Part shown: piece after piece, positions 1-64,000 of the stretch
Layout of the letters: the number at the start of each line of letters is the position of its first letter
Position numbering within the stretch: position 1 is the stretch's first letter
Source: Propionivibrio limicola
Lineage (GTDB): Bacteria > Pseudomonadota > Gammaproteobacteria > Burkholderiales > Rhodocyclaceae
Assembly (NCBI RefSeq): GCF_009469695.1
Contig: NZ_SSSR01000009.1
Coordinates: 1 to 64,000, forward strand
Reading direction: 5' to 3'
Length of the DNA stretch: 64,000 nt
The notes under the pieces: generated by a model
The model's database searches: none
Told to the model about the DNA's origin: nothing
The model's input: only the letters and a program-made list of their open reading frames with translations
Program-made: the position numbers and the translations under genes

Positions 1-141
1 GCGCTGATCGCGCCGCCTTCCGGTCGGGCCTTCGCCCCTCCCTCTCGGCAACGCGATCAGCGCAAATGAAGTGTCCGGGGTGTGTCAGTTTTGAATCGCT
101 GCCCAACAAAAATCTGTATCAGTTTTGAATCGCCGTTGACA
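1..141 (+). mobile_element. Right end of an IS21-like insertion sequence (partial)
   Basis: The window opens inside what looks like the end of an IS21-family element. A frame open from base 1 ends at a TGA at 67-69 and could be the tail of the helper ATPase gene, but 22 residues are too few to prove it. Two near-identical 19-bp repeats follow at 81-99 and 115-133, and the sequence then reaches a TTGACA end at about 141; read inward from there it starts TGTCAACGGCGATTC. Multiple subterminal repeats plus a TG...CA end are typical of IS21 elements. A 12-bp inverted repeat (1-12 with 52-63) lies just before the repeats. The family call is inference; the repeats are directly seen. Confidence 0.45.
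81..133 (+). repeat. Two 19-bp subterminal direct repeats
   Basis: TGTGTCAGTTTTGAATCGC at 81-99 and TGTATCAGTTTTGAATCGC at 115-133 differ at one base and start 34 bp apart. They look like the multiple transposase-binding repeats of an IS21-family terminus. Confidence 0.7.
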
Positions 142-513
142 CTCGTTGTTGCTCAGGAGGTTGCATCTGCAGTGATCGCCGGTGGTCTGGATCCTCGTTC
201 TGCCGACTATCTGCGCTTTGAGCTTGATCAGCTACGCGAGCACACCGGTCTTCCCGAGCTCGGCGGAAAGCGCAGAAGCAAGCCTGTCATAGTGCGCATG
301 GTGCCCACGCCGGTACCCGGTGATCTTTACGAGCTCAACTTCAAGGCTGCATATGCACGGGCAGCAAAAGCTCGTCCTCACTCGCACTACGACGTCTGGA
401 TTGATTATCCAGATGATTCTGGCCGCACCCTTTTTGCACGGATGGAAGATGTGCCGATGGAGACGGTTAGGTTCGGGTTGGGCTCGCTGCCAACGTTCCT
501 GCAGTTTCGCTGA
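142..513 (+). pseudogene. Unknown gene, apparently 5'-truncated at the IS end
   Basis: A frame stays open from within the insertion-sequence end to the TGA at 511-513. After the IS boundary it reads like a normal soluble protein (for example the stretches ADYLRFELDQLREHTGLPEL and HYDVWIDYPDDSGRTLFARM). I see no convincing start codon or ribosome-binding site downstream of the IS end: the only start-like codon for the full frame (GTG at 82) lies inside the IS repeats. The simplest reading is a gene that lost its 5' part to insertion. I do not recognise the family. The next 176 bases hold only a G-rich stretch near 541-570. Confidence 0.4.
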
Positions 514-689
514 AGGCTTCAATGCTTTTGGTGAGGCTACGGGAGGCGGTGGAGGTGGTCGTGGTGGGGTGAGGCCTGTAGCTGCCGTAGTCGCTCCTGG
601 AAAGCGGACACTCAGGAGCGTGGACCTAACCGGCCTGCGCGGCTTTTCGTGCATCGGCCGTGTGGATTGCTGGGCTTGGCCTCACGTGC

Positions 690-899
690 TCATTGCCTCT
701 TTCTTGTCTTGGGTGGTAGTCCAGTGCGAGCAGCATGTTCCTGTTGGAGGCTGATTAGAAAGTCCCTGTAAGACGTTCCAATTTCCCATGCCGTAGCCTG
801 CATATCATTCCATCGGGACTTTGAGACGTAGTCGGGCTCCCCCCGAGGATACACATGTCGGTACGCCCTTGTCTCCAAGTTAACCAGCCACCCGATCAA
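690..899 (-). CDS. Small hypothetical protein, 69 aa
   Basis: This 69-residue frame begins with TTG only seven bases after the stop of the preceding minus-strand gene (907-1791), so the two are probably co-transcribed and perhaps translationally coupled. The protein is rich in aromatic and charged residues (SRWNDMQATAWEIGTSYRDF) and has a basic tail (KTRKRQ). There is no signal peptide, membrane segment or known motif. A small partner of the upstream gene product is possible but unsupported. The TTG start and the absence of a clear Shine-Dalgarno sequence lower confidence. Confidence 0.45.
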   Translation of the reverse strand: MIGWLVNLETRAYRHVYPRGEPDYVSKSRWNDMQATAWEIGTSYRDFLISLQQEHAARTGLPPKTRKRQ

Positions 900-906
900 G
901 CCACAG

Positions 907-1791
907 TCAAAGGAAGGTTTTCAAACTTGTAAATCCCGGTTTGGGAGCTGCATGTGACTTTTGGTCTACAAACCAACCTTGCTCAGTCGCTGCGCAGGAT
1001 CGCGATACCAAGTTCTTAAAGTAATCTTTTGTGTGAAAATATCGCAGCGTATTTTCTTTGTAGGAGGTGTTTTTGTACTCGTGCGTGGCAAGGATTACAA
1101 GCTCGTAGTTTTTTGTTTGCAACGCCAGAGCTTGAGGGTAAAGACCTGCGCGCCGACACAGAGTATCGGCATAGAAAGACTGCATGTCAGTGAAGACGAA
1201 AATTGACCCCAAGACATTTCGTACTGAAGGGGTACAGGACGCAATTGAGTGCAAAAAACCGGCTTGAGCTAGATAAACTTCGATGGTGTTGAAAAATACA
1301 TTTCCCAGGTGAAGTTCAAAGACGTTAGAAATACTATTTCTCGGCTGAACTTTTCCGGCCCGAAGGTTGAGTTCTATTCGGCATATTGGTAGAGGGTGCG
1401 TCTTAATGTCGCTGCTGATTGAAAGTGGCGCAGCTACTCGGTTGGACTGGCCGGAGAATCGATTTTGACCATCGTTCACCAGGTGGATTTCGCCCGTCAT
1501 TTTCTTCCGCTTCGGGCGGCCATGATAGGTGAGATGGGCATCTTTGGTTATGCCATCTGTAGTGGCTTGGTTGCGGAAGTAGTGTATCGATGAAAAGTCA
1601 TCAGGAATCGTGATGATTGCATCAACAGCCCCTTCTCTCTCCGACAGCTTGAATAAGAGTACATCGCATCCATGAAGCATTGCTCGCGCTGAGTTTGCCT
1701 TTCCAGAGGACGGGAAATAGGCTGAGCATCCTGTAAGCTCACCTACGTATTCCTGCCGCGAAAAGTTGTGCTTGATCGCGTTGTTGATCAT
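907..1791 (-). CDS. Hypothetical protein of unknown family, 294 aa
   Basis: This is a 294-residue protein I cannot assign. It looks soluble, mixed alpha/beta and Cys-containing, with no membrane segment and no leader. A basic patch (GRPKRKKM, near residue 95) and a hydrophobic central part with many Phe/Val residues are the only visible features. Its base composition appears clearly lower in GC than the housekeeping genes later in the window, and it sits between an IS end and a row of toxin-antitoxin modules, which suggests horizontal acquisition. It lies just upstream of a 69-aa frame, so the two may form a two-gene unit. No function is proposed. Confidence 0.55.
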   Translation of the reverse strand: MINNAIKHNFSRQEYVGELTGCSAYFPSSGKANSARAMLHGCDVLLFKLSEREGAVDAIITIPDDFSSIHYFRNQATTDGITKDAHLTYHGRPKRKKMTGEIHLVNDGQNRFSGQSNRVAAPLSISSDIKTHPLPICRIELNLRAGKVQPRNSISNVFELHLGNVFFNTIEVYLAQAGFLHSIASCTPSVRNVLGSIFVFTDMQSFYADTLCRRAGLYPQALALQTKNYELVILATHEYKNTSYKENTLRYFHTKDYFKNLVSRSCAATEQGWFVDQKSHAAPKPGFTSLKTFL

Positions 1792-1798
1792 TCAAGCC

Positions 1799-2002
1799 TC
1801 ACCGTTCACCAATAAACCGGTCGTAGCTGTCCTCGGTTTCCTCATCCTCCCACCCCCTGCCAGCGAAGCTCCTCGGCGCCGCAGACTCCAGCACCAGTAG
1901 CGATAGCACGCGATTGCCACCCGGGTAGCTGTGCTTCATCTCGCGCAGGGTGATGCCGGGTTGCTCGGATGAGCACCAGTGCTGCAGCTCATTTCCTGCC
2001 AT
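1799..2002 (-). CDS. Small third gene of a TA-like operon, 67 aa
   Basis: This is a 67-residue acidic protein (tail WEDEETEDSYDRFIGER) whose start at 2002 overlaps the end of the upstream RelE-like frame by 14 bases; a start three codons earlier at 2011 is also possible. The overlap suggests it is the third cistron of the antitoxin-toxin operon that begins at 2577. It has one visible Cys-containing segment (HWCSSEQPGITLREM) and no known domain. It could be an accessory or regulatory partner of the module; this is inference from position only. Confidence 0.45.
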   Translation of the reverse strand: MAGNELQHWCSSEQPGITLREMKHSYPGGNRVLSLLVLESAAPRSFAGRGWEDEETEDSYDRFIGER

Positions 2003-2309
2003 AGGTGGCATCGTGATCAGGCGCGATGGTGAGCAGTCGGATGAAATCCCCGTCGCGGTACGCAGTCGCCCGGCGTGCCTGGGTGATGCGCAGAGAGTAG
2101 ATCGCATCGATGCCCTGGGGTGGCCTGACGCTGGTGATCTTCTCCCACTTCAGGCCCGGGTCGCGGTACAGCTGGTTCCAAGTCAGCTGGCGAATTTTGT
2201 GGAGCGTATCCAGAGCTGCGTGGCGCTCGGTCTTTTGCAGCGTAAGCAGGTTGTCCTGAAACACCGGGTTGTTCAGGTCGAGCCTGACCTTGGCGTCACT
2301 GCTCGCCAT
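1989..2309 (-). CDS. RelE/ParE-like toxin of a type II module, 106 aa
   Basis: This 106-residue protein is encoded immediately after, and overlapping by 14 bases, an AbrB-like antitoxin gene, the usual organisation of a type II toxin-antitoxin pair. The size, the early helical segment (TLHKIRQLTWNQLYRDPGLK) and the later strands (YSLRITQARRATAYRDGDFI, RLLTIAPDHDATYGRK) fit the RelE/ParE fold, whose members cleave ribosome-bound mRNA or poison gyrase. The frame extends upstream to 2543 without a stop, but that part overlaps the antitoxin gene. I chose the ATG at 2307-2309 because it gives the expected length and overlap. Confidence 0.6.
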   Translation of the reverse strand: MASSDAKVRLDLNNPVFQDNLLTLQKTERHAALDTLHKIRQLTWNQLYRDPGLKWEKITSVRPPQGIDAIYSLRITQARRATAYRDGDFIRLLTIAPDHDATYGRK

Positions 2310-2577
2310 GGCCCAGGCGCTTGAGCGTGTCTTCGGTATCGGCATCCGATGCCACATTGGCCACGGACCAGGCCATGGCCGTTTGCAGATCGGCCGCTGC
2401 TTGAGGCTCGTGCAGCCAGCGCTCGTTGTCGGGAACGACGGTGGCAGTGCGCACCAGCCAGACGCCAGGCTCGTACTCTTCCACCAGCACCTGGCGACCC
2501 GCGTATTGCTTGCCCAGCGAAATTTGGCCGTTGGTGCCGACAACCTTGACGGTGGGAGAGTGTGCCGTGATGGCCAT
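2296..2577 (-). CDS. AbrB/SpoVT-like antitoxin, 93 aa
   Basis: The N-terminal half (VKVVGTNGQISLGKQYAGRQ, then VLVEEYEPGVWLVRTATVVP) has the swapped-hairpin AbrB pattern of DNA-binding antitoxins. The C-terminal half (residues 50-93) is acidic and Ala-rich, typical of the flexible toxin-neutralising tail. It is preceded by a clear AGGAG ribosome-binding site and by a near-consensus promoter at 2606-2634. It overlaps the downstream toxin start. As in other such modules, the antitoxin alone or with the toxin would be expected to repress its own promoter. Confidence 0.65.
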   Translation of the reverse strand: MAITAHSPTVKVVGTNGQISLGKQYAGRQVLVEEYEPGVWLVRTATVVPDNERWLHEPQAAADLQTAMAWSVANVASDADTEDTLKRLGHGEQ

Positions 2578-2605
2578 GATAAGGCTCCTTGATGGTATGC
2601 ACGAT

Positions 2606-2634
2606 ATTATAAATTTGGTGCGGCACTAATTCAA
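2606..2634 (-). promoter_or_regulatory. Sigma-70 promoter of the AbrB-like/RelE-like operon
   Basis: Read on the minus strand, TTGAAT (2634-2629), 17 bases and TATAAT (2611-2606) form a near-consensus sigma-70 promoter about 30 bases upstream of the antitoxin start at 2577. Confidence 0.7.
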
Positions 2635-3082
2635 GGCAAGTTGTAGCAGCACGAGGATTGCCAAATCCGCAAATTTGCGAATTTCCCAAGTGATGCGCTG
2701 GCTTGGACGCTGAAACGCTGTGGCTTAAATCCGCCAATGGGCGGAGTTTCTGGTGGCTGTGATCCGAAACAAAAGACGAAACAAAAGAAAAGACGAAACA
2801 AAAGGACGCCCACCTTGTTTTCTTGTTTACAACCTTGTTTGCAAGCCGGAGACCGAAAGCGCCCCGCCGCGCCGCTCGCGCCGCGAGGTGGCGCCAAACA
2901 AGGCACCACCCGCCAGCGTCAGGTCGTTGCTCGCCCTGCGCCATGAAGCGCATCTTGCGGAATTGCCTCAACAACCGCTGATGCCTTTTGACGGCACGAG
3001 CCGATTGCGCGCCGCCCGCTTGACTTGTCGGGACATCGTCCGGACGCTATGATGAGGGAAGTTTCAGAACATGGGGGTTGCC
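2635..3082. other. Intergenic region between two TA modules
   Basis: I see no credible gene in these 448 bases. They hold an A-rich patch (about 2765-2805) with three short tandem copies of CGAAACAAAAG-like units followed by a T-rich patch; it might contribute bending or a terminator. The promoter of the next module should lie near the right end. Confidence 0.5.
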
Positions 3083-3361
3083 ATGAGCACCTTGAACCTC
3101 TCCAAAACCGAACGGATCGATGTCCGCGCCAGCAGCTCTGTCAAGCAGCTGCTGCAGGAAGCCGCGCGTTCTTGCCACAAAAACGTCAGCGAATTCCTGC
3201 TGGACGCCGGAGTGATCGCGGCCAACCAGGCGTTGGCAGATCGTCGCCATTTCGTGCTGAACGATGACCAGTGGCAGGCGTTTCAGCAAGCGCTGGATCG
3301 ACCCGTGCAAGCCAAGCCGCGCCTGAAGAAACTGCTCAGTGACCCCGGGGTTCTGGGTTGA
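3083..3361 (+). CDS. DUF1778 antitoxin (TacA-like), 92 aa
   Basis: This ribbon-helix-helix antitoxin has the DUF1778 pattern: a short N-terminal strand (KTERIDVRASSSVKQLLQEA) for operator binding, then helices, then a C-terminal segment (HFVLNDDQWQAFQQALDRP) that wraps the acetyltransferase toxin. The ATG at 3083 has a GGGGG stretch six to ten bases upstream and gives the usual N-terminus; an in-frame ATG at 3071 would add four residues. Its TGA overlaps the TTG start of the toxin gene, so translation is coupled. Partner and fold follow from the family. Confidence 0.8.
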   Translation: MSTLNLSKTERIDVRASSSVKQLLQEAARSCHKNVSEFLLDAGVIAANQALADRRHFVLNDDQWQAFQQALDRPVQAKPRLKKLLSDPGVLG

Positions 3362-3864
3362 GTGCTGCGTATGAACCGGTCCGCAAGCTCGCGCCTGCGG
3401 ATTCGACGGAAGGCTTCGATTGCGGTCAACCGGCACTCAGCCAGTTCCTGCAGCGCTATGCGCTCGTCAACCAGAAAGCCAACAGCGCCCAGACCTACGT
3501 GTGTTGCCTGCACGGCGAAGTGGTTGGCTTCTACAGTCTGGCGGTAGGTAGCGTTGATCCGGAGGACGCCCCAGTGCGCGTCATGAAGGGGTTGGCCCGG
3601 CATCCGGTGCCGGTCATGATCCTGGCACGACTGGCTGTAGATCGTGATCACCAGGGAAAGGGCTTGGGCAAAGCGCTGCTCAAGGACGCGCTGCTGCGCA
3701 CCGCACAGGCTGCTGACATTGCGGGCATTCGTTGCCTGCTGGTTCATGCCAAGGATGATTCGGCGCGGCAGTGGTATGAGTCCTGGGAGTTCGAGCCAAG
3801 CCCGACCGATCCCTACCACCTGTTCCTGATGCTCAAGGATCTCAAGGCGTTACTGGCGGGGTGA
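3358..3864 (+). CDS. GNAT-family toxin (TacT/AtaT-like), 168 aa
   Basis: This is a GCN5-type acetyltransferase of the size of TacT-class toxins, which acetylate the amino group of aminoacyl-tRNAs and stop translation. The acetyl-CoA pyrophosphate loop is visible (RLAVDRDHQGKGLGKALL, about residues 95-112), and the C-terminal HAKDDSARQWYESWEFEP holds the conserved Tyr of this class. The start is TTG at 3358, sharing bases with the antitoxin stop; no later ATG preserves the N-terminal strand. Substrate preference cannot be read from sequence. Confidence 0.8.
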   Translation: MSAAYEPVRKLAPADSTEGFDCGQPALSQFLQRYALVNQKANSAQTYVCCLHGEVVGFYSLAVGSVDPEDAPVRVMKGLARHPVPVMILARLAVDRDHQGKGLGKALLKDALLRTAQAADIAGIRCLLVHAKDDSARQWYESWEFEPSPTDPYHLFLMLKDLKALLAG

Positions 3865-3912
3865 ATGATGACATCGGCGCGGGACTTCAAGGAAACCGTC
3901 GCTGCCCGTGCT
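3865..3912 (+). pseudogene. 5' remnant of an HTH addiction-module antidote gene
   Basis: Directly after the GNAT stop a frame starts MMTSARDFKETVAARA. This matches the usual opening of small helix-turn-helix antidote proteins that run on with an RDP...ALLDEA segment. Here the match stops after about 16 residues and the frame continues as unrelated sequence, so only the 5' end seems to survive. The call rests on a short resemblance and is tentative. Confidence 0.3.
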
Positions 3913-3991
3913 GGGCTCGGCGGCGAGGGCGGCTCTATCTTGCCAAAGCCTCGTCACAACCTGAAAAACAGTGTGGGTGTCCTGGCGCAGG

Positions 3992-4290
3992 TCCTGGCGC
4001 AGGTCATGCATTCGGAGTTCGGGCATTCCGGCCCGCCGACGTGCCGTATCCCATGCATAGAAGACCGACACGAACGGCTTCTTCGTGTGCGGGTTCGGCA
4101 GGACATACGGACACCCGTCCCAGCGCGGCAACTCCGTGAGGATTTCCACGGCGCGATCCGACAGCGGGACATGGCGCGCCTTGCCGCTTTTCGCCAAGGG
4201 AATCCGCCAGAGGCGACGGTCGAGGTCGAAGTCCGGAGGCTGATATCTTCGATACCTCGGGTCAATTCGGGGGGCACGCAGAATGCGCAT
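3992..4290 (-). pseudogene. Tyrosine recombinase (phage-type integrase) fragment
   Basis: The segment LWRIPLAKSGKARHVPLSDR, followed by a PYVLPNPHTKKPF strand and then GMPELRMHDLR, is the middle of the catalytic domain of a phage-type integrase, running to the HxLR motif (here HDLR). The N-terminal arm and core-binding domains are absent upstream, and the frame loses homology just after MHDLR, where a 12-bp tandem duplication (3979-3990 and 3991-4002) makes the protein read LRQDLRQD. The catalytic Arg-His-Tyr C-terminus is therefore gone. This is a remnant of an integrated element and supports mobility of the surrounding addiction modules. Confidence 0.7.
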
Positions 4291-4311
4291 GGCAGCTCCT
4301 TTCAGAACGAG

Positions 4312-4348
4312 AAAAAGCCCCGAGACCGGGAGCGCCGGAGGTCGGGGC
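4312..4348 (-). terminator. Rho-independent terminator (minus strand)
   Basis: A GC-rich hairpin at 4317-4348 (GCCCCGA arm pairing with the TCGGGGC arm) is followed on the minus strand by five T residues (4316-4312). It would end transcription entering the integrase remnant from the right. Confidence 0.6.
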
Positions 4349-4405
4349 GGGAGGGCGTTGTGTCAATTTGTCGTGCTCTACCGGGCTGGCCCGCAACACT
4401 TACCT

Positions 4406-4513
4406 GAACGGGAATTTTTCCGGATTGCCTACAGGAATGAGCACATAATTTCCCGATCAGTTAATTTTCTTGAAAATCCCTCCGGCAGTCGGCATAATTT
4501 CCCGAACGGGAAA
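4406..4513 (+). promoter_or_regulatory. hipBA promoter and repeated HipB-type operator
   Basis: TTGAAA (4470-4475), 17 bases and CATAAT (4493-4498) form a good sigma-70 promoter 20 bases before hipB. A 7-bp inverted repeat TTTCCCG-AA-CGGGAAA (4498-4513) overlaps the -10 element. The 13-bp word CATAATTTCCCGA occurs at 4444-4456 and again at 4493-4505, and an inverse half-site GAACGGGAATTT sits at 4406-4417. Spaced repeated palindromic half-sites are the pattern expected for cooperative autorepression by HipB. Confidence 0.65.
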
Positions 4514-4518
4514 CTGGT

Positions 4519-4749
4519 ATGCCTACATTAATCGAAACTCCACAACATCTGGGCGACGCAGTGCGACGCGCCCGCAAAGCACTGGGACTGACCCAACCCC
4601 AATTGGCGCTAGCAGCAGGCGTTGGCGTACGGTTCATTGTTGATCTGGAAGCAGGCAAACCCACCGTCCGGTTGGAGAACGTCTTGCGAGTCCTACAGGC
4701 GCTGGGGGCAACGCTGAGCCTGGCAGGGCTGGAGGAGAGCCAGAAATGA
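4519..4749 (+). CDS. hipB: HipB-like antitoxin and repressor, 76 aa
   Basis: This is a short Cro/C1-type helix-turn-helix protein: residues 9-66 carry the HTH (RARKALGLTQPQLALAAGVG, then VRFIVDLEAGKPTVRLENVL). HipB proteins bind operator DNA as dimers, hold the HipA kinase inactive and repress the operon. The gene overlaps hipA by four bases (ATGA). Promoter and operator-like repeats lie directly upstream. It is close to the usual 70-90 residues, so it looks intact. Confidence 0.85.
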   Translation: MPTLIETPQHLGDAVRRARKALGLTQPQLALAAGVGVRFIVDLEAGKPTVRLENVLRVLQALGATLSLAGLEESQK

Positions 4750-6023
4750 GCCGAGTCCTGGAAGTCTGGCTGCTGGGGCAACACGTCGGACAGCTGGCTC
4801 AAGTCGATGGCCGGCTGAGCTTCAGCTACTTACCCGAATGGCTGCAATCTGCCAACACACGTCCACTGTCACACCACCTCCCCTTACAGGCAGAGGCTTT
4901 TGACGACAAGGCCACGCGCCCCTTCTTTGCCGGTCTGCTGCCAGAAGGCGACAAGCGCAAGCTGATCGCCCAAACACTACACGTCTCGCGCCAGAATGAT
5001 TTTGCACTGCTAGACGGGATTGGTGGCGAATGCGCTGGTGCGGTCAGCCTGCTGGAAACTGGCCAACAACCCGACGTCATCCAGTCCGCGCCAGTGGTGC
5101 GCTGGCTGGACGAGGCAGAACTGGTCGCCATTCTGGATGAACTGCCGCGCCGCCCGATGCTGGCGGGTGACGAGGGGTTGCGGCTGTCCCTGGCCGGCGC
5201 TCAGGACAAGTTGCCGGTGATCTTTGCTGATGGGCGCTTGGGTTTGCCTCTGCAGAACACCCCAAGCTCTCACATCCTCAAGCCGGTGATTTCGGCTGTC
5301 GAAGGCAGCGTGTTCAACGAAGGATTCTGCCTGGCCCTGGCTGCACAGATAAAGCTGTCTACCGCCAGTGCAGTCATTCACCGGGTGGCTGATCGCGAGT
5401 ATTTGCTGGTGGATCGCTATGACCGCGTCCGCCAACCCGACGGTGCCTTGCGGCGGCTGCATCAGGAAGACTTCTGCCAGGCACTGGGCGTCGCACCGGA
5501 ATACAAGTACCAGAACGAGGGCGGTCCAGATCTGGCCCAATGCTTCGAACTGGTGCGCAAAGCAACACGCCCCAGCGCTCCGCACATTTTGGGCTTGCTG
5601 GACTACGTGATTTTCAACGCCCTGATCGGCAACCACGATGCACACGCCAAGAACTTCTCCCTGATCTACACCGAGCGCGGCGCGGCACTAGCACCGCTGT
5701 ACGATGCCTTGTCGACAGCGGTGTACGCCAATCTCACGGACAAGATGGCGATGAAGATCGGCAGCAAATACAAGTTCACCGAACTCCAGGCGCGGCATTG
5801 GGAACAGTTTGCGCAGGCGGCAGGACTGTCTCCAGCGCAGGTCAAAAAGCGGGTTCTGGCCATCGCGCGCCAGTTACCCCTCGAAGCCGCCGCCCTGCGT
5901 TCATCGTTCGTCACCCGGGGCCTGGATCACGACATACTCAGCAAGATCGTTGATCTCATCGAGCGGCGTTGCCAACTGACCTGCAAGCGGCTTGAAGCCG
6001 CAGGACCTGGCGGCGATGAATGA
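4746..6023 (+). CDS. hipA: HipA serine/threonine kinase toxin, 425 aa
   Basis: HipA kinases of this family phosphorylate translation factors (GltX in E. coli), causing growth arrest. The protein has the N-terminal HipA domain (about 1-105) and the kinase domain: SLAGAQDKL, the nucleotide-contact SHILKP segment, VDRYDR, HQEDFCQALG, the catalytic NHDAHAKNFSLI (Asp of the loop) and the metal-binding APLYDALS. Length matches the family and no key segment is missing, so it should be active. It is translationally coupled to hipB. The exact substrate is unknown. Confidence 0.88.
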   Translation: MSRVLEVWLLGQHVGQLAQVDGRLSFSYLPEWLQSANTRPLSHHLPLQAEAFDDKATRPFFAGLLPEGDKRKLIAQTLHVSRQNDFALLDGIGGECAGAVSLLETGQQPDVIQSAPVVRWLDEAELVAILDELPRRPMLAGDEGLRLSLAGAQDKLPVIFADGRLGLPLQNTPSSHILKPVISAVEGSVFNEGFCLALAAQIKLSTASAVIHRVADREYLLVDRYDRVRQPDGALRRLHQEDFCQALGVAPEYKYQNEGGPDLAQCFELVRKATRPSAPHILGLLDYVIFNALIGNHDAHAKNFSLIYTERGAALAPLYDALSTAVYANLTDKMAMKIGSKYKFTELQARHWEQFAQAAGLSPAQVKKRVLAIARQLPLEAAALRSSFVTRGLDHDILSKIVDLIERRCQLTCKRLEAAGPGGDE

Positions 6024-6080
6024 AGGCATTGCTCGGGATGTGGGGTGTGCTCAAACGCTTGAGCAAATTCGGCAGGAAAA

Positions 6081-6257
6081 GTGGATCAAGCCAAGCGCGA
6101 TGCCGCCGTTGGGCATCGTTCGGTGCCCAAGCAGATCGAGTATTGGTCAAGTATCGGCAAGATTGCCGAAGAGAACCCTGACCTGCCCTTTGCCATGATT
6201 CGGGATATCCTGATCGCGGACAGTGAAGAGGCGGTCGGTGAGTATCAGTTCGGCTGA
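6081..6257 (+). pseudogene. ParD-like antitoxin lacking its N-terminus
   Basis: The frame from a GTG at 6081 reads VDQAKRDAAVGHRSVPKQIE and then YWSSIGKIAEENPDLPFAMI, matching the ParD-like antitoxin family in which HRS...KQIEYW is the hallmark. The N-terminal DNA-binding strand that normally precedes AKRDA is missing; an in-frame TGA sits at 6060-6062 and no ribosome-binding site is evident. Its stop overlaps the start of a RelE-like frame (TGATG), preserving the operon junction. I regard it as a 5'-truncated remnant, possibly cut when the hipBA module arrived. Confidence 0.6.
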
Positions 6258-6463
6258 TGCGTATTCTTGTTACCCCAACCTTCGAGCGGGCTGTCAAGAA
6301 GTTACACCGGCCGCAGAAAGCCGATCCCTACGTTTACAAGTTCCGGATGGTGCATCAACTCTGCCTGCTTTTTTACCGGCTTCTGGAGGAGGGCAGCCTC
6401 AAGCTCCTGACGGTCGGTCCTCATGAAAACTTCTACCGCGACCTGAAGCGCCTGGAGAACTGA
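6257..6463 (+). pseudogene. RelE-like toxin with an internal deletion, 68 aa
   Basis: This starts like a RelE/HigB-type toxin (MRILVTPTFERAVKKLHRPQ) and ends like one (KLLTVGPHENFYRDLKRLEN), but the normal family length is roughly 90-110 residues. The central helix-loop segment between KKLHRPQKAD and VYKFRMVHQLCLLFYR is absent, as if about 30 codons were removed in frame. With its antitoxin also truncated, the pair is best read as a decayed module. Residual folding or activity is doubtful. Confidence 0.6.
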
Positions 6464-6588
6464 ACGGGCACGCGGTGGGCGGCGCTGATTTTCTCGCGGG
6501 ACACTGGTTGCAGGCGCGCAGCTTTGCGGCGCGAAAAACGGCAATTTGCGGAAAAACGAAAAGGGGCTCGGCGTGATTGGCTGGCGTG

Positions 6589-7287
6589 CTAATCGGCAAT
6601 TGCGTCCGGTGCGCTGCTTTTCGGCCCTTGCTGGATGCGCAGCACAACCCAGTTTTGCCCGCGCTCGATGCGTCCTTCCTTGACCCAGGTGTTGATCAGC
6701 CGCGAGACGGTTTCGCGGGCGAGTCCGCTCATCTGGGCGAGCGCGCCCTGCGTCGGCAGCGGTTCGACGCGGGCAAGACCATTGCCGGGTTCAGGTTTGG
6801 CGAGGTTGCGCAAGATGAGCCATAACCGCCCGGTGGCATCGGAGCGGGTGAGGGCTTCGCGCTGGGCGTTGCTGGCGCTGATGAGCGCCGAGAGGTGGCG
6901 CATCAGCCGATGGGCGATCTGCGGTTCGTGGAAAAACAGCTGAGCGGCTTCTTCCGGGGGAAGGCGCAGCAGGACGCTGTTTTCGAGCGAGGTGACGTTG
7001 GCGCTGTGGGGCGCGTCGTCGATGATGGAGCGTTCGCCGAACATGCCGCCCGGCAGGACGAGGCCGAGCAGGACTTCCTGACCCGTTTCGGTGAGTCGCC
7101 AGATGCGCAACAGGCCGCTGGCGAGGAAAAATACGCCGCGGGAGGGGCTGTTGGTGTTGATCAGTGTCTGGCCGCTGTTGACGGTGACGATCTGGCAGAC
7201 GTCGGCGATCCGTTGCAGGAGGTCGTTCGGGAGTCCGTTCCAGAGCGGGAAACGGGCTAGCGCGCGCGGTTCGATTCCATTACTCAT
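6589..7287 (-). CDS. Crp/Fnr-family transcriptional regulator, 232 aa
   Basis: The N-terminal cyclic-nucleotide-binding-type barrel (about residues 10-125, with VLLGLVLPGGMFGERSIIDD) is followed by a dimerisation helix and a Crp-type winged helix (TQGALAQMSGLARETVSRLI, about 175-205). The Fnr-type N-terminal cysteine cluster is absent, so it is not an oxygen-sensing Fe-S Fnr; the ligand is unknown. The ATG at 7287 gives a normal start; the frame is open further upstream but that would run through a Crp-type operator. It is divergent from the acyltransferase gene at 7429. A general Crp-like role, possibly responding to the cyclic nucleotide made by the cyclase encoded at 9926-11779, is speculation. 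Confidence 0.85.
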   Translation of the reverse strand: MSNGIEPRALARFPLWNGLPNDLLQRIADVCQIVTVNSGQTLINTNSPSRGVFFLASGLLRIWRLTETGQEVLLGLVLPGGMFGERSIIDDAPHSANVTSLENSVLLRLPPEEAAQLFFHEPQIAHRLMRHLSALISASNAQREALTRSDATGRLWLILRNLAKPEPGNGLARVEPLPTQGALAQMSGLARETVSRLINTWVKEGRIERGQNWVVLRIQQGPKSSAPDAIAD

Positions 7288-7328
7288 GCGGAAATTGTGC
7301 CACAGGCGGCTGCCGGCGGGCATTTTTT

Positions 7329-7342
7329 GTGACATATGTCAC
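7329..7342. promoter_or_regulatory. Crp/Fnr-type operator palindrome
   Basis: GTGACATATGTCAC is a perfect 14-bp palindrome in the divergent region, matching the TGTGA-N6-TCACA pattern of Crp-family sites. It lies 42 bases upstream of the regulator start and 87 bases before the acyltransferase gene, suggesting autoregulation and possible control of both genes. Confidence 0.6.
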
Positions 7343-7428
7343 GGCGGCGGTGTCGGGAGGTTACGGGCGAACGTTCTCTTCATGGCTTCGGGTAAACTGT
7401 GCCGCCCGATTCGTGAAAGCCGTTTCGC

Positions 7429-8520
7429 ATGCGTTCGAACAATCTCCAATATGTGCCGCGCCTCGATCATTTGCGCTTTCTGGCGGCGGCGATCGTGTTC
7501 GTCTTTCATTGGTATCACCACTTTTTCGGCCATTGGCAGGCGAATCCGGTGATGAATGGCACGGCGATGATGGTCGATGGCTATACCGGCGTTTCGCTGT
7601 TTTTCGTTTTGTCGGGCTATCTGTTCATGACGATCGGGCTGTCGGCGGATGGGCCGATTCATTACGGCCGCTTCCTGTACAACCGGGTGTTACGGATTTT
7701 TCCGCTATTCACGTTCATTTTCATGATCGCGTTGTCGCTGACGCGGGACAAGTTCCAGCCGGATCATTTGCTGTACTTTTTCGCGACGAACCTCGGGCTG
7801 ACGGCGCCGACGTCGAGCCATTTCATAACGGGGGCGGCGTGGACGATTTCGGTGGAGTTTACGTTTTATCTGGTTTTCCCGTTTCTGGTGCGTTTTGCGA
7901 TGGAGCAGGGGGTGAGCTACCTGCCGCGCCTGATCGGGTTGTTGCTGGTGTTCAAGGTGGGTGGTTATTTGGTCGCGGAGCGTTCGAATCTGATGTTTTA
8001 TTCGACTTTGCTCGGCCGGTTTGATCAGTTTTTGATTGGTATGTGGGTGGCGCAGTTGTTTTCGGGGCGGGTGAGCGCCCGGCGCCTGCCGGGGATCGTG
8101 CCGCTTGCGGCGCTGGCATTGATGTTCTTGCTGGTGGAGGCCCAAGGGCATTGGGCGAGCTTTTTGGTGGAGGCGCCCAAGAATCGGTGGTGGGTGTTGT
8201 GGCCGACGATTGAGGCGGTGGGCTGGTCGCTCGTCGTGGTGAGTTATCTTGGCTGGCGGGGTTCGTTGCCGCGCTGGCTGAATTTGTGGTTCGAGCGCGG
8301 CGGGGAGATCAGTTTTTCACTCTATCTCTGGCACGCGGTGGTGATTTTCATCGTCGAGCGTTTTGTGAAGATTCCGTCGTTGTCGGGGATTCGCGCCATT
8401 GATACGGCGGCGGTGTTCATGTTGACCGCGATGCTGACGTGGTGGATATCGCGCCTCAGCTATACAACGATCGAGCAGCCGTTTCTGGGATTACGCAAGC
8501 GATACGTCGATGGCGGGTAG
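7429..8520 (+). CDS. Membrane O-acyltransferase (acyltransferase 3 family), 363 aa
   Basis: This multi-pass inner-membrane protein has about ten hydrophobic segments and the acyltransferase-3 signature: the conserved N-terminal helix with Arg/His (LDHLRFLAAAIVFVFHWYHH) and the GVSLFFVLSGYLF segment. These enzymes transfer acyl groups, often acetyl, onto surface carbohydrates. It sits a few kilobases from the polysaccharide locus and could decorate that polymer, though it is separated from it by the FecR/cyclase set. It is divergent from the Crp-type regulator. The acceptor cannot be read from sequence. Confidence 0.85.
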   Translation: MRSNNLQYVPRLDHLRFLAAAIVFVFHWYHHFFGHWQANPVMNGTAMMVDGYTGVSLFFVLSGYLFMTIGLSADGPIHYGRFLYNRVLRIFPLFTFIFMIALSLTRDKFQPDHLLYFFATNLGLTAPTSSHFITGAAWTISVEFTFYLVFPFLVRFAMEQGVSYLPRLIGLLLVFKVGGYLVAERSNLMFYSTLLGRFDQFLIGMWVAQLFSGRVSARRLPGIVPLAALALMFLLVEAQGHWASFLVEAPKNRWWVLWPTIEAVGWSLVVVSYLGWRGSLPRWLNLWFERGGEISFSLYLWHAVVIFIVERFVKIPSLSGIRAIDTAAVFMLTAMLTWWISRLSYTTIEQPFLGLRKRYVDGG

Positions 8521-8553
8521 GTGCGCTTGCTTGCCCGCCAGGAGCGTGCGGAG

Positions 8554-9819
8554 CTAGAAGCGGGCGCCGAGGCCGAGAATGACGCTGCCTTCGTCGATGT
8601 CGAAGAGTTTGATGTTGCTGCGCTGGCTGGAGTAGCCGGCGTCAAGCAGCAGGTCGAGCCGGGGATTCAGTGGCCAGCGTCCGGCGAGGCGTGCTTCCCA
8701 GAGCCGGGAGGTGCGGCGTTCGTTGCCGAAGAGGGGGCTGTAGGCGTCGCTGTCGTGGGTGTATTGCCAGCGTCCGGTGAGGTTGAGCTGGCCGTCTCCG
8801 GCGATGCGCAGCGGCAGGGTGAAGGAGATGGTTTCGCGCTGCTGGCTGTGGCCCGGCCGGTCATTTTCGGGCAGGTCGTATTCGAGCGCGATGCGTCCGA
8901 TGACGGTGTTCCATAACGGGGTGACGGTCTCGGCGCGAAGGGACGTGTAGGACGGGGCGGTGCCGTCGGGAATGCGCCGTTCGGCGGTGATCCGGCTTTG
9001 CGTGGCGCTGGCGGTGTGAATGTATTGCCACCACAGGTTGTGGGCGGCGAGCGATCCCTGCTGGCTGTCTTCCATGCGGTAGGTCTGGACGCCGGTGCGT
9101 TGTTGCGCGGTGACGGCGTAGCCGCTCTCAAACGCGAACAGGTGGTAGTTTCCAAGAATGTCGCGGTGCTGGAAAGGATGGCGTCCGTAGGCCGTCAGTG
9201 CGAGGCTCCAGCGTGGCGCAAAGGTAGGGATGGCCTGGAGGTCGATGGTGGTGTCGATGAATCCGGAGGCCTGGGCGCGGCTGGCATTGGCGAGCGGGAG
9301 CAGGATGCGCTGGCCGTCGAGCCAGAGGCCGAGGGCGGCGGTCTGGCTGCCGGCATTGAGGTTGTTGCTGTAGCCTAGCCGGGTGCGGATTTCGCCGCTG
9401 GCGATGAAGGCGGGCAGAGATTCCGGTGCGATGGGTGGTGCGCCGAAGCGTTCCTTGGCTGACAACAGCAGGGTCTTGCAGCTGTCGAGGTCGCCGGCCT
9501 TGCATAAGCCAATGCCGAGGTCGTACCACGCGCCGGCGTGGTCCGGGTCGAGCATCAGGGCGTGTTCGAACAACTCGTTGGCGGCTTCGGTACTCCCTCC
9601 CGTCTGCTTTGTGTAGTGGCCGCGCCAGTAGTAGTAGTCAGCGAGTTGCCGGAAGGATTCGGGGGCGTTTTCCAGACGTTCGAGTGCGGCGGCGGGGGGC
9701 AGTCGGTGGGTTTGTTCGATCCAGTCGCGCCAGCTCTGGGAGTGTGCAGCCCGGCTGCCAAGGCAGAGGAGCATCAGGGCCAGGCTGAGCGTGAGTCGTA
9801 AACGTGGCGGAACAGGCAT
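8554..9819 (-). CDS. TPR-containing outer-membrane beta-barrel protein, 421 aa
   Basis: A signal peptide (LRLTLSLALMLLCLGSRAAH) is followed by a TPR-like helical part (about residues 25-125, with NELFEHALMLDPDHAGAWYD) and then about 270 residues of alternating strands ending ILGLGARF; a terminal Phe is the outer-membrane barrel signature. The layout resembles surface lipoprotein assembly modifiers and other TPR-barrel exporters. The frame is open far upstream, but the ATG at 9819 begins the leader. The gene lies 106 bases after the cyclase gene on the same strand and probably belongs to its operon. Confidence 0.65.
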   Translation of the reverse strand: MPVPPRLRLTLSLALMLLCLGSRAAHSQSWRDWIEQTHRLPPAAALERLENAPESFRQLADYYYWRGHYTKQTGGSTEAANELFEHALMLDPDHAGAWYDLGIGLCKAGDLDSCKTLLLSAKERFGAPPIAPESLPAFIASGEIRTRLGYSNNLNAGSQTAALGLWLDGQRILLPLANASRAQASGFIDTTIDLQAIPTFAPRWSLALTAYGRHPFQHRDILGNYHLFAFESGYAVTAQQRTGVQTYRMEDSQQGSLAAHNLWWQYIHTASATQSRITAERRIPDGTAPSYTSLRAETVTPLWNTVIGRIALEYDLPENDRPGHSQQRETISFTLPLRIAGDGQLNLTGRWQYTHDSDAYSPLFGNERRTSRLWEARLAGRWPLNPRLDLLLDAGYSSQRSNIKLFDIDEGSVILGLGARF

Positions 9820-9925
9820 TGAGTACGATGTTTTTGTGCTGGGACGGGAGTTTATCCCGAAAACATTGTTTTGATCTTCCGGCGCGCTATTTGTTGTGAA
9901 GCATCGGCGTTGCAGGGCGCTGGGT

Positions 9926-11779
9926 TCATTGGGAGGCGCCGGGCGGGAGTGCCGCGAAGGTGTACAGTTCGATGGGGGCGCCCGCATTGTCTGGCGCGAA
10001 GGCGCCGATGCGGCAAAGGGGAATGCTGTGCGCGTGCCGGGCGACGTCGCCGCTGATGAGTTGGCGGGCGGGTTGCTGGCGCGTTTGCCGCTCGATGCGG
10101 AAGGCGATGTTGGCGACTTCGCCGAGGATGGTGTAGCGCTGTCGGGCGTGGCCGAAGTTGCCGGCAAGCAACGGGCCGGCATGGAGGCCGATGCCCATGA
10201 GAAGTTCCGGCTGATCGGGGGGGCGTGTGGCATTGATGCGCGTCAGTCCGTCCCGAATGGCAAGGGTGGCTTCGAGGGCGTGGCGCGCTTGCTCAGCCGG
10301 TGTGCCGTCGCGCCAGTAAACCATGAGGCCATCTCCGGCGATGTTGTCGATGATGCCCTGGCGTTCGGTGACTTCCTGAGCGACGAGGTCGACGGCCTGG
10401 TTGCTCCAGTGGGCGTGTTGCGCGGCGCTCATTTGCCGGGAGGCTTGCGTGGAGCCGATGATGTCGGCGTAGAGGACGGTGGTCCAGCGCGTTTCTTCGG
10501 CAATCTGGCCGCCGTGCCGCTGTAAATGGGCGACGAGCGGGGCGGGCAGGTAATGGCCGATCCGGGCGAGAATCCAGCGCCGTTCATTGATGAAGGCGGC
10601 GAGGATCAGGGCGGGGGAAAAAAGGAGTGGGTAGGCGAGCGGCGTGGCGAGCGGTAGATGAATGGCATGCTGTCGGTAGAGCCACAGATTGCCGCCTGTC
10701 GCCAGCAGGGCGAGCGCCAGGCCGGTGGCGGCAAGGCGGACGGGGGTTTGCTTGCACGCGAAAAGAACGAGTGTTTGCAGTAGCAAAAGTATGGCAAGGA
10801 TCGTGTTTTGTCCGGCGACCGGTGTGGGCGATTTGCCGCTCAGCCAAGCGCTGAGCAGACGGGCGTGTGTTTCGACGCCGGGCAGATTGGGGCTGACCGG
10901 GGTGTTGACGCGGTCACCGAGCGCGGGGGCCGTGGCACCAATCAGGAGGATGTGGTTGTGCAGGGTTTCCGGGGCGATGCTGCCGTTCCAGAGGGCGGCG
11001 GCCGACAGGTAGCGATGCGGTGAGGTGCCGCGCCAAGGGATGATGGCGGTCTGGTCGTCGTTCAGTGGCAGGGCGAGTTCGGGGGCGTTTGCGGGGGTGA
11101 GGCGCCAAGGCGGTTGTCCGAAATTTCCCGGTTCAAGCGTCCACTGTTGGGTGCCGGTAAGGTTGGCGAACAGGCTGACGGAGAGGGCGGTGCTGCATCC
11201 CTTTTCGGTGCAGGCGGCGGGCCAGAGTCGACGCATTTTGCCGTCACTGTCGAAAAGGGCGTTGATGTGACCGGCCTGGGCATTTGTCAGTGGCCGGCTG
11301 TTGGCGAGGATGCCCTGAAAATGGGGGAGGTGAGTGCTGGGCGGAATGGCGTTGTAGCGTGGGGCGCCCCGTTCGACAGGGTCGTGAGTGAAGAGTTGGC
11401 CGGTGACGATAGGCCGGTTGGCGAGGGCACGGTTAAGGGCGGCGTCTTCATTGGCCGGTGCGCCGGGGGGGAAGATCATGTCGAGTCCGACGGCGGCTGG
11501 CGCGTAACGCTCGAAAAGGAGGTCGATGAGCTGGGCCATCCGGCTGCGCGGCCAAGGCCACGGGCCGAGCAGGTCGATGGCTTCGTCGTCGATGGCGATG
11601 ATGGTGATCGGGGTCGCGTCGTCTGCGCGGCCGATGTTGCGAATGCGCCAGTCCGACAGGGTTTGCTCTAGCTGCTTGGCAAACGGCGTAATCCCTAGCA
11701 GGGCTGCTATCAGGCAGGCCAGTATGAGTGCAAATGGCCGATTGGCGCGCCTCCGGTCAACGCTCGCTAGCGATGCCAA
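9926..11779 (-). CDS. CHASE2-domain adenylate/guanylate cyclase, 617 aa
   Basis: After one N-terminal membrane helix (LILACLIAALLGITPFAK) comes a large periplasmic CHASE2 sensor (about 40-320, with ITIIAIDDEAIDLLGPWPW), then three closely spaced membrane helices (about 325-410) and a class III cyclase domain (about 430-590). Both metal-binding Asp residues are present (VLYADIIGST and NIAGDGLMVYW), as is the RYTILGEVANIAFRIE region. It should make cAMP or cGMP in response to an extracytoplasmic signal. The start overlaps the end of the FecR-domain gene by 13 bases, so the two are coupled. Confidence 0.88.
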   Translation of the reverse strand: MASLASVDRRRANRPFALILACLIAALLGITPFAKQLEQTLSDWRIRNIGRADDATPITIIAIDDEAIDLLGPWPWPRSRMAQLIDLLFERYAPAAVGLDMIFPPGAPANEDAALNRALANRPIVTGQLFTHDPVERGAPRYNAIPPSTHLPHFQGILANSRPLTNAQAGHINALFDSDGKMRRLWPAACTEKGCSTALSVSLFANLTGTQQWTLEPGNFGQPPWRLTPANAPELALPLNDDQTAIIPWRGTSPHRYLSAAALWNGSIAPETLHNHILLIGATAPALGDRVNTPVSPNLPGVETHARLLSAWLSGKSPTPVAGQNTILAILLLLQTLVLFACKQTPVRLAATGLALALLATGGNLWLYRQHAIHLPLATPLAYPLLFSPALILAAFINERRWILARIGHYLPAPLVAHLQRHGGQIAEETRWTTVLYADIIGSTQASRQMSAAQHAHWSNQAVDLVAQEVTERQGIIDNIAGDGLMVYWRDGTPAEQARHALEATLAIRDGLTRINATRPPDQPELLMGIGLHAGPLLAGNFGHARQRYTILGEVANIAFRIERQTRQQPARQLISGDVARHAHSIPLCRIGAFAPDNAGAPIELYTFAALPPGASQ

Positions 11780-13047
11780 ACCATGGTCCCGGTCAGCGCG
11801 CGTCCATCGTCCAGACTTCGCGTGAAGACGCTGCCTACGGTGTTGAGGTTGGCATGGACTACGCCGGTGAAGGTGCTGTTGGAGCGCGTGGCATCGGACA
11901 GCAAGTAGCCCGATGTGTTGACAGTACCTGCCGCGTTGATGGCATGCGTATTCAGTCCTTCGGTTACGCTGGCATTCGCGGAAAAGGCTCTGGCCGCTGT
12001 GTCGATGGTTAGCGTGCCACTGCCCAGTGTGGCTGCGGAGTAGACGCCGCCAGAGAGAACGTAGGCATCGCCTCCGGTCAGGTTGAATTGGGCTTTCCAG
12101 TTGTCCGGCAGGCGTGATGGCATTTCGGTGACGCCAAGTCCGAACAGGTTGGAAACGACGCGGATCTTTTTCTGTGCAGCCAGCAGTTCGCTTGCCGTGC
12201 TTCCCGAGACGCCCGCCAGGTCGGCTTTCCAGCGGCCCCAGTAGACGTCGTTGAGTCCGGTGTCAGTTGGTGTCGTGGGCGCTACGGTTGGTGTAGTCGG
12301 CGCGGTAATGGCCGCAATTTGCTTCGTTTTTTCGCTGACGGCTTCCGTGCGACTGTTTTCCTGGAGGACGGCTACGGGTTCGCTGGCCAGCGGCGGTGAT
12401 ACGCGATCCGGAATCTGATAGTGCTTGTCCTGCAGCAGCCGGGGTGTTTTGTCGTTGTGGTTGATCTCGACGTGGCCGGTGTTGTCGCCGGCGCGCAGGG
12501 TGATCGATCGGTCGAGGCAGGCGCCGAAACCTTCGGCGGCACAGCCGTCGCCAAGTGCGGCGACGACGATGGCCCCGCTCTTGATGCTGACGCGCGTGGC
12601 GGTGGCATCGGCAAAGGCGACGAAATCGGTGCCGCGCACGCCGATGGCGGCCACCGGGGTGTTGAAGCGGAAGGCTTCCTTGTTGGCTTCGCCGATTGCC
12701 CCGGTCACCGAACGGGCAACGCCGTGGCGGAGTGTATAGCGGACTTTGCCTCCCGTCGGATTGGCGGGGTCGTATTCGAAGACTTGCACTTCCAGTTCGG
12801 AGTTGGGGCGGATGGCGACGAGCCCGCCATCCTTCATGCGGACGTGAAGGTGGCCGCCATTGCCGGTCAGGAGTTTCTGCCCGGCTTCGATCTCCTGGCC
12901 TCGGGTGGCCGGGATGCGCTTCCCGTCGGCTTCGAGCCAGGCGGGACCCGCTGAAAGAAGGATGTTGCCGGCCGCCGGGCCGGCTAGTGCTGTGGTGCCG
13001 GACAGGAGCAGGGATGCGAGTGCGATGGCCAGGTGCCAGGTCTTCAT
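11767..13047 (-). CDS. FecR-domain exported protein, 426 aa
   Basis: A Sec signal peptide (LAIALASLLLSGTTALAGPA) precedes a FecR domain (about 55-165; VRYTLRHGVARSVTG and FNTPVAAIGVRGTDF are its hallmark strands). A Thr/Pro linker (ITAPTTPTVAPTTPTDTG, about 245-262) leads to a C-terminal beta-rich domain of some 160 residues that I do not recognise. Such FecR proteins are periplasmic and often neighbour CHASE2 proteins rather than the sigma-factor regulators they are named after. The overlap with the CHASE2-cyclase gene suggests that it binds or presents a ligand to that sensor. Confidence 0.82.
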   Translation of the reverse strand: MKTWHLAIALASLLLSGTTALAGPAAGNILLSAGPAWLEADGKRIPATRGQEIEAGQKLLTGNGGHLHVRMKDGGLVAIRPNSELEVQVFEYDPANPTGGKVRYTLRHGVARSVTGAIGEANKEAFRFNTPVAAIGVRGTDFVAFADATATRVSIKSGAIVVAALGDGCAAEGFGACLDRSITLRAGDNTGHVEINHNDKTPRLLQDKHYQIPDRVSPPLASEPVAVLQENSRTEAVSEKTKQIAAITAPTTPTVAPTTPTDTGLNDVYWGRWKADLAGVSGSTASELLAAQKKIRVVSNLFGLGVTEMPSRLPDNWKAQFNLTGGDAYVLSGGVYSAATLGSGTLTIDTAARAFSANASVTEGLNTHAINAAGTVNTSGYLLSDATRSNSTFTGVVHANLNTVGSVFTRSLDDGRALTGTMVWHR

Positions 13048-13159
13048 GGGGAAAAACCTTTCTGATTCAGTGTCTTTTGTCTATACCCGATAGTCTTCGG
13101 TAGAACAAGCGTTACGATGCTCGAAATCCGGTCTGGCTGCGTGGGTGTTGTTTTTTCCG

Positions 13160-16100
13160 TCAATAGAGGTCGGGTTGATCGAGGTGCACCGGCATCAGGC
13201 AGTTCTGAAGTTGTTGCGCGGCTTGCTGCCAGCTATGCCATTGGAGTCCTTCCGGCGAGGGGTGTTGCCCGTGCCGTTGAAGTTCTTGCCAGAATTTTAC
13301 GGATTCGGCCAGATGACGGGCGGTGTGTCCGGTGAAGTAGAAGGCGTGAGGACCGGCGACTTCCCGGAAAACGGGGATGTTGCGCGCGATGATCGGCAGG
13401 TGATGGCGGGCGGCTTCGATCAGGGGGAGTCCGTAGCCTTCGTCTTCGGAGGCGGCGATCAGGGCGCTTGCCCGGCTGTAGATCAGTTCGAGTTCGCTGT
13501 CGCTGATGCCCTGGAGCCAAAAGAGGTGGTGTCCGTTTTCCGGGTGTTTTTCCAGCCGCTCGATGAATTCATCCATCATCCAGCCGGCCTTGCCGACCAG
13601 GATGAGGGTGGCGTCATGGCCTTCGGCCCAGAGGGTTTCGAAGGCGGCAAGAATTTGCATTTGCCCTTTGCGTGGTTCGATGGTGCTGACGCTGAGGAAG
13701 ATCGGCGTGCCGGGGGCTTTCGACCATGCGGGAAGTGCGGTTGGGGCGGCTGGTTTTGCTGCGGCGCCGACAGTTGTCTCGGCCAGAATGTCGGCCCCGA
13801 GCGGGAAGTGGGTGATGTCGGGGATGACTTCTTCTGAGGCGTGGCTGAGCAGCCAGTCCCGCACGTCGTTGGCCACGGTGTTGGAGATGCAGAGCAGGCG
13901 AGTCGATTGGCGTGCAATGGCGCGCAGCCAGCGGTCAAAGGCTTCCGGCATGCCTGGAATGGTCCATTCGGGATGCCGTAACGGGATGATGTCGTAGATG
14001 ACGTAGTAAACCCGGACGCCGTGACGCCGGTAGCTGTTCAGCCATTCTTCGGCTTCGGGGAACAGGTGGGCGCTCAGGTCGAGACCGAGGAAGATGTCGC
14101 CGGCCTCGGGCTCGACGACGGCGTTTTCTGCCGGGAGCGCTTCGGGGAATGACGCGGGAAGCGGCGCGGCCGGATCGAAGCGTCGGGTATGGCAGAAACC
14201 TTGGCCGGGGACGCCGTAGACGGGCAGGATCTGGTAGCCGGCAAGGTGCGGCAGCCGGTGTTGCTGCAATTGCTGCAGGATGTTGCGAACGACGCGCTGG
14301 ATGCCGGTACGGGCATCGCGTGCGTACAGTTCGGAAATGTCGACGAGCAGGCGATGGCGCGGCGGCGTTGGCGCAACGCGTGGGGCGTCGTGCTGGTGCA
14401 GCGCTTTGTCACGGCTGCAGCCGATCAGGGTGCGTGCCAGCCGTGCGGAGGTGCGCGGCCAGCTGCGTTCATCGAGCCATTGGTTTTGCGCTGTCTGGAG
14501 TTGTTCGATGAGGGCCGGTGTGCGGTGCAGGGTGGCGACGGCATCGGCGATGGCGGCGGCGCTGTTGCGCGCGGTTTGCCACGTGATGGCGGCGAGGTCG
14601 GCAAAGATGGGCTGGTCGCTGACGATGACGGGTTTGCCCGTGGTCAGACCAATGGTGACGGCGCCGCTGGCGCTTTCCTGCGTTTGGCCATACGGGAACA
14701 GGATGTAGTCGGCACAGGCAAGCTGGGCGATGCTTTGTCCGATTTCCTGGTAGTCGGTGTGCCAGTGCAGGCGATCGGCCAGGCCGAGTTCGCTGGCTTG
14801 TGTCTGGTACTGGCGCAGGAGTTCGGTGCGTTCCGGATCGGGGAGTGCGGTGATCGCCAGCAGGTGGGTTTCCTGTCCGGTCTGCGCGCTGATGAGGGGC
14901 AGGCTGGCAATCAGCCTGTCGATTCCTTTGTGCGGGTGCAGGAAGCCGAACGTGGCGACAACCAGCGCGTTTTCGGGGAGGCCGAGCGCGCTCCGGCTGA
15001 CGGTCCGGGACGGTGCGTGCGGCGCGACACCGTGCGGTAACAGCAGGAGATTGTTGTCAAGACCGAGTGCGAGCAGGTGGTTCAGGTCTTCGATGCTGTG
15101 CACGATGATGCGGTCGATGCGGCGCAGCGCGTCAATGGCCGGCTGCGGTGGACGTTGGTGATCGAGCAGCGGGCGGGTGGCGTGTATTTCCAGAATGACG
15201 GCCATGCCTCTCTGCGCGAGGGTTTGCATCTGCTCGCACACCGCTGTCTCGAGCCGGAAAAGGCTGGGCTGGTGCTGGATCAGGACGATGTCGCCGGGAT
15301 TGCTGTGTTGTCCGATGTTTTCCAGTGTCTGGCGGACGCTGTCGGTATCGCCGAGTGTCCAGGTGGGCGCGTAGTGGCGGTTGCCGTCGGCTCCACTTTC
15401 GGTTGTCCGGCGGTCGCAGGCGATGCGGAGGGTGAATGTGGCGTCGTCGCATGCGCTGACGAGGTCGCGCGCGTACTCGGCGATGCCGCAGGCCGTATTC
15501 CAGGGGCTGACCAGGTGGAGTGCGATCGGGGTCGGCGCGGACGGCTCGTTGAGGAGGGCAAGGGTGCGGGCAATTCCTTCCGCACTGCGCTGCCAGGTGT
15601 AGTTGGCCCAGAGATGGGCGTGTGCGGCCTGGCGACGACGTTCGAGGGCGGGGGCGTTGGTGAGGATTTCCTGATGGAGTTCCTTGAGTTGTCGGCCCAG
15701 ACTCTCGGCGTCGGGTTCGATCCAGCAGGATTCGTGCGTTCTGAGGTGGCTGGCCGAAGGCGCAAAGCGGAACGGAATCAGGGTGGCCGTTTGCTGGTTG
15801 CAGTAGTCGGTATGGGCACCGTGGCCGGTGACGAGTACCGGGAGTCCGAGCGCGAGGGCTTCGGCGGCCGGCAGGTTGAAGCCTTCGCCGCGCGTCGGGA
15901 GGACGAGGGCGTGTGCGCTTTGGTAGAGGGCGCGCATCTGGTCGGCGTCGAGCGGTGTTTCGTCGATGGTGATGTGCGGCGGGTTCGGATGCCCGGCGCT
16001 GAGTTCGTCCCATTGACGCCGAATGTCGTTGTGGGGGTTGGGAAATGTCTTGATGTAAAGCTCGACCGCGTCGTCGGCGGTGAATTGGCGGAGCCAGGCG

Positions 16101-17932
16101 TTGAGCAGGACGTCCGGGCCTTTGCGGGGGAATACGGAGGAGACGTGCAGGAAGCGGCAGCGGTCGGCGCGGGGGAGCGGGGCCAGCGGTGCGCCAGGGT
16201 TGCTTGCCAGATGGTCGACGCCCATGGGGATGACGACGATGGGTTTGCTGAAGCCGGAATTTCTCAAGGCGCGTTTGACGAACTGGCTGGCGGTCAGCAC
16301 GGCGTCAAAGTGTGTTTCAAAGTGTTCGACGATGTGGGCCGGAACGTGGGTTTCTTCCCAGAAGAACAGGGCGAGCCGCCATTTGGCCGGCTGCGGGTCG
16401 CTGATCGGTGGGTAGTGATGCACGATCGAGCAGGTGTGGACTAGGGCTTCTGCGTCGGCCGGGATGGCTTGTCCGGCAAGCCTGGCGAGCCAGGCGGGGG
16501 CGTTGGCCGAGAGCGTGGTGCAGTCGCCGTCGCGCGGTTGCAGGCTGACGTGGTCCGGATGTGCGTGCGCAAGGGCGCCGAGGATGCCGCGATTGACGAC
16601 AGCCAGGCTGTAATGCCCTTCGGCGTGTCCGGTCAGGCGATACCACATGGGGAGCATTGAAGGTGGTGCGCCGTGCGTGGCGAGCCGGTTCGTTTCAGGG
16701 GGCTCCAGCGCACTGAGGATGGAAGTCCCCGGAATCTTCAGGTCTGACGGTTGAGGTGCTGGGCGTTGTGGCATGGGTTCCTGCGTGAGAGCAGGTGTTG
16801 CGACTTCGGCCGTCTGGTTTGTTGCTGCAGGAAGAGGTGTGGCTTGTTGCGCTTCGGTATCCGCCGCCTGCTCCGCCGATGGGCGGCATTCTGGAGGGGT
16901 GGGCGTACTCGGTGATTGCAGGCAAGCTTTGATGCGCCGGGCGTATCGAAGTGCGTAGCGCAATGGGCGAGTAAGTTTCCAGGAACGGCTACCGATAATG
17001 GTGTTGAGTTCGGACTGTTTTTTTCCGAGTTCAGACCGCGTTCTTTCGAGTTCGGCCTGCGTTCTTTCGAGTTCAGACCGCGTTCCGTCGAGTTCGGACT
17101 GTGTTCTTCCGAGTTCGGACTGCGTTGCGTCGAGGCGCGCCTGCATCGAGGCGGCTTCTGCGTGCATGGCCCGCAGCGCTGCGTCGTTCTGCGCCTGAAT
17201 TTCAGAGAGCCGGCGCTCGGTTGCGGCCAGCGCCTGTTGGGCGTGCACGGTTTCGAGTCTGACAAAATCGTCGAACACGTTAGGCGGGAGTTGGAAGGCT
17301 TGCGCCAGGGCGCTGTGTTCTTCGGCGAGATAGAACCGGTTCAGGCCATCGAAATAGACGGGTCGGTAACGGTTATCCAGCAGCGGGGCATCCCAGGCTG
17401 TGCTGTTCTGGTTGTTCTGTTGTGGGTTGATGGCTTCGACGACGACAATCCACGGACGGAAGCGGGAAAAGTCCATGCCGGCGAGGACTTGCGCTTCGTA
17501 ACCTTCTACGTCGATTTTGAGAAAGTGGATGTCGGGTGGGGCGTATTGTTCGCAGATCCGGTCAAGGCGTTGCACCGGCACCGTGGTCGTGCGCATGGGC
17601 ACGCCTTGCTGGTCGTGCCGTTGGGCGACCTCGGTGGAGACGGTGGCCCAGCCGCGGATGTCGGGGGCGTAAAGCGTTGCCTGGCCTTCGCTGTCACCTA
17701 TGGCAACTTGCAGGTTGAGGTCGCGCGGGCGTGCCGCTTCGAGTTCGGCATGGTGTTCGGCTAGCGGCTCGATGTTGATGCCGTGCCAGCCTCGGTCGTA
17801 GAAGGCTTTGGTCACCGAATCGCCTTCGGGGGTATTGGCCCCGACGTCGATATAGAAGCCTGCGCCGACGTAGCCGAGCGCTCTCCAAAGCATTACGTCT
17901 TCATAGTTTTGTGCGTACGAGATGAATCTCAT
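13160..17932 (-). CDS. FkbM methyltransferase - coiled coil - triple GT4 fusion, 1590 aa
   Basis: Residues 1-205 are an FkbM-type SAM methyltransferase (YIDVGAN and HFLKIDVEGYE motifs). Residues about 230-312 form a coiled coil built of tandem heptads, followed by a SRSWKLTRPLRYA segment and a Pro/Thr/Gln-rich linker to about 425. Three GT4 glycosyltransferase domains follow: GT-1 (about 430-780) with an intact E-x7-E (EGFNLPAAE), GT-2 (about 790-1180) whose motif has lost its second Glu (ESASGAVTI), and GT-3 (about 1190-1590) with EGYGLPLIE and the TGIQRVVRNIL opening. Placement after wzt suggests a polymerase of the ABC-exported chain, with the methyltransferase perhaps capping it. Confidence 0.85.
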   Translation of the reverse strand: MRFISYAQNYEDVMLWRALGYVGAGFYIDVGANTPEGDSVTKAFYDRGWHGINIEPLAEHHAELEAARPRDLNLQVAIGDSEGQATLYAPDIRGWATVSTEVAQRHDQQGVPMRTTTVPVQRLDRICEQYAPPDIHFLKIDVEGYEAQVLAGMDFSRFRPWIVVVEAINPQQNNQNSTAWDAPLLDNRYRPVYFDGLNRFYLAEEHSALAQAFQLPPNVFDDFVRLETVHAQQALAATERRLSEIQAQNDAALRAMHAEAASMQARLDATQSELGRTQSELDGTRSELERTQAELERTRSELGKKQSELNTIIGSRSWKLTRPLRYALRYARRIKACLQSPSTPTPPECRPSAEQAADTEAQQATPLPAATNQTAEVATPALTQEPMPQRPAPQPSDLKIPGTSILSALEPPETNRLATHGAPPSMLPMWYRLTGHAEGHYSLAVVNRGILGALAHAHPDHVSLQPRDGDCTTLSANAPAWLARLAGQAIPADAEALVHTCSIVHHYPPISDPQPAKWRLALFFWEETHVPAHIVEHFETHFDAVLTASQFVKRALRNSGFSKPIVVIPMGVDHLASNPGAPLAPLPRADRCRFLHVSSVFPRKGPDVLLNAWLRQFTADDAVELYIKTFPNPHNDIRRQWDELSAGHPNPPHITIDETPLDADQMRALYQSAHALVLPTRGEGFNLPAAEALALGLPVLVTGHGAHTDYCNQQTATLIPFRFAPSASHLRTHESCWIEPDAESLGRQLKELHQEILTNAPALERRRQAAHAHLWANYTWQRSAEGIARTLALLNEPSAPTPIALHLVSPWNTACGIAEYARDLVSACDDATFTLRIACDRRTTESGADGNRHYAPTWTLGDTDSVRQTLENIGQHSNPGDIVLIQHQPSLFRLETAVCEQMQTLAQRGMAVILEIHATRPLLDHQRPPQPAIDALRRIDRIIVHSIEDLNHLLALGLDNNLLLLPHGVAPHAPSRTVSRSALGLPENALVVATFGFLHPHKGIDRLIASLPLISAQTGQETHLLAITALPDPERTELLRQYQTQASELGLADRLHWHTDYQEIGQSIAQLACADYILFPYGQTQESASGAVTIGLTTGKPVIVSDQPIFADLAAITWQTARNSAAAIADAVATLHRTPALIEQLQTAQNQWLDERSWPRTSARLARTLIGCSRDKALHQHDAPRVAPTPPRHRLLVDISELYARDARTGIQRVVRNILQQLQQHRLPHLAGYQILPVYGVPGQGFCHTRRFDPAAPLPASFPEALPAENAVVEPEAGDIFLGLDLSAHLFPEAEEWLNSYRRHGVRVYYVIYDIIPLRHPEWTIPGMPEAFDRWLRAIARQSTRLLCISNTVANDVRDWLLSHASEEVIPDITHFPLGADILAETTVGAAAKPAAPTALPAWSKAPGTPIFLSVSTIEPRKGQMQILAAFETLWAEGHDATLILVGKAGWMMDEFIERLEKHPENGHHLFWLQGISDSELELIYSRASALIAASEDEGYGLPLIEAARHHLPIIARNIPVFREVAGPHAFYFTGHTARHLAESVKFWQELQRHGQHPSPEGLQWHSWQQAAQQLQNCLMPVHLDQPDLY
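17006..17131 (-). repeat. Six-copy 21-bp tandem repeat encoding heptads
   Basis: GAGTTC recurs at 17006, 17027, 17048, 17069, 17090 and 17111, an exact 21-bp period, with the rest of each unit also strongly conserved. On the minus strand the units encode the heptads SELGRTQ, SELDGTR, SELERTQ, AELERTR, SELGKKQ and SELNTII (about residues 268-310 of the giant protein). This is an in-frame minisatellite that lengthens a coiled coil one heptad at a time. Confidence 0.92.
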
Positions 17933-18064
17933 GGGACTTTCCTGCTATGGCCTGCCTGTCGGATGTGGCGAGGTGGTGTCTGGGCGTTGTCGGGGGCTGA
18001 TGGCCAAGTCAATGAAGCGGGTGCCGGCTTCCGTTGATGTAACAACTGTTCAATGTGCCCGGAT

Positions 18065-19348
18065 TCACTGCGACAGCGGATCTGCATCGACGGAACGACG
18101 ATCAGGGGCCTTGTTGGTACTCGCCGGATTTTCAATGATTTCGAATTTTACCGGTATCCAGCTGGTGCCGACAAAGCGTGGTTTGCTGATGTTGGTGACG
18201 TTAAAAACGAGGGCAAGGTCTCGCCATTCGTAGTTGTTTTGCAGGTGATTTTCGGTGCTGACCAAGGCGGTGGAGACGGAATAGCTGCCTTCGCCAAAGT
18301 TGGCCTCGAAGCTTATGGCGTAGCAGATATCCTGTCCTGCCCGAACATCGTGGAGTGGCTGTTCGACGTAGTGGGTGTTGGTGCCAAACACCGGCTGTCC
18401 AAGGCGGTCCTTGATCATGAAGCCAAGCACCAGCCTGGGGAGGTCGGTATTGGCATGTACGCGGATTTCGAGCGTTACGGGCTGCGCAACGTCAATCAGT
18501 TCGACGACGTGTCCTTTGTCGTTCTTGAGTACGATGTCGGTAACCGTGGCCTCGCCAGTGCCCGAAATGGTCTGAATTTTTCCATCGGTGCCTTCGTCTT
18601 GCTGGACGTTGTAGTTTTCCCGTTCGGCAATCAGCGCGTTGTAGTAGTCGGCGACCGCTTCGGGGGAGCCCTGCATGGCGAGTCTTCCTGCGTTGAGCAG
18701 GATGGCGCGGTCGCAAATGGATTGTATGGCGGCCTTGTCGTGCGACACGATCAGCAAGGTGGTGCCTGCTTGCCGATATTCGCGAATCCGGTTGAAACTC
18801 TTGTGCTGGAAGTAGGCGTCTCCGACGGAGAGGGCTTCGTCGATGATGAGAATGTCCGGACGGATGGCGGTTGCAATACTGAAGGCCAAGCGAACCTGCA
18901 TGCCACTGGAGTAAACGCGGACGGATTGGTCGATATACGTGCCAATTTCGGCAAATCCTTCTATTTCCGGCATGAGCCGGGTGATTTCCGCTTCCTGCAT
19001 GCCAAGCAGTTGCCCTGCCATATAGACGTTTTGGCGGCCGGTGAAGTCCGGATGGAAGCCCATGCCGAGTTCGAGCATGGCGGCCACGCGGCCCTGCAAC
19101 TGGACGCTTCCTGTCGTGGGCTGGGTGGTCCCGCAGATCATCTTGAGCAGGGTGCTTTTGCCGGCTCCGTTGATTCCGAGGATGCCAACCGCTTCACCTG
19201 CGGCGATTTCAAAGTTGATGTCTTGCAGTATCCAGGTAGTGCTATGCCTTGGCTTGCTACCCGGTACCAGCCATTCGAGAAGTCTGGACTTTGGGGTGGG
19301 GTAGTTTTTGTAAGCCTTGCCAAGATTGTTTACGCGAATGGTGCCCAT
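18065..19348 (-). CDS. wzt: Wzt-type ABC exporter ATPase with glycan-binding C-terminus, 427 aa
   Basis: The N-terminal nucleotide-binding domain (1-245) has Walker A GINGAGKST, the signature YSSGMQVRLAF and Walker B ILIIDEALSVGD. A C-terminal extension of about 170 residues forms a beta-sandwich region ending near FVGTSWIPVKFEII, like the carbohydrate-recognition domain of Wzt proteins that selects finished, often end-modified O-polysaccharide. It would work with the permease encoded at 24498-25283. It lies between two glycosyltransferase genes and the giant fusion in one direction of transcription. Confidence 0.88.
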   Translation of the reverse strand: MGTIRVNNLGKAYKNYPTPKSRLLEWLVPGSKPRHSTTWILQDINFEIAAGEAVGILGINGAGKSTLLKMICGTTQPTTGSVQLQGRVAAMLELGMGFHPDFTGRQNVYMAGQLLGMQEAEITRLMPEIEGFAEIGTYIDQSVRVYSSGMQVRLAFSIATAIRPDILIIDEALSVGDAYFQHKSFNRIREYRQAGTTLLIVSHDKAAIQSICDRAILLNAGRLAMQGSPEAVADYYNALIAERENYNVQQDEGTDGKIQTISGTGEATVTDIVLKNDKGHVVELIDVAQPVTLEIRVHANTDLPRLVLGFMIKDRLGQPVFGTNTHYVEQPLHDVRAGQDICYAISFEANFGEGSYSVSTALVSTENHLQNNYEWRDLALVFNVTNISKPRFVGTSWIPVKFEIIENPASTNKAPDRRSVDADPLSQ

Positions 19349-19428
19349 GGGAGTGTTGTGTCGTTTCTATGAATTATGCGTCTGGCGGTGTAGATGGGGC
19401 AGGATACCCCGTTCGGATATCGTCGGTT

Positions 19429-20607
19429 TCAGTGTTGATATCCCGTTGGCCAGTCGATGTTGTTCAGCAGCTGGCGGGTGCTTTCTTCCCAGCTTATGGT
19501 GATCATTTTTTCCGAGCGGGGGTGTTTGCCCCGGGCGTGGACTTGTAACCATCGGGAAACGGCTCGCTCGATATCTTCAGGTTCTTTTCCTTGGAAAAAC
19601 CAGGCGTGATCGCCGGTGACTTCGCGGAAAACAGGAATGTCCCTGGCTATGATGGGGAGGTTGTGACGGGCCGCCTCGATGAGCGGCAAACCAAAGCCTT
19701 CATGCTCTGAAGCAGCGATAAGGCAGGTTGTTCCCGCATAGATTTTCTGAAGAAATTGGTCGCTGATTCCATCGAGCCAGAATAGGCGATGTCCCCGTTG
19801 GGGGTGGGTGCGCAGTGTTTGAAGAAGGTCGTCAACTTTCCACCCGGCCTTGCCAACGATTGCCAGGTTGCATTCGATATTTTTTGCCCACATGCGTTCA
19901 AATGCCGAAAGTACCTGTCTGTATCCCTTGCGAGGTTCAATGGTTCCGACCATCAGGAAACTTGGTTTCTCTGCCAGAGAGTTGAGCAAATTTCCGGCGT
20001 CCGTTGGCATTCCGTGTGAGGGAATTGAGTTTTCAATGTCGGCACCCAAGTGGAACCAGCCAACTCTGAAGCCTTGCTCGTGCGTTGGAAAATTTTCGCG
20101 TAGCCAGTTTTTCATTTCGTCCGCGACAGATTTCGATATGCAGAGGGCGCCGTCAAAATTGACCAAGGCTTCCAGCCAGCGCTGGTGCATTCCTGCCGTT
20201 CCATCAACGAATCCCCATGGGATTTGTATCGGGAGCAGGTCGTATATGACAAAATAAATTTTTACTCCGGTCTTCCTTAAATGCTGAAGGAAGTTTTTTT
20301 GTGCGATGACTACTTGGCGTTGCAGGTCGAGTCCAATAAAAATATCACCTGAATTGACCTCGATGGCTTTGTTGGTCTCTTCGGCATGGCGGGGGGAAAG
20401 GTGCGGAAGGCCGATGTCCGCGTAACGATAGCCGCATTCTTCCTCCATGGCATATACAGGTCGTGTTGTATAACCGGGAAGAAGATTTTTCGACAAATGG
20501 AGGAGGATGCTACGGGTGACGCGTTGTATCCCCGTTTTGGCATCGTTCCGTACGATCTGCGATATGTCGACCAATATCTGCCGAGCGCCTGAAAATTCGT
20601 CGGTCAA
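19429..20607 (-). CDS. GT4 glycosyltransferase, 392 aa
   Basis: This is a GT-B fold enzyme with the GT4 nucleotide-sugar motif EGFGLPLIE near residue 310 and the SFLMVGTIEPRKGYRQVLSAF strand-helix. The opening (ILVDISQIVRNDAKTGIQRV) is shared with the next gene upstream and with the third glycosyltransferase domain of the giant fusion, so these are paralogues. It probably transfers a GDP-linked sugar (mannose or rhamnose) to the growing chain in the cytoplasm. No membrane segment is seen. A strong hairpin sits between it and the preceding gene. Confidence 0.82.
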   Translation of the reverse strand: MTDEFSGARQILVDISQIVRNDAKTGIQRVTRSILLHLSKNLLPGYTTRPVYAMEEECGYRYADIGLPHLSPRHAEETNKAIEVNSGDIFIGLDLQRQVVIAQKNFLQHLRKTGVKIYFVIYDLLPIQIPWGFVDGTAGMHQRWLEALVNFDGALCISKSVADEMKNWLRENFPTHEQGFRVGWFHLGADIENSIPSHGMPTDAGNLLNSLAEKPSFLMVGTIEPRKGYRQVLSAFERMWAKNIECNLAIVGKAGWKVDDLLQTLRTHPQRGHRLFWLDGISDQFLQKIYAGTTCLIAASEHEGFGLPLIEAARHNLPIIARDIPVFREVTGDHAWFFQGKEPEDIERAVSRWLQVHARGKHPRSEKMITISWEESTRQLLNNIDWPTGYQH

Positions 20608-20671
20608 AGTGGGTATTCCCGGTGTGTTGGGCGAGTCCTTGATAAATTCTTTGCCTTTTCTGCTTTGTAAG

Positions 20672-20712
20672 CCAGACAGTGCTCTTCTTTCTGGAAGAAG
20701 AGCACTGTCTGG
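20672..20712. other. 18-bp perfect inverted repeat (intergenic hairpin)
   Basis: CCAGACAGTG followed by CTCTTCTT pairs perfectly with its complement across a five-base loop (TCTGG). No U-tract follows on either strand, so it is not a textbook terminator. It lies in the 209-base gap between two co-directional glycosyltransferase genes and may attenuate, protect or process the mRNA. A smaller hairpin, CACGGG-N6-CCCGTG, lies close by at about 20764-20781. Confidence 0.75.
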
Positions 20713-20816
20713 TTCCCCGTTGAACCGTTGAGCAAACCGGTCGAGAAATCATCAACGGATCAACACGGGTGTTAGCCCGTGGAGCGGATAAGGCCGTGTT
20801 TTCTGGTGTGCGGTTT

Positions 20817-22187
20817 TTAGTTTGCCGCGTCCTGTAGTGTCTTCTCGAGAAGCTGTTCGGTGCTTTCGTGCCAGTTGAGCCATTTGTAGTCGGCTGGTAC
20901 GAGTAACTCCTCGGGTATTCCTTCCTTTTCGATTTTTGTGATCTTGTTATACAGGTCGTCCGGTGATTCAAGATCAAAATAGCCGACGCGATTACCTCCG
21001 ACTTCCCGGTGGATTGGTGTGTCGCTGACCATGACTGGCAGGCGATTGCTCAGTCCTTCGACAATCGGGAGTCCGAAACCTTCGACAATCGATGGGAAAA
21101 GCAGCATTTTGGCATGTTGGTAGCAATAGAATAATTCGTCATCGTTCAGATCATGCCAGTAATGCAAGTGCTTCCCGTTCTCCGGGTGCTGGTTGATGCG
21201 CTCCATGAGGGGCTCAACTTTCCATCCGGTCCTGCCAACAATAACCAGACTGACGTTGCTTCCTTGCTCCCACAGTCTGTCGAAGGCATCCAGCAAATAA
21301 GCATGGTTTTTACGTGGCTCGACAGTGGATACGATTAAATAGGCGGGCCGCTGTGCCATGACTTCGACGACGTCTTGTCGGACGTGAGAGGTGTCGGCGA
21401 TCCGGTATTTGAAATCGGCGCCCAGATGAAAGAAATCGAATGCTTTTCCGTTGATCTGCTCGCCAAATTCCTTGAGCATGTAGGCGTGCAAGTCCTTCTG
21501 AACTGTTTGCGAGATTCCAATGTACTTGTCGACGTGTTCAAGCGAATCATGGAACCAGTTTTTGAATACGGTTGCCAGGAAGTTGTCGCAAAACTGCGGG
21601 TGCGTAATGGGAATGAGGTCGTAGATGACGGCTACGACCTTGACTCCTTTTTGCCTGGCTTTGGCAACGCTCGGCCAGATTTCTGAATACCACGTAGAGT
21701 CGAGTAACAATAAAATATCGTTGGTCTTGATAAGGCTGAAATTATCAGTTGTTCCGGAATTGTCCCGGCGTTTCAATAAATAGCGCATCGGACGCAGGGT
21801 CAGGTTGTCAACGATATAACCCAGGCCCATTTCATTGCGTGGTTTGAACAGAAAACGCCGAACTGCCGGGTGGTGCCCGCATATTGCCGCTACTAACTCA
21901 CGAGATGCTATATAAACTGATCGAAGGTAGTTGGCTGCCTTGTAAATAAATGGCGTTGTTTCCTCGGCAGGAGAAGGGGGTTGAGGTGGCGGTGTTTGCG
22001 GATAAAGCTCTTCGATGGAGAGTGGCTGAAACTGTCCGCTTCCGATTTTGACGGGTTGAATCCGTAAATTCACACCGGGCGCAAGTTCCTCAAGATTCTC
22101 AATGACGCGGCGTACAACGCGTTGAATGCCTGTATTAAGGCCTACGTGCTCTGCAAGGTAAGAGCAATCAATATAAAGTGTTCTCAT
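20817..22187 (-). CDS. GT4 glycosyltransferase, 456 aa
   Basis: This GT-B enzyme has the motif EGFGLPIVE near residue 370 and the typical AYLIVSTVEPRKNHAYLLDAF segment. The N-terminus (LNTGIQRVVRRVIENL) links it to the TGIQRV group in this locus. An insertion of about 100 residues after residue 60, with a Pro-rich stretch (YPQTPPPQPPSPAEETTP), makes it longer than its neighbour. It begins eight bases after the stop of the FG-GAP gene, indicating one transcript. Donor and linkage cannot be predicted. Confidence 0.82.
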   Translation of the reverse strand: MRTLYIDCSYLAEHVGLNTGIQRVVRRVIENLEELAPGVNLRIQPVKIGSGQFQPLSIEELYPQTPPPQPPSPAEETTPFIYKAANYLRSVYIASRELVAAICGHHPAVRRFLFKPRNEMGLGYIVDNLTLRPMRYLLKRRDNSGTTDNFSLIKTNDILLLLDSTWYSEIWPSVAKARQKGVKVVAVIYDLIPITHPQFCDNFLATVFKNWFHDSLEHVDKYIGISQTVQKDLHAYMLKEFGEQINGKAFDFFHLGADFKYRIADTSHVRQDVVEVMAQRPAYLIVSTVEPRKNHAYLLDAFDRLWEQGSNVSLVIVGRTGWKVEPLMERINQHPENGKHLHYWHDLNDDELFYCYQHAKMLLFPSIVEGFGLPIVEGLSNRLPVMVSDTPIHREVGGNRVGYFDLESPDDLYNKITKIEKEGIPEELLVPADYKWLNWHESTEQLLEKTLQDAAN

Positions 22188-22195
22188 GCGAGCTT

Positions 22196-24349
22196 TTATT
22201 TCGTTGGAAGGATTGAGTACGCCGATGCGAGGTTACGGAATTCCTGTGAATAAATGAATCCGTCCAGAACTTCTCCGCGATTGGCGCCGCTGGCTATTTT
22301 GTCCAGCCAGTATTGCTTTCCTGTGTTGTCTGCCTGGCGATTGAAAAATGCACGATAAAGAATATCGACATATTCGTCGTTGTTTACTGCCTGATTCGTG
22401 AATTCCTGGCTGAAAATGAATCCTTGTGCGACTTCCGATCCAGAAGATATGCCTGTATTGAGTCGGTCAGTCCAGTCGTTAAGTCCGTGCGGGTCGGGTG
22501 TTCTGCCGAGAATGGTTTCGTAGAATCGGGTTACGAAGTCGGAGATATTGCTTGTTGACTGATTGAACTGGTAGCGGCCGACAGTAAAGTCGTTCACGAC
22601 AGCTTCGCTCGGGGATGCCCAGCAGTATACGACGGACTGGTCTTTGGATGATGTTGTTCCCCCGCTGATAATGTCGATATGACCATCGTTGTCTACGTCT
22701 TTCGCAGCGGGGGAGCCTTTGAAAAATTGAAAGATGTATTCCATTTCGGTGGAACTGGATATTTGTGTCCCCGCATGATCAAGGATAACCATTTGAGCCC
22801 CTTGCGAATACAGAATTTCAAGCTTCGCGTCACCGTCGAGGTCGACGGCGATGGGGGCGCTGAAAATGGGGTTGTGGGCTGTGTTGTAGAAGGTTCGCGA
22901 AGGAGTGTTGAAGATCTCTTGTCCATAGCGATCCCATGCGTGGATATAACCATCGAGTGTCGCCGCGATGATTTCCAGACTACCATCATTATCAAGATCG
23001 GCAACGAGTGGTGTCGCAAACGTCTGTCCGTGTGTGCGAAGGGTGTATTTCAAACTGCCATCGTCTTCCCATACCTTGATATAAGACCCTCGTCCGTCAT
23101 GGAAGAAGTTTCCTGTTCCGTAGATTATTTCCAGTTTTCCATCACCATCGATATCGGCAGTAACGGGGCTGCTCCATAATGCCTGCTCTTCATATTTTCC
23201 CCTGAGTTCAGTGTAGGAGGGGTTGCCTACAGGCTGATTGAAGCCCGGGAAATTCTGGGAGCCATCGGCTGAAATCACGTGAAAAATTCCGCCAGTGCTC
23301 GTTCGTGCGTCGGCGTTTGCCGTGATGTCCGCAGACACCAGGATCTCGAAAATGTTGTCGCCATTCAGATCAGCAATGCGTGGGGTGGACCATACCGTGT
23401 CGGCGAGATGAATTCTCTGTTCTTCTGCACCGGTTCTGCCGTCAAGTATCCAGGTGTTCTGATCCCAGCTGTTATAAATGACCTCCTTGACGCCATCTCT
23501 GTCGATGTCAAATACAACAGGCGATCCATAGACGCCGTCGGGTCTTCCATCGCCGGTGTTGGTACTACCGCCAATCACATCAAGGCTTTGGTGAAACCAT
23601 TTGATATTGCCGTTGGCGTCAAGAGCGTAAATGCCGCCTTTGTCTCCAGGTTGTCCAACGACGGAGGCACCTGCTTCCCCTGTAGTGTCGGCACCAACCC
23701 CAATCACGATATCCGTGCTTCCATCACCGTCCAGATCAGAGAAAGACGGGGCTGTGCTCACTGATGTGGTTGTATAGGTTTTCCCGGTCTGGGAGTCCGG
23801 GCCGCTGATTGCCGGAAAACTGACCGACCACTTTATGGTCCCGTCATCCTCAAGACAGATCAGTCCGGCTGGGCGTGTTTCATTGAGTTGGGAATCAAGT
23901 GCTTTGCTTGTGCCGACAAAAATTTCCTCCTTCCCATCTTTGTCTATATCGTAAAGCGCTACGGAGACATCCCGAATCGGGCCAAAATCGAGTTGCGTTG
24001 ACCAAGTGTTCTCCGGCAGGGTTACGGAGAGGTTGTAGTTTGACGTGGATGCTGCTGTCGGGAAGATTTTCAGGTAAAGAGTCTCGCTTTGCGAGGTTAT
24101 GTAGCTAATGGTTTCGGTTCCTGCACTATAGTTTGCCGCTACTATTTGCATCTGCGAGTTGTACAGAACCATGTTGACGTCCGTGCCGGTGGCAGGCGTC
24201 ATCACGAACTCCAGTGAGCCCGGGGTCGCCTCTATCGAGTACCAGTCATCCCCTTGCCCATTGATGGAGTAACTCCCGGTTGTGATTTCCTGTGCCAGTT
24301 CAACCGTGCTGTTTGGCTCGAAGCTTGCTGCAGTCTCATAGAGATACAC
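22196..24349 (-). CDS. FG-GAP/integrin-like repeat protein with C-terminal DUF4214, 717 aa
   Basis: Residues 1-110 resemble a pre-peptidase C-terminal (PPC)-like beta-sandwich (DDWYSIEATPGSLEFVMTPA). Residues about 120-590 form a beta-propeller with eight calcium-loop motifs of the FG-GAP type, for example DIDKDGKEEI, DLDGDGSTDI, DIDRDGVKEV, DIDGDGKLEI, DLDNDGSLEI and DVDNDGHIDI. Residues about 610-710 are DUF4214 (two FYETILGRTPD/LYRAFFNRQAD-like units), common in proteins leaving by type I secretion. There is no Sec leader. It is embedded between wzm and a glycosyltransferase gene, so it may be a surface protein tied to this glycan. Confidence 0.82.
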   Translation of the reverse strand: MYLYETAASFEPNSTVELAQEITTGSYSINGQGDDWYSIEATPGSLEFVMTPATGTDVNMVLYNSQMQIVAANYSAGTETISYITSQSETLYLKIFPTAASTSNYNLSVTLPENTWSTQLDFGPIRDVSVALYDIDKDGKEEIFVGTSKALDSQLNETRPAGLICLEDDGTIKWSVSFPAISGPDSQTGKTYTTTSVSTAPSFSDLDGDGSTDIVIGVGADTTGEAGASVVGQPGDKGGIYALDANGNIKWFHQSLDVIGGSTNTGDGRPDGVYGSPVVFDIDRDGVKEVIYNSWDQNTWILDGRTGAEEQRIHLADTVWSTPRIADLNGDNIFEILVSADITANADARTSTGGIFHVISADGSQNFPGFNQPVGNPSYTELRGKYEEQALWSSPVTADIDGDGKLEIIYGTGNFFHDGRGSYIKVWEDDGSLKYTLRTHGQTFATPLVADLDNDGSLEIIAATLDGYIHAWDRYGQEIFNTPSRTFYNTAHNPIFSAPIAVDLDGDAKLEILYSQGAQMVILDHAGTQISSSTEMEYIFQFFKGSPAAKDVDNDGHIDIISGGTTSSKDQSVVYCWASPSEAVVNDFTVGRYQFNQSTSNISDFVTRFYETILGRTPDPHGLNDWTDRLNTGISSGSEVAQGFIFSQEFTNQAVNNDEYVDILYRAFFNRQADNTGKQYWLDKIASGANRGEVLDGFIYSQEFRNLASAYSILPTK

Positions 24350-24497
24350 GTTTCACTCCATCTTTTGCTGCGTTCATGGATTTTGTACATCCTGTTTCTT
24401 GGATGAAAGTTTAAGCGGGCGTTCCCGTCTGGGTAATTAGAATCCGATTTCTCTGTGTGCGAATTGGCGGTTCAGATTGGCCAATAATTGGTGATCT

Positions 24498-25283
24498 CTA
24501 GAGTTCATCAACCATTTCGCCTGCGCATCGTTTGTATAAATAAACCCCGGAGTAACAAAGCAGTAGTCCAATGGCTGCTGTCGGTATTAGTGAGGATGCG
24601 TCCGGGTGTTCGTTGTAAATGAAAATCAGATGGTATGCCTTTACCAGCGGTGTTAATGGATTGAGTTCAACTATTTTTAAAATTTGTTCGGGGAGGATTG
24701 AGTCAAGGTAGACTATTGGCGTGAGCCAAAACCAGAACTGCAACGAAACGCCCAGTAGTTGGCCAATGTCCCTGAAAAAAACATTTAACAATCCAAGTGT
24801 CACCCCTAGCCCTATAGAGAATATGAGTTGAACAAAAAGCGTCGGGAAGAAAGAAAGAAAGCTCCAGCCCGGAAAGTTGTTCGTAACTATTAAAAACAGG
24901 ATGAATAGCACAAATACAATGGAGAAGTTGACGAGCGAACTTAGTGCGGCAGTAATCGGCAGACAGATTCTCGGGAAATTTATCTTTTTTATGAGGTTGG
25001 CGTTTTCTATAAATATGTTGCAAGTGCGGGATAGTGTTTCCGAGAAAAATCCCCAAGTCAGTATGCCGGAGCAAAGGTAGATGCTATAAGAAAATTCATT
25101 TTCCGTTCCGGGGAGTCTGGCCTTCATCAGGTTCGTGAAAATTAATGTATATACAAGAATCATTGCGAGGGGGTTGATGATCGCCCAGGCCGATCCAAGC
25201 ATGGAGTTCATGTATTTTGCTTGAAAGTCCCTCTTTATGCTTTCGTATATAAAACCGCGGTACGCAATTATTCTTTTAATCAT
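24498..25283 (-). CDS. wzm: Wzm-type ABC exporter permease, 261 aa
   Basis: This is an ABC-2 type polysaccharide export permease: about six membrane helices, an N-terminal amphipathic segment (DFQAKYMNSMLGSAWAIINP) that is highly typical of Wzm/TagG/KpsM proteins, and a size of about 260 residues. It forms the channel for the finished glycan together with Wzt. The ATG at 25283 yields the standard MIKRIIAYRGF opening; the frame continues to a TTG at 25322. The Shine-Dalgarno sequence is weak (AAAGA). It is the first exporter gene after gmd on this strand. Confidence 0.87.
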   Translation of the reverse strand: MIKRIIAYRGFIYESIKRDFQAKYMNSMLGSAWAIINPLAMILVYTLIFTNLMKARLPGTENEFSYSIYLCSGILTWGFFSETLSRTCNIFIENANLIKKINFPRICLPITAALSSLVNFSIVFVLFILFLIVTNNFPGWSFLSFFPTLFVQLIFSIGLGVTLGLLNVFFRDIGQLLGVSLQFWFWLTPIVYLDSILPEQILKIVELNPLTPLVKAYHLIFIYNEHPDASSLIPTAAIGLLLCYSGVYLYKRCAGEMVDEL

Positions 25284-25620
25284 TTGTCGATCTTTTTTAT
25301 GGGGAGCATCCAGCTGAATCAATAGATCGTGAATCTATCGAAGACAGGTGTCATGAAAATAAACGAGCGTACTTCTGATCTCCTTGCCGGCGATTTATCC
25401 GTTGTTTCTAGTTGGGGCAATCTGTGGTTTTTCGCGCAACCTTGTCTATTGCTTCTGCTCTATGGGGTTGGAGGGGGTGGGCTCTGCTGCCCAGCCTTCC
25501 TTCGCTCAAGGAGATTCGAGGCCTTGTCAGGCTTGAGAGCTTAATTGCGGCGAAACTCTCGCTCGTCGGGAGCGAGCGAGAGTTCTTTCAAGTAACGCTA
25601 TCTCCTGTAGCTATGCGGCA
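25284..25620. other. Intergenic region between gmd and wzm
   Basis: I see no credible gene in these 337 bases. They hold the hairpin at 25554-25584 and a likely promoter zone for wzm, for which I could not find a convincing -35/-10 pair. Confidence 0.5.
25554..25584 (-). terminator. Hairpin after gmd, possible terminator
   Basis: AACTCTCGCTCG pairs perfectly with CGAGCGAGAGTT over a seven-base loop. On the minus strand it lies about 37 bases after the gmd stop and is followed by only TTTC, so termination may be weak and could allow partial read-through into wzm. Confidence 0.5.
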
Positions 25621-26849
<1,229 letters not shown>

Positions 26850-27746
26850 GTGCGTGGAAAAAAGGTACTGATAACAGGGGGAACAGGGTTTACGGGACGG
26901 CACCTTGTCCGGAATCTGGAAAGCGCAGGCTGTTCTGTCTTTTGTCTGGGTGATCATCCTGCGGACGTCCCGAATTTTTTCTTGGCCAGCATTCTCGATC
27001 GTGAGGCGTTGTCCAAGGTGGTTCGTGAGGTTCAGCCTGATTTCGTCGTGCATCTTGCGGCAATTTCTTTTGTCGCCCACGAAAATGTGAACGATATTTA
27101 TGAAATAAATGTCATTGGCTCTCGAAATCTCCTGCATGTGTTGGCGGAGGAAGCGCCAAATGTGGAGTGCGTGTTGCTGGCAAGCAGTGCGAATGTTTAC
27201 GGCAATTCTTCTGTGGAGGCGGTTAATGAGGCCGTGCCGCTATTGCCGGTGAATGATTATGCCGTGAGCAAGCTTGCGATGGAGTATGTGGCCCGTCTTT
27301 GGATGGGCCGCTTGCCGATTGTGATCGCGCGGCCCTTCAACTACACGGGGGTGGGGCAGTCTGCGAATTTCCTGTTGCCCAAGATCGTGGATCATTTCCG
27401 TAGAGGCGCCAGAGAAATCGAGCTCGGCAATCTGGATGTGGCGCGGGATTTTTCCGATGTGCGGATGGTTACGGCGGCCTATTGCGATTTGTTGAAGGCC
27501 GCGCCTGCGGGAGAGGTGTTCAATGTCTGCTCCGGCGTGGCCTACAGTCTGCAGGATGTGCTGGATATGATGGCGGAAATTGCCGGCTATCGTATTCGCG
27601 TAACGGTGAATCCGGCATTCGTTCGGAGCAATGAGGTAAAAATGTTGCGGGGCGACAACGCGAAACTTGTGTCGGCCATTGGCGCCTTGAAGTCGCGCCC
27701 CCTGAAAGAAACGCTTGCCTGGATGTATAGCGGAGAAGAGATTTGA
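26850..27746 (+). CDS. rmd: GDP-4-keto-6-deoxy-D-mannose reductase, 298 aa
   Basis: The NAD(P)-binding opening KKVLITGGTGFTGRHLV starts directly after a GTG at 26850 that has an AGAGGAG site upstream. Family markers include HLAAISFVAH, the YAVSK catalytic motif (DYAVSKLAMEYV) and ARPFNYTGVGQS. RMD reduces the Gmd product to GDP-D-rhamnose, whereas a fucose synthase (GMER) would epimerise it; the absence of the longer GMER-type C-terminus favours RMD. The stop overlaps the TTG start of the next gene. Confidence 0.82.
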   Translation: MRGKKVLITGGTGFTGRHLVRNLESAGCSVFCLGDHPADVPNFFLASILDREALSKVVREVQPDFVVHLAAISFVAHENVNDIYEINVIGSRNLLHVLAEEAPNVECVLLASSANVYGNSSVEAVNEAVPLLPVNDYAVSKLAMEYVARLWMGRLPIVIARPFNYTGVGQSANFLLPKIVDHFRRGAREIELGNLDVARDFSDVRMVTAAYCDLLKAAPAGEVFNVCSGVAYSLQDVLDMMAEIAGYRIRVTVNPAFVRSNEVKMLRGDNAKLVSAIGALKSRPLKETLAWMYSGEEI

Positions 27747-28882
27747 GGGTTGGTTACGGTGTTTCGGTCCTGTCTCGTGGGCTTCAGACGGGCGGTGTGG
27801 ATGGTATTGGCACGTATACACGGGAATTGGCCAAAGGGCTGTTGGCGATTCCCGATGTGGATCTGCGGCCGGTCGCCTTTGGTCTATCTACGGAACAGGT
27901 CGTCGAGGCTGGAAAAGCCGGCTTGTCACTGCCGCGTTATGCCGGAATGGCAGCAATGTCTGCCATTACTCCATTTCCATTCATCGGGCATTCGGCTCTC
28001 AAAAAGCAGGTGGATTTGTTCCATGCCACGGATCACCTGATTCCGCGGTTGCCCGGCGTGCCCGTATTGGCAACGATCATGGATGCGATTCCGCTTTCTC
28101 ATCCGGAATGGGTGCGCTTGAATTATCGTGCGCTGAAAACCTGGTTGTGGCGCCGTGCGGGCCAGTGGGCGGATCATGTAGTCACCATTTCCGAGTATTC
28201 GAAGCAGGATATCGTCGAGCAGTTTGCGATTCCTCCCGAACGGGTTAGCGTTGTTCCGTTGGGCGTCGATCAGCGTTATTTTGAGAAGATCGACGAAGAG
28301 AATAAGGCCGGCGTTCTGAAGAAACTGGGGCTTCCATCGAGGTTTTTCCTGTTTATCGGCACGCTGCAACCGCGCAAGAACGTTGAACGCGTGATCGATG
28401 CGCATGCCACGCTGCCTTTGGAAGTTCAGCAGGAATTTCCGATGGTTGTCGTTGGCCGCGCGGGGTGGTGTGTCGATGCGTTGCTGGAGAAACTGCAACG
28501 TGCAGAGGCCGGTGGTACCGTTCGCTGGTTGAAGTATTTGCCGGACTATGAAGCCAGGGCGTTGTTGCAAAGTGCTTGCGCTTTGGTGTTTCCCTCTTTG
28601 TATGAGGGCTATGGGCTTCCTGTAGTGGAGGCCTTTGCCTCGCGGCTGCCTGTAATCACGTCAAATACGACGGCGTTGCCGGAGGTTGCCGAGGGGGCGG
28701 CGTTGATGGTCAATCCGCTGGATATTGAAGAAATCGGCCATGCCATGCGGCGGATCGTCGATGACGCTGAGTTGGCCGGAGAGCTGCGTGAGAAGGGATT
28801 TGTTCGGGCCAGAGAAGCAACGTGGGCGGCTTGCGCGGACAAAACTGCTAAGCTCTACCGTCAGTTGATTTCCGGCGCGTGA
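27743..28882 (+). CDS. GT4 glycosyltransferase, mannosyl/rhamnosyl type, 379 aa
   Basis: This GT-B enzyme has an N-terminal glycine-rich acceptor segment (SRGLQTGGVDGIGTYTRELA), the FLFIGTLQPRKNVERVIDAH strand and the E-x7-E motif EGYGLPVVE near residue 292. It resembles the GDP-sugar transferases that build D-rhamnan or mannan chains. Translation starts at a TTG overlapping the rmd stop, so it is coupled to donor synthesis. Its position next to rmd supports GDP-D-rhamnose as donor; this is inference. Confidence 0.85.
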   Translation: MRVGYGVSVLSRGLQTGGVDGIGTYTRELAKGLLAIPDVDLRPVAFGLSTEQVVEAGKAGLSLPRYAGMAAMSAITPFPFIGHSALKKQVDLFHATDHLIPRLPGVPVLATIMDAIPLSHPEWVRLNYRALKTWLWRRAGQWADHVVTISEYSKQDIVEQFAIPPERVSVVPLGVDQRYFEKIDEENKAGVLKKLGLPSRFFLFIGTLQPRKNVERVIDAHATLPLEVQQEFPMVVVGRAGWCVDALLEKLQRAEAGGTVRWLKYLPDYEARALLQSACALVFPSLYEGYGLPVVEAFASRLPVITSNTTALPEVAEGAALMVNPLDIEEIGHAMRRIVDDAELAGELREKGFVRAREATWAACADKTAKLYRQLISGA

Positions 28883-28883
28883 A

Positions 28884-30008
28884 ATGCAGGTTTTACACGT
28901 TTACAAGACTTATTTTCCGGACCCGCCGGGTGGCCTTCAGGAAGCCATTCGGCAATTTTGCATGGCGACGGAGAAGCTTGGGGTAGCAAATACTATTTTT
29001 ACCTTGTCCCCCAGTCCTGACCCGAAAGAACTGATTCGTCCAGAGGCCAAGGTTGTAAGGGGGCGATCGTTTATGGTGCCCGCTTCGTGTGATTTGGGTG
29101 GTCCGGCGGACGCACGTCTGTTTGCAAGCCTGGCGAAGCGGGCCGATGTCTTGCACTATCAGTTTCCGTGGCCATTTGCCGATTTACTGCATTTGCTGGT
29201 GCGGCCCGAGGTTCCGGCCGTTCTGACCTATCATTCCGACATCATTCGCCAGCGCTGGCTCGGTGCGATCTATGCCCCGTTGATGTGGCGCATGTTGCGT
29301 AGCGTGCAGGTCATTGTGGCAACGTCCCCGAATTATGCGCAATCCAGTCCGGTGCTTTCGCATCCGTCGATTCGCGATAAGGTACGCGTGATTCCTTTGG
29401 GAATAGATGAGCAGACTTATCCTGCCGAAGGCGACGAATCGATCCTGCAGAAACTCGAGCTGGAAGACGGGCAGCCCTATTTTTTGTTTATTGGCGTTCT
29501 GCGTTATTACAAGGGCTTGCACACGCTGATCGAAGCGGCGACGCGGATAAAGGCAAAAATAGTTATTGCCGGTTCGGGGCCGGAACGGGAGAGGCTGGTT
29601 AAACAGGCGCAAGAGTTGGGGGCGGTTAATGTCGTCTTCGCCGGGCAGGTTTCGAACCGGGAAAAGGTCAGCCTGCTGAAAAAATGCGCAGCTCTGGTCT
29701 TGCCATCACATTTGCGGTCGGAAGCATTTGGCATGGTGCTGGTGGAGGCGGCAATGTTTGGCCGGCCGCTGATTTCCTGCGAGATGGGATCGGGTACCAC
29801 TTTTGTGAACGCACATGAAGAAACCGGCTTCGCTGTGCCACCTGAAAGTCCGCAAGCATTAGCTCAAGCCATGCAATTCTTGCTTGAAGAAGGTCTTGCC
29901 AACAAAATGGGCCTGGCCGCGCGGCAGCGTTATGAAAGGCTTTTCTCCGGGAATGCTTTAGGCCAGGCTTACGCCGCACTGTACAAGGATGTGCTTTCCC
30001 ATGGCTAA
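28884..30008 (+). CDS. GT4 glycosyltransferase, 374 aa
   Basis: This GT-B fold enzyme starts one base after the previous gene. The motif is SEAFGMVLVE (E-x7-E, about residue 283), and the donor-side GSGPERERLVKQAQELG and FLFIGVLRYYKGLHTLIEAA segments are clear. It is similar in outline to the alpha-mannosyl/rhamnosyl transferases that initiate or extend A-band-type polymers. The N-terminal HVYKTYFPDPPGGLQEAIRQ is typical of the group. It is part of the plus-strand polysaccharide operon. Confidence 0.85.
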   Translation: MQVLHVYKTYFPDPPGGLQEAIRQFCMATEKLGVANTIFTLSPSPDPKELIRPEAKVVRGRSFMVPASCDLGGPADARLFASLAKRADVLHYQFPWPFADLLHLLVRPEVPAVLTYHSDIIRQRWLGAIYAPLMWRMLRSVQVIVATSPNYAQSSPVLSHPSIRDKVRVIPLGIDEQTYPAEGDESILQKLELEDGQPYFLFIGVLRYYKGLHTLIEAATRIKAKIVIAGSGPERERLVKQAQELGAVNVVFAGQVSNREKVSLLKKCAALVLPSHLRSEAFGMVLVEAAMFGRPLISCEMGSGTTFVNAHEETGFAVPPESPQALAQAMQFLLEEGLANKMGLAARQRYERLFSGNALGQAYAALYKDVLSHG

Positions 30009-30032
30009 GCGCTCCCCGAAAGACTGGGGAAT

Positions 30033-31601
30033 ATGTTTGCCGGTACGGCTAGGGGGCCATGGCCAGCAATTTCCGAATTCGACATGTCGGCAAAATTAGG
30101 CTTCGCGGCCAACTACATCAGCAAAATTTATATTGCGCTGGTCGGCATTGCCATCGTGCCGCTCTATGTGCGCTACATGGGCGCAGAGGCCTATGGTCTT
30201 GTTGGCTTCTTTGCCATGCTTCAATCGTGGCTCTTGCTGCTCGATATGGGGCTTTCCCCCATGTTCTCCAGGGAATTGTCACGATATAAGGCGGGTGCCA
30301 TGTCGACGCTAGAAGCAATGGCGCTCCTGCGCAATCTTGAGTGGTTTTTTGGTGCGCTGGCTGTGGTTTGCTCTGTTGCCGTAGTTCTTGTGAGCGACTG
30401 GATCGCGTCATCGTGGCTTGAGTTTTCTTTGCTTCCCCATGGCGAAGTTGTTTTTTGTATTTCGGTGATGGGGGTAATGGTCGGGCAGCGATGGCTGATC
30501 TCGGCCTATTCCAGCGGCTTGATCGGGCTGGACCGCCAACTCTCAATCAGTGCGGCGGCCGTTGCCGTGGCAACGCTGCGTAGTTTGGGTGTGTTGGTCG
30601 TTCTGCGTTTTATTTCCATTCGGCCCGCGGCGTTCTTTGCCTACCAACTATTGGTCGTGATTTTTGAATGCTGGCTTAATCGATGGCTGCTCGGTCGTTC
30701 AATTCCCAAGGTCAGGGTAAGTTTCTGGCCATCCTGGGGCGCTGTGTTGAAGCCGCATGTGCCCTTTGCGCTACGCATGGCCTACCTTTCATTGGTGTGG
30801 AGCGCAATCATGCAGACCGACAAGCTTCTTTTGTCGCATTGGCTGCATCTTGAGGAATACGGTTATTTCAGCGTCGCGGTCACCGCTGCCAATGGCATCA
30901 TCTTGATGTTTTTTCCCTTTGGTCAAGCGTTGCAGCCCAGGATAACCATGCTGGCGGCGCAGGGGCAGTGGGCCGGTATGGCTGATCTGTATCGATTGGG
31001 AACCCAGTTTGCGGCAGCTCTACTCATGTCTGCGGCGGGGGTGATGGTTTTCCTGGCCGAACCGTTGTTGCTGACGTGGACAAATAATGCCGATCTCGCG
31101 GCGCAAGCGGCGCCGGTGCTTGCGCTGTATGCAATGGGTAACGCGGCGTTTGCTTTGCATAACCTGGCCTTCCAGGTCCAGTTTGCCAAAGGGATTACTC
31201 GTTGGCAGGGGATTGGTTCGTCGGTCTTTGCGGTGGCGTGGCTCCCTATTCTGGCCGTCGTGGCTTATCGATATGGGGCCGTAGGTGCGGGATGGGTCTG
31301 GCTGGTTGGAAATGCCTTGTTCCTTCTGTTCTGGGTGACCTTCGCTCATGGCAAGGTCGCTCCGGAGATCAAATGGCGTTGGTTGTTCGAGGATGTTTTG
31401 TCGGTTGCGGCGGTCGCGTTGTTGTCTTGCCTGTTGACCAAGACGTTTGTCTTCACGTCGCACGGACGCGTGGAGGATGCGGCATTTCTAGTGATGACCG
31501 GCGCCATCAGCGTGTTTCTGGGGCTGTTGGCAGGCAGCAAGACTCGTTCCTGGCTATGGACGCAGGTGGTTTTGGCGCGAGCCCGGTTTTTTGCGACGTG
31601 A
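30033..31601 (+). CDS. Wzx-like polysaccharide flippase (MOP superfamily), 522 aa
   Basis: This is a large integral membrane protein with about 12-14 hydrophobic helices and the MOP/Wzx opening (KLGFAANYISKIYIALVGIA, then VPLYVRYMGAEAYGLVGFFA). Such proteins flip lipid-linked oligosaccharides across the inner membrane. The start is uncertain: ATG at 30033 follows a weak TGGGGA site, while ATG at 30084 gives the usual MSAKLG opening but has no site. Its presence beside a complete Wzm/Wzt exporter is noteworthy, since the two export routes are normally alternatives. Confidence 0.82.
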   Translation: MFAGTARGPWPAISEFDMSAKLGFAANYISKIYIALVGIAIVPLYVRYMGAEAYGLVGFFAMLQSWLLLLDMGLSPMFSRELSRYKAGAMSTLEAMALLRNLEWFFGALAVVCSVAVVLVSDWIASSWLEFSLLPHGEVVFCISVMGVMVGQRWLISAYSSGLIGLDRQLSISAAAVAVATLRSLGVLVVLRFISIRPAAFFAYQLLVVIFECWLNRWLLGRSIPKVRVSFWPSWGAVLKPHVPFALRMAYLSLVWSAIMQTDKLLLSHWLHLEEYGYFSVAVTAANGIILMFFPFGQALQPRITMLAAQGQWAGMADLYRLGTQFAAALLMSAAGVMVFLAEPLLLTWTNNADLAAQAAPVLALYAMGNAAFALHNLAFQVQFAKGITRWQGIGSSVFAVAWLPILAVVAYRYGAVGAGWVWLVGNALFLLFWVTFAHGKVAPEIKWRWLFEDVLSVAAVALLSCLLTKTFVFTSHGRVEDAAFLVMTGAISVFLGLLAGSKTRSWLWTQVVLARARFFAT

Positions 31602-31636
31602 CATCGGAAATGCATTTGGGTGATGAAGGGCATGGG

Positions 31637-32572
31637 ATGGCTGTATTGGTGACAGGAGCCAACGGCTTCGTCGGACGCGCTCTGTGTGCCGAATTGCTGA
31701 AACGTGCCATTCCGTTACGCGCCTTGGTACGGGGGGGGGCGGATTTTGATCTTGATTGCGAAGTCGCGAAAATTGCGGATTTCGTATCCGGCCCAGACTT
31801 GGTGGGGGCGTTTGCGGATATAACGACGGTTATTCATCTTGCCGCCCGTGTCCATGTGATGCACGAGAGCGCGGTCGACCCGTTGGCGGAATTCCGCCGG
31901 GTGAATGTGTTCGGGACCGAGAGGCTGGCCCGGGCAGCGGTGGCGTCCGGCGTAAGGCGTTTTGTTTTCGTCAGCTCGGTCAAGGTGAATGGGGAAGGCA
32001 CGGAAGGTCGAGAGCCGTTCTCGGAAGGCGATCAGCCAATGCCGCAAGATCCCTATGGTGTCTCAAAATTCGAGGCCGAGCAGGCATTGCATCGGGTGGC
32101 CGCGGAAACAGGTCTTGAGGTCGTTATTGTGCGTCCGCCGCTTGTCTATGGACCGAACGTAAAAGGTAACTTCGCGACGATGCTGAAGGTGCTCAGGCGG
32201 GGCCTTCCGTTGCCTCTGGCTTCCGTCAAGAACTCGCGGAGTCTGATTTATGTCGCCAATCTGGCCGACGCGTTGATCACCTGTGCGACGCACCCGGCCG
32301 CTGCCGGGCAGACTTATCTGGTGAGCGATGGAGAGGATGTTTCGACGCCGGATCTGCTGCGCGGGTTGGGGGGCGCGATGGGATGTCCGGCGCGATTGCT
32401 GCCGTGCCCCGTTGGATTGTTGCGGTTGGGTGGGCGTGTGTTCGGAAAGTCGGGGCAACTTGATCGCCTGCTGGGTTCTCTGCGCGTCGATAGCGGCAAA
32501 ATTCGTCATGATCTTGGCTGGAGGCCGCCGTATTCTCTGCAGCAAGGGCTGCAGGCTTCGGTGCGGACCTGA
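31637..32572 (+). CDS. NAD-dependent sugar epimerase, 311 aa
   Basis: This extended SDR has VLVTGANGFVGRALCAELL at the N-terminus, VIHLAARVHVMHE, the SSVKVNGEGT Ser region and YGVSKFEAE as the catalytic YxxxK. It belongs with the UDP-hexose 4-epimerase-like proteins of O-antigen clusters (WbpV-like). The frame is open well upstream into the flippase gene, but homology begins at the ATG at 31637. It precedes an initiating phosphoglycosyl transferase, so it may supply the first sugar. The substrate is not certain. Confidence 0.8.
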   Translation: MAVLVTGANGFVGRALCAELLKRAIPLRALVRGGADFDLDCEVAKIADFVSGPDLVGAFADITTVIHLAARVHVMHESAVDPLAEFRRVNVFGTERLARAAVASGVRRFVFVSSVKVNGEGTEGREPFSEGDQPMPQDPYGVSKFEAEQALHRVAAETGLEVVIVRPPLVYGPNVKGNFATMLKVLRRGLPLPLASVKNSRSLIYVANLADALITCATHPAAAGQTYLVSDGEDVSTPDLLRGLGGAMGCPARLLPCPVGLLRLGGRVFGKSGQLDRLLGSLRVDSGKIRHDLGWRPPYSLQQGLQASVRT

Positions 32573-32588
32573 GCGGTTTGGAGGAAGG

Positions 32589-33149
32589 GTGAAGCGCGCA
32601 TTTGATCTTGTGTTGGGCCTCGTGGCCTTGGCGTTCCTGTGGTTGCCGATTATCGTTGTTGCTGCGCTGGTGCGGCTGACTTCTCCGGGGCCGGCCTTGT
32701 ACTGGTCCGACCGGGTTGGCCGAAACAACCGGATTTTCAAAATGCCCAAGTTTCGCAGCATGCGGACCGGTACTCCGGCGGTGGCGACGCATCTGCTCAA
32801 GGATCCGGCCAGCCATCTGACGCCGATAGGCTCCTTCCTGCGGCGAACCAGCCTCGACGAACTGCCCCAGTTGTGGAGCATCCTGAAGGGCGACATGAGT
32901 TTCGTCGGCCCTCGCCCGGCGCTGTTCAACCAGCAGGATTTGATCGACCTGCGCACGCAATACGGCGTTCACGAGCTGACGCCAGGATTGACCGGCTGGG
33001 CGCAGATCAATGGCCGCGATGAGTTGCCGATTCCGGAAAAGGTGGCGCTCGATGTCGAATATTTGCAGCGTCGCTCCTTCTGGTTCGACTGCCTCATCAT
33101 CTGGAGAACGGCCATCAAGGTTGTGAAGCGCGACGGTGTTTCGCACTGA
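32589..33149 (+). CDS. Initiating phosphoglycosyl transferase (PglC/WcaJ-type core), 186 aa
   Basis: This is the small monotopic class of undecaprenyl-phosphate sugar-1-phosphate transferase: one re-entrant N-terminal hydrophobic helix (LVLGLVALAFLWLPIIVVAA), KMPKFRSMRTGT, the catalytic Asp-Glu pair in TSLDELPQLW, and GDMSFVGPRPAL. It starts a lipid-linked oligosaccharide on the cytoplasmic face. The GTG at 32589 is preceded by GGAGG. The length fits the minimal core, without the extra membrane helices of WcaJ. Confidence 0.87.
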   Translation: MKRAFDLVLGLVALAFLWLPIIVVAALVRLTSPGPALYWSDRVGRNNRIFKMPKFRSMRTGTPAVATHLLKDPASHLTPIGSFLRRTSLDELPQLWSILKGDMSFVGPRPALFNQQDLIDLRTQYGVHELTPGLTGWAQINGRDELPIPEKVALDVEYLQRRSFWFDCLIIWRTAIKVVKRDGVSH

Positions 33150-33217
33150 TCATGCTTTGGTGATCAAGTAGAATGCACGGTTCGCCTCACGCCTGAGGCC
33201 CGTCTTATCATTCCCCG

Positions 33218-35050
33218 ATGAATCCCGTTCTCGTCGCCAAGCGTTTTCTTGCCGTTATCTACGACCTTTCCGCCTTGGTCGTGTGCTGGTTCCTTGCCTA
33301 CTGGCTGCGTTTCAATCTGGATATTCCCGGGCCGTTCCTTGCCGGAGGGGCGGAAGCCTTGCTGCTGGTGCTGGCCGTTCATGCGCCGGCCTACTGGCTT
33401 TTTGGTCTGTACCGGGGGATCTGGCGCTACGCGAGCCTGATGGATTTGCGCCGCATCATCGTTGCCGTTGCTGTGGCGGCGGTTGGCGTGGGAGCGGCCG
33501 TTTTCATGTTCCAGAAAACCTCCGTGCCCCGCTCGGTGCTGATCCTGCACCCGATTCTTCTGGTGTTCGCCATGGGCGGCGGCCGCTTTACCTACCGGGC
33601 GTGGCGCGACCGCGCTTTGTACGGGCGGATGATGCTGGTCGGCGAACCGGTGCTGGTGCTCGGTTCCGGCGATGGCGCGGATCGGTTGCTTCGCGAGTTG
33701 GTGTTCTCGCCGGACTGGTGCGTGGTCGGGCTGTTCGGGTCGGAGAGCCGGCGTGTCGGTCATGAACTGCACGGGGTGAAAGTCCTCGGGCTGATCGACG
33801 ACCTGCCGAAATGGGCGGACAAGCTGTCGGTCAGGAAAGCCATCGTGGCGATGCCGGAAGCTTCGCAGGTGCGCCGCCGTCACGCGATGGAAGTGGCCGT
33901 GCAGGCGGGCCTCTCGGTGCTGACGGTGCCGAGTCTCGATGACATGCTGTCCGAGAAGGTAAGCATTTCCCAGGTTCGTCAGGTCCAGCTCGAAGACTTG
34001 CTCGGGCGCGAGGCGGTTCGGCTCGACAATGCCGGTTTGCGCGACTGGCTCGGCGAACACGTGGTGCTGGTGACCGGAGCGGGGGGGTCGATCGGTTCGG
34101 AGCTGGCGCGGCAGATCGCGCAGTTCAGGCCGCGTTTGCTGGTGCTGTTCGACATTTCGGAGTTCGCGCTCTATCAGGTCGAACAGGAGTTCCAGCGTCG
34201 TTTTTCGGCCTTGCCGATTGCCTGCGTCGTGGGTGACGTGAAGGACGTCGAGTCTCTGGAACGGGTGTTCCAGACGCACCGTCCGTCGATTGTTTTCCAT
34301 GCGGCGGCGTACAAGCATGTGCCGCTGATGGAGGGGGAGAACGCCTGGCAGGCGGTGCGCAATAACGTGTTGGGTTCGAAGCGGCTGGCCGAGGCGGCGC
34401 AGCGGTATGGCGTCGAAAAAATGGTGCTGATTTCGACCGACAAGGCGGTCAATCCGACGAACGTCATGGGCGCGACCAAGCGACTGGCCGAGCGGGTGCT
34501 TGGCGGGATGCAGCAGGCGGGCGGGACGCGCTTCGTTACGGTCCGTTTCGGCAACGTGCTTGGCAGCAACGGCTCCGTTATCCCGAAATTCCGCGAGCAG
34601 ATCGCCCGGGGTGGCCCGGTGACGGTGACGCATCCGGAGATCATCCGCTATTTCATGCTGATCCCCGAGGCGGCGCAGTTGGTGCTGCAGGCGGGGCTGA
34701 TGGGACAGGGCGGCGAAATTTTCGTGCTGGAAATGGGCGAGCCGATCAGGATCGCCGATCTGGCGCGCGACATGATCCGCCTCTCCGGTTTTTCCGAGGA
34801 CGAGATCAGGATCGAATACACCGGGTTACGGCCGGGCGAGAAGCTCTACGAGGAATTGCTGACGGACAGCGAACGGACGCTGCCCACGCCCCATGACAAG
34901 CTGCGTGTTGCCCAGGCCGAAGCGGCCCCGCCGGCCGATTGGCGGGCCGAACTCGACCATTGGCTCGGGCAGCCGGCGCCGGCAAGCGCGAACGAATTGA
35001 AACGGCACCTGCAACGATTCGTGCCGGAGTACGCGCCGCAACTGCAATGA
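33218..35050 (+). CDS. Membrane-anchored UDP-sugar 4,6-dehydratase (WbpM/CapD-like), 610 aa
   Basis: About four N-terminal membrane helices (residues 10-130) are followed by a CoA-binding-like domain (about 140-265) and a catalytic SDR domain with GAGGSIGSELARQI, the HAAAYKHVPLME segment and ISTDKAVNPTNVMGATKR. WbpM-type enzymes convert UDP-GlcNAc to the 4-keto-6-deoxy sugar used for QuiNAc, FucNAc or bacillosamine. It follows the phosphoglycosyl transferase and precedes galE with short gaps, forming the end of the plus-strand operon. Confidence 0.88.
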   Translation: MNPVLVAKRFLAVIYDLSALVVCWFLAYWLRFNLDIPGPFLAGGAEALLLVLAVHAPAYWLFGLYRGIWRYASLMDLRRIIVAVAVAAVGVGAAVFMFQKTSVPRSVLILHPILLVFAMGGGRFTYRAWRDRALYGRMMLVGEPVLVLGSGDGADRLLRELVFSPDWCVVGLFGSESRRVGHELHGVKVLGLIDDLPKWADKLSVRKAIVAMPEASQVRRRHAMEVAVQAGLSVLTVPSLDDMLSEKVSISQVRQVQLEDLLGREAVRLDNAGLRDWLGEHVVLVTGAGGSIGSELARQIAQFRPRLLVLFDISEFALYQVEQEFQRRFSALPIACVVGDVKDVESLERVFQTHRPSIVFHAAAYKHVPLMEGENAWQAVRNNVLGSKRLAEAAQRYGVEKMVLISTDKAVNPTNVMGATKRLAERVLGGMQQAGGTRFVTVRFGNVLGSNGSVIPKFREQIARGGPVTVTHPEIIRYFMLIPEAAQLVLQAGLMGQGGEIFVLEMGEPIRIADLARDMIRLSGFSEDEIRIEYTGLRPGEKLYEELLTDSERTLPTPHDKLRVAQAEAAPPADWRAELDHWLGQPAPASANELKRHLQRFVPEYAPQLQ

Positions 35051-35063
35051 ATCGGGGGAAAGC

Positions 35064-36071
35064 ATGCATATTCTCGTAACCGGCGGCACCGGCTTCATCG
35101 GATCGCACACCTGTGTCGCGCTGCTCGAAGGCGGGCACGAGGTTTCCATCGTCGATAACCTCTCCAACAGCCGGCGCGATGTCGTTGAGCGTGTGGCCCA
35201 GATTGCCGGTCGTGCTCCCGTCTTTTTCGAGGGCGATGTCCGTGACCGGTCGCTGTTGCGGCAGATTTTTGAGAAAAAGCGGGTCGATGCGGTCATCCAT
35301 TTCGCCGGCCTGAAGGCGGTCGGCGAGTCGGTGGCGCAGCCGCTGCGTTACTACGACTGGAACGTCGGCGGGACGATTGCGCTGTGCGAAGCGATGGCTG
35401 AAGCGCATGTGAAAACGCTGATCTTCAGCTCGTCGGCGACCGTGTATGGCGATCCGGCTTCGGTGCCGATCCGCGAGGATTTTCCGCGCTCGGCGACCAA
35501 TCCCTACGGCGCCAGCAAGCTGATGATCGAGGATATTCTGGCGGACCTCGCCAAGGCCGATGCGGAATGGCGGATTGGCCGCCTGCGCTATTTCAACCCG
35601 GTCGGCGCGCATGAAAGCGGCCTGATCGGCGAGACGCCGAGCGGCATTCCGAACAACCTGATGCCCTACGTGGCGCAGGTGGCGTGCGGACAGCGCGAGC
35701 GGTTGAGCGTTTTCGGCAACGACTATCCGACGCCGGACGGGACGGGCGTGCGCGATTACATCCACGTCGTCGATCTGGCCGAGGGGCATGTGGCGGCGCT
35801 CGATTACCTGCGGCGGCACGAGGGCATGCTGACGGTGAATCTGGGCACGGGGCGCGGTTATTCGGTTCTCGAAATGGTGCGGGCGTTCGAAAAGGCCAGC
35901 GGTCGGCCGGTGCCCTATCAGATTGTGGCCCGCCGTCCCGGCGACGTCGCGGCCTGCTATGCGGATACGTCGCTGGCGGAAAAGCTGCTTGGCTGGCGGG
36001 CCAGGCGGGGGATCGATGAGATGTGTCGGGATGCGTGGGGGTGGGAATGTGCTAATCGCCCGGTGGTTTAA
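35064..36071 (+). CDS. galE: UDP-glucose 4-epimerase, 335 aa
   Basis: HILVTGGTGFIGSHTCVALL starts an extended SDR; the FSSSATVYGDP and YGASKLMIED (YxxxK) catalytic parts and RYFNPVGAHESGLIGE are strongly GalE-like. It interconverts UDP-glucose and UDP-galactose (possibly also the N-acetyl forms), providing precursors for surface glycans. Thirteen bases separate it from the dehydratase gene. The C-terminus is followed immediately by a REP pair. Confidence 0.9.
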   Translation: MHILVTGGTGFIGSHTCVALLEGGHEVSIVDNLSNSRRDVVERVAQIAGRAPVFFEGDVRDRSLLRQIFEKKRVDAVIHFAGLKAVGESVAQPLRYYDWNVGGTIALCEAMAEAHVKTLIFSSSATVYGDPASVPIREDFPRSATNPYGASKLMIEDILADLAKADAEWRIGRLRYFNPVGAHESGLIGETPSGIPNNLMPYVAQVACGQRERLSVFGNDYPTPDGTGVRDYIHVVDLAEGHVAALDYLRRHEGMLTVNLGTGRGYSVLEMVRAFEKASGRPVPYQIVARRPGDVAACYADTSLAEKLLGWRARRGIDEMCRDAWGWECANRPVV

Positions 36072-36073
36072 TC

Positions 36074-36140
36074 GCCCAGCGGAGCTGGGCTCCTACATGG
36101 GGGCGCGAACCGGCCGTAGGAGCACAGCTTTGCTGCGCGA
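36074..36140. repeat. REP pair (REPIN) upstream of the RAYT gene
   Basis: A perfect hairpin GCCCAGC-GGA-GCTGGGC with the tail TCCTAC (36074-36096) faces the inverse GTAGGAGC unit with a near-perfect hairpin GCACAGC-TTT-GCTGCGC (36116-36140). Two inverted REPs of this kind make a REPIN. Confidence 0.85.
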
Positions 36141-36162
36141 TTGATTGACACAAGGATTCGAC

Positions 36163-36606
36163 ATGACCGATGCCCCGCATGGATGCAATCTCCGTCGCGG
36201 ACGTGTCTCTCTGCCCGGTCAGGTTTATTTCGTGACGATGGTCTGTAAAGACAGGCGGTCACATTTTGCTGGCTTTGCCGCCGCGCGTTGCGCGGTGAGC
36301 GCCTTGCACGGCGATGCCGTTGCTGTCCTTGCTGATACACTGGCCTTCGTCGTCATGCCCGATCATGTGCACTGGTTGATGCTGTTGAAGGAAGGCGCGG
36401 GGCTGGGCGAGACTGTATGGCGTTTCAAGGTGAAGGTTAGTCTGGCGATCGGCGGTCGAATTTGGCAGCGTGGTTTTCACGATCACGCGTTGCGGCGCGA
36501 TGAGGATGTGGTGACGGTGGCGCGTTATGTGGTTGCCAATCCGATGCGCGCCGGGCTGGTTCGGAAGGTTGGGGATTATCCGCATTGGGATGCGGTGTGG
36601 GTGTGA
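36163..36606 (+). CDS. REP-associated tyrosine transposase (RAYT), 147 aa
   Basis: This is an IS200/IS605-like Y1 transposase of the RAYT group: the N-terminal RGRVSLPGQVYFVTMVCKDR, the metal-binding His-x-His motif in FVVMPDHVHWLMLLKEG, and the catalytic-Tyr helix ARYVVANPMRAGLVRK. The start at 36163 has an AAGGA site; an upstream TTG is less likely. It is bracketed on both sides by REP pairs of the same sequence, the configuration expected for RAYT proteins that mobilise REPINs. It looks full length. Confidence 0.88.
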   Translation: MTDAPHGCNLRRGRVSLPGQVYFVTMVCKDRRSHFAGFAAARCAVSALHGDAVAVLADTLAFVVMPDHVHWLMLLKEGAGLGETVWRFKVKVSLAIGGRIWQRGFHDHALRRDEDVVTVARYVVANPMRAGLVRKVGDYPHWDAVWV

Positions 36607-36619
36607 GCTCGGGAAAAAT

Positions 36620-36681
36620 GCCCAGCGGAGCTGGGCTCCTACGCGGAGCTCAGACGGTAGGAGCGCAGCTTTGCTGCGCGA
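36620..36681. repeat. REP pair (REPIN) downstream of the RAYT gene
   Basis: The same units as at 36074-36140: GCCCAGC-GGA-GCTGGGC plus TCCTAC (36620-36642), then the inverse GTAGGAGC with the perfect hairpin GCGCAGC-TTT-GCTGCGC (36657-36681). It ends 16 bases before the apaH start codon, so it will be in or near the apaH leader. Confidence 0.88.
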
Positions 36682-36697
36682 AACGGGATACAAACAA

Positions 36698-37519
36698 ATG
36701 GCTACCTACGCGATCGGTGACATTCAGGGCTGTTTTGGCGCGTTCATGCGCTTGCTTGAGCATTGTGCATTTGATGCCACAAAGGACCGGCTCTGGCTGG
36801 TGGGCGATCTCGTCAATCGCGGGCCGCGTTCGCTCGAAACGTTGCGCTTCATCCGCGACCTCGGGCCGGCGGCGATTACCGTCCTCGGCAACCATGACCT
36901 GTCGCTGCTGATGGCGGGGGAAGGCTTCGGCAAGCGCGGCAAGGGCGATACGTTCGACGACATCCTGAGTGCGCCGGATCGTGACGAGTTGCTGTTCTGG
37001 CTGCGTCACCAGCCGCTCTGTCACGTCGAAGACAACTTCTGTCTGGTGCACGCCGGGCTGTTGCCGCAATGGACGGTGTCGGAAGCGCGGGCGCTGGCGG
37101 CCGAGGTCGAAGCGGCGCTGGTGGCTCCCGATTGGCGCGAGTTCATGGCGCAGATGTGGGGCAGCGAGCCGGCGATGTGGAAGGACAGCCTCGTCGGCTG
37201 GCCGCGTTTGCGCGTGATCGTCAATGCCATGACGCGCATGCGTTTCTGCACGCCGCTCGGCGTCATGGATTTCAAGACCAAGGGCGAGGTGTACAAGGCG
37301 CCGCCCGGGCATCTGCCGTGGTTTGAGGTGCCGGGCCGGCGCAGTGCCGATTCCGTGCTGGTAACCGGGCACTGGTCGGCGCTGGGCCTGAAGATTCTGC
37401 CGAACCTCTTGGCGATCGATTCCGGCTGCCTGTGGGGCGGGCCGCTGACGGCGATCAGGCTGGAAGACCGGGCGATTTTTCAGGTGCTGGCGCTGCCGGA
37501 AGAAATCCGTTCCTGGTAG
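36698..37519 (+). CDS. apaH: Symmetrical diadenosine tetraphosphatase, 273 aa
   Basis: This calcineurin-like phosphoesterase has the ApaH motifs YAIGDIQGCF, LVGDLVNRGP, TVLGNHDLSLL and LVHAGLLPQW, all metal-binding. It hydrolyses Ap4A to two ADP and, as known for E. coli ApaH, also removes Np4 caps from RNA. The ATG at 36698 starts the conserved MATYAIGDIQG. A REP pair sits directly upstream and the 3' end overlaps the convergent acyltransferase gene by 65 bases. Confidence 0.93.
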   Translation: MATYAIGDIQGCFGAFMRLLEHCAFDATKDRLWLVGDLVNRGPRSLETLRFIRDLGPAAITVLGNHDLSLLMAGEGFGKRGKGDTFDDILSAPDRDELLFWLRHQPLCHVEDNFCLVHAGLLPQWTVSEARALAAEVEAALVAPDWREFMAQMWGSEPAMWKDSLVGWPRLRVIVNAMTRMRFCTPLGVMDFKTKGEVYKAPPGHLPWFEVPGRRSADSVLVTGHWSALGLKILPNLLAIDSGCLWGGPLTAIRLEDRAIFQVLALPEEIRSW

Positions 37520-38252
37520 CGAGGATGTCGGCGATGGCGCGGTGGGCGGCGAGCGAGACTTCCCGCCGCGTCCGCTCCGTCGTGGCGATCGGCGCGGTCG
37601 GTTGCAGGCGCACGGTCAGCGAGTGGCTGGAAAGAATCGCCAGCAGGCATTCCTTGAGGGTGGTGTCGCCGGCGTAGGCCGGGGTCGTACTGATCCGGCC
37701 TGATTCATCGTGGTAGGAAATGGCGACCGGCAGCACCGGGTGGCCGGTTTCGACGGCCGGTTGCAGCAAGGCGGCATGAAAACCCAGGAGATGCGTGCCG
37801 TCGGTCGTCGTGCCCTCGGGAAACAGCGCTACATCCCGTCCTGCCGTGAGCAGGGCGTCGATCTGTCCATTCACCGTTTTGGCGTGTCCGCGGCTTCCGC
37901 GTTGCAGGAAGACGGTGTCGTTGCGCGCCGCCAGCCAGCCGATCAACGGCCATTGGCGCACTTCGGCCTTGGCGATGAAGGCGGCCGGGCGCACGGCATT
38001 GAGCGCGAAGATGTCGAGCCAGGAAACGTGATTGGCAACGATCAGGTTGCCGGGCGGGATGCCGTCGAGCGGCGCGTCGAGCCGGATCGCGAGGATATCG
38101 AGCAAGCGGCGCGACCAGCGCCGCTTGAGGCGCAGGCGCTGTTCCGGCGCGAGCAGCGGGAAAACGGCGATCACGCAGATGATCGCCCAGATGATATGCA
38201 ACGCCAGTCGCGCGCCGCGAAAGAACCGGAGCGGGAGTGGCGTTGGCGTCAT
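37455..38252 (-). CDS. Lysophospholipid acyltransferase (PlsC-like), 265 aa
   Basis: An N-terminal membrane helix (LALHIIWAIICVIAVFPLLA) precedes the catalytic HX4D box NHVSWLD (about residue 75), the VFLQRGSRG region and FPEGTTTDG. It transfers acyl groups to lysophosphatidic acid or a related acceptor. The ATG at 38252 overlaps the stop of the PfkB gene as TAATG, so it is coupled; a GTG six bases earlier is possible. Its last 65 bases overlap the apaH end in the opposite direction. Confidence 0.85.
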   Translation of the reverse strand: MTPTPLPLRFFRGARLALHIIWAIICVIAVFPLLAPEQRLRLKRRWSRRLLDILAIRLDAPLDGIPPGNLIVANHVSWLDIFALNAVRPAAFIAKAEVRQWPLIGWLAARNDTVFLQRGSRGHAKTVNGQIDALLTAGRDVALFPEGTTTDGTHLLGFHAALLQPAVETGHPVLPVAISYHDESGRISTTPAYAGDTTLKECLLAILSSHSLTVRLQPTAPIATTERTRREVSLAAHRAIADILATRNGFLPAAPAPEKSPGLPA

Positions 38253-39187
38253 TACCACGGCGCGTAGCCGAAGGCCTGTGCGAATTTGTCGGCGATCTCC
38301 TGGCGGCTCGGCTGGTGATTCTGGCCGCCGCGGCTGGCGATCTTGATGGCGCCCATGACGGAAGCGAGCTGCCCGGCTTTTTCCCAGCCCCAGCCCTGCT
38401 GGATGCCGTAGAGCAGGCCGGCGCGATAGGCGTCGCCGCAGCCCGTCGGGTCGACGACCTGGTCCGCTTCGACGCAGGGAATCCGGATGCGGTGGTCGCC
38501 GGCGTAAATCTCCGAACCGGCCGCGCCGCGCGTCACGATCAGGGCCTCGACCAGCCCGGCGAGTTGGGCGATGGACAGGCCCGTGCGTTCGCAGAGCATT
38601 TTGGCTTCATAGTCGTTGAAGCAGGCGCAGGTAGCCTGCTGCATGAAGGCCAGCAGTTCGTCGCCGGAGAACATCGGCATGCCCTGGCCCGGGTCGAAGA
38701 TGAAGGGAATTTCCGCGTTGGCGAGGTCGGCCGCGTGCTGCAGCATGCCTTCACGGCCGTCCGGGGCGACGATGGCCAGCGTCGCGCCATCGACGTCACC
38801 CACCCGGTTCTGGTGCGAAAGGCTCATTGCCCCGGGGTGGAAGGCGGTGATCTGGTTGTCGTCGAGGTCGGTGGTGATGAAGGCTTGCGCCGTGAAGTTG
38901 CCGGCGACGTGGCGGACGTGCGCACGCGATAGGCCGAGATCGTCGAGGCGCGCCAGATAGGGCGGCGCATCGTCGCCGACGGTGGCCATGATCAGCGGAT
39001 CGCCGCCGAGCAGCTGGAGGTTGTAGGCGATGTTGCCGGCACAGCCGCCGAATTCGCGCCGCATCTCGGGCACCAGAAAGGCGACGTTCAGGATGTGGAT
39101 CTGGTCGGGCAGGATGTGGTTCTTGAAGCGATCGCGAAAGACCATGATGTTGTCGTAGGCGATCGAACCGCAGATGAGTGTGGTCAT
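38252..39187 (-). CDS. PfkB-family carbohydrate/nucleoside kinase, 311 aa
   Basis: This is a ribokinase-fold enzyme: the N-terminal SIAYDNIMVF and EFGGCAGNIAYNLQLLGGDP segments, the C-terminal PfkB signature DPTGCGDAYRAGLLYG with catalytic Asp, and an intact ATP pocket. Members with this sequence type are often called adenosine-kinase-like, but the substrate cannot be fixed from sequence. It forms a coupled pair with the PlsC-like gene and follows the DUF3426 gene by 48 bases. Confidence 0.85.
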   Translation of the reverse strand: MTTLICGSIAYDNIMVFRDRFKNHILPDQIHILNVAFLVPEMRREFGGCAGNIAYNLQLLGGDPLIMATVGDDAPPYLARLDDLGLSRAHVRHVAGNFTAQAFITTDLDDNQITAFHPGAMSLSHQNRVGDVDGATLAIVAPDGREGMLQHAADLANAEIPFIFDPGQGMPMFSGDELLAFMQQATCACFNDYEAKMLCERTGLSIAQLAGLVEALIVTRGAAGSEIYAGDHRIRIPCVEADQVVDPTGCGDAYRAGLLYGIQQGWGWEKAGQLASVMGAIKIASRGGQNHQPSRQEIADKFAQAFGYAPW

Positions 39188-39235
39188 GGGAAGGGCTCGA
39201 AAAAATGTCCGAAGGATGAGTCGGGAGAGGTAGCC

Positions 39236-40297
39236 TCAGGGATAAAAAACGTACAGTCGGTAACCGGAAGCTTCGACTTCCCTGGCTTCGATCCAGAGGC
39301 GGATGGCGATGTCGGTATTGGCCGGGAATGCCTTGGTCGGGGCGAGTTTGGCCGGCAGGTAGTCGGCAGGGGCGAACACGCGCCGGGCGATCGGCTCGTC
39401 CGCCGTGTCGGTGAGCGCGAGTTCCAGCACCGGGTAGGCCATTTCGTGCTTGGCGCTGTTGCGCAACGTCGCGGTGAGGAGCAGTCGGTTGCCGTGGGCC
39501 GGATCCGTTTGCAGGTCGGAGGTTTCGATGCTGACCTGCTGGGCATCGCGCGGCAGCGGGATGTCGGCGCCGAACAGGCGGGAGAAACCGGCCAGCGCCG
39601 GGCGCAGAGCGGGTGCCGAAAGTGCGATCTCGGTCCGGAAGTGGAAGGCGAGCTGTCCCGCCAGCGCCAGTACGAGCAGCACTGTGGCCAGCGTGAATGG
39701 CCAGCGGACAACTTTCTCGGCCGCCAGTCCTGCCGGAGGGGGCATGACGCCTTCCGACCATTTGCTGTAACCGGGAATTTCCGTCGTGTCGCGTGGCACG
39801 ATGAGGCCGTTGGCTTTGCCGAGTTCCTCTAGTTCGGTCGCGCTGAGCGGGGTTTCCTGATTGTCGCCTTCCCGCTGGGTTTCCGGCTCGATTTCATCAC
39901 CGGTTCCATTCCCGGTTTCATCGCCGGGATGGGATTCTTCCTTGGCCGATACGGCGGGACTCGCGAAAGCCACCTCTTCGTCGACAGGCGCGAAAGACAT
40001 GGTCGGTTCCGTCTTCTCAGGCGGTTCGCTGAGTTCGATGTCCGGGAAGTCGGCCGCCGGTTCGGGGGCAGGGTAGCTGTGCTCCTCCGGCGCGGGGAAA
40101 ACGTCGGCGGGCGGGGCCGGCTGCGTGATGGTGGCTACGGGGGCGACGGGTCTAGCGGCCGGCTCCTCGTCGAGCAGGTAATCGAGGGCGTTGAAGACGT
40201 GGCTGCATTGTCCGCACCGGACTTTTCCCGCACGCGCCTTGAGTTGTTCCGGGGTGACGCGGAACGTGGTCTGGCATTCGGGGCAGCGCGTCTTCAT
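39236..40297 (-). CDS. Zinc-ribbon DUF3426 membrane protein, 353 aa
   Basis: The N-terminus has a two-knuckle zinc ribbon, CPECQTTF and CGQCSHVF (residues 4-33), followed by a long acidic Pro/Glu-rich region (about 45-190), one membrane helix (WPFTLATVLLVLALAGQLAF, about 200-220) and a C-terminal beta-rich DUF3426 domain, probably periplasmic. Function is unknown; in betaproteobacteria it is commonly found next to prmA, as here (12-base gap). Expression probably comes from the accB promoter. Confidence 0.82.
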   Translation of the reverse strand: MKTRCPECQTTFRVTPEQLKARAGKVRCGQCSHVFNALDYLLDEEPAARPVAPVATITQPAPPADVFPAPEEHSYPAPEPAADFPDIELSEPPEKTEPTMSFAPVDEEVAFASPAVSAKEESHPGDETGNGTGDEIEPETQREGDNQETPLSATELEELGKANGLIVPRDTTEIPGYSKWSEGVMPPPAGLAAEKVVRWPFTLATVLLVLALAGQLAFHFRTEIALSAPALRPALAGFSRLFGADIPLPRDAQQVSIETSDLQTDPAHGNRLLLTATLRNSAKHEMAYPVLELALTDTADEPIARRVFAPADYLPAKLAPTKAFPANTDIAIRLWIEAREVEASGYRLYVFYP

Positions 40298-40309
40298 CGG
40301 TCAGTTCTC

Positions 40310-41197
40310 CTAGCGGGTTCCGGCCAGACAAACCCAGCCGTCGCGGGTGTCGGCGATGGTCAGCGGAATGTACGGCGCGTAGGCGGCGACCAGTTCTTCG
40401 GCCTGTTCTTCCAGAATGCCGGAGAGCGCCAGCTGGCCGCCGGGCCGCACATGCGAGCAGATGGCCGGGGCGAGCGCCTTGAGCGGATTGGACAGGATGT
40501 TGGCGACGACAAGGTCGAACTGGCCTTCGATTTCACTGGCGGAGTCGGCGAAGCGGGCGCTGACCTCGTTGCGCTCGGCGTTGCTGATCGCCGCGCTGAC
40601 CGCTTGCCGGTCGATATCGACGCCGAGCACGTCGCGCGCGCCGAGCTTGGCGGCGGCGATGGCGAGAATGCCCGAGCCGCAGCCGTAGTCGAGCAGCGAG
40701 ACGCCCGGCGTGACGGTGCGTTCGAGCCATTCGAGGCAGAGCCGGGTGGTCGGGTGCGAGCCGGTGCCGAAGGCCATGCCGGGATCGAGCACGAGCACGA
40801 TGGCCTCGGGGTCGGGCGCTTCGTGCCACGAGGGCACGATCCACAGCCGGTCGGAGACGCGGATCGGGTCGAACTGCGACTGGGTGAGCTGGACCCAGTT
40901 CTGCTCCTCGACTGTTTCGTGGGTGTAGGGCGGGATTTCGGTAAGGCCGATGGCGGCGGCGCAGGCTTCCAGCAGTTCATCGACGTCGGTGTCTGCTTCG
41001 AGCAGGGCGACGACGCGCGAGCGATCCCAACCGGGCGTGGTGATCGAGCCGGGTTCGCCGAATTGCGGTTTTTCTTCCGGCGTGCCGGCGTCGGCGTCTT
41101 CGATGCTGGCCGAAAGGGCGCCGGCGTCAAGCAGGGCGTCGGCGAGCGCGTCGGCGTGTTCGCAGCCGGTTTCGATGGTGATGGATTGCCAGGTCAT
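40310..41197 (-). CDS. prmA: Ribosomal protein L11 methyltransferase, 295 aa
   Basis: PrmA trimethylates ribosomal protein L11. The SAM-binding motif LLDYGCGSGILAIAAAKLGA and the NILSNPLKAL (NPPY-like) motif are clear, with the PrmA N-terminal domain before them and FGTGSHPTTRLCLEWLE in the centre. The start at 41197 begins MTWQSITIE, the standard opening. It follows accC by four bases in a tight operon. Confidence 0.93.
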   Translation of the reverse strand: MTWQSITIETGCEHADALADALLDAGALSASIEDADAGTPEEKPQFGEPGSITTPGWDRSRVVALLEADTDVDELLEACAAAIGLTEIPPYTHETVEEQNWVQLTQSQFDPIRVSDRLWIVPSWHEAPDPEAIVLVLDPGMAFGTGSHPTTRLCLEWLERTVTPGVSLLDYGCGSGILAIAAAKLGARDVLGVDIDRQAVSAAISNAERNEVSARFADSASEIEGQFDLVVANILSNPLKALAPAICSHVRPGGQLALSGILEEQAEELVAAYAPYIPLTIADTRDGWVCLAGTR

Positions 41198-41201
41198 GGT
41201 T

Positions 41202-42566
41202 TTACTTTTCTTTCTTGACTTCGCTCTGGGCGGCGAGCTTGTTTTCGAGATAGTGGATGTTAATGCCACCTTCGACGAAATTGGCATCCTGCAACAATTC
41301 CTGATGCAGCGCGATGTTCGTCTTGATGCCTTCGATGCTCATTTCCGACAAGGCGATGCGCATGCGGCGGATGGCCTGGTCGCGCGTGTCGCCGTAGGCG
41401 ATGACCTTGGCGACCATCGAATCGTAATGCGGCGGCACGGTGTAGCCCTGATAAATGTGCGAATCGACGCGGATGCCGGGGCCGCCGGGCGGGTGATACA
41501 GCGTGATCTTGCCGGGAAATGGCACGAACGTGTAGGGATCTTCGGCGTTGATGCGGCATTCGATGGCGTGGCCGCGGAAGTTGAGATCGCGTTGCCGGAA
41601 GCGGAGTTTCTCGCCGGCGGCGACGCGGATTTGTTCCTGCACGATGTCGATGCCGCTGATCATTTCGGTGACCGGGTGTTCGACCTGAACGCGCGTGTTC
41701 ATCTCGATGAAGTAGAACTCGCCGTTCTCGTAAAGAAATTCGAAGGTGCCGGCGCCGCGGTAGTTGATGCGCCGGCAGGCCTCGGCGCAACGCTCGCCGA
41801 TGCGCGCGATGTGGCGGGCCGGAATGCCAGGGGCCGGAGCTTCCTCGATGATCTTCTGGTGGCGGCGCTGCATCGAGCAGTCGCGCTCGCCGAGATAGAC
41901 GGCGTTCTTGTAGCTGTCGGCGAGCACCTGGATTTCCACGTGGCGGGGATTTTCCAGGTACTTTTCCATATAGACGTTGGCGTTGCCGAAGAAGTTGAGC
42001 GCTTCGGTGCGCGTCATCGTCACCGCGTTGAGCAGTGCCGCTTCGGTGTGCACGACGCGCATGCCGCGCCCGCCACCGCCGCCGGCGGCCTTGATGATTA
42101 CCGGATAGCCGATGGTCTTGGCGATGCGGAGGATTTCCTTCGGATCTTCCGGCAGGCCGCCTTCGGAGCCCGGCACGCACGGTACGCCGGCCGCCTTCAT
42201 GGCGTCCTTGGCCGACACCTTGTCGCCCATCAGGCGGATGGTTTCGGGACGCGGGCCGATGAACACGAAGCCGGACGATTCGACGCGCTCGGCAAAGTCG
42301 GCGTTCTCGGAAAGAAAGCCGTAGCCGGGGTGGATCGCCTGCGCATCGGTAACTTCGGCCGCCGAAATGATCGCCGGGACGTTGAGATAGCTCTGATTGG
42401 ACGGGGCAGGGCCGATGCAGACCGATTCGTCGGCCAGCTTCACGTATTTGGCTTCGCGGTCGGCCTCGGAGTGGACGACGACCGTCTTGACGCCCAACTC
42501 GCGGCAGGCGCGCTGGATGCGTAGCGCGATTTCGCCGCGATTGGCGATGAGGACTTTTCCGAACAT
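41202..42566 (-). CDS. accC: Acetyl-CoA carboxylase, biotin carboxylase subunit, 454 aa
   Basis: This is an ATP-grasp enzyme that carboxylates the biotin on AccB, the first step of fatty acid synthesis. The opening [20 protein letters not shown], the glycine-rich [16 protein letters not shown], the [14 protein letters not shown] active site and full length are all present. A strong GAAGGAGG site precedes the ATG at 42566. It lies 14 bases after accB. Confidence 0.96.
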
Positions 42567-42580
42567 GGCGGAATCCTCCT

Positions 42581-43054
42581 TCAGCCGACGATGAAGAGGG
42601 GTTCGCCGTATTCGACCGGCTGGCCATTTTCGACCAGGATGGCCTTGATGGTGCCGGCGCAGTCGGATTCGATCTCGTTGAGCAGTTTCATGGCTTCGAT
42701 GATGCACAGCGTGTCGCCGGTCTTGACCGTGCTGCCGAGTTCGACGAACGGGTCGGAGCCGGGGCTGGCCGAACGGTAGAAGGTGCCGACCATCGGTGAT
42801 TTGACGACCTGGCCTTCCGGCGTTTTCGGCGCTTCGCTCGCTTCCGGCGTTGTCGAGGGCGCGGCGGCGCCGACGTTGGCCGGGGCGGCCGGCAGGGTGA
42901 TGGCCGGGGCCTGCGGCATCATGATGGTCTGTTGTGCGGCGTTGGCCGAATGCTTGGCGATCCGGACCTTTTCTTCGCCCTCGGTGACTTCGAGTTCGGT
43001 GATGCCCGATTCCTCGACCAGATCGATCAGCTTCTTTAGTTTGCGAAGATCCAT
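42581..43054 (-). CDS. accB: Biotin carboxyl carrier protein, 157 aa
   Basis: The N-terminal helix [17 protein letters not shown] is followed by an Ala/Pro-rich linker (about residues 45-85) and a C-terminal biotinyl domain whose acceptor Lys lies in [13 protein letters not shown], with the thumb segment [13 protein letters not shown]. It carries the carboxyl group between AccC and the transferase. It heads the accB-accC-prmA-DUF3426 operon; the 248 bases upstream hold no gene and should contain the promoter. Confidence 0.96.
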
Positions 43055-43302
43055 GAATTTGCCTCCTCGAAGGTGCGTGGTAAGCCGTCAGACCCGTGGT
43101 CGGCGGCTGGAGTTCGTCGTGAGCGGTGTTGCGTAGTTATTGGCAACGGTTGTGGATGGAATGCCCGTTGCGGAAAGGATGTGAAGTTTGCACGTTGCAA
43201 GTGAATCGCGGCAGTTTGCCGCACTTGGCCGCTTTTTGTCCAGCAACGACCATTGTGGCCGGTTTTCCCGGAAAAGCAAATTGAGAACCGGTTTTGAAGC
43301 CG

Positions 43303-43899
43303 CTACTCTCCTGCCGCAAGCATTTTCCGGAGCGCATCGAGGCGTGCGCGCTGGCGCACCCGGCCGTCGCGCGTCTTGAGCGTGACGCGCTCTTCGTGCG
43401 GTGGGTAAACGATCAGGTTGATGTCTGCCTCCTCGCCGTGCAGGGTGAGTACCGCTTCGGCGCGGTCGGTGCGCGGCTCGCTGTGGCTGAAGTCGAGGCG
43501 CTGGTTGAGCAGGAAGATTTCGACGTCCTTGGCGCTGTCGGTGAATAGCTGGATGTCGATGTCGGCGTAGCGGCCAGCGGTTCCGTCGAGAACCGAGCCG
43601 GTGAGATAAGGGTTGAATCGTTGCAGAATGGCCATCACTTCGGCCGCTTTTCGCCGAAGAAGCGTTATTCGCTCGGCGTGTTCGTCGCCGTGAAACAGCC
43701 GCTGGATCAGGCGCAATTCGGACTCGATCTCGGCGTTTTCGGGCAGGCGCGTGTTTTCCGGCAGGCCGAGGCTTTGCACGGCCTTGCGCTTCGCCTGGGC
43801 ATAATCCGTGACGCCCTCTTCGGCCATCAATCGCGCGGCGGCGGAGGCGATCAGTTGTCGTTGGTGCAGGCTGTTCGTACTTTCGTGGCGGCGCGGCAT
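43303..43899 (-). CDS. Nucleotidyltransferase-fold protein, 198 aa
   Basis: The C-terminal half has the nucleotidyltransferase pattern Gly-Ser followed by Asp-x-Asp (PYLTGSVLDGTAGRYADIDI, about residues 97-117) and later strands LTLHGEEADINLIVYPP that may give the third acidic residue. The N-terminal 80 residues are helical and begin with a basic MPRRHES segment. Families with this outline are often found beside mpl, as here (divergent). The nucleotide and acceptor are unknown. Confidence 0.7.
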   Translation of the reverse strand: MPRRHESTNSLHQRQLIASAAARLMAEEGVTDYAQAKRKAVQSLGLPENTRLPENAEIESELRLIQRLFHGDEHAERITLLRRKAAEVMAILQRFNPYLTGSVLDGTAGRYADIDIQLFTDSAKDVEIFLLNQRLDFSHSEPRTDRAEAVLTLHGEEADINLIVYPPHEERVTLKTRDGRVRQRARLDALRKMLAAGE

Positions 43900-44070
43900 G
43901 TTTGATATCCGGTCGGTGGTTGAAATTGGGTTGATCGGTTTCGGGGCGTCCGAAGTCGGCGTTGCCGCAGCGGACGGGGCTGTTGGCCGGGCGGGAGTAC
44001 AATTCGCGTCTCTTTGGATCGGCCAGCCTCACATGTATTGGTCCGGCAAATTCTAACTTGGGTTCATTTC

Positions 44071-45453
44071 ATGCATATTCACATTCTTGGCATCTGCGGC
44101 ACGTTCATGGGCGGCATTGCGCAGTTGGCGCGGGCGGCCGGGCATCGCGTCACCGGCTGCGATACGGGTGTCTATCCGCCGATGAGCACGCAGCTCGAAG
44201 CGGCCGGGATCGAGCTGATCGAAGGTTACGGTACCGAACAACTGGCGCTCAATCCCGATTGCTTCGTAGTCGGCAATGCCATTTCGCGCGGCAATCTGCT
44301 GCTGGAGGAAATTCTCGACCGTGGCCTGCCCTATGTTTCCGGCCCGCAATGGCTGGCCGACAACGTGCTGCAGGGGCGCTGGGTGCTGGCGGTGGCCGGG
44401 ACGCACGGCAAGACGACGACCTCGTCGATGCTGGCCTGGATTCTCGAAGACGCTGGCCTGAGCCCGGGTTTTCTGATCGGCGGGGTGCCGATGAACTTCG
44501 GTGTTTCGGCCCGATTGTCGGGGAAAAGTGAAGATTCTCCGTTCTTCGTGATCGAAGCGGACGAATACGATACGGCGTTCTGCGACAAGCGCTCGAAGTT
44601 CATTCACTACCGGCCCCGGACTGCCGTCCTCAATAACCTCGAATTCGATCATGCGGATATCTTCGCCGATCTGGCGGCGATCGAAACGCAGTTCCACCAT
44701 CTCGTGCGCACTCTGCCGCGCAACGGGCTGGTCGTCAGCAATGCCGGCGAGGCAAGTCTCGACCGGGTGCTGACACGCGGTTGCTGGACGCCGGTTGAAC
44801 GCTTCAACGACGCGGGTGGCTGGCATGCGCTGGGTGACGATGCCGACGGCTCGTTCCGCCTGATGCGCGGGCAGGAAGAGGTCGGGCGCACGCAGTGGTC
44901 GTTGACCGGTGATCACAACCGGGCCAACGCGGTGGCCGCGCTGCTCGCCGCCCGCCATGTCGGCGTGCCGTTCGATCAAGGACTGGCGGCGTTGTCATGC
45001 TTTGAAAACGTCAAGCGGCGGATGGAACTGCGCGGCGTCGAGCGTGGCGTCAGCGTTTACGACGATTTCGCCCACCACCCGACGGCGATTGCGACAACGA
45101 TCGCCGGCCTCAAGCGCAAGATCGCTGCCGGGCAGGCCGGTGCGGCGGCGCCGCGCATCCTCGCCGTCCTTGAACCGCGCTCGAACACGATGAAGCTCGG
45201 CGTGATGAAGGCGCAGCTGCCGGCGAGTCTGGCCGAGGCCGACCTCGTGTTCTGTTTCGGCGCCAATCTCGGCTGGGATGCTGCCGGGGCGCTGGCGCCG
45301 ATGGGCGGCAAGGCGCACGTCAGCGACGATCTCGATGCGCTGGTGGCTCGCGTCGTCGCGGCGGCACGTCCCGGCGATCACATTCTGGTCATGAGCAACG
45401 GCGGCTTCGGCGGCATTCACGGCAAGCTGCTGGCGGCGCTGGCCATTCTCTGA
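44071..45453 (+). CDS. mpl: UDP-MurNAc:tripeptide ligase (murein recycling), 460 aa
   Basis: This Mur-ligase joins recycled L-Ala-gamma-D-Glu-mDAP to UDP-MurNAc. It opens with MHIHILGICGTFMGGIAQLA, has the P-loop AVAGTHGKTTTSSML, the central EADEYDTAFCDKRSKF motif that is characteristic of Mpl rather than MurC, and YDDFAHHPTAIATT. The ATG at 44071 gives the canonical start; the frame opens 19 codons earlier. A good terminator follows. Confidence 0.94.
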   Translation: MHIHILGICGTFMGGIAQLARAAGHRVTGCDTGVYPPMSTQLEAAGIELIEGYGTEQLALNPDCFVVGNAISRGNLLLEEILDRGLPYVSGPQWLADNVLQGRWVLAVAGTHGKTTTSSMLAWILEDAGLSPGFLIGGVPMNFGVSARLSGKSEDSPFFVIEADEYDTAFCDKRSKFIHYRPRTAVLNNLEFDHADIFADLAAIETQFHHLVRTLPRNGLVVSNAGEASLDRVLTRGCWTPVERFNDAGGWHALGDDADGSFRLMRGQEEVGRTQWSLTGDHNRANAVAALLAARHVGVPFDQGLAALSCFENVKRRMELRGVERGVSVYDDFAHHPTAIATTIAGLKRKIAAGQAGAAAPRILAVLEPRSNTMKLGVMKAQLPASLAEADLVFCFGANLGWDAAGALAPMGGKAHVSDDLDALVARVVAAARPGDHILVMSNGGFGGIHGKLLAALAIL

Positions 45454-45490
45454 CGCCCGATTGGCCGGTGCCGGTCGCCGGAAAACGAAG

Positions 45491-45524
45491 CGGCCAGCCC
45501 CTGCGAGGGGACTGGCCGTTTTTT
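45491..45524 (+). terminator. Rho-independent terminator after mpl
   Basis: CGGCCAG and CCCCT pair with AGGGG and CTGGCCG around a GCG loop (one bulged A), followed by six T residues. It lies 38 bases after the mpl stop. Confidence 0.85.
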
Positions 45525-45539
45525 GCTTAAAGCGCGGAA

Positions 45540-46016
45540 TCAGAGGCCGAGCAGACGCGCGTGCACCTTGATCACAACCTTGCGGAACGGCGTCGTGTCC
45601 TTGGTCGCAACGCAGGGGCGGTGCAGTTCTCCGGGCAGGAAGACGATGTAGCTGCCGGGCGCCACGTCGAGGAAGAATTCGTTGGCGGGCGTGGCGTAGA
45701 AGCCGAGGTCGCGTTCTTCGAATTCCTCGGTGACGGCGGCGATGCCGGGTTGCGGCAGGGAAAAGCCGAAACGCTCGGTCGTGCTGACCGGTATCTGGAT
45801 GTCGGCGTAGCTGCGGTGCACTTCCGGGTGGCAGTCCTCGACGGCGCGCGGCGTGGCGTCCTCGATGATGTAGAACAGCTCCTCTCCCTCGATCGGGTAG
45901 CGGCCGGGAGTCAGGGTGGCGGCATCGATTTTCTGCACGGTCTCGATGGCGCGGCGGATAACCTCGGGAAGGACGCCGCCCTGGCGGCTAACGTCGGCGA
46001 TGTGGCCAAGAATCAT
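45540..46016 (-). CDS. YhcH/YjgK/YiaL-family protein, 158 aa
   Basis: This is a small cupin-like beta-barrel protein (DUF386). Markers are RYPIEGEELFYIIEDATPR, the HRSYADIQIPV metal-site region, and PGELHRPCVATKDTTPFRK with further His residues. Members take part in sugar or sialic-acid catabolism or biofilm anomerase roles, but the substrate is not predictable here. The ATG at 46016 gives the family opening MILGHI; the frame is open further upstream without homology. Confidence 0.85.
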   Translation of the reverse strand: MILGHIADVSRQGGVLPEVIRRAIETVQKIDAATLTPGRYPIEGEELFYIIEDATPRAVEDCHPEVHRSYADIQIPVSTTERFGFSLPQPGIAAVTEEFEERDLGFYATPANEFFLDVAPGSYIVFLPGELHRPCVATKDTTPFRKVVIKVHARLLGL

Positions 46017-46047
46017 GTCTGTGTTCCTTAGAGTGAGGATCGATCGA

Positions 46048-46953
46048 TTATTGCGCAGCCTGCTCGTTCCGGGTGAACCAGTCTGCAAGAAAACGCGCCA
46101 TCGCCTGTATTTTGGCCGAGAGGTGGCGGCGCGTCGGATAGACGACATGGATCGGCAGGCGGCGCATCGGCCAGTCGGCCAAGAGTCGCTGCAAGCGGCC
46201 GTTATCGATCAGCGGTTGCAGAATGAAGCAGGGTCCGAGCACGATGCCGCCGCCGGCTGCGGCCATTTCGGCGAGCAGCATGCCGTTGTTGGCGTTGACC
46301 GGGCCGCCGATCCGCACGCTCACTGGATTTCCTTCGCTGTCCCCGAACTGCCACTGGTTGCCGGTCGCCGAATATGCATAAGTAAAGCAGGCGTGGCGGG
46401 CGAGTTCATCCGGGCGGTTCGGCGTCCCCGCGCGTGCCAGATAATCCGGTGCGGCGGCGATCAGCAGCGTGGTTTCGCCGATATGCCGCGCCACGAGGTT
46501 ATCGCTGCCGACCTTGCCGACGCGGATGGCCAGATCGAGCCCCTCCTCGGCAAAGTCAGCGATGTTGTCCGAGAGCACGATGTCGAGCGTGATGTCCGGA
46601 TAGGCGAGGGAGAACGCGGCGAACGCCGGCGCAAGCCTTGACGTGGCCAGCGCGATCGGTGCCGTCAGGCGCAGGCGGCCGCGCGGGTGGTGTGCTTCGC
46701 CGGACACGCTGGCCTCGGCCTCTTCGAGGTCGGCGAGCAGTTGCGTGCAGCGCTCGAAATAGGCGAAGCCCTCGTTGGTCGGGCTCATCCGGCGGGTCGT
46801 CCGGTTGATCAGGCGTACGTTCAAATGCCCTTCGAGCTGCGCGACGTGGCGCGATACCGCTGTCGTCGACAGTCCCATCTGTTCGGCCGCGGCGGCGAAG
46901 CTGCCGGCCTCGATGACGGTACAGAAAACGCGCATGGCCTCGAACTTGTCCAT
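46048..46953 (-). CDS. LysR-family regulator, 301 aa
   Basis: The N-terminal winged HTH (EAGSFAAAAEQMGLSTTAVS RHVAQLE, residues 16-42) and the periplasmic-binding-protein-like effector domain (about 90-295) are intact and of standard length. It is divergent from the DoxX/GST/DODA set across 132 bases that contain a T-N11-A type inverted repeat, so it is probably their activator. The inducer is unknown; an aromatic or electrophilic compound would fit the target genes. Confidence 0.9.
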   Translation of the reverse strand: MDKFEAMRVFCTVIEAGSFAAAAEQMGLSTTAVSRHVAQLEGHLNVRLINRTTRRMSPTNEGFAYFERCTQLLADLEEAEASVSGEAHHPRGRLRLTAPIALATSRLAPAFAAFSLAYPDITLDIVLSDNIADFAEEGLDLAIRVGKVGSDNLVARHIGETTLLIAAAPDYLARAGTPNRPDELARHACFTYAYSATGNQWQFGDSEGNPVSVRIGGPVNANNGMLLAEMAAAGGGIVLGPCFILQPLIDNGRLQRLLADWPMRRLPIHVVYPTRRHLSAKIQAMARFLADWFTRNEQAAQ

Positions 46954-46974
46954 TTGATTGTCCCGATTAGCGCA

Positions 46975-46992
46975 ATAGAGATTTAATTCTAT
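46975..46992. promoter_or_regulatory. Candidate LysR-type operator
   Basis: ATAGA and TCTAT flank an A/T-rich centre (ATAGAGATTTAATTCTAT), fitting the T-N11-A inverted-repeat rule for LysR-type sites. It lies 22 bases upstream of the lysR start, in the region divergent from doxX. Confidence 0.5.
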
Positions 46993-47085
46993 CCGTGTTT
47001 ATCCCGAAATGAGCGTTGTCTATAGTTCGTCCAACGCCAGCGCAAATGCAGGCGCCCGATTTGAAACTTACCAAAGGAGTCTGCC

Positions 47086-47544
47086 ATGACCACTCTTGCC
47101 GCCAACGCCGGAACGCCGATCGCCACCTCCGCTCCCGCTTCCGTTTCAACCCCTTCCGACTATGGCATTGCCCTGCTGCGCCTGGCCTTGGGCTTGATGT
47201 TCCTGTCGCACGGAGCGCTCAAGATTTTCGTCTTCACGTTGCCGGGTACGGCCGGATTCTTCGCCTCGGTCGGCTTCCCCGGATTTTTCGCTTACATCGT
47301 CGCGCCTGCCGAATTTCTTGCCGGGATCGCCCTGCTCGTCGGCTTTCAGACGCGACTCATCGCGGCGCTGACGATACCGATCCTGATCGGCGCGGCTTCC
47401 GTGCATTTCGGCAATGGCTGGGTGTTCAGCGCACCCAAGGGCGGCTGGGAATATCCGGTCTATCTGATCGTTCTGGCGATTGCCCAGGTTTTGCTCGGCA
47501 GCGGTGCGTTCTCGATCGATCGTGCCCGGTCCAAGTCTGCTTGA
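47086..47544 (+). CDS. DoxX-family membrane protein, 152 aa
   Basis: Four membrane helices of the DoxX type (for example LRLALGLMFLSHGALKIFVF, then PAEFLAGIALLVGFQTRLIA) follow a flexible N-terminal tail of about 22 residues rich in Ala/Ser/Pro. DoxX proteins are linked to redox homeostasis, but their chemistry is poorly defined. It is the first gene of the set divergent from lysR and is followed by a GST gene. Confidence 0.85.
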   Translation: MTTLAANAGTPIATSAPASVSTPSDYGIALLRLALGLMFLSHGALKIFVFTLPGTAGFFASVGFPGFFAYIVAPAEFLAGIALLVGFQTRLIAALTIPILIGAASVHFGNGWVFSAPKGGWEYPVYLIVLAIAQVLLGSGAFSIDRARSKSA

Positions 47545-47614
47545 ATTGTTGTGCCCACCGGCCGGGCAGAATCGATGCCCGGCCGCATCGAAAAACTTCC
47601 ATCAGGAGAACTTC

Positions 47615-48226
47615 ATGAAACTCTATTTCGCCCCCGGAACCTGCTCGTTTTCGCCGCATCTTGCCCTGCGCGAAGCGGGCATCGACTTCGAGCTGGTCAA
47701 GGTCGACCATCGCAAGCATGTGCTCGCCGCTGACGGTGCGGACTATCTGCAAATCAATCCGAAAGGGTATGTGCCAACGCTTGAACTCGACGACGGGCGC
47801 CGCCTGACCGAAGGCCCGGCCATCGTCCAGTACATCGCCGACCTCAAGCCGGAAAGCGGGCTCGCACCGCAGGCCGGCACGTTCGAACGCTACAAGCTGC
47901 AGGAATGGCTCGGCTACATCAGTTCCGAGATTCACAAGGGTTTCGGGCCGCTGTTCAAACCGAATACGCCGGAAGAGTTCAAGGCGATTGCCAAAGAGAA
48001 CCTGATCGCGCGTATCGCCTATGTCGCCGAGCATCTGGCCGGCCACGATTACCTGCTGGGCAATCAGTTTACGGTCGCCGATGGCTATCTGTTCACCGTC
48101 CTTAACTGGTGCCAGTACGTCGGTATCGACCTCGGCCAATGGCCGTCACTTGTGGCCTTCCAGGCGCGTGTCGGCAGCCGTCCGAGCGTCAAGGCCGCGC
48201 AGGCGGCGGAAGCGGCCAAGGCCTGA
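47615..48226 (+). CDS. Glutathione S-transferase, beta class-like, 203 aa
   Basis: The thioredoxin-like N-terminal domain starts MKLYFAPGTCSFSPHLALRE, where the Cys of GTCS is the beta-class catalytic cysteine; PKGYVPTLELDDG supplies the cis-Pro, and the helical C-terminal domain runs to the end. It conjugates glutathione to electrophiles or reduces mixed disulfides. The ATG at 47615 follows a CAGGAGA site. It is co-directional with doxX and the dioxygenase gene. Confidence 0.92.
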   Translation: MKLYFAPGTCSFSPHLALREAGIDFELVKVDHRKHVLAADGADYLQINPKGYVPTLELDDGRRLTEGPAIVQYIADLKPESGLAPQAGTFERYKLQEWLGYISSEIHKGFGPLFKPNTPEEFKAIAKENLIARIAYVAEHLAGHDYLLGNQFTVADGYLFTVLNWCQYVGIDLGQWPSLVAFQARVGSRPSVKAAQAAEAAKA

Positions 48227-48256
48227 TCGTTCGGCCGTAAATCAAGAGGAGTCACC

Positions 48257-49057
48257 ATGTCCGCCAGTCTGCAAAAGCAGCCCATCCTTTTTCTCTCGCA
48301 CGGATCGCCAATGACGGCGCTCGGCGGCGACGAGCTCAATGAAACATGGGCGCGGCTGGCCGGAAGGCTGGCCAGGCCGACGGCGATTCTGGTCGTTTCC
48401 GCCCACTGGACGACGCGGCTGCCGATCGTCACCGGCAGCGCCAAGCCGGAAACGATCCACGATTTTGGCGGCTTCCCGGCCGAACTTTACGCCCTCCAGT
48501 ATCCGGCGCCCGGCGATCCGGCGTTGGCGCAACGCATCAAGCAGCGCTTGACCGAAGCGGGGATCGCCACCGGTATCGATGCCCAGCGGGGCCTCGATCA
48601 CGGCGCGTGGGTGCCGCTGCGCAGCTTGTTTCCGGCCGCCGATATCCCCGTTCTGCAACTTTCCGTGCAGCCCGAGCGCTGCGCCCGCCACCACTACGCG
48701 GTCGGTGCAGCACTGGCCTCATTCGCCAGCGAGAACATCCTGATCGTCGCCACCGGCCACCTGACGCACAATCTGATGGATTACATGCGTGGCCTCGGGC
48801 AGCCTTCGACGGCTTCGCGGGCTTTTCGCGACTGGGTGCATGCGCGGCTGATGCGCAACGAGGCCGAATCGCTGTTCGACTGGGAGCAGGAAGCGCCCGG
48901 CGCGAAAGCGGCGCATCCGACGCCGGAACATTTTCTGCCGCTTTTCGTGGCGCTCGGCGCGGCCGGGGCGGAACACGCGACCGAATGGCTCGGCGGCGGC
49001 TGGGTCGGGGAAACGCTGGCGGCGGACAATTATCTGTTCATACCGCGCGGCGTTTGA
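48257..49057 (+). CDS. ygiD: DODA-type extradiol dioxygenase (YgiD-like), 266 aa
   Basis: This class III ring-opening dioxygenase resembles E. coli YgiD, which cleaves L-DOPA at the 4,5 position. Metal ligands are visible in FLSHGSPM, the VVSAHWTTR region, LDHGAWVPLR and HPTPEHFLPLF. A good AGAGGAG site precedes the ATG at 48257. With a GST and a DoxX protein in the same transcript and LysR control, a role in handling catechol-type aromatics or their quinones is plausible but inferred. Confidence 0.9.
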   Translation: MSASLQKQPILFLSHGSPMTALGGDELNETWARLAGRLARPTAILVVSAHWTTRLPIVTGSAKPETIHDFGGFPAELYALQYPAPGDPALAQRIKQRLTEAGIATGIDAQRGLDHGAWVPLRSLFPAADIPVLQLSVQPERCARHHYAVGAALASFASENILIVATGHLTHNLMDYMRGLGQPSTASRAFRDWVHARLMRNEAESLFDWEQEAPGAKAAHPTPEHFLPLFVALGAAGAEHATEWLGGGWVGETLAADNYLFIPRGV

Positions 49058-49210
49058 CGGTTGTTGACCGCCGATTACAGGGCGTTACGAAAATGCCCAA
49101 GTCGGACGACAGACCAGTCGGTGGTCTATGGATAGACTGCAATTGTTGCTTCAGCGTCCCCCGCTGACAAATGTTTGACCCTCCCTGACCTATCACACGA
49201 TAGGATCTTT

Positions 49211-49242
49211 ATCCCGGACCCGAAACGGCCCGGGATTTTTTT
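49211..49242 (+). terminator. Rho-independent terminator
   Basis: ATCCCGG pairs with CCGGGAT over a 12-base loop and is followed by seven T residues (49236-49242). It closes the DoxX/GST/dioxygenase transcript about 150 bases after its last stop; no other gene is seen in 49058-49267. Confidence 0.75.
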
Positions 49243-49267
49243 GCCCGCAAATTGCGCGCCTGTTGTT

Positions 49268-50464
49268 TCAGAGGGCCGATGGCCGTTTCCTCACTTCCGC
49301 CAGATAAACGGCGAGAAAGACGACGAGCGCGCCCGTCGAATAGAGGTACATGGCGGAATAGCTCGACAACTTGGCCAGATGGCCGAGGCTGATCGCCCCG
49401 ACAATGTAGCCGAGGTCGATGGCCGACATGAACAGGCCGTTGGCGGCCGCCTTGCGATTGGGCGGACAGCGATTGACGGCCCACGTCTGCAGCGATGGAT
49501 GCACGGCGCCGTAACCCAGCCCGTACAGCAACGAGGCGGCGACCAACATCGACGTTGACGCGCTCAGCGACAACACCGCCAAGCCGAGCATCATCGCCAG
49601 GCACCCCGGCACAATGATGACAAGGTGGCCCTTGCGGTCGAACAGCCGGCCGATGGCTGGCCGCGTGAGCAGGATCATCAGCGTGTAACCGATGAAAAAT
49701 ACCCACAGGTTGTCGATCTGCCGCTCGCGCCCGAACAGAACCAGATAGACCATGACGCCGCACAACGGCACCGAGTTGATGAAGCAGAGCAGCGATGGAA
49801 CGACGGCGCCGGGCTCGAAAACGTTGCGTAGCGAAATTTCGTGCCGGACGGGTTGTGCGGCGGGCAAGGTCGACAGGCCGCGCCGGAGCAGGGCGAGCGC
49901 CGACAGCGTGAACAGCGCCGAGGTCGTCAGCAGCACATCGAAGGAAAACGTTTCCATCAGCAGGATGGCGACCAGCGGTGTCAGCGACAGCGCCGTGATG
50001 ACGGTCAGCACGTAATAGCCCGAGCCTTCGCCGCGCCGGGCTTCCGGCACGATCTTGTAGACGGCCGTGGCAATGGCGGCGGTCGATAGTCCCCAGCCGA
50101 TGCCTTGCAGGCTGCGCAGGAGCAGGATGCCGTCGATCGGTAGCCAGATGAAGGCCAGCGTCGTCGCGGCAATGATCAGGATGCCGGCGCCGATCAGACG
50201 CCGTTCGCCGATGGCGTCGACGGCCGTGCCGGAAATCACGCGCGCGGCCAGCGATGTGATCGAAAACATGCCGATCACCAGACTGGCTTCGAAGTGGCTG
50301 CCGCCGACCAGTTTCACATGCGCGGGCAGCGTCGCCGGTAGCATGTAAAACCCGAAACACAAGAGCAGATTGACCGCGAGCAGCGCAACAAAGGCCGGCG
50401 TCCACAAGGCCGGTTGGTGAGGCGGGGTTGAAGGGGGCACGGGCGACTCCTGATGGTTGGGCAT
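49268..50464 (-). CDS. MFS transporter, 398 aa
   Basis: Twelve hydrophobic helices and the loop-2 type motif GTAVDAIGERRLIGAG, with RLFDRKGHLVIIV repeating it in the second half, place this in the major facilitator superfamily (drug/metabolite efflux subgroup). The cargo is unknown. It stands alone, convergent with the dioxygenase transcript. A Pro-rich N-terminal tail of about 20 residues precedes the first helix. Confidence 0.88.
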   Translation of the reverse strand: MPNHQESPVPPSTPPHQPALWTPAFVALLAVNLLLCFGFYMLPATLPAHVKLVGGSHFEASLVIGMFSITSLAARVISGTAVDAIGERRLIGAGILIIAATTLAFIWLPIDGILLLRSLQGIGWGLSTAAIATAVYKIVPEARRGEGSGYYVLTVITALSLTPLVAILLMETFSFDVLLTTSALFTLSALALLRRGLSTLPAAQPVRHEISLRNVFEPGAVVPSLLCFINSVPLCGVMVYLVLFGRERQIDNLWVFFIGYTLMILLTRPAIGRLFDRKGHLVIIVPGCLAMMLGLAVLSLSASTSMLVAASLLYGLGYGAVHPSLQTWAVNRCPPNRKAAANGLFMSAIDLGYIVGAISLGHLAKLSSYSAMYLYSTGALVVFLAVYLAEVRKRPSAL

Positions 50465-50550
50465 CGATATGTCGAATCGGTGTCACTATGCCCGATTTTG
50501 TTCTCAGGCAAGCGCGCGTGTCACGAAATCAGAGTTTCCGGAAATGAAAA

Positions 50551-50576
50551 TGCCGTTCAGTGTTGGCTGAACGGCA
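50551..50576 (-). terminator. Rho-independent terminator after rpoH
   Basis: TGCCGTTCAG and CTGAACGGCA form a perfect 10-bp stem with a six-base loop; on the minus strand it is followed by TTTTCATTT. It ends the rpoH transcript 24 bases after the stop. Confidence 0.8.
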
Positions 50577-50600
50577 CTCTTGAGCGGAGAGGCGCGACTG

Positions 50601-51458
50601 TCAGCTGGCGGCGAGCAGCGGCACCAGGCTGGTCTTCATCTTTTGCATCGCCTTGTTTTCGATCTGGCGGATGCGCTCGGCGGAAACGCCGAATTCTGCG
50701 GCCAACTCGTGCAACGTGGCCGGATCCTCGCTCAGCCAGCGCGCCTCGACGATGCGCCGGCTGCGGTCATCGAGGTTGGCCAGCGCGTTTTGCAGTCCTT
50801 CGCCCTGCAAATGGTCATGGGCGCGCGCTTCAAGAACGCGCGTCGGCTCGCTGCGGTTATCCTCCAGATACGAGATCGGCGCGAAGGCGTCTTCATCGTC
50901 GCTGTCGGCTTCAAGCGCCAGATCGTGGCCGTAAAGCCGCGTTTCCATCTCGACGACTTCTTCCGGCTTGACGCTCAGGCGGTGCGCGACATCGGCGACC
51001 TGCGCCGGGGAGAGCGTGTCGCTGCTAGCCTTCAGACTGCGCAGATTGAAGAACAACTTGCGCTGCGCCTTCGTCGTGGCGACCTTGACCATGCGCCAGT
51101 TGCGCAGCACGTATTCGTGGATCTCGGCCTTGATCCAGTGGATGGCGAACGAGACGAGGCGCACCCCCTGCTTTGGATCGAAGCGTTTGACGGCCTTCAT
51201 CAGGCCGATATTGCCTTCCTGGATCAGGTCGGCATGCGGCAGGCCGTAGCCGAGATACCCCCGGGCAATCGAGATCACCAAGCGCAGGTGTGACAACACC
51301 AGTTGGCGCGCAGCTTCCAGATCCTCTTCCTCGCGGAAACGCGTCGCCAGCTGAAACTCTTCCTCTTCAGTGAGGAGCGGAAACTGCTTTGCCGCGGTGA
51401 TATAGGCATCGATATTGCCTACCGCCGAGATCATCGGAAATGCCAAAGCCTGTGTCAT
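50601..51458 (-). CDS. rpoH: Heat-shock sigma factor sigma-32, 285 aa
   Basis: Sigma-32 directs RNA polymerase to heat-shock promoters. Region 2 (HLRLVISIARGYLGYGLPHA, DLIQEGNIGLMKAVKRFDP), the RpoH box (QRKLFFNLR) that contacts chaperones and proteases, and region 4 (RIVEARWLSEDPATLHELAA then FGVSAERIRQIENKAM) are all intact. A strong GGAGGTG site precedes the ATG. A perfect CIRCE element sits 50 bases upstream, implying HrcA repression of sigma-32 itself. Confidence 0.95.
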   Translation of the reverse strand: MTQALAFPMISAVGNIDAYITAAKQFPLLTEEEEFQLATRFREEEDLEAARQLVLSHLRLVISIARGYLGYGLPHADLIQEGNIGLMKAVKRFDPKQGVRLVSFAIHWIKAEIHEYVLRNWRMVKVATTKAQRKLFFNLRSLKASSDTLSPAQVADVAHRLSVKPEEVVEMETRLYGHDLALEADSDDEDAFAPISYLEDNRSEPTRVLEARAHDHLQGEGLQNALANLDDRSRRIVEARWLSEDPATLHELAAEFGVSAERIRQIENKAMQKMKTSLVPLLAAS

Positions 51459-51507
51459 CTGGATTTACACCTCCTTGTGGTTGAACAATCAAACTGCACC
51501 AAAAATT

Positions 51508-51534
51508 TTAGCACTCGCTGCTTTTGAGTGCTAA
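51508..51534. promoter_or_regulatory. CIRCE element (HrcA operator) upstream of rpoH
   Basis: TTAGCACTC - nine bases - GAGTGCTAA is an exact match to the CIRCE consensus bound by the HrcA repressor. It lies 50 bases upstream of the rpoH start codon, in the expected leader or promoter position; no chaperone gene is adjacent. Confidence 0.93.
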
Positions 51535-51680
51535 AAAATGGGGGAGTTTCTTGTAACAGAGTGTGTTCCAGGCAAGTAAAGTCGAATGTCGGTTTTCATT
51601 GAGTTTTGAACTTTTTGCATTTGGTTGTGAACTCCCGAACTCGTTCAAATGCCCTCCCGGCAGAGTCTGCGCGGGGGGAG

Positions 51681-51980
51681 TTAGAAGCCTTGCAGCAGAA
51701 AGTCTATTGCGGCAACGATTTCAGTACGGTGTTCTTCAATGCTGAAGATGTTTCCTCTGAGCGCCTTTACCGGCATGGCCGCCATGTACTGCGTTATCAT
51801 GGAATGCGCTTCCCCGTTCAATTCAAAAACCGGGTTAAGCGTATGCGCCGGCTTTGGGGCTATCGCAAGGGGGAGTAGTGGAACCACCATTCGAGTGTTC
51901 AGGTTGCCATGGATTTCTGCCTGTACATCCAGCAGGTAACCCTCTCCACTTGGATTCGGATAGACGTTGTATTTTGGCAT
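51681..51980 (-). CDS. ccdB: CcdB gyrase-poison toxin, 99 aa
   Basis: The sequence has the CcdB fold markers MPKYNVYPNPSGEGYLLDVQ, RMVVPLLPLA and the C-terminal helix AAIDFLLQGF. In F-plasmid CcdB the last three residues (Trp-Gly-Ile) contact GyrA; this protein ends Gln-Gly-Phe, a chromosomal variant whose potency cannot be judged. The start overlaps the ccdA stop by one base (TAATG). Size is normal. Confidence 0.9.
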   Translation of the reverse strand: MPKYNVYPNPSGEGYLLDVQAEIHGNLNTRMVVPLLPLAIAPKPAHTLNPVFELNGEAHSMITQYMAAMPVKALRGNIFSIEEHRTEIVAAIDFLLQGF

Positions 51981-52228
51981 TAGAACATCCTGTACTTTTC
52001 CAACGGCAATCCGTGTTTTTCAACGTAGGCGTTTGAGCTCTCAATCGCCTCCCAATTCTCTTGAAGCCAGAGTTCCGCTCGTTTCTCTGCCACAGCTTTT
52101 GCTACGCCGGCTTCAGCAGCTTGAGAAATGTTGATACGCAACTCCTTGGCATCAGCAAGAAGTGGCTCCGCCATTGAAACATTGGTGGCCTTTTTGGCTG
52201 CATTGGCGTATTGCTTTGTCATGGACAT
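51980..52228 (-). CDS. ccdA: CcdA antitoxin, 82 aa
   Basis: An N-terminal ribbon-helix-helix region (AKKATNVSMAEPLLADAKEL) and the toxin-binding C-terminal half (KRAELWLQENWEAIESSNAY, then VEKHGLPL) match CcdA. It neutralises CcdB and represses the operon with it. An AAAGGAG site precedes the ATG. The module sits alone between rpoH and an unknown gene, so it is chromosomal addiction or anti-addiction DNA, probably acquired. Confidence 0.88.
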   Translation of the reverse strand: MSMTKQYANAAKKATNVSMAEPLLADAKELRINISQAAEAGVAKAVAEKRAELWLQENWEAIESSNAYVEKHGLPLEKYRMF

Positions 52229-52580
52229 GATTGGCTCCTTTGCCGAATTCTAGGGTACAGCATGTCATGGATGTTCATTGTTTTCAACATTTCAAATGCG
52301 CATTGATGGCAACATGCTGGCCTCCATTCTGCTCCGCGACTGGTGCGGCGTTGTTGCATAAATCAGCACAGGGGCGAGTTTCCCCAAACCCCATAGGGGG
52401 TTATGTCATTCAGATGGAATTGGGCGTGCCTCATGATTCCTTCTAAGGCAATACGGAAGCGTTTGTCGCAAATTTATGTATGGTGCGTTTGGCTATGGGC
52501 TTTTCTCGTTCTGAAAGCACAGAGGTCGCTTTGCGTTTTCGACTTTACTGTTCAGAACACGGATTGTTGTTCCAAACGGC
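52229..52580. other. Intergenic region right of ccdAB
   Basis: I see no convincing gene in these 352 bases. They look lower in GC than the flanks and contain GCGTTGTTGCATAAATCAG near 52350, a word that resembles the ends of some IS5-type elements; no transposase remains. The ccdAB promoter must lie at the left end. Confidence 0.45.
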
Positions 52581-52997
52581 TTAGGCGACCACCCAATCCG
52601 CATCCGGAGCGAAGCGGCCCTTGTGGCGGTCGAGGTTGGCGCGGGCGGTTTCGGTGAAGCGGATGGCGTCGGCGCGCTGGCCGCTGTCATTGGTGGTGTA
52701 GTAGCGGTTTTCCGTGGCCGAGTAGAGCAGGTATTCCTTGGCGGCGACTGGCGGCCGTGCGTCCTCGTCCAACGCGTCTTCGGTCTTGAGGTAGATGGAT
52801 TTGGCTTGCGCGATCGCGGTGGCGACTTCCTCTTCCGGGGTGTTGGCGCCGAACGTGCTGACTTGCAGCCAGCCGGCCTTGGCGTCTTCCTCGGTGTAGG
52901 CGGCGTGAAAGCGGTATCTTTCGCTTGCTCCGATAACGTTGCGGCGGACTTCTCCGGTCCGGGTGTTCAGGACGATTTCAATTTCGCTCTGCGTCAT
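52581..52997 (-). CDS. Conserved-looking hypothetical protein, 138 aa
   Basis: This soluble protein begins MTQSEIEIVLNTRTGEVRRN and contains an acidic Ala/Glu-rich middle and a KEYLLYSATENRYYTTNDSG segment near residue 85. No transmembrane region or known catalytic motif is visible. The ATG at 52997 is chosen because the upstream codons give a basic, low-complexity tail without homology. It stands alone between ccdAB and an SDR gene. No function is proposed. Confidence 0.6.
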   Translation of the reverse strand: MTQSEIEIVLNTRTGEVRRNVIGASERYRFHAAYTEEDAKAGWLQVSTFGANTPEEEVATAIAQAKSIYLKTEDALDEDARPPVAAKEYLLYSATENRYYTTNDSGQRADAIRFTETARANLDRHKGRFAPDADWVVA

Positions 52998-53193
52998 GGC
53001 GCGTCGGCTCCGTGGGTGATGAGGGCGCAATAATAACCGACTGTTTGTCCCCTGCTACCTTGGGCAAGGCTGTCGACAATCCGTGGATAACTATCGTAAG
53101 CGGCTGGTGGGAAACGGTTTTTTCTTGCTGCTTAAATAATGGGCAGCCGGCCGTTGCCCGCGCGAGCGCGGGCTGGTTGCGGGATGTTCCAGA

Positions 53194-53955
53194 TTATGGG
53201 TAATCCTGCCGGGTTGGCCGGATGAGGATGTCGCAAAGATGTACATGCGGCGGCTGGCTGACGGCGTAGTGAATGGCGTTCGCCACATCGTCCCCGACCA
53301 GCAACGGGCCGAATTTCTCGTCGAACCCCTGCAGCAGCGATTCGCTGTAGCCGGCGACGGCCTGAAAGCCGGTGACGACGACGGCCGGTTCAATCAGCGT
53401 GACGCGCACGCCCTTCGGCCCGATTTCGCGGCGCAGTCCTTCGGTCAGCGCGGCGACGGCGAATTTGGTCGATCCGTAGGCGGCGCTGAATGGGGAAACG
53501 TGGCGTCCGGCCACCGAGCCGATGACGACGATATCGGCCGCGGTTTTCGGGAAACTGGTTTGCTGTGTTTCGGCCATGAGCCGGCCGGCTTTCTGCATCA
53601 AGGCGAGCGCGCCGGCGACGTTCGTGCGCAGCACTTCCTCGAATTGGGCCAGATCCGAAGTGGTCACGGAGCCGCCGAGGCCGCGCCCGGCATTGACGAT
53701 GACGATGTCGGCCGGGCGCCCGAAATGCGCCTGCGCCGTCGCGAACAGCTGGTCGATCACGGACACGTCGGCCGCATCGCCGGCGACGCCGCGGAACGAA
53801 GCGCCGAATTCCTTCTCCTGCGCGGCCAGTGCGTCGGCGCGGCGGGCGTTGCCGACGACGCCGAAGCCGGACGAAATGAATTTGCGGGTGATGGCTTCAC
53901 CGATGCCGGAGGTCGATCCGGTAACGATGGCGATACGCGGGTACGGTGTGCTCAC
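53194..53955 (-). CDS. Classical short-chain dehydrogenase/reductase, 253 aa
   Basis: The cofactor loop IVTGSTSGIGEAITRKF (TGxxxGxG), VNAGRG, the catalytic Ser in VIGSVAGRHVS and AYGSTKFAVAAL (YxxxK) are intact. GNARR after the second strand suggests NADP. The substrate is unknown. It is monocistronic; a small hairpin (53156-53173) downstream may assist termination. Confidence 0.87.
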   Translation of the reverse strand: MSTPYPRIAIVTGSTSGIGEAITRKFISSGFGVVGNARRADALAAQEKEFGASFRGVAGDAADVSVIDQLFATAQAHFGRPADIVIVNAGRGLGGSVTTSDLAQFEEVLRTNVAGALALMQKAGRLMAETQQTSFPKTAADIVVIGSVAGRHVSPFSAAYGSTKFAVAALTEGLRREIGPKGVRVTLIEPAVVVTGFQAVAGYSESLLQGFDEKFGPLLVGDDVANAIHYAVSQPPHVHLCDILIRPTRQDYP

Positions 53956-54112
53956 TGTGCGTCTCCTTGGCTGTGTTTGTCGTGTTGGGCAGGTCTCAAG
54001 CGTTTCTGATCATAGTAAAAAACGTCCGATTCTGTGCGGCAATTCCCGCATGAAAGCCGGCGATGGCGTTATTTGGCACAATGCCGCCTCTGTTTCCTGA
54101 TCAAAGAATCCC

Positions 54113-54409
54113 ATGAAAATTCACCAGTTAGCGCTCGGCGCCCGTTTTGAGTACGAAGGCGAGGAATACGTGAAAACCGGCCCCTTGCTCGGATCGGGCA
54201 AGCGCGGGCAGCGCCTCATCCCGCGCTATGCCGTGTTGAAGCCGCTCGACGGAGTGCCCCCGCAGGAGGCGCCCCGCGATGCTGTTGCAAAAACGGATGT
54301 CGTGCGCGCCTTCGAGGTGTTCTGTGAGGAATGCCGGGAATTGGTGCCCGAGGACCGGCAAGCGGCGCTCGAAGCCGGGCGCGAACGCTTTCTGAAGGCG
54401 CTCGGCTGA
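54113..54409 (+). CDS. Small hypothetical protein, 98 aa
   Basis: This 98-residue charged protein starts MKIHQLALGARFEYEGEEYV and has a KRGQRLIPRYAVLKPLDG segment suggesting a small beta-barrel, followed by a Glu-rich helical tail that includes VFCEECREL. Similar short proteins occur in related genomes as far as I recall, but I know of no function. It is convergent with the VWA gene, 13 bases away. Confidence 0.6.
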   Translation: MKIHQLALGARFEYEGEEYVKTGPLLGSGKRGQRLIPRYAVLKPLDGVPPQEAPRDAVAKTDVVRAFEVFCEECRELVPEDRQAALEAGRERFLKALG

Positions 54410-54422
54410 AATAGAAATTCGG

Positions 54423-55631
54423 CTACGGCGCTGACGGGGTGACAAGGTTTGAGCTGGAACCCTGCCGGCTCAGCAGCCGCATGCCGCGCTCCAGCCCTTC
54501 GAGGGTCAGCGGGAACATGCGGCCGCCCATCAGGTCGCGGATGATCATCACCGATTTGCGGTATTGCCAGGAGGATTCCGCGAGCGGGTTGAGCCAGATG
54601 GAATGCGGCCAGGTGTCGGTGAGGCGGCGCAGCCAGGTGGCGCCGGATTCCTCGTTGTCGTCCTCGATGGCGCCGCCGGGGTTGAGGATTTCGTACGTGC
54701 CCATCATCGCATCGCCGAGGAAAATCACCTTGTAGTCGCTGCCGTAGCGGTGCAGCAGGTCGAGCGTCGGCACGCTGTCGCGGTCGGCGCGCTCGTTGTC
54801 CTTCCACAGCGTGTCATAGACGCAGTTGTGGAAGTAGAAATGCTCGAAGTGCTTGAATTCGCTGCGGCAGGCCGAGAACAGCTCCTCGCAGGCGCGGATG
54901 TGGTCGTCCATCGAGCCGCCAACGTCGATCAGGAGCAGCACCTTGACCGCGTTGTGGCGCTCCGGCCGCAGGCGCAGATCGAGGTGGCCGGCGTTGCGCG
55001 CCGTGCCGGCGATGGTGCCTTCCAGATCGAGTTCGCTGGCCGCGCCCTGGCGGGCGAATTTGCGCAGGCGGCGGAGCGCGACCTGAATGTTGCGCGTGCC
55101 GAGTTCGACGCTGTCGTCGAGGTTGCGATATTCGCGTTTCGCCCACACCTTGAGGGCGGCGCGGTGCTCGCTTTTTCCTTCGAAACGCATGCCTTCCGGA
55201 TGCGTGCCGCTGTGTCCGAACGGCGAGCTGCCGGCGGGGCCGACCCAGGTGTCGCCGCGTTCGTGCCGGGCATCCTGTTCGGCGAGCGTGCGTTTGAGCT
55301 GTTCGGTCAGCGCGTCGAGACCGAGTTTTTCGAGCTTGTTGCGCTCTTCGTCGGTGAGGTGCTTCTTGATGGCCGCGCGCAGCCAGTCTTTGGCGATTTC
55401 GTTTTCCGGGCTGAACAGGGCATCGACTTCACTGAAATACTCGCCGAACGCCCGGTCGAAGCGGTCGTAGTACTTCTCGTCCTTGATCAGCGTGGCGCGG
55501 GCAAGGAGATAAAAGTCGTCGAGATCGAAGGCGACGACATGCCGCTGCAGCGCTTCGAGCAGCACCAGAAACTCCCTGGTCGATACCGGGAGCTGCCGTT
55601 GCTTCAGATGCAGGAAGAAGGCGATCAGCAT
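54423..55631 (-). CDS. VWA-domain (CoxE-like) protein, 402 aa
   Basis: The C-terminal 200 residues form a von Willebrand A domain with the metal-ion-dependent adhesion motif LLIDVGGSMDDH (DxGxS) and a later GDAMMG segment. The N-terminal half is helical and charged. Proteins of this type pair with MoxR ATPases as metal-insertion or complex-remodelling chaperones, and a MoxR gene lies 10 bases upstream. The client enzyme is not evident nearby. Confidence 0.87.
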   Translation of the reverse strand: MLIAFFLHLKQRQLPVSTREFLVLLEALQRHVVAFDLDDFYLLARATLIKDEKYYDRFDRAFGEYFSEVDALFSPENEIAKDWLRAAIKKHLTDEERNKLEKLGLDALTEQLKRTLAEQDARHERGDTWVGPAGSSPFGHSGTHPEGMRFEGKSEHRAALKVWAKREYRNLDDSVELGTRNIQVALRRLRKFARQGAASELDLEGTIAGTARNAGHLDLRLRPERHNAVKVLLLIDVGGSMDDHIRACEELFSACRSEFKHFEHFYFHNCVYDTLWKDNERADRDSVPTLDLLHRYGSDYKVIFLGDAMMGTYEILNPGGAIEDDNEESGATWLRRLTDTWPHSIWLNPLAESSWQYRKSVMIIRDLMGGRMFPLTLEGLERGMRLLSRQGSSSNLVTPSAP

Positions 55632-55641
55632 GCGCGATCGG

Positions 55642-56484
55642 TCAGCGGCTTTGCGCGGGCTTGTAGGCCAACCGCTCGAAGAGGTGCACGTCCTGTTCGT
55701 TCTTCAGCAGCGCGCCGTGCAGCGGCGGCAGCGAGATTTTGCGGTCCTTGCTGCGCAACGCTTCCGGCGGGATGTCTTCGGCGAGCAGCAGCTTGAGCCA
55801 GTCGAGCAGTTCCGACGTCGAAGGGCGCTTCTTCAGGCCGGGCACATCGCGCACGTCGAAGAACACATCGAGCGCCTCGGCAAGCAACGTTTTCTTGAGG
55901 TCCGGGAAATGCACGTCGACGATTTGGCGCATCGTTTCGTGGTCCGGAAACTTGATGTAGTGAAAGAAGCAGCGGCGCAGGAAGGCTTCCGGCAGGTCCT
56001 TCTCGCTGTTCGAGGTGATGATCAGAATCGGCCGGTGCCTGGCCTTGACCAACTGGCGCGTCTCGTAGACGTAAAACTCCATGCGGTCGAGTTCGCGCAG
56101 CAGGTCGTTGGGGAATTCGATGTCAGCCTTGTCTATCTCGTCAATCAAGACGACCGATGGCGTTTCGCAGGCGAAAGCTTCCCACAGCACGCCCTTGACG
56201 ATGTAGTTGCCGATGTCGGCGACCTTGGCGTCGCCGAGCTGCGAGTCGCGCAGACGGGAAACGGCGTCGTATTCGTAGAGTCCCTGCTGGGCCTTGGTCG
56301 TCGATTTGATGTGCCACTGGAACAGCGGCAGACCGAGCGCTGCCGCCACTTCCTCGGCCAGCTTCGTTTTCCCGGTCCCCGGCTCGCCCTTGATCAGCAA
56401 CGGGCGCTGCAGGGTGATGGCGGCGTTGACCGCAAGCGTCAGGTCGCGCGTCGCGACGTAGTGTTCAGAACCGTTGAAACGCAT
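55642..56484 (-). CDS. MoxR-family AAA+ ATPase, 280 aa
   Basis: Walker A LLIKGEPGTGKTKLAEEVA, Walker B SVVLIDEIDKAD, sensor-1 ILIITSNSEKDLPEAFLRRC and the C-terminal lid are present. MoxR proteins work with VWA proteins to remodel or metallate client complexes. The ATG at 56484 is chosen; another lies five codons upstream. The pair with the VWA gene forms one transcript. Confidence 0.9.
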   Translation of the reverse strand: MRFNGSEHYVATRDLTLAVNAAITLQRPLLIKGEPGTGKTKLAEEVAAALGLPLFQWHIKSTTKAQQGLYEYDAVSRLRDSQLGDAKVADIGNYIVKGVLWEAFACETPSVVLIDEIDKADIEFPNDLLRELDRMEFYVYETRQLVKARHRPILIITSNSEKDLPEAFLRRCFFHYIKFPDHETMRQIVDVHFPDLKKTLLAEALDVFFDVRDVPGLKKRPSTSELLDWLKLLLAEDIPPEALRSKDRKISLPPLHGALLKNEQDVHLFERLAYKPAQSR

Positions 56485-56592
56485 GGCAATCCTTTCCAAG
56501 AGTCGGGCGATTATAGCCAGCCGGTGCCGAGGCGGCCTTCGTATGGGATCGGAACGAATCTGTAAAAAAACAGATTTTCCTTTTTGTGTTTA

Positions 56593-56650
56593 TTTACAGA
56601 ATATTTTATGTAAAAGTAAGATACAGTCGTTAGGCTGTTAATCGCGATTA
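56593..56650 (+). promoter_or_regulatory. hipBA-2 promoter and operator palindromes
   Basis: TTTACA (56593-56598), 18 bases and TAAGAT (56617-56622) are a plausible promoter in an A/T-rich stretch. TTTAC and GTAAA (56593-56597 and 56610-56614) are inversely repeated, and a perfect palindrome TAATCGCGATTA lies at 56639-56650, 46 bases before the hipB-2 start: candidate HipB binding sites. Confidence 0.55.
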
Positions 56651-56695
56651 CAGTCTTTGACTTGTATCGTTGCCGATCAAGGAACGGAGGTCGCC

Positions 56696-57022
56696 GTGAG
56701 TTATCCCATCAAAACGCTCAGTCAGCTCCCGCTGATCCTGAAAGGATTCCGCAAGGAAAAAGGCCTGACCCAGGCCGCCATGGGCGAGAAGCTCGGGATC
56801 ACCCAGCAAAGCTACGCCTCCTTTGAAGCCAACCCGGCGGCGGCGACGTTTGAAAGGCTGTTCACGGTGCTGCGCCTGTTGGGCGTTGAAATTGTGCTGG
56901 AGCAGGAGCCTTCCTCTTCCGTTTCCGGCACCGTGGCGTCGGCGAATCTGACGGTCAGGGAGCCGGAGAGCCTCCGGGCCAGCGAGATCATCGCGCCGGC
57001 AAGAAAGAAAGAGAGCTGGTAA
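56696..57022 (+). CDS. hipB: HipB-like antitoxin and repressor (second module), 108 aa
   Basis: A Cro/C1 helix-turn-helix domain (PLILKGFRKEKGLTQAAMGE, then KLGITQQSYASFEANPAAAT; residues 10-65) is followed by an extended tail of about 40 residues (SSSVSGTVASANLTVREPES) longer than in the first module. The GTG at 56696 has a perfect GGAGG site at the right distance. It represses the operon and inhibits HipA. Two bases separate it from hipA-2. Confidence 0.82.
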   Translation: MSYPIKTLSQLPLILKGFRKEKGLTQAAMGEKLGITQQSYASFEANPAAATFERLFTVLRLLGVEIVLEQEPSSSVSGTVASANLTVREPESLRASEIIAPARKKESW

Positions 57023-57024
57023 CC

Positions 57025-58359
57025 ATGGGCCGTCGCGCCGGCAATCAACGGCTGAACATCTGGATGAACGGCATCCCCGTCGGTTATTGGGAGTCTTCCC
57101 GGCAAGGCGAGCGGTTGCGCTATTTCGATGGCTGGCTTGCGGACGAGCAATCGCGGCCTTTGTCCTTGTCGCTGCCTTTTCTGGCGGGCAATCCGGCGTA
57201 TCAGGGGGCGATCGTCACGGACTTTTTTGACAACCTTCTGCCCGACAGCGAGGCCATTCGGCGGCGGCTGGCGCAACGCCATCAGGCCGGCGGAACGGAT
57301 GCCTTCCGTCTGCTGGCGAAGTTGGGACGCGACTGCGTCGGCGCCCTGCAACTCCTTGCCGAAGGCGAGGTGCCATCGGACATCTATGAGATCAACGGCG
57401 AAGCGCTGGACGGCGCCGGTGTGGCGCAATGTCTCCGTAACGCCACGTCGTCTCAAACTTTGGGGCGGCATGATCACGAAGAGGATCTGCGCCTCTCGAT
57501 TGCGGGCGCGCAGGAAAAAACGGCTTTATTGCGCCATCGCGGACAGTGGCTTCTCCCCCGTGGCAGTACGCCGACAACGCATATCTTCAAATTGCCGATG
57601 GGGCTGGTTGGGCATATGCAGGCCGACATGCGTACGTCGGTGGAAAACGAGTGGTTGTGCTCAAAACTCATGGAGGCTTACGGAATCCCGGTCGCGCACT
57701 GCGATATCGCGCAGTTTGAGGACCAGAAGGCGCTGGTCGTGGAACGATTTGATCGCCGGCTGGCAAGTGACGGAAGCTGGATTATCCGCTTGCCCCAGGA
57801 AGACATGTGTCAGGCAACGGGTACGTCACCCCTGTTCAAATATCAGGCCGATGGTGGGCCGGGCATTTCCCGGATCATGGGCATCCTGCTCGGCTCGGAC
57901 AACGCTGGGCAGGATCGGAAGATCTTCTTCAAAACCCAGATCATCTTCTGGGTTTTGGCAGCGACCGATGGCCACGGCAAGAATTTCAGCATCGCCCATC
58001 TTCCCGGTGGCCGGTATCAGGCAACGCCGATTTATGACGTGCTGTCTGCCCATCCCGTTATCGGGAAAGGGGCAAACCAGATTTCACCCCACAAGGCCAA
58101 ACTCGCCATGGCCGTGCGTGGCAGCGCCAATTACTACCTGATCGAGCAAATCGAGCGCCGACACTGGATCGCGCAGGCGCAGCAAGTCGGGCTGGGGGCG
58201 GCCGCGGGTGAAGCGCTGATCGAGGAAGTGATCGGGCTGACCGAAGCGGTGATCGAACAGGTGAGCAAGCGGCTGCCGGATGATTTTCCGCTGGACATCG
58301 CCGATGCCATCTTCAGTGGCATGCGTCGACAGTCGGCCAGACTTGCCGTCGGCCGCTAA
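57025..58359 (+). CDS. hipA: HipA serine/threonine kinase toxin (second module), 444 aa
   Basis: Motifs are complete: RLSIAGAQEKTALL, THIFKLPMG, VVERFDR, RLPQEDMCQATG, the catalytic ATDGHGKNFSIAH and the metal-binding TPIYDVLSAH. Sequence differs widely from the hipA at 4746, so the modules are independent acquisitions rather than a duplication. The kinase should cause growth arrest unless bound by its HipB. It ends 6 bases before the convergent nudC. Confidence 0.88.
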   Translation: MGRRAGNQRLNIWMNGIPVGYWESSRQGERLRYFDGWLADEQSRPLSLSLPFLAGNPAYQGAIVTDFFDNLLPDSEAIRRRLAQRHQAGGTDAFRLLAKLGRDCVGALQLLAEGEVPSDIYEINGEALDGAGVAQCLRNATSSQTLGRHDHEEDLRLSIAGAQEKTALLRHRGQWLLPRGSTPTTHIFKLPMGLVGHMQADMRTSVENEWLCSKLMEAYGIPVAHCDIAQFEDQKALVVERFDRRLASDGSWIIRLPQEDMCQATGTSPLFKYQADGGPGISRIMGILLGSDNAGQDRKIFFKTQIIFWVLAATDGHGKNFSIAHLPGGRYQATPIYDVLSAHPVIGKGANQISPHKAKLAMAVRGSANYYLIEQIERRHWIAQAQQVGLGAAAGEALIEEVIGLTEAVIEQVSKRLPDDFPLDIADAIFSGMRRQSARLAVGR

Positions 58360-58365
58360 TTCTCG

Positions 58366-59154
58366 CTAGTTTTCACTCTCCGGCTTTGCCGAACGACAGG
58401 CCGCCTCAATCAGGCGCCGCGCCAGGCTGACGCGATCCGGCAGCGGCGGTAGCGCGTCGCGCCTGAACCAGCCCGCGGCTTCGATTTCACCGGGATCGGG
58501 CGTCAGTTCGCCGCCGGCGTAATCGGCGAAGAAGGCGACCATCAACGAATCGGGAAACGGCCACGGCTGGCTTTTGAAGTAGCGGAGGTTGCAGATGTCG
58601 ACGCCGACTTCTTCGCGTACCTCGCGAACGACGCATTCTTCCAGCGTCTCTCCCGCCTCGACGAAACCGGCGATGGCGCTGAACATGCCGGGCCGGAAAT
58701 GCCGGCTGCGCGCCAGTAAAAATTCGTCGCCGCGCTGGATCAGCACCATGATGGCGGGCGAAATCCGCGGGTAGACCAACAGTCCGCAAGATGGACAGCC
58801 CATGGCGAATTCGCCTTCCTGTTGCGTGGTCGGCGTGCCGCAGCGTCCACAGAAGCGATGGTTGCGTTGCCAGTCGAGCAACTGGCTGGCCCGTCCGGCG
58901 AGCAGAAAGGCTTCCTCGCCCGCCAGTTCGTAAAGCGAACGCAGCGGTACGGGCTCATCGGCGACGCACTCCGGCAGTTTTTCGATATCCGCCGCGTAGC
59001 AGGGCAATCCCCGCCATTGTCCAATCAACAGGGACGCTTCTGGAGTGCCGATGTTTGAGGCGGTGCCTCGCGGGAAAATTCCACCCTGCGTCGATTGACT
59101 GGTGGCAAAACACTGGTTTTCCAGCCGGAGAAGCCAATAGCCGAACGTATCCAT
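58366..59154 (-). CDS. nudC: NAD(H) pyrophosphatase / RNA deNADding enzyme, 262 aa
   Basis: NudC hydrolyses NAD(H) and removes NAD caps from RNA. The zinc site (CGRCGTPT then CPSCG) is followed by the Nudix box, GFVEAGETLEECVVREVREE. Length and domain order are normal. The ATG at 59154 starts MDTFGYWLLRLENQ; codons farther upstream lack homology. It is divergent from the FixJ-like regulator across 201 bases. Confidence 0.93.
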   Translation of the reverse strand: MDTFGYWLLRLENQCFATSQSTQGGIFPRGTASNIGTPEASLLIGQWRGLPCYAADIEKLPECVADEPVPLRSLYELAGEEAFLLAGRASQLLDWQRNHRFCGRCGTPTTQQEGEFAMGCPSCGLLVYPRISPAIMVLIQRGDEFLLARSRHFRPGMFSAIAGFVEAGETLEECVVREVREEVGVDICNLRYFKSQPWPFPDSLMVAFFADYAGGELTPDPGEIEAAGWFRRDALPPLPDRVSLARRLIEAACRSAKPESEN

Positions 59155-59355
59155 GAAATATCCGGTAGTGATTTGTGGCGTTTGGGGGGGATTCGTCGGG
59201 CCGAGAATGCTCCATTCGATTGACACAAGCAAATCCGCTCACAAAAATGCGCGTTGTTCCGCGAGAAACATTTTTTCCGTCAATGATATCTATAAGTCAT
59301 GCGTCGTCTTGGCGGGTGAGAATATCCAGCTTGGCGTTTAGAATCGGCCCCAACC

Positions 59356-59961
59356 ATGAACAACAAAGAATCGTCGAGAACCGTTTATGTCGTGGATGAT
59401 GACCCCACGATGCGCAAATTGCTGAAAGTGATGGTGGCGACCATCGGTATCGATGCCCAGACTTTCGGTTTGGCGCGCGAATTTCTTTCCGCCTACCGGC
59501 CAATGCCGTGCGAGTGCCTGCTGTGCGATATCCGCATGCCGGAAATCGACGGCATGGAACTGCAGAGGCTGTTGGCGACGATGAACGCGACGCTGCCGAT
59601 CATCTTCCTCACCGGCTTCGCCGAAGTGCAGATGGCGGTGGAGGCGATGAAGCTCGGCGCGTTCGATTTCATTGAAAAGCCGTTCAGCGCGCAGGCGTTG
59701 CTGGGCAAGATCCAGTCAGCGCTGGAGGCGAGCCGGGTGCTCCATGCCGAGCGGCTGAAGAACGAGGCGGTCAATGCCAGAAAGGAGCTGCTCACGCCGC
59801 GTGAGCGCAGTGTGGTCGAGCAGGTCGTCGACGGCAAGTCGAGCCGGGAAATATCGGAGCTGCTCGGCCTCAGTGTCCGGACCGTCGAAAATCACCGGAC
59901 GCGGATCATGGAAAAGCTGCATGTCGATTCGACGGTGGATCTGATCAAACTGTTCCTGTAG
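59356..59961 (+). CDS. FixJ-family response regulator, 201 aa
   Basis: The receiver domain (YVVDDDPTMRKLLKVMVATI, phospho-acceptor Asp in LLCDIRMPEIDG, KPFSAQALL) is followed by a LuxR-type HTH (LTPRERSVVEQVVDGKSSRE, then ISELLGLSVRTVENHRTRIM). It is transcribed toward the hybrid kinase gene, ending 27 bases from it in convergent orientation, so the two may form a signalling pair. The target genes are unknown. Confidence 0.9.
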   Translation: MNNKESSRTVYVVDDDPTMRKLLKVMVATIGIDAQTFGLAREFLSAYRPMPCECLLCDIRMPEIDGMELQRLLATMNATLPIIFLTGFAEVQMAVEAMKLGAFDFIEKPFSAQALLGKIQSALEASRVLHAERLKNEAVNARKELLTPRERSVVEQVVDGKSSREISELLGLSVRTVENHRTRIMEKLHVDSTVDLIKLFL

Positions 59962-59988
59962 CGCTTTCCGCGGTGGGGCGCTTCGTAT

Positions 59989-62640
59989 TCACGATTTTTC
60001 CGCCAGACATTCCGTGACGATGTCGGCCAGCAATTTGGCCGGTACCGGTTTCAGGACGAAGCGGCGAATGCCGAGCATGCGGGCGCTTTCTTCGTCGATG
60101 GCGTTGCTGTAGCCGGTACTCAGAACAATCGGAATGTCGGGGCGGCAGCGCAGCAGGGCGCGGGCGAGTTCGACGCCGGCCAGGTCGGGCATGGTCTGGT
60201 CGGTGATCACCAGATCCACGCCGGAAGGATCGTCCTGGAATAGCCGCAACGCTTCGGTCGCACTGGTGGTGCCGGTGACGCGGCAGCCGAGATTTTCCAG
60301 CAGCACGGTCATGAATCGCACGATGCTCACTTCGTCGTCGACCACCAAGACGTGTCCGCGCACCGTCGATGCCTTGGCGCCCGCGTGGGTGTCGCGGGGA
60401 ATCCGCTCGACAGCTCCGACGTGCGGCGGAAGGTAGATGCGGAACTCCGTCCCGTCGCCCGGCGTGGAAAGCACTTCCACGTGGCCTTTCGCCGAATGCA
60501 CGATGCCATGCAGCACCGACAGGCCGAGGCCGGTTCCTTGTCCGACGTTTTTCGTCGTGAAAAACGGATCGAAAATTTTCGTCAGGTTCTCCGGCGAAAT
60601 TCCGGCGCCGCTGTCGCGCACGGAAATCACCAGGTAATTGCCTGAAAAGCCTTGGCGACAGGAGGTGCAAATGTTCGTTTCATCGACAAGCACCTGTTTG
60701 GCCCGGATTTCCAGCGAGCCTGAGCCGGCCATGGCGTCGCGGGCATTTACCCCGAGGTTCATCACGATCTGGTGCAACTGGACGGGGCTGATCAGCACCT
60801 CGGGCAGCGAGTCGTCGATTTCGCAATCGATCGAGATCGACGTCGGCATGGTGGAGCGGAGCAGGCGAACGACTTCCTTCACAATCGGGGCGACGTCGAT
60901 GGCTTCGCTGGCGGCTTCCCGGCGGTGGCTGAAGGACAGCAATTGGGCGACCAGTTCCTTGGCGCGAATCCCGGCTTGCAGGATTTCGCGCAGATAGTCG
61001 CTCAATTCGGGATCCTGCTCGATCTGGGGCGACAGCTGAATGAGCTCGGCGTAGCCCAGCACGGCGGAAAGGATGTTGTTGAAATCGTGGGCAATGCCAC
61101 CGGTCAGATGGCCGATGATCTCCATCTTCTGCGCCTGCTGCAACTGAGTTTCGAGGATCTTCTGCTCCTGAGCGGCCTTGAAATGTTCGGTGATGTCCCG
61201 CCGATAACAGAGAATTCCATAGATGTTCTGCTCGGCGTCCCGGATCGGCCGCTTGAATGAGTCGAGAACCCGGATTTCGCCGTTGCCGAAGTAAAATTTC
61301 TCACTCGGGTAGTGAAGCGACCGGCCAGCAAATACGGCGTCATCGTCGTCGTGAAGCCTTTTGATCGTGCTTTCCTGCCCGTCGACGCGCACGTCAAGTT
61401 GCGAGAAATCGGTATCGCAGCGCCCGATCATTGCCGCTGGGGTCAGCTCGAAAACACGGGCGAATGGTTCGTTGACGAGCATGAACCGGTGTTGCCGGTC
61501 CTTGACGTAGATCCAGTCCGGAGTGGCGTCGATGACACGCTGCAGCAGCGTTTTGGATTCGGTGATGGCGTCGGTGATGCGCTTGCGTTCGGTGACGTCG
61601 CGGAAGGACCATAATCGTCCAATGATCTCGTCACCGACACGGTGGGGGTGCGAGTAGCGTTCGATGGTTCGCCCGTCGGCCAGGCGAAGGGTGTCGGAAC
61701 CGGTGGCATCGGGGTGTTCGTAGAATTGGGCGACTCGGGCCAGAAAAGCGTCGGGGTCTGCCATCCGGGCAGTTACATACTCGAGCAGCGGGGCATCCGG
61801 GCGATCACCCAGCAGGTCTTCCGGCACCTTCCACAGTTCGATGAATTTCTGATTCCATCGCGCAATTTTCCCATTCCGGTCGACGATGAGGATCGCGTCA
61901 GCCGTTGATTCGAGTGCCGCGTTGGCCAGCGAAACGGAGTACGACAGCGAGGCCTCGGTCCGTCGTTGCTCGGTGATGTCGCGGGAAATGCCAAAGACAC
62001 CGATGACCTGCCCGTCGCTGTCGCGCAGCGGCCCCTTCGTCGATACGAAAAGGCGCTCGCCGTTCGCCGTTGGAAGCGTCTCCTCATAGGTAAGTGTCTG
62101 GTTGTCAGCGATTATTTTTCTGTCGCGGGCTTGAATTGTCTCCGCCGCCAACGGTGGGAAGAGAGCACAGTCGTCTTCCTGCAAAACCCGTTCGGCCTCC
62201 TTGCCGAGCAGCTGTGCCGTTTCGTTGTTGGACAGGAAGTAACGGCCCTGCAAGTCCTTGGCAAAAATGGCGTCGCCCGAGGAGTTGATGATCGCGGTCA
62301 GGAGCTGCCGGGTGCGCGTGCTTTCTTCCTGGGCGGCGCGTTCTCGCGCTAGCGCTGCACGGAACTGGTTGCTCAGGCGCTGGATCAGCGTATAGAGCAG
62401 CACGGACGTTACCGCAACGAACAGCCAGCCCTTGCATGTTCCCAGCAGGGTGATGGTTTCCGGATTCGCGGACAGCTGGCCGATCGCTCTGTCGGAGAAA
62501 AGTATCCATAGACTTGCAAAGACGGCATAAACGATGACGATCTGCAGAGCCGTTGCGGTGGCGGGCGCAGGGGCCTGATCCTGTTTTTCCATGTTCATAA
62601 GAACTTGTGCTTTCTCGGTTGAAAGAGGCGGATTCGTCAT
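59989..62640 (-). CDS. PAS-rich hybrid sensor histidine kinase, 883 aa
   Basis: Two membrane helices (about 30-50 and 72-92) with a short periplasmic loop are followed by three PAS regions (about 115-480; NSSGDAIFAKDLQGRYFLSN is the first). The HisKA phospho-His is in GGIAHDFNNIL (about 515), the ATPase G-box is GTGLGLSVLHG (about 705), and a C-terminal receiver has Asp in VITDQTMPDL (about 813). The PAS domains probably sense cytoplasmic redox or small ligands. The start at 62640 is a choice; other ATGs lie at 62598 and 62592. Confidence 0.87.
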   Translation of the reverse strand: MTNPPLSTEKAQVLMNMEKQDQAPAPATATALQIVIVYAVFASLWILFSDRAIGQLSANPETITLLGTCKGWLFVAVTSVLLYTLIQRLSNQFRAALARERAAQEESTRTRQLLTAIINSSGDAIFAKDLQGRYFLSNNETAQLLGKEAERVLQEDDCALFPPLAAETIQARDRKIIADNQTLTYEETLPTANGERLFVSTKGPLRDSDGQVIGVFGISRDITEQRRTEASLSYSVSLANAALESTADAILIVDRNGKIARWNQKFIELWKVPEDLLGDRPDAPLLEYVTARMADPDAFLARVAQFYEHPDATGSDTLRLADGRTIERYSHPHRVGDEIIGRLWSFRDVTERKRITDAITESKTLLQRVIDATPDWIYVKDRQHRFMLVNEPFARVFELTPAAMIGRCDTDFSQLDVRVDGQESTIKRLHDDDDAVFAGRSLHYPSEKFYFGNGEIRVLDSFKRPIRDAEQNIYGILCYRRDITEHFKAAQEQKILETQLQQAQKMEIIGHLTGGIAHDFNNILSAVLGYAELIQLSPQIEQDPELSDYLREILQAGIRAKELVAQLLSFSHRREAASEAIDVAPIVKEVVRLLRSTMPTSISIDCEIDDSLPEVLISPVQLHQIVMNLGVNARDAMAGSGSLEIRAKQVLVDETNICTSCRQGFSGNYLVISVRDSGAGISPENLTKIFDPFFTTKNVGQGTGLGLSVLHGIVHSAKGHVEVLSTPGDGTEFRIYLPPHVGAVERIPRDTHAGAKASTVRGHVLVVDDEVSIVRFMTVLLENLGCRVTGTTSATEALRLFQDDPSGVDLVITDQTMPDLAGVELARALLRCRPDIPIVLSTGYSNAIDEESARMLGIRRFVLKPVPAKLLADIVTECLAEKS

Positions 62641-62867
62641 CGGCGTGGCGATGGTCAACAGTAAGCGAGGTGCTGTTTGGCAGGCAAGGCGTGCTTGCTT
62701 CACGTGTTGATTGCGCTCTCGTACTGACGGTGGCGCTCCGAATGGGGGACTTCCTTCACGTGCATTGAGTAGTTCCACTCTAAGACGATTACCCCTTCTG
62801 GCTGATGATAGCGCGGTGTTCAACGTGCCTATTCGCTCTGGCCGTTGAAGTTTTCGCGGGGAAGTTC

Positions 62868-63086
62868 ATGGACAAAGCCGGATTGCTCAAGATCGCTGAT
62901 CAGTACTTCATTGCCAGCACGGGTCTGACGACGGCCAACTTGGTCAGGAAAATTCAGCGTGCTGAAGGGCATGCCGACTGCTTTGCCACAGGGAAAAAAA
63001 ATTGCGACGAGATGACGTGTCGCTGGCGTGACGACTGTCTTGATGATTCGGGATTCGGCGATACGAACGGGGGGGTATCCGCGTGA
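62868..63086 (+). CDS. Small Cys-rich protein coupled to a chemoreceptor gene, 72 aa
   Basis: This small protein opens [20 protein letters not shown], a helix-hairpin segment reminiscent of a SAP-like or HeH motif, and ends with four cysteines (C-x7-C-x4-C-x5-C within [20 protein letters not shown] and the following CL), suggesting a metal or redox site. Its stop overlaps the GTG start of the chemoreceptor by GTGA, so the two are translationally coupled. I recall similar small proteins in other proteobacteria but no defined role. Confidence 0.65.
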
Positions 63087-64000
63087 GCGAAAAAAGCATT
63101 CTTTCTTGGGTGGCGATTCCGGCGGCCGCGCTGACCGTGGTCAGTGCGATTTGCCTGCTGGTCGTCGGGGACGGTGTTCTGACCTGGGGTCTGGCGGCGA
63201 CCGTCGTTGTTGTGGGCGGCGGGTTGGCGAGCCTTGCTGTTTCCCGCTGCAAACGTTTCATTCGGGCGCAGGCGCTGGCGGCACAGGAGACGCTTGAGCG
63301 CGAGCGGCTGGCGCATCGTTCCGATCACATCGAAGGGCTCGACCGGTTGTGTACCGGCGTGCTGCCGGTCTGGGCGGGGCAGGTCGAAATGGCCCGCGCG
63401 CACAGTGAAAGCTCAATCACGGAACTGACGCAGCGCTTTGCCGACATCAATCAGCGGATCGCGGCCACGATGGCAACATCGCAAGGCGAGGGCGGCGACG
63501 GCCTGATTGCCTTGCTGCGCGAGAACGAGGTGGAACTCAATTCCATCGTCACGACGCTTCGTTCCGCCCTGGCCGTCAAGGAGTCGATGCTCAACGAGAT
63601 TGCCTCCCTGTCGCAAATTACCGAAGAACTCAAGCGGATGGCCTCTGAAGTCGGCGATATCGCAAAGCAGACCAATCTGCTGGCGCTCAATGCCGCGATC
63701 GAAGCGGCGCGCGCCGGAGAGGTCGGGCGCGGTTTCGCGGTGGTGGCCGACGAAGTGCGCAAGCTGTCGGATCTCTCCGGCGGTACCGGCAAGAAGATCG
63801 GCGAGACCGTCGAGACGGTCAACAAGGCCATCGCCTCGACGCTCGAAATCTCGCGCCAGTACGCCGCGCAGGATGCCGAGATGGTCAACCAGTCCGAGCA
63901 GGTGATCGAGCATGTTGTCCGCCGGGCGCAAACCGCCGTCGATACGCTGGCTGATTCGTCCAACGTGTTGCGCCATGAAACGCAGTTGATCGGCGGTGAA
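63083..64000 (+). CDS. Methyl-accepting chemotaxis protein without a periplasmic sensor (partial)
   Basis: The frame starts at GTG 63083 and is open to the window edge (306 codons). Residues 7-55 form two close hydrophobic helices separated only by a short GDGVLTWG turn, so there is no periplasmic ligand domain; no clear HAMP follows. From about residue 165 a coiled signalling domain begins, with the conserved hairpin-tip region [31 protein letters not shown]. It would couple to CheA/CheW from a cytoplasmic or membrane-state cue. The 3' end lies outside the window. Confidence 0.87.

Follow-up and report, generated by a model that had tools for sequence, protein, structure and literature searches.

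Can a coiled coil that is written in tandemly repeated DNA, and placed between a methyltransferase and three glycosyltransferase (GT) domains of a single polypeptide, serve as a ruler of glycan length, and how would such a ruler change? The question is raised by a gene on the minus strand (13160..17932) of the window, i.e. the entire stretch of 64,000 nucleotides of Propionivibrio limicola DNA analyzed here (contig NZ_SSSR01000009.1), which encodes a 1590-aa protein consisting of an FkbM methyltransferase, a coiled coil, a basic helix, a linker and three GT4 domains. Pfam bore out the order FkbM, coil and three GT4 that had been proposed in a preliminary description made from the sequence alone. 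The FkbM domain (aa 1-215; 17288..17932, minus strand), the predicted terminal cap enzyme, matches PF05050 at aa 29-185 (E 7e-30), exceeds the cut-off of TIGR01444, and has many invariant columns when aligned with 13 homologues. Foldseek returned a single PDB match for it at E <= 0.001, methyltransferase 4rv9 (E 4e-4), followed by weaker matches to more SAM methyltransferases, and no PDB sequence relative was found at E <= 0.01. The domain would presumably cap the glycan chain. The GT4 domains, with approximate limits and all on the minus strand, were assigned by Pfam to about aa 425-790 (domain a, 15563..16660), aa 796-1175 (domain b, 14408..15547, three PF00534 stretches) and aa 1191-1580 (domain c, 13193..14362, PF00534, best stretch 1405-1553). 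A kinase domain gave no Pfam match at E <= 0.01 in the 1590-aa protein.

The repeat itself is a minisatellite of six 21-bp units (17000..17125, minus strand, delimited by TRF and by unit and codon analysis), which encode aa 270-311 as the successive heptads TQSELGR, TQSELDG, TRSELER, TQAELER, TRSELGK and KQSELNT. A period-42 TRF row (17006-17134, 85%, score 188) is the top one among the 29 rows of the window, and the period-21 row (17006-17126) has 5.8 copies, 79% matches, 0% indels and a score of 151. Six tandem units with an exact period, and six heptads in register between the FkbM and GT domains, had both been claimed beforehand, and both hold (by TRF and unit analysis, and by Pfam order and the AlphaFold2 helix, respectively); the units are in frame and without indels, but they have diverged. 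Unit pairs have 12-19 of 21 bases in common, with a mean identity of 76.5%, and thus lack the near identity typical of units in a VNTR or contingency locus; the longest exact match is 16 bp between adjacent units and 18 bp at a distance of 42 bp. The claim that the DNA is slippage-prone finds no support here. At columns with the same residue, 52 of 62 pairs use an identical codon, compared with an expectation of 29.6 +/- 5.4 under the codon usage of this gene, and none of 2000 simulations reached 52, a degree of sharing which indicates that the units descended one from another at the DNA level. By eye, the core of the array is Leu with Thr/Lys, i.e. a weak coiled-coil core. The array encodes about half of a rod-like helix, which is the membrane-proximal half in the orientation proposed below.

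That helix was examined with AlphaFold2, using monomer models of 14 sequences. The prediction around residues 230-330, which had been suggested as a check, gave one continuous helix at aa 226-314 (16991..17257, minus strand; its 89 residues would span about 13 nm as a straight rod), and FkbM followed by this predicted helix would be the arrangement of a cap enzyme at the far end of an extended coil. Block pLDDT values are 85-95 for aa 231-300, 74-79 for 301-320 and 53 for 221-230, where the FkbM domain joins, so that a rigid link between FkbM and helix goes beyond the model. Homologue L034, which has the longest array, is also predicted as one helix (228-339), with pLDDT < 60 from about residue 321. 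The two register halves of the coil are separated by a probable stutter (a hendecad step at about aa 245-253; 17174..17200, minus strand, the exact site being placed by eye), as the window spacer falls in length class 1 modulo 7 and the best a/d phase moves by 4 between its N- and C-terminal parts. The coil is left through a module beginning SRSWKLTRPLR (aa 315-338; 16919..16990, minus strand), a basic amphipathic helix predicted to be membrane-proximal, with a net charge of +8 and an AlphaFold2 helix at 316-338 (pLDDT 61-74); the hydrophobic moment is high for 322-338 (0.6% of shuffles equal it) but not clearly so for 316-338 (6%). A disordered linker rich in Pro, Ala and Thr (aa 339-425; 16658..16918, minus strand; 21% Pro, block pLDDT 32-40 from 341) leads on to the GT4 domains, so that the model places a predicted amphipathic helix at the coil exit in front of a fused polymerase.

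The surrounding genes point to an ABC-transporter-dependent pathway. Beside the 1590-aa gene lies Wzt (18065..19348, minus strand), an ABC ATPase (PF00005) with a C-terminal Wzt_C domain (PF14524, E 6e-37), followed by two GT4 glycosyltransferases on the same strand (19429..20607, with 44% identity to domain c, and 20817..22187) and by the ABC-2 permease Wzm (24498..25322, minus strand; PF01061, NCBIfam Wzm/RfbD match under its cut-off). A GDP-mannose 4,6-dehydratase, gmd (25621..26592, minus strand; TIGR01472 at 423 bits, cut-off 415; PF16363), is neighbored by an NAD-dependent epimerase/reductase (26790..27746, plus strand; PF01370, PF16363), a putative GDP-6-deoxyhexose reductase that is RMD-like by position, for which no NCBIfam equivalog reached its cut-off. 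With Wzm and a Wzt carrying Wzt_C in the cluster, the locus is best read as encoding a capping ruler like WbdD. The neighborhood recurs: across 34 measured diverse proteins (the window's included), and within the stretches examined, a Wzt-like ATPase was found at 29 loci (two of them weak), the Wzt C-terminal part at 23 and Wzm at 24, and GTs share the ORF of the FkbM-coil in at least 8 of the 34. In three relatives, FkbM is fused to a GT without a coil.

WbdD of Escherichia coli O9a and Klebsiella pneumoniae O3 resembles the window protein in its N-terminal cap enzyme, its coil, the SxSWRxT exit motif, a membrane-associated amphipathic region and the gene order transporter-terminator-polymerase, according to the accessible parts of PMC3482155 and PMC11231755; its coil is parallel and trimeric. 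In contrast to the window protein, its methyltransferase matches Pfam families other than that of FkbM and precedes a kinase domain, its polymerase WbdA is separate, and it has no 21-bp array. That the WbdD coil acts as a ruler is experimentally supported (PMC5082667; PMC11231755, both in part), and the O8 WbdD is described as a methyltransferase only (PMC3482155, in part). E. coli HS encodes, between wzt and wbdA, a 708-aa protein with methyltransferase and kinase domains; the record gives it no name, and we identify it as WbdD from its position, its length and its domain content. The motif SRSWRMT follows its coil, and it was matched at E 9.9e-10 by a profile built from 45 homologue exit modules, the next of 254 ORFs being at 0.34. 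The analogy with WbdD drawn in the preliminary description stands as regards synteny, the shared exit motif and the ABC-transporter cluster with Wzt_C, but the motif is not specific to rulers. The module occurs in 20 of 99 genomes (the window's own included), where GT2 and GT4 proteins and methyltransferase proteins of other kinds also carry it, which is why we rejected it as a ruler marker; among its carriers are GT2 and methyltransferase proteins with, by eye, little or no coil.

Other known systems come close in different respects. We had to reject the idea that it is unusual for a single chain to combine cap enzyme, coil and polymerase, because K. pneumoniae O7 ORF6 and O12 WbbB are already built so, as far as the accessible text of PMC11231755 goes: ORF6 has methyltransferase, coil and GT modules on one chain, and differs in its kinase domain, CBM and GT2 modules, with no DNA repeat mentioned in that text; WbbB joins terminator and polymerase, with a coil established as a ruler, but uses a Kdo transferase as cap enzyme. 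The E. coli O101/O162 methyltransferase, according to the available portion of PMC13168486, likewise has one methyltransferase domain with a C-terminal coil, is needed for O-methylation and has been proposed as a ruler; a fusion is not described there. In NeuO of E. coli K1, a glycan-modifying enzyme, heptads of the poly-psi domain arise from slippage-prone repeats, but the units are of 7 bp with frameshift switching, and the N-terminal extension is disordered in the crystal, with no interdomain rod (PMC3046976, in part).

We compared the coil spacers of 71 distinct homologues, which range from 32 to 342 residues. One length class modulo 7, class 4, which was picked after the data were seen, holds 41 of the 71 spacers where 10 are expected. 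It also holds 18 of 34 diverse proteins and 23 of 41 within one genus. After clustering at 70% identity it holds 18 of 31, with the excess becoming weak at 55% clustering (5 of 14, p 0.04). Of the 30 spacers outside class 4, 18, among them the window's, fit one or two four-residue stutters. A score model for stutters follows from the length class by construction and adds little. Tail lengths of the spacer proteins, used as a control (n=69), had no comparable pattern (chi2 11.0 vs 106.8 for the spacer). When the a/d phase was extrapolated from the two ends, it was the best of the seven possible phases in 35 of 41 class-4 spacers, and in 35 of 38 for the middle third. Spacers were unmeasurable in 27 of 61 diverse homologues; three of these, measured with looser motifs, fell in classes 1, 0 and 0, bringing class 4 to 41 of 74. 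Among 668 pairs with FkbM identity >= 70% and unequal spacers, which are not independent, the difference is a multiple of seven residues in 233 and equals 3 or 4 modulo 7 in 267. Of 80 IMG/VR loci kept, three were compared (L086-L088), none with a measurable spacer.

Period-21, -42 or -63 arrays were the best TRF row in 17 of the 71 spacers. TRF arrays scoring >=40 turned up in 115 of 1420 random segments drawn from the homologous loci; the best period was 21 in 9 of the draws and 42 or 63 in none. Taken together, the spacer evolves largely by whole-heptad steps, partly through tandem duplication. Any continuous coil whose ends are fixed should have a quantized length, which is alone no proof of a ruler. 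A broader generalization is tentative but quite possible: in FkbM-type capping rulers of Proteobacteria, and of two measured loci beyond, spacer length may be largely digital, with heptads gained and lost repeatedly via 21-, 42- and 63-bp tandem duplications born more than once and the phase at both ends kept, the window protein being a fused member of the group in which one array supplies about half of the ruler. In open-licence PMC we found no literature joining FkbM, coil and O-antigen, and no earlier report of a heptad-stepped ruler length, which may be in print elsewhere; on that basis the heptad-quantized spacer may be new, the fusion of cap, coil and polymerase being already known.

Whether copy number also varies between strains, tuning O-chain length on short time scales as the repeats of NeuO tune activity, is another matter, and we consider it improbable. 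The units are in frame and 21 bp each, relative L173 carries an exact 42-bp duplication (2.5 copies, 100%), the spacers of related species differ in length by 7 or 14 residues, and NeuO is a precedent for a VNTR-heptad enzyme; set against this are the divergence of the window units, their short exact matches, and the case of L222, whose spacer and those of its relatives differ by 7 residues but have no TRF array. Across relatives, spacers do differ in length, with a strong excess of whole-heptad steps, but in the best full-length relative the spacer is of 53 residues and contains no array. The source species is represented by one assembly, and no close second copy of the window protein was found among the matches listed and scored from 148 relatives or the matches from 399 genomes of the order, 398 of the phylum, 395 of the family and 369 of the class (overlapping samples); a contig search gave 14 relatives (best segments 32-55% identical), and 16 plasmid records were all < 60% identical. 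E. coli wbdD matched in 263 of 5426 genomes (210 covering >= 80%) and, among the 60 of 263 records listed, the 48 full-length copies all have the same span of 2127 nt, which also argues against slippage, but weakly, since wbdD has no 21-bp array. Gene length was equal in two of three Sphingobium plasmids (the two examined), which is uninformative. Low-complexity heptads are common in coiled coils, and the assembly is a draft of 56 contigs, so the array might be functionless coding sequence or an assembly artefact; the open frame, the intact domains, a register that agrees with both ends and arrays at the same place in relatives make this very improbable.

A more serious alternative is that the coil is a mere oligomerization and membrane-tether stalk, common to many glycan enzymes and free in length save for register, that measures no glycan. 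The presence of the exit module in other enzyme types would fit such a stalk, as would the spread of spacers from 88 to 242 residues inside one genus. We nevertheless regard it as unlikely: at most of the diverse loci measured, the FkbM-coil gene has Wzt/Wzm close by, a position that corresponds to that of wbdD in E. coli, and the coil of WbdD has experimental support as a ruler. The window protein is instead probably a fused chain terminator and polymerase with a coil ruler, for an ABC-transporter-dependent O-polysaccharide that is probably of 6-deoxyhexose (D-rhamnose); its sugar identity, cap chemistry, oligomerization, membrane binding and ruler function are what we infer. The three GT4 domains would work at the membrane, behind the basic amphipathic helix that presumably binds it, while FkbM would be held about 13 nm off on a continuous, presumably oligomeric coil and would methylate the non-reducing end of the growing chain once it is long enough, the methyl cap then being recognized by Wzt_C. 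The minisatellite would record, in the DNA, how the membrane-proximal half of the rod arose by duplication of heptads. With the phase of the helix fixed at both ends, the preferred changes in rod length would be gains or losses of complete heptads (21 bp) or changes that include a four-residue stutter, and a 21-bp tandem duplication would readily alter the ruler while leaving it intact.

O-chain length rulers are known so far from a few enteric serotypes, and the genus described above, with its wide range of spacers and strong heptad-step excess, is a natural length series. If the digital reading of the spacer is true, the series extends from 32 to 342 residues for asking whether the ruler sets O-chain length. 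The tandem arrays suggest how rulers can change while register is kept, and those of the relatives comprise several unit types, with similar Ala-Glu-rich units in L034, L038, L173 and L184, and units in common within L240/L241 and within L050/L220.

The 1590-aa protein is encoded on the minus strand (13160-17932) and combines an FkbM domain (Pfam PF05050, aa 29-185) with three GT4 stretches (Pfam). Between them lie six in-frame heptad units (aa 270-311: TQSELGR, TQSELDG, TRSELER, TQAELER, TRSELGK and KQSELNT), encoded by a 21-bp array at 17006-17126 (TRF, 5.8 copies, 79% matches, 0 indels); a 42-bp period at 17006-17134 (85%) has the top score among the window's 29 TRF rows. Any two units agree at 12-19 of 21 bases, with a mean of 76.5%, and where they carry the same residue at the same position they use an identical codon in 52 of 62 cases, against 29.6 ± 5.4 expected from random synonymous codons (a count of 52 was matched in none of 2000 simulations). 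The array thus arose by DNA duplication but has diverged, which bears out the minisatellite of the preliminary description. The continuous helix it had proposed over the repeats is likewise predicted by AlphaFold2, in a model built on 14 sequences, as one helix at aa 226-314 with a break at 315. Block pLDDT is 85-95 for residues 231-300 and 74-79 for 301-320, and only 53 at the FkbM-helix join (residues 221-230). A second helix is predicted at 316-338 (pLDDT 61-74, net charge +8), with disorder from there to 440; the hydrophobic moment of this helix is high for 322-338 (matched by 0.6% of shuffles) but not clearly high over its full length (equalled by 6%).

Relatives were sought with the FkbM part (aa 1-225, E <= 1e-30). 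With the own genome counted and overlapping samples, it was present in 10/395 genomes of the family, 20/399 of the order, 5/369 of the class and 8/398 of the phylum; in one genus, g115, it was present in 41 of 62 (E <= 1e-40). The best full-length relative found (locus L166, from a different genus of the family, with 60% identity in FkbM) has an FkbM-coil-three GT architecture and a 53-residue spacer without a TRF array, the spacer being the residues between a PPNxFD-like motif at the FkbM end and an SxSW[RK]xT-like motif after the coil. The comparison covered 61 loci: the window itself, 14 loci from a contig search, 36 regions of genomes, 7 out of 16 plasmid records and 3 viral loci out of 80. 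Both motifs were present in 34, and the other 27, lacking one, were left out; all 41 spacers of g115 were measurable, and with four loci common to both sets this gave 71 distinct loci. Three loci of the window's family (L193, L194, L195, in genomes G882, G072 and G1125) have FkbM fused to GT4 without a coil, and are natural zero-length cases.

Spacers range from 32 to 342 residues, and their lengths modulo 7 are strongly uneven, with 41 in class 4, 11 in class 1, seven in class 5, five in class 0 and seven in the rest. Class 4 was picked post hoc, so that the p values here should be multiplied by about 7: it held 18/34 in the diverse set (p 1.3e-7), 18/31 after clustering at 70% FkbM identity (p 2e-8), 11/23 at 60% (p 1e-4) and 5/14 at 55% (p 0.04), as well as 23/41 in g115 and 17 of 43 distinct lengths. 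Three of the omitted loci (L047, L204, L208), measured with looser motifs, gave distances of 141, 77 and 77 (classes 1, 0 and 0), making class 4 41/74. The control length, taken between the second motif and the stop codon in 69 of these proteins, gave a chi2 of 11.0 (6 df) versus 106.8 for the spacer. Close pairs speak against a strict whole-heptad rule: the close relatives L240 and L241 differ by 10 residues, and in 668 non-independent pairs whose FkbM domains are 70% or more identical and whose spacers are unequal, the difference is a multiple of seven in 233 and equals 3 or 4 modulo 7 in 267.

Hydrophobic peaks lie at 1 and 5 modulo 7 from the N-terminal anchor and at -6 and -10 from the C-terminal anchor, and the two sets fall together at class 4 lengths. 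Of the seven possible phases, the one predicted from the ends scored best in 35 out of 41 class-4 spacers (35/38 for the middle third alone), so that class 4 is mostly an unbroken heptad register. Four added residues, a stutter, turn class 4 into class 1; according to PMC5082667, such insertions are among the discontinuities known from coils. The window spacer, at 99 residues, is class 1, and its best phase shifts by four from the N-terminal to the C-terminal part, with the step placed by eye near aa 245-253, outside the array. Some spacer arrays (L055, L176, L192, L244) have periods of 33, 54 or 117 bp (11, 18 and 39 residues), lengths that can be made up of heptads and hendecads; periods of 15-19, 30 and 36 bp do not.

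The preliminary description had also envisaged copy-number change between strains; the evidence here comes from relatives. At a TRF score of at least 40, arrays occur in 27/71 spacers, ten with a best period of 21, five with 42 and two with 63 (17/71), versus 115 of 1420 random segments from the same loci with any array, nine with period 21 and none with 42 or 63. Unit types vary (SSQNQQL in L042, ATQAETR in L189, the TQSELER type in the window, others), and since Ala-Glu-rich units are similar in L034, L038, L173 and L184 and units are common to L240/L241 and to L050/L220, separate births number fewer than 17. One array (L173) holds 2.5 copies of a 42-bp unit with 100% identity and is a recent duplication. 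Most spacers, most of g115 included, lack a period-21 array. One locus, L222, differs by one heptad from five relatives of other species (L215, L216, L218, L219, L223; FkbM 93-96% identical), and TRF found no array in any of these six spacers; length steps thus reflect register selection as much as slippage. The controls used the same loci and proteins, and both period-21 enrichment and length quantisation may be general to coiled coils. Because the window units have diverged, any strain-to-strain tuning would more likely be slow than phase-variable.

According to PMC5082667, the coil of WbdD keeps cap and polymerase about 20 nm apart, and a change of its length in either direction alters chain length; as described in PMC11231755, K. 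pneumoniae O7 and O12 carry cap, coil and polymerase in one chain, a known fusion that the window protein resembles. E. coli HS encodes a 708-aa methyltransferase-kinase between wzt and wbdA, unnamed in the record, which we take as WbdD; it carries SRSWRMT behind its coil, akin to the FkbM-coil motif, and a C-terminal stretch, LPPEVYEIYLKL, resembles by eye that of stand-alone FkbM-coil proteins. A profile of 45 exit modules (the SxSWRxT-type segment plus basic helix) hit it at E 9.9e-10, the next of 254 ORFs scoring 0.34. Among the 34 measured diverse loci, the window being one of them, on stretches of 3.4 to 64 kb, a Wzt-like ATPase occurs in 29 (two weak), the Wzt C-terminal part in 23 and Wzm in 24. 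A ruler is the best available reading of the window coil, though unproven; the part worth following up is the heptad-stepped spacer length of the FkbM capping family. In E. coli isolates (L249 6000-6266, L250 6000-6182), an IS1-type element adjoins a wbdD remnant, with wbdA annotated intact.

The exit module is present in 20/99 genomes (own counted). Ten of these 20 proteins were scanned: seven matched glycosyltransferases (two being single-domain GT2s), and the others were a methyltransferase with GT4, a methyltransferase alone and one without any match; among the Pfam matches listed at E <= 1e-5, none had its best stretch over the module. GT2, GT4 and methyltransferase proteins (L251-L270) all share the SxSWRxTxPLR module, carriers which rule it out as a mark of rulers as such; it marks instead a coil or membrane module. 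Some FkbM-coil proteins (L039, L185) have FFR.SGRPKK..RRLLFH.SGKPR in place of SxSWRxT.

The window cluster also encodes Wzm, a Wzt that carries a Wzt_C domain, additional GT4 proteins, a gmd scoring above the NCBIfam cut-off and an epimerase/reductase, gene content that points to a likely Wzm/Wzt-exported polymer from GDP-6-deoxyhexose; we infer D-rhamnose as the sugar. An FG-GAP/DUF4214 protein lies between GT and transporter genes (22196-24349), and on a Rhodovastum plasmid a DUF4214 protein likewise lies behind FkbM and GT genes. Beside the cluster, at 8554-13047, a FecR protein, a CHASE2-cyclase and a TPR protein stand in a row.
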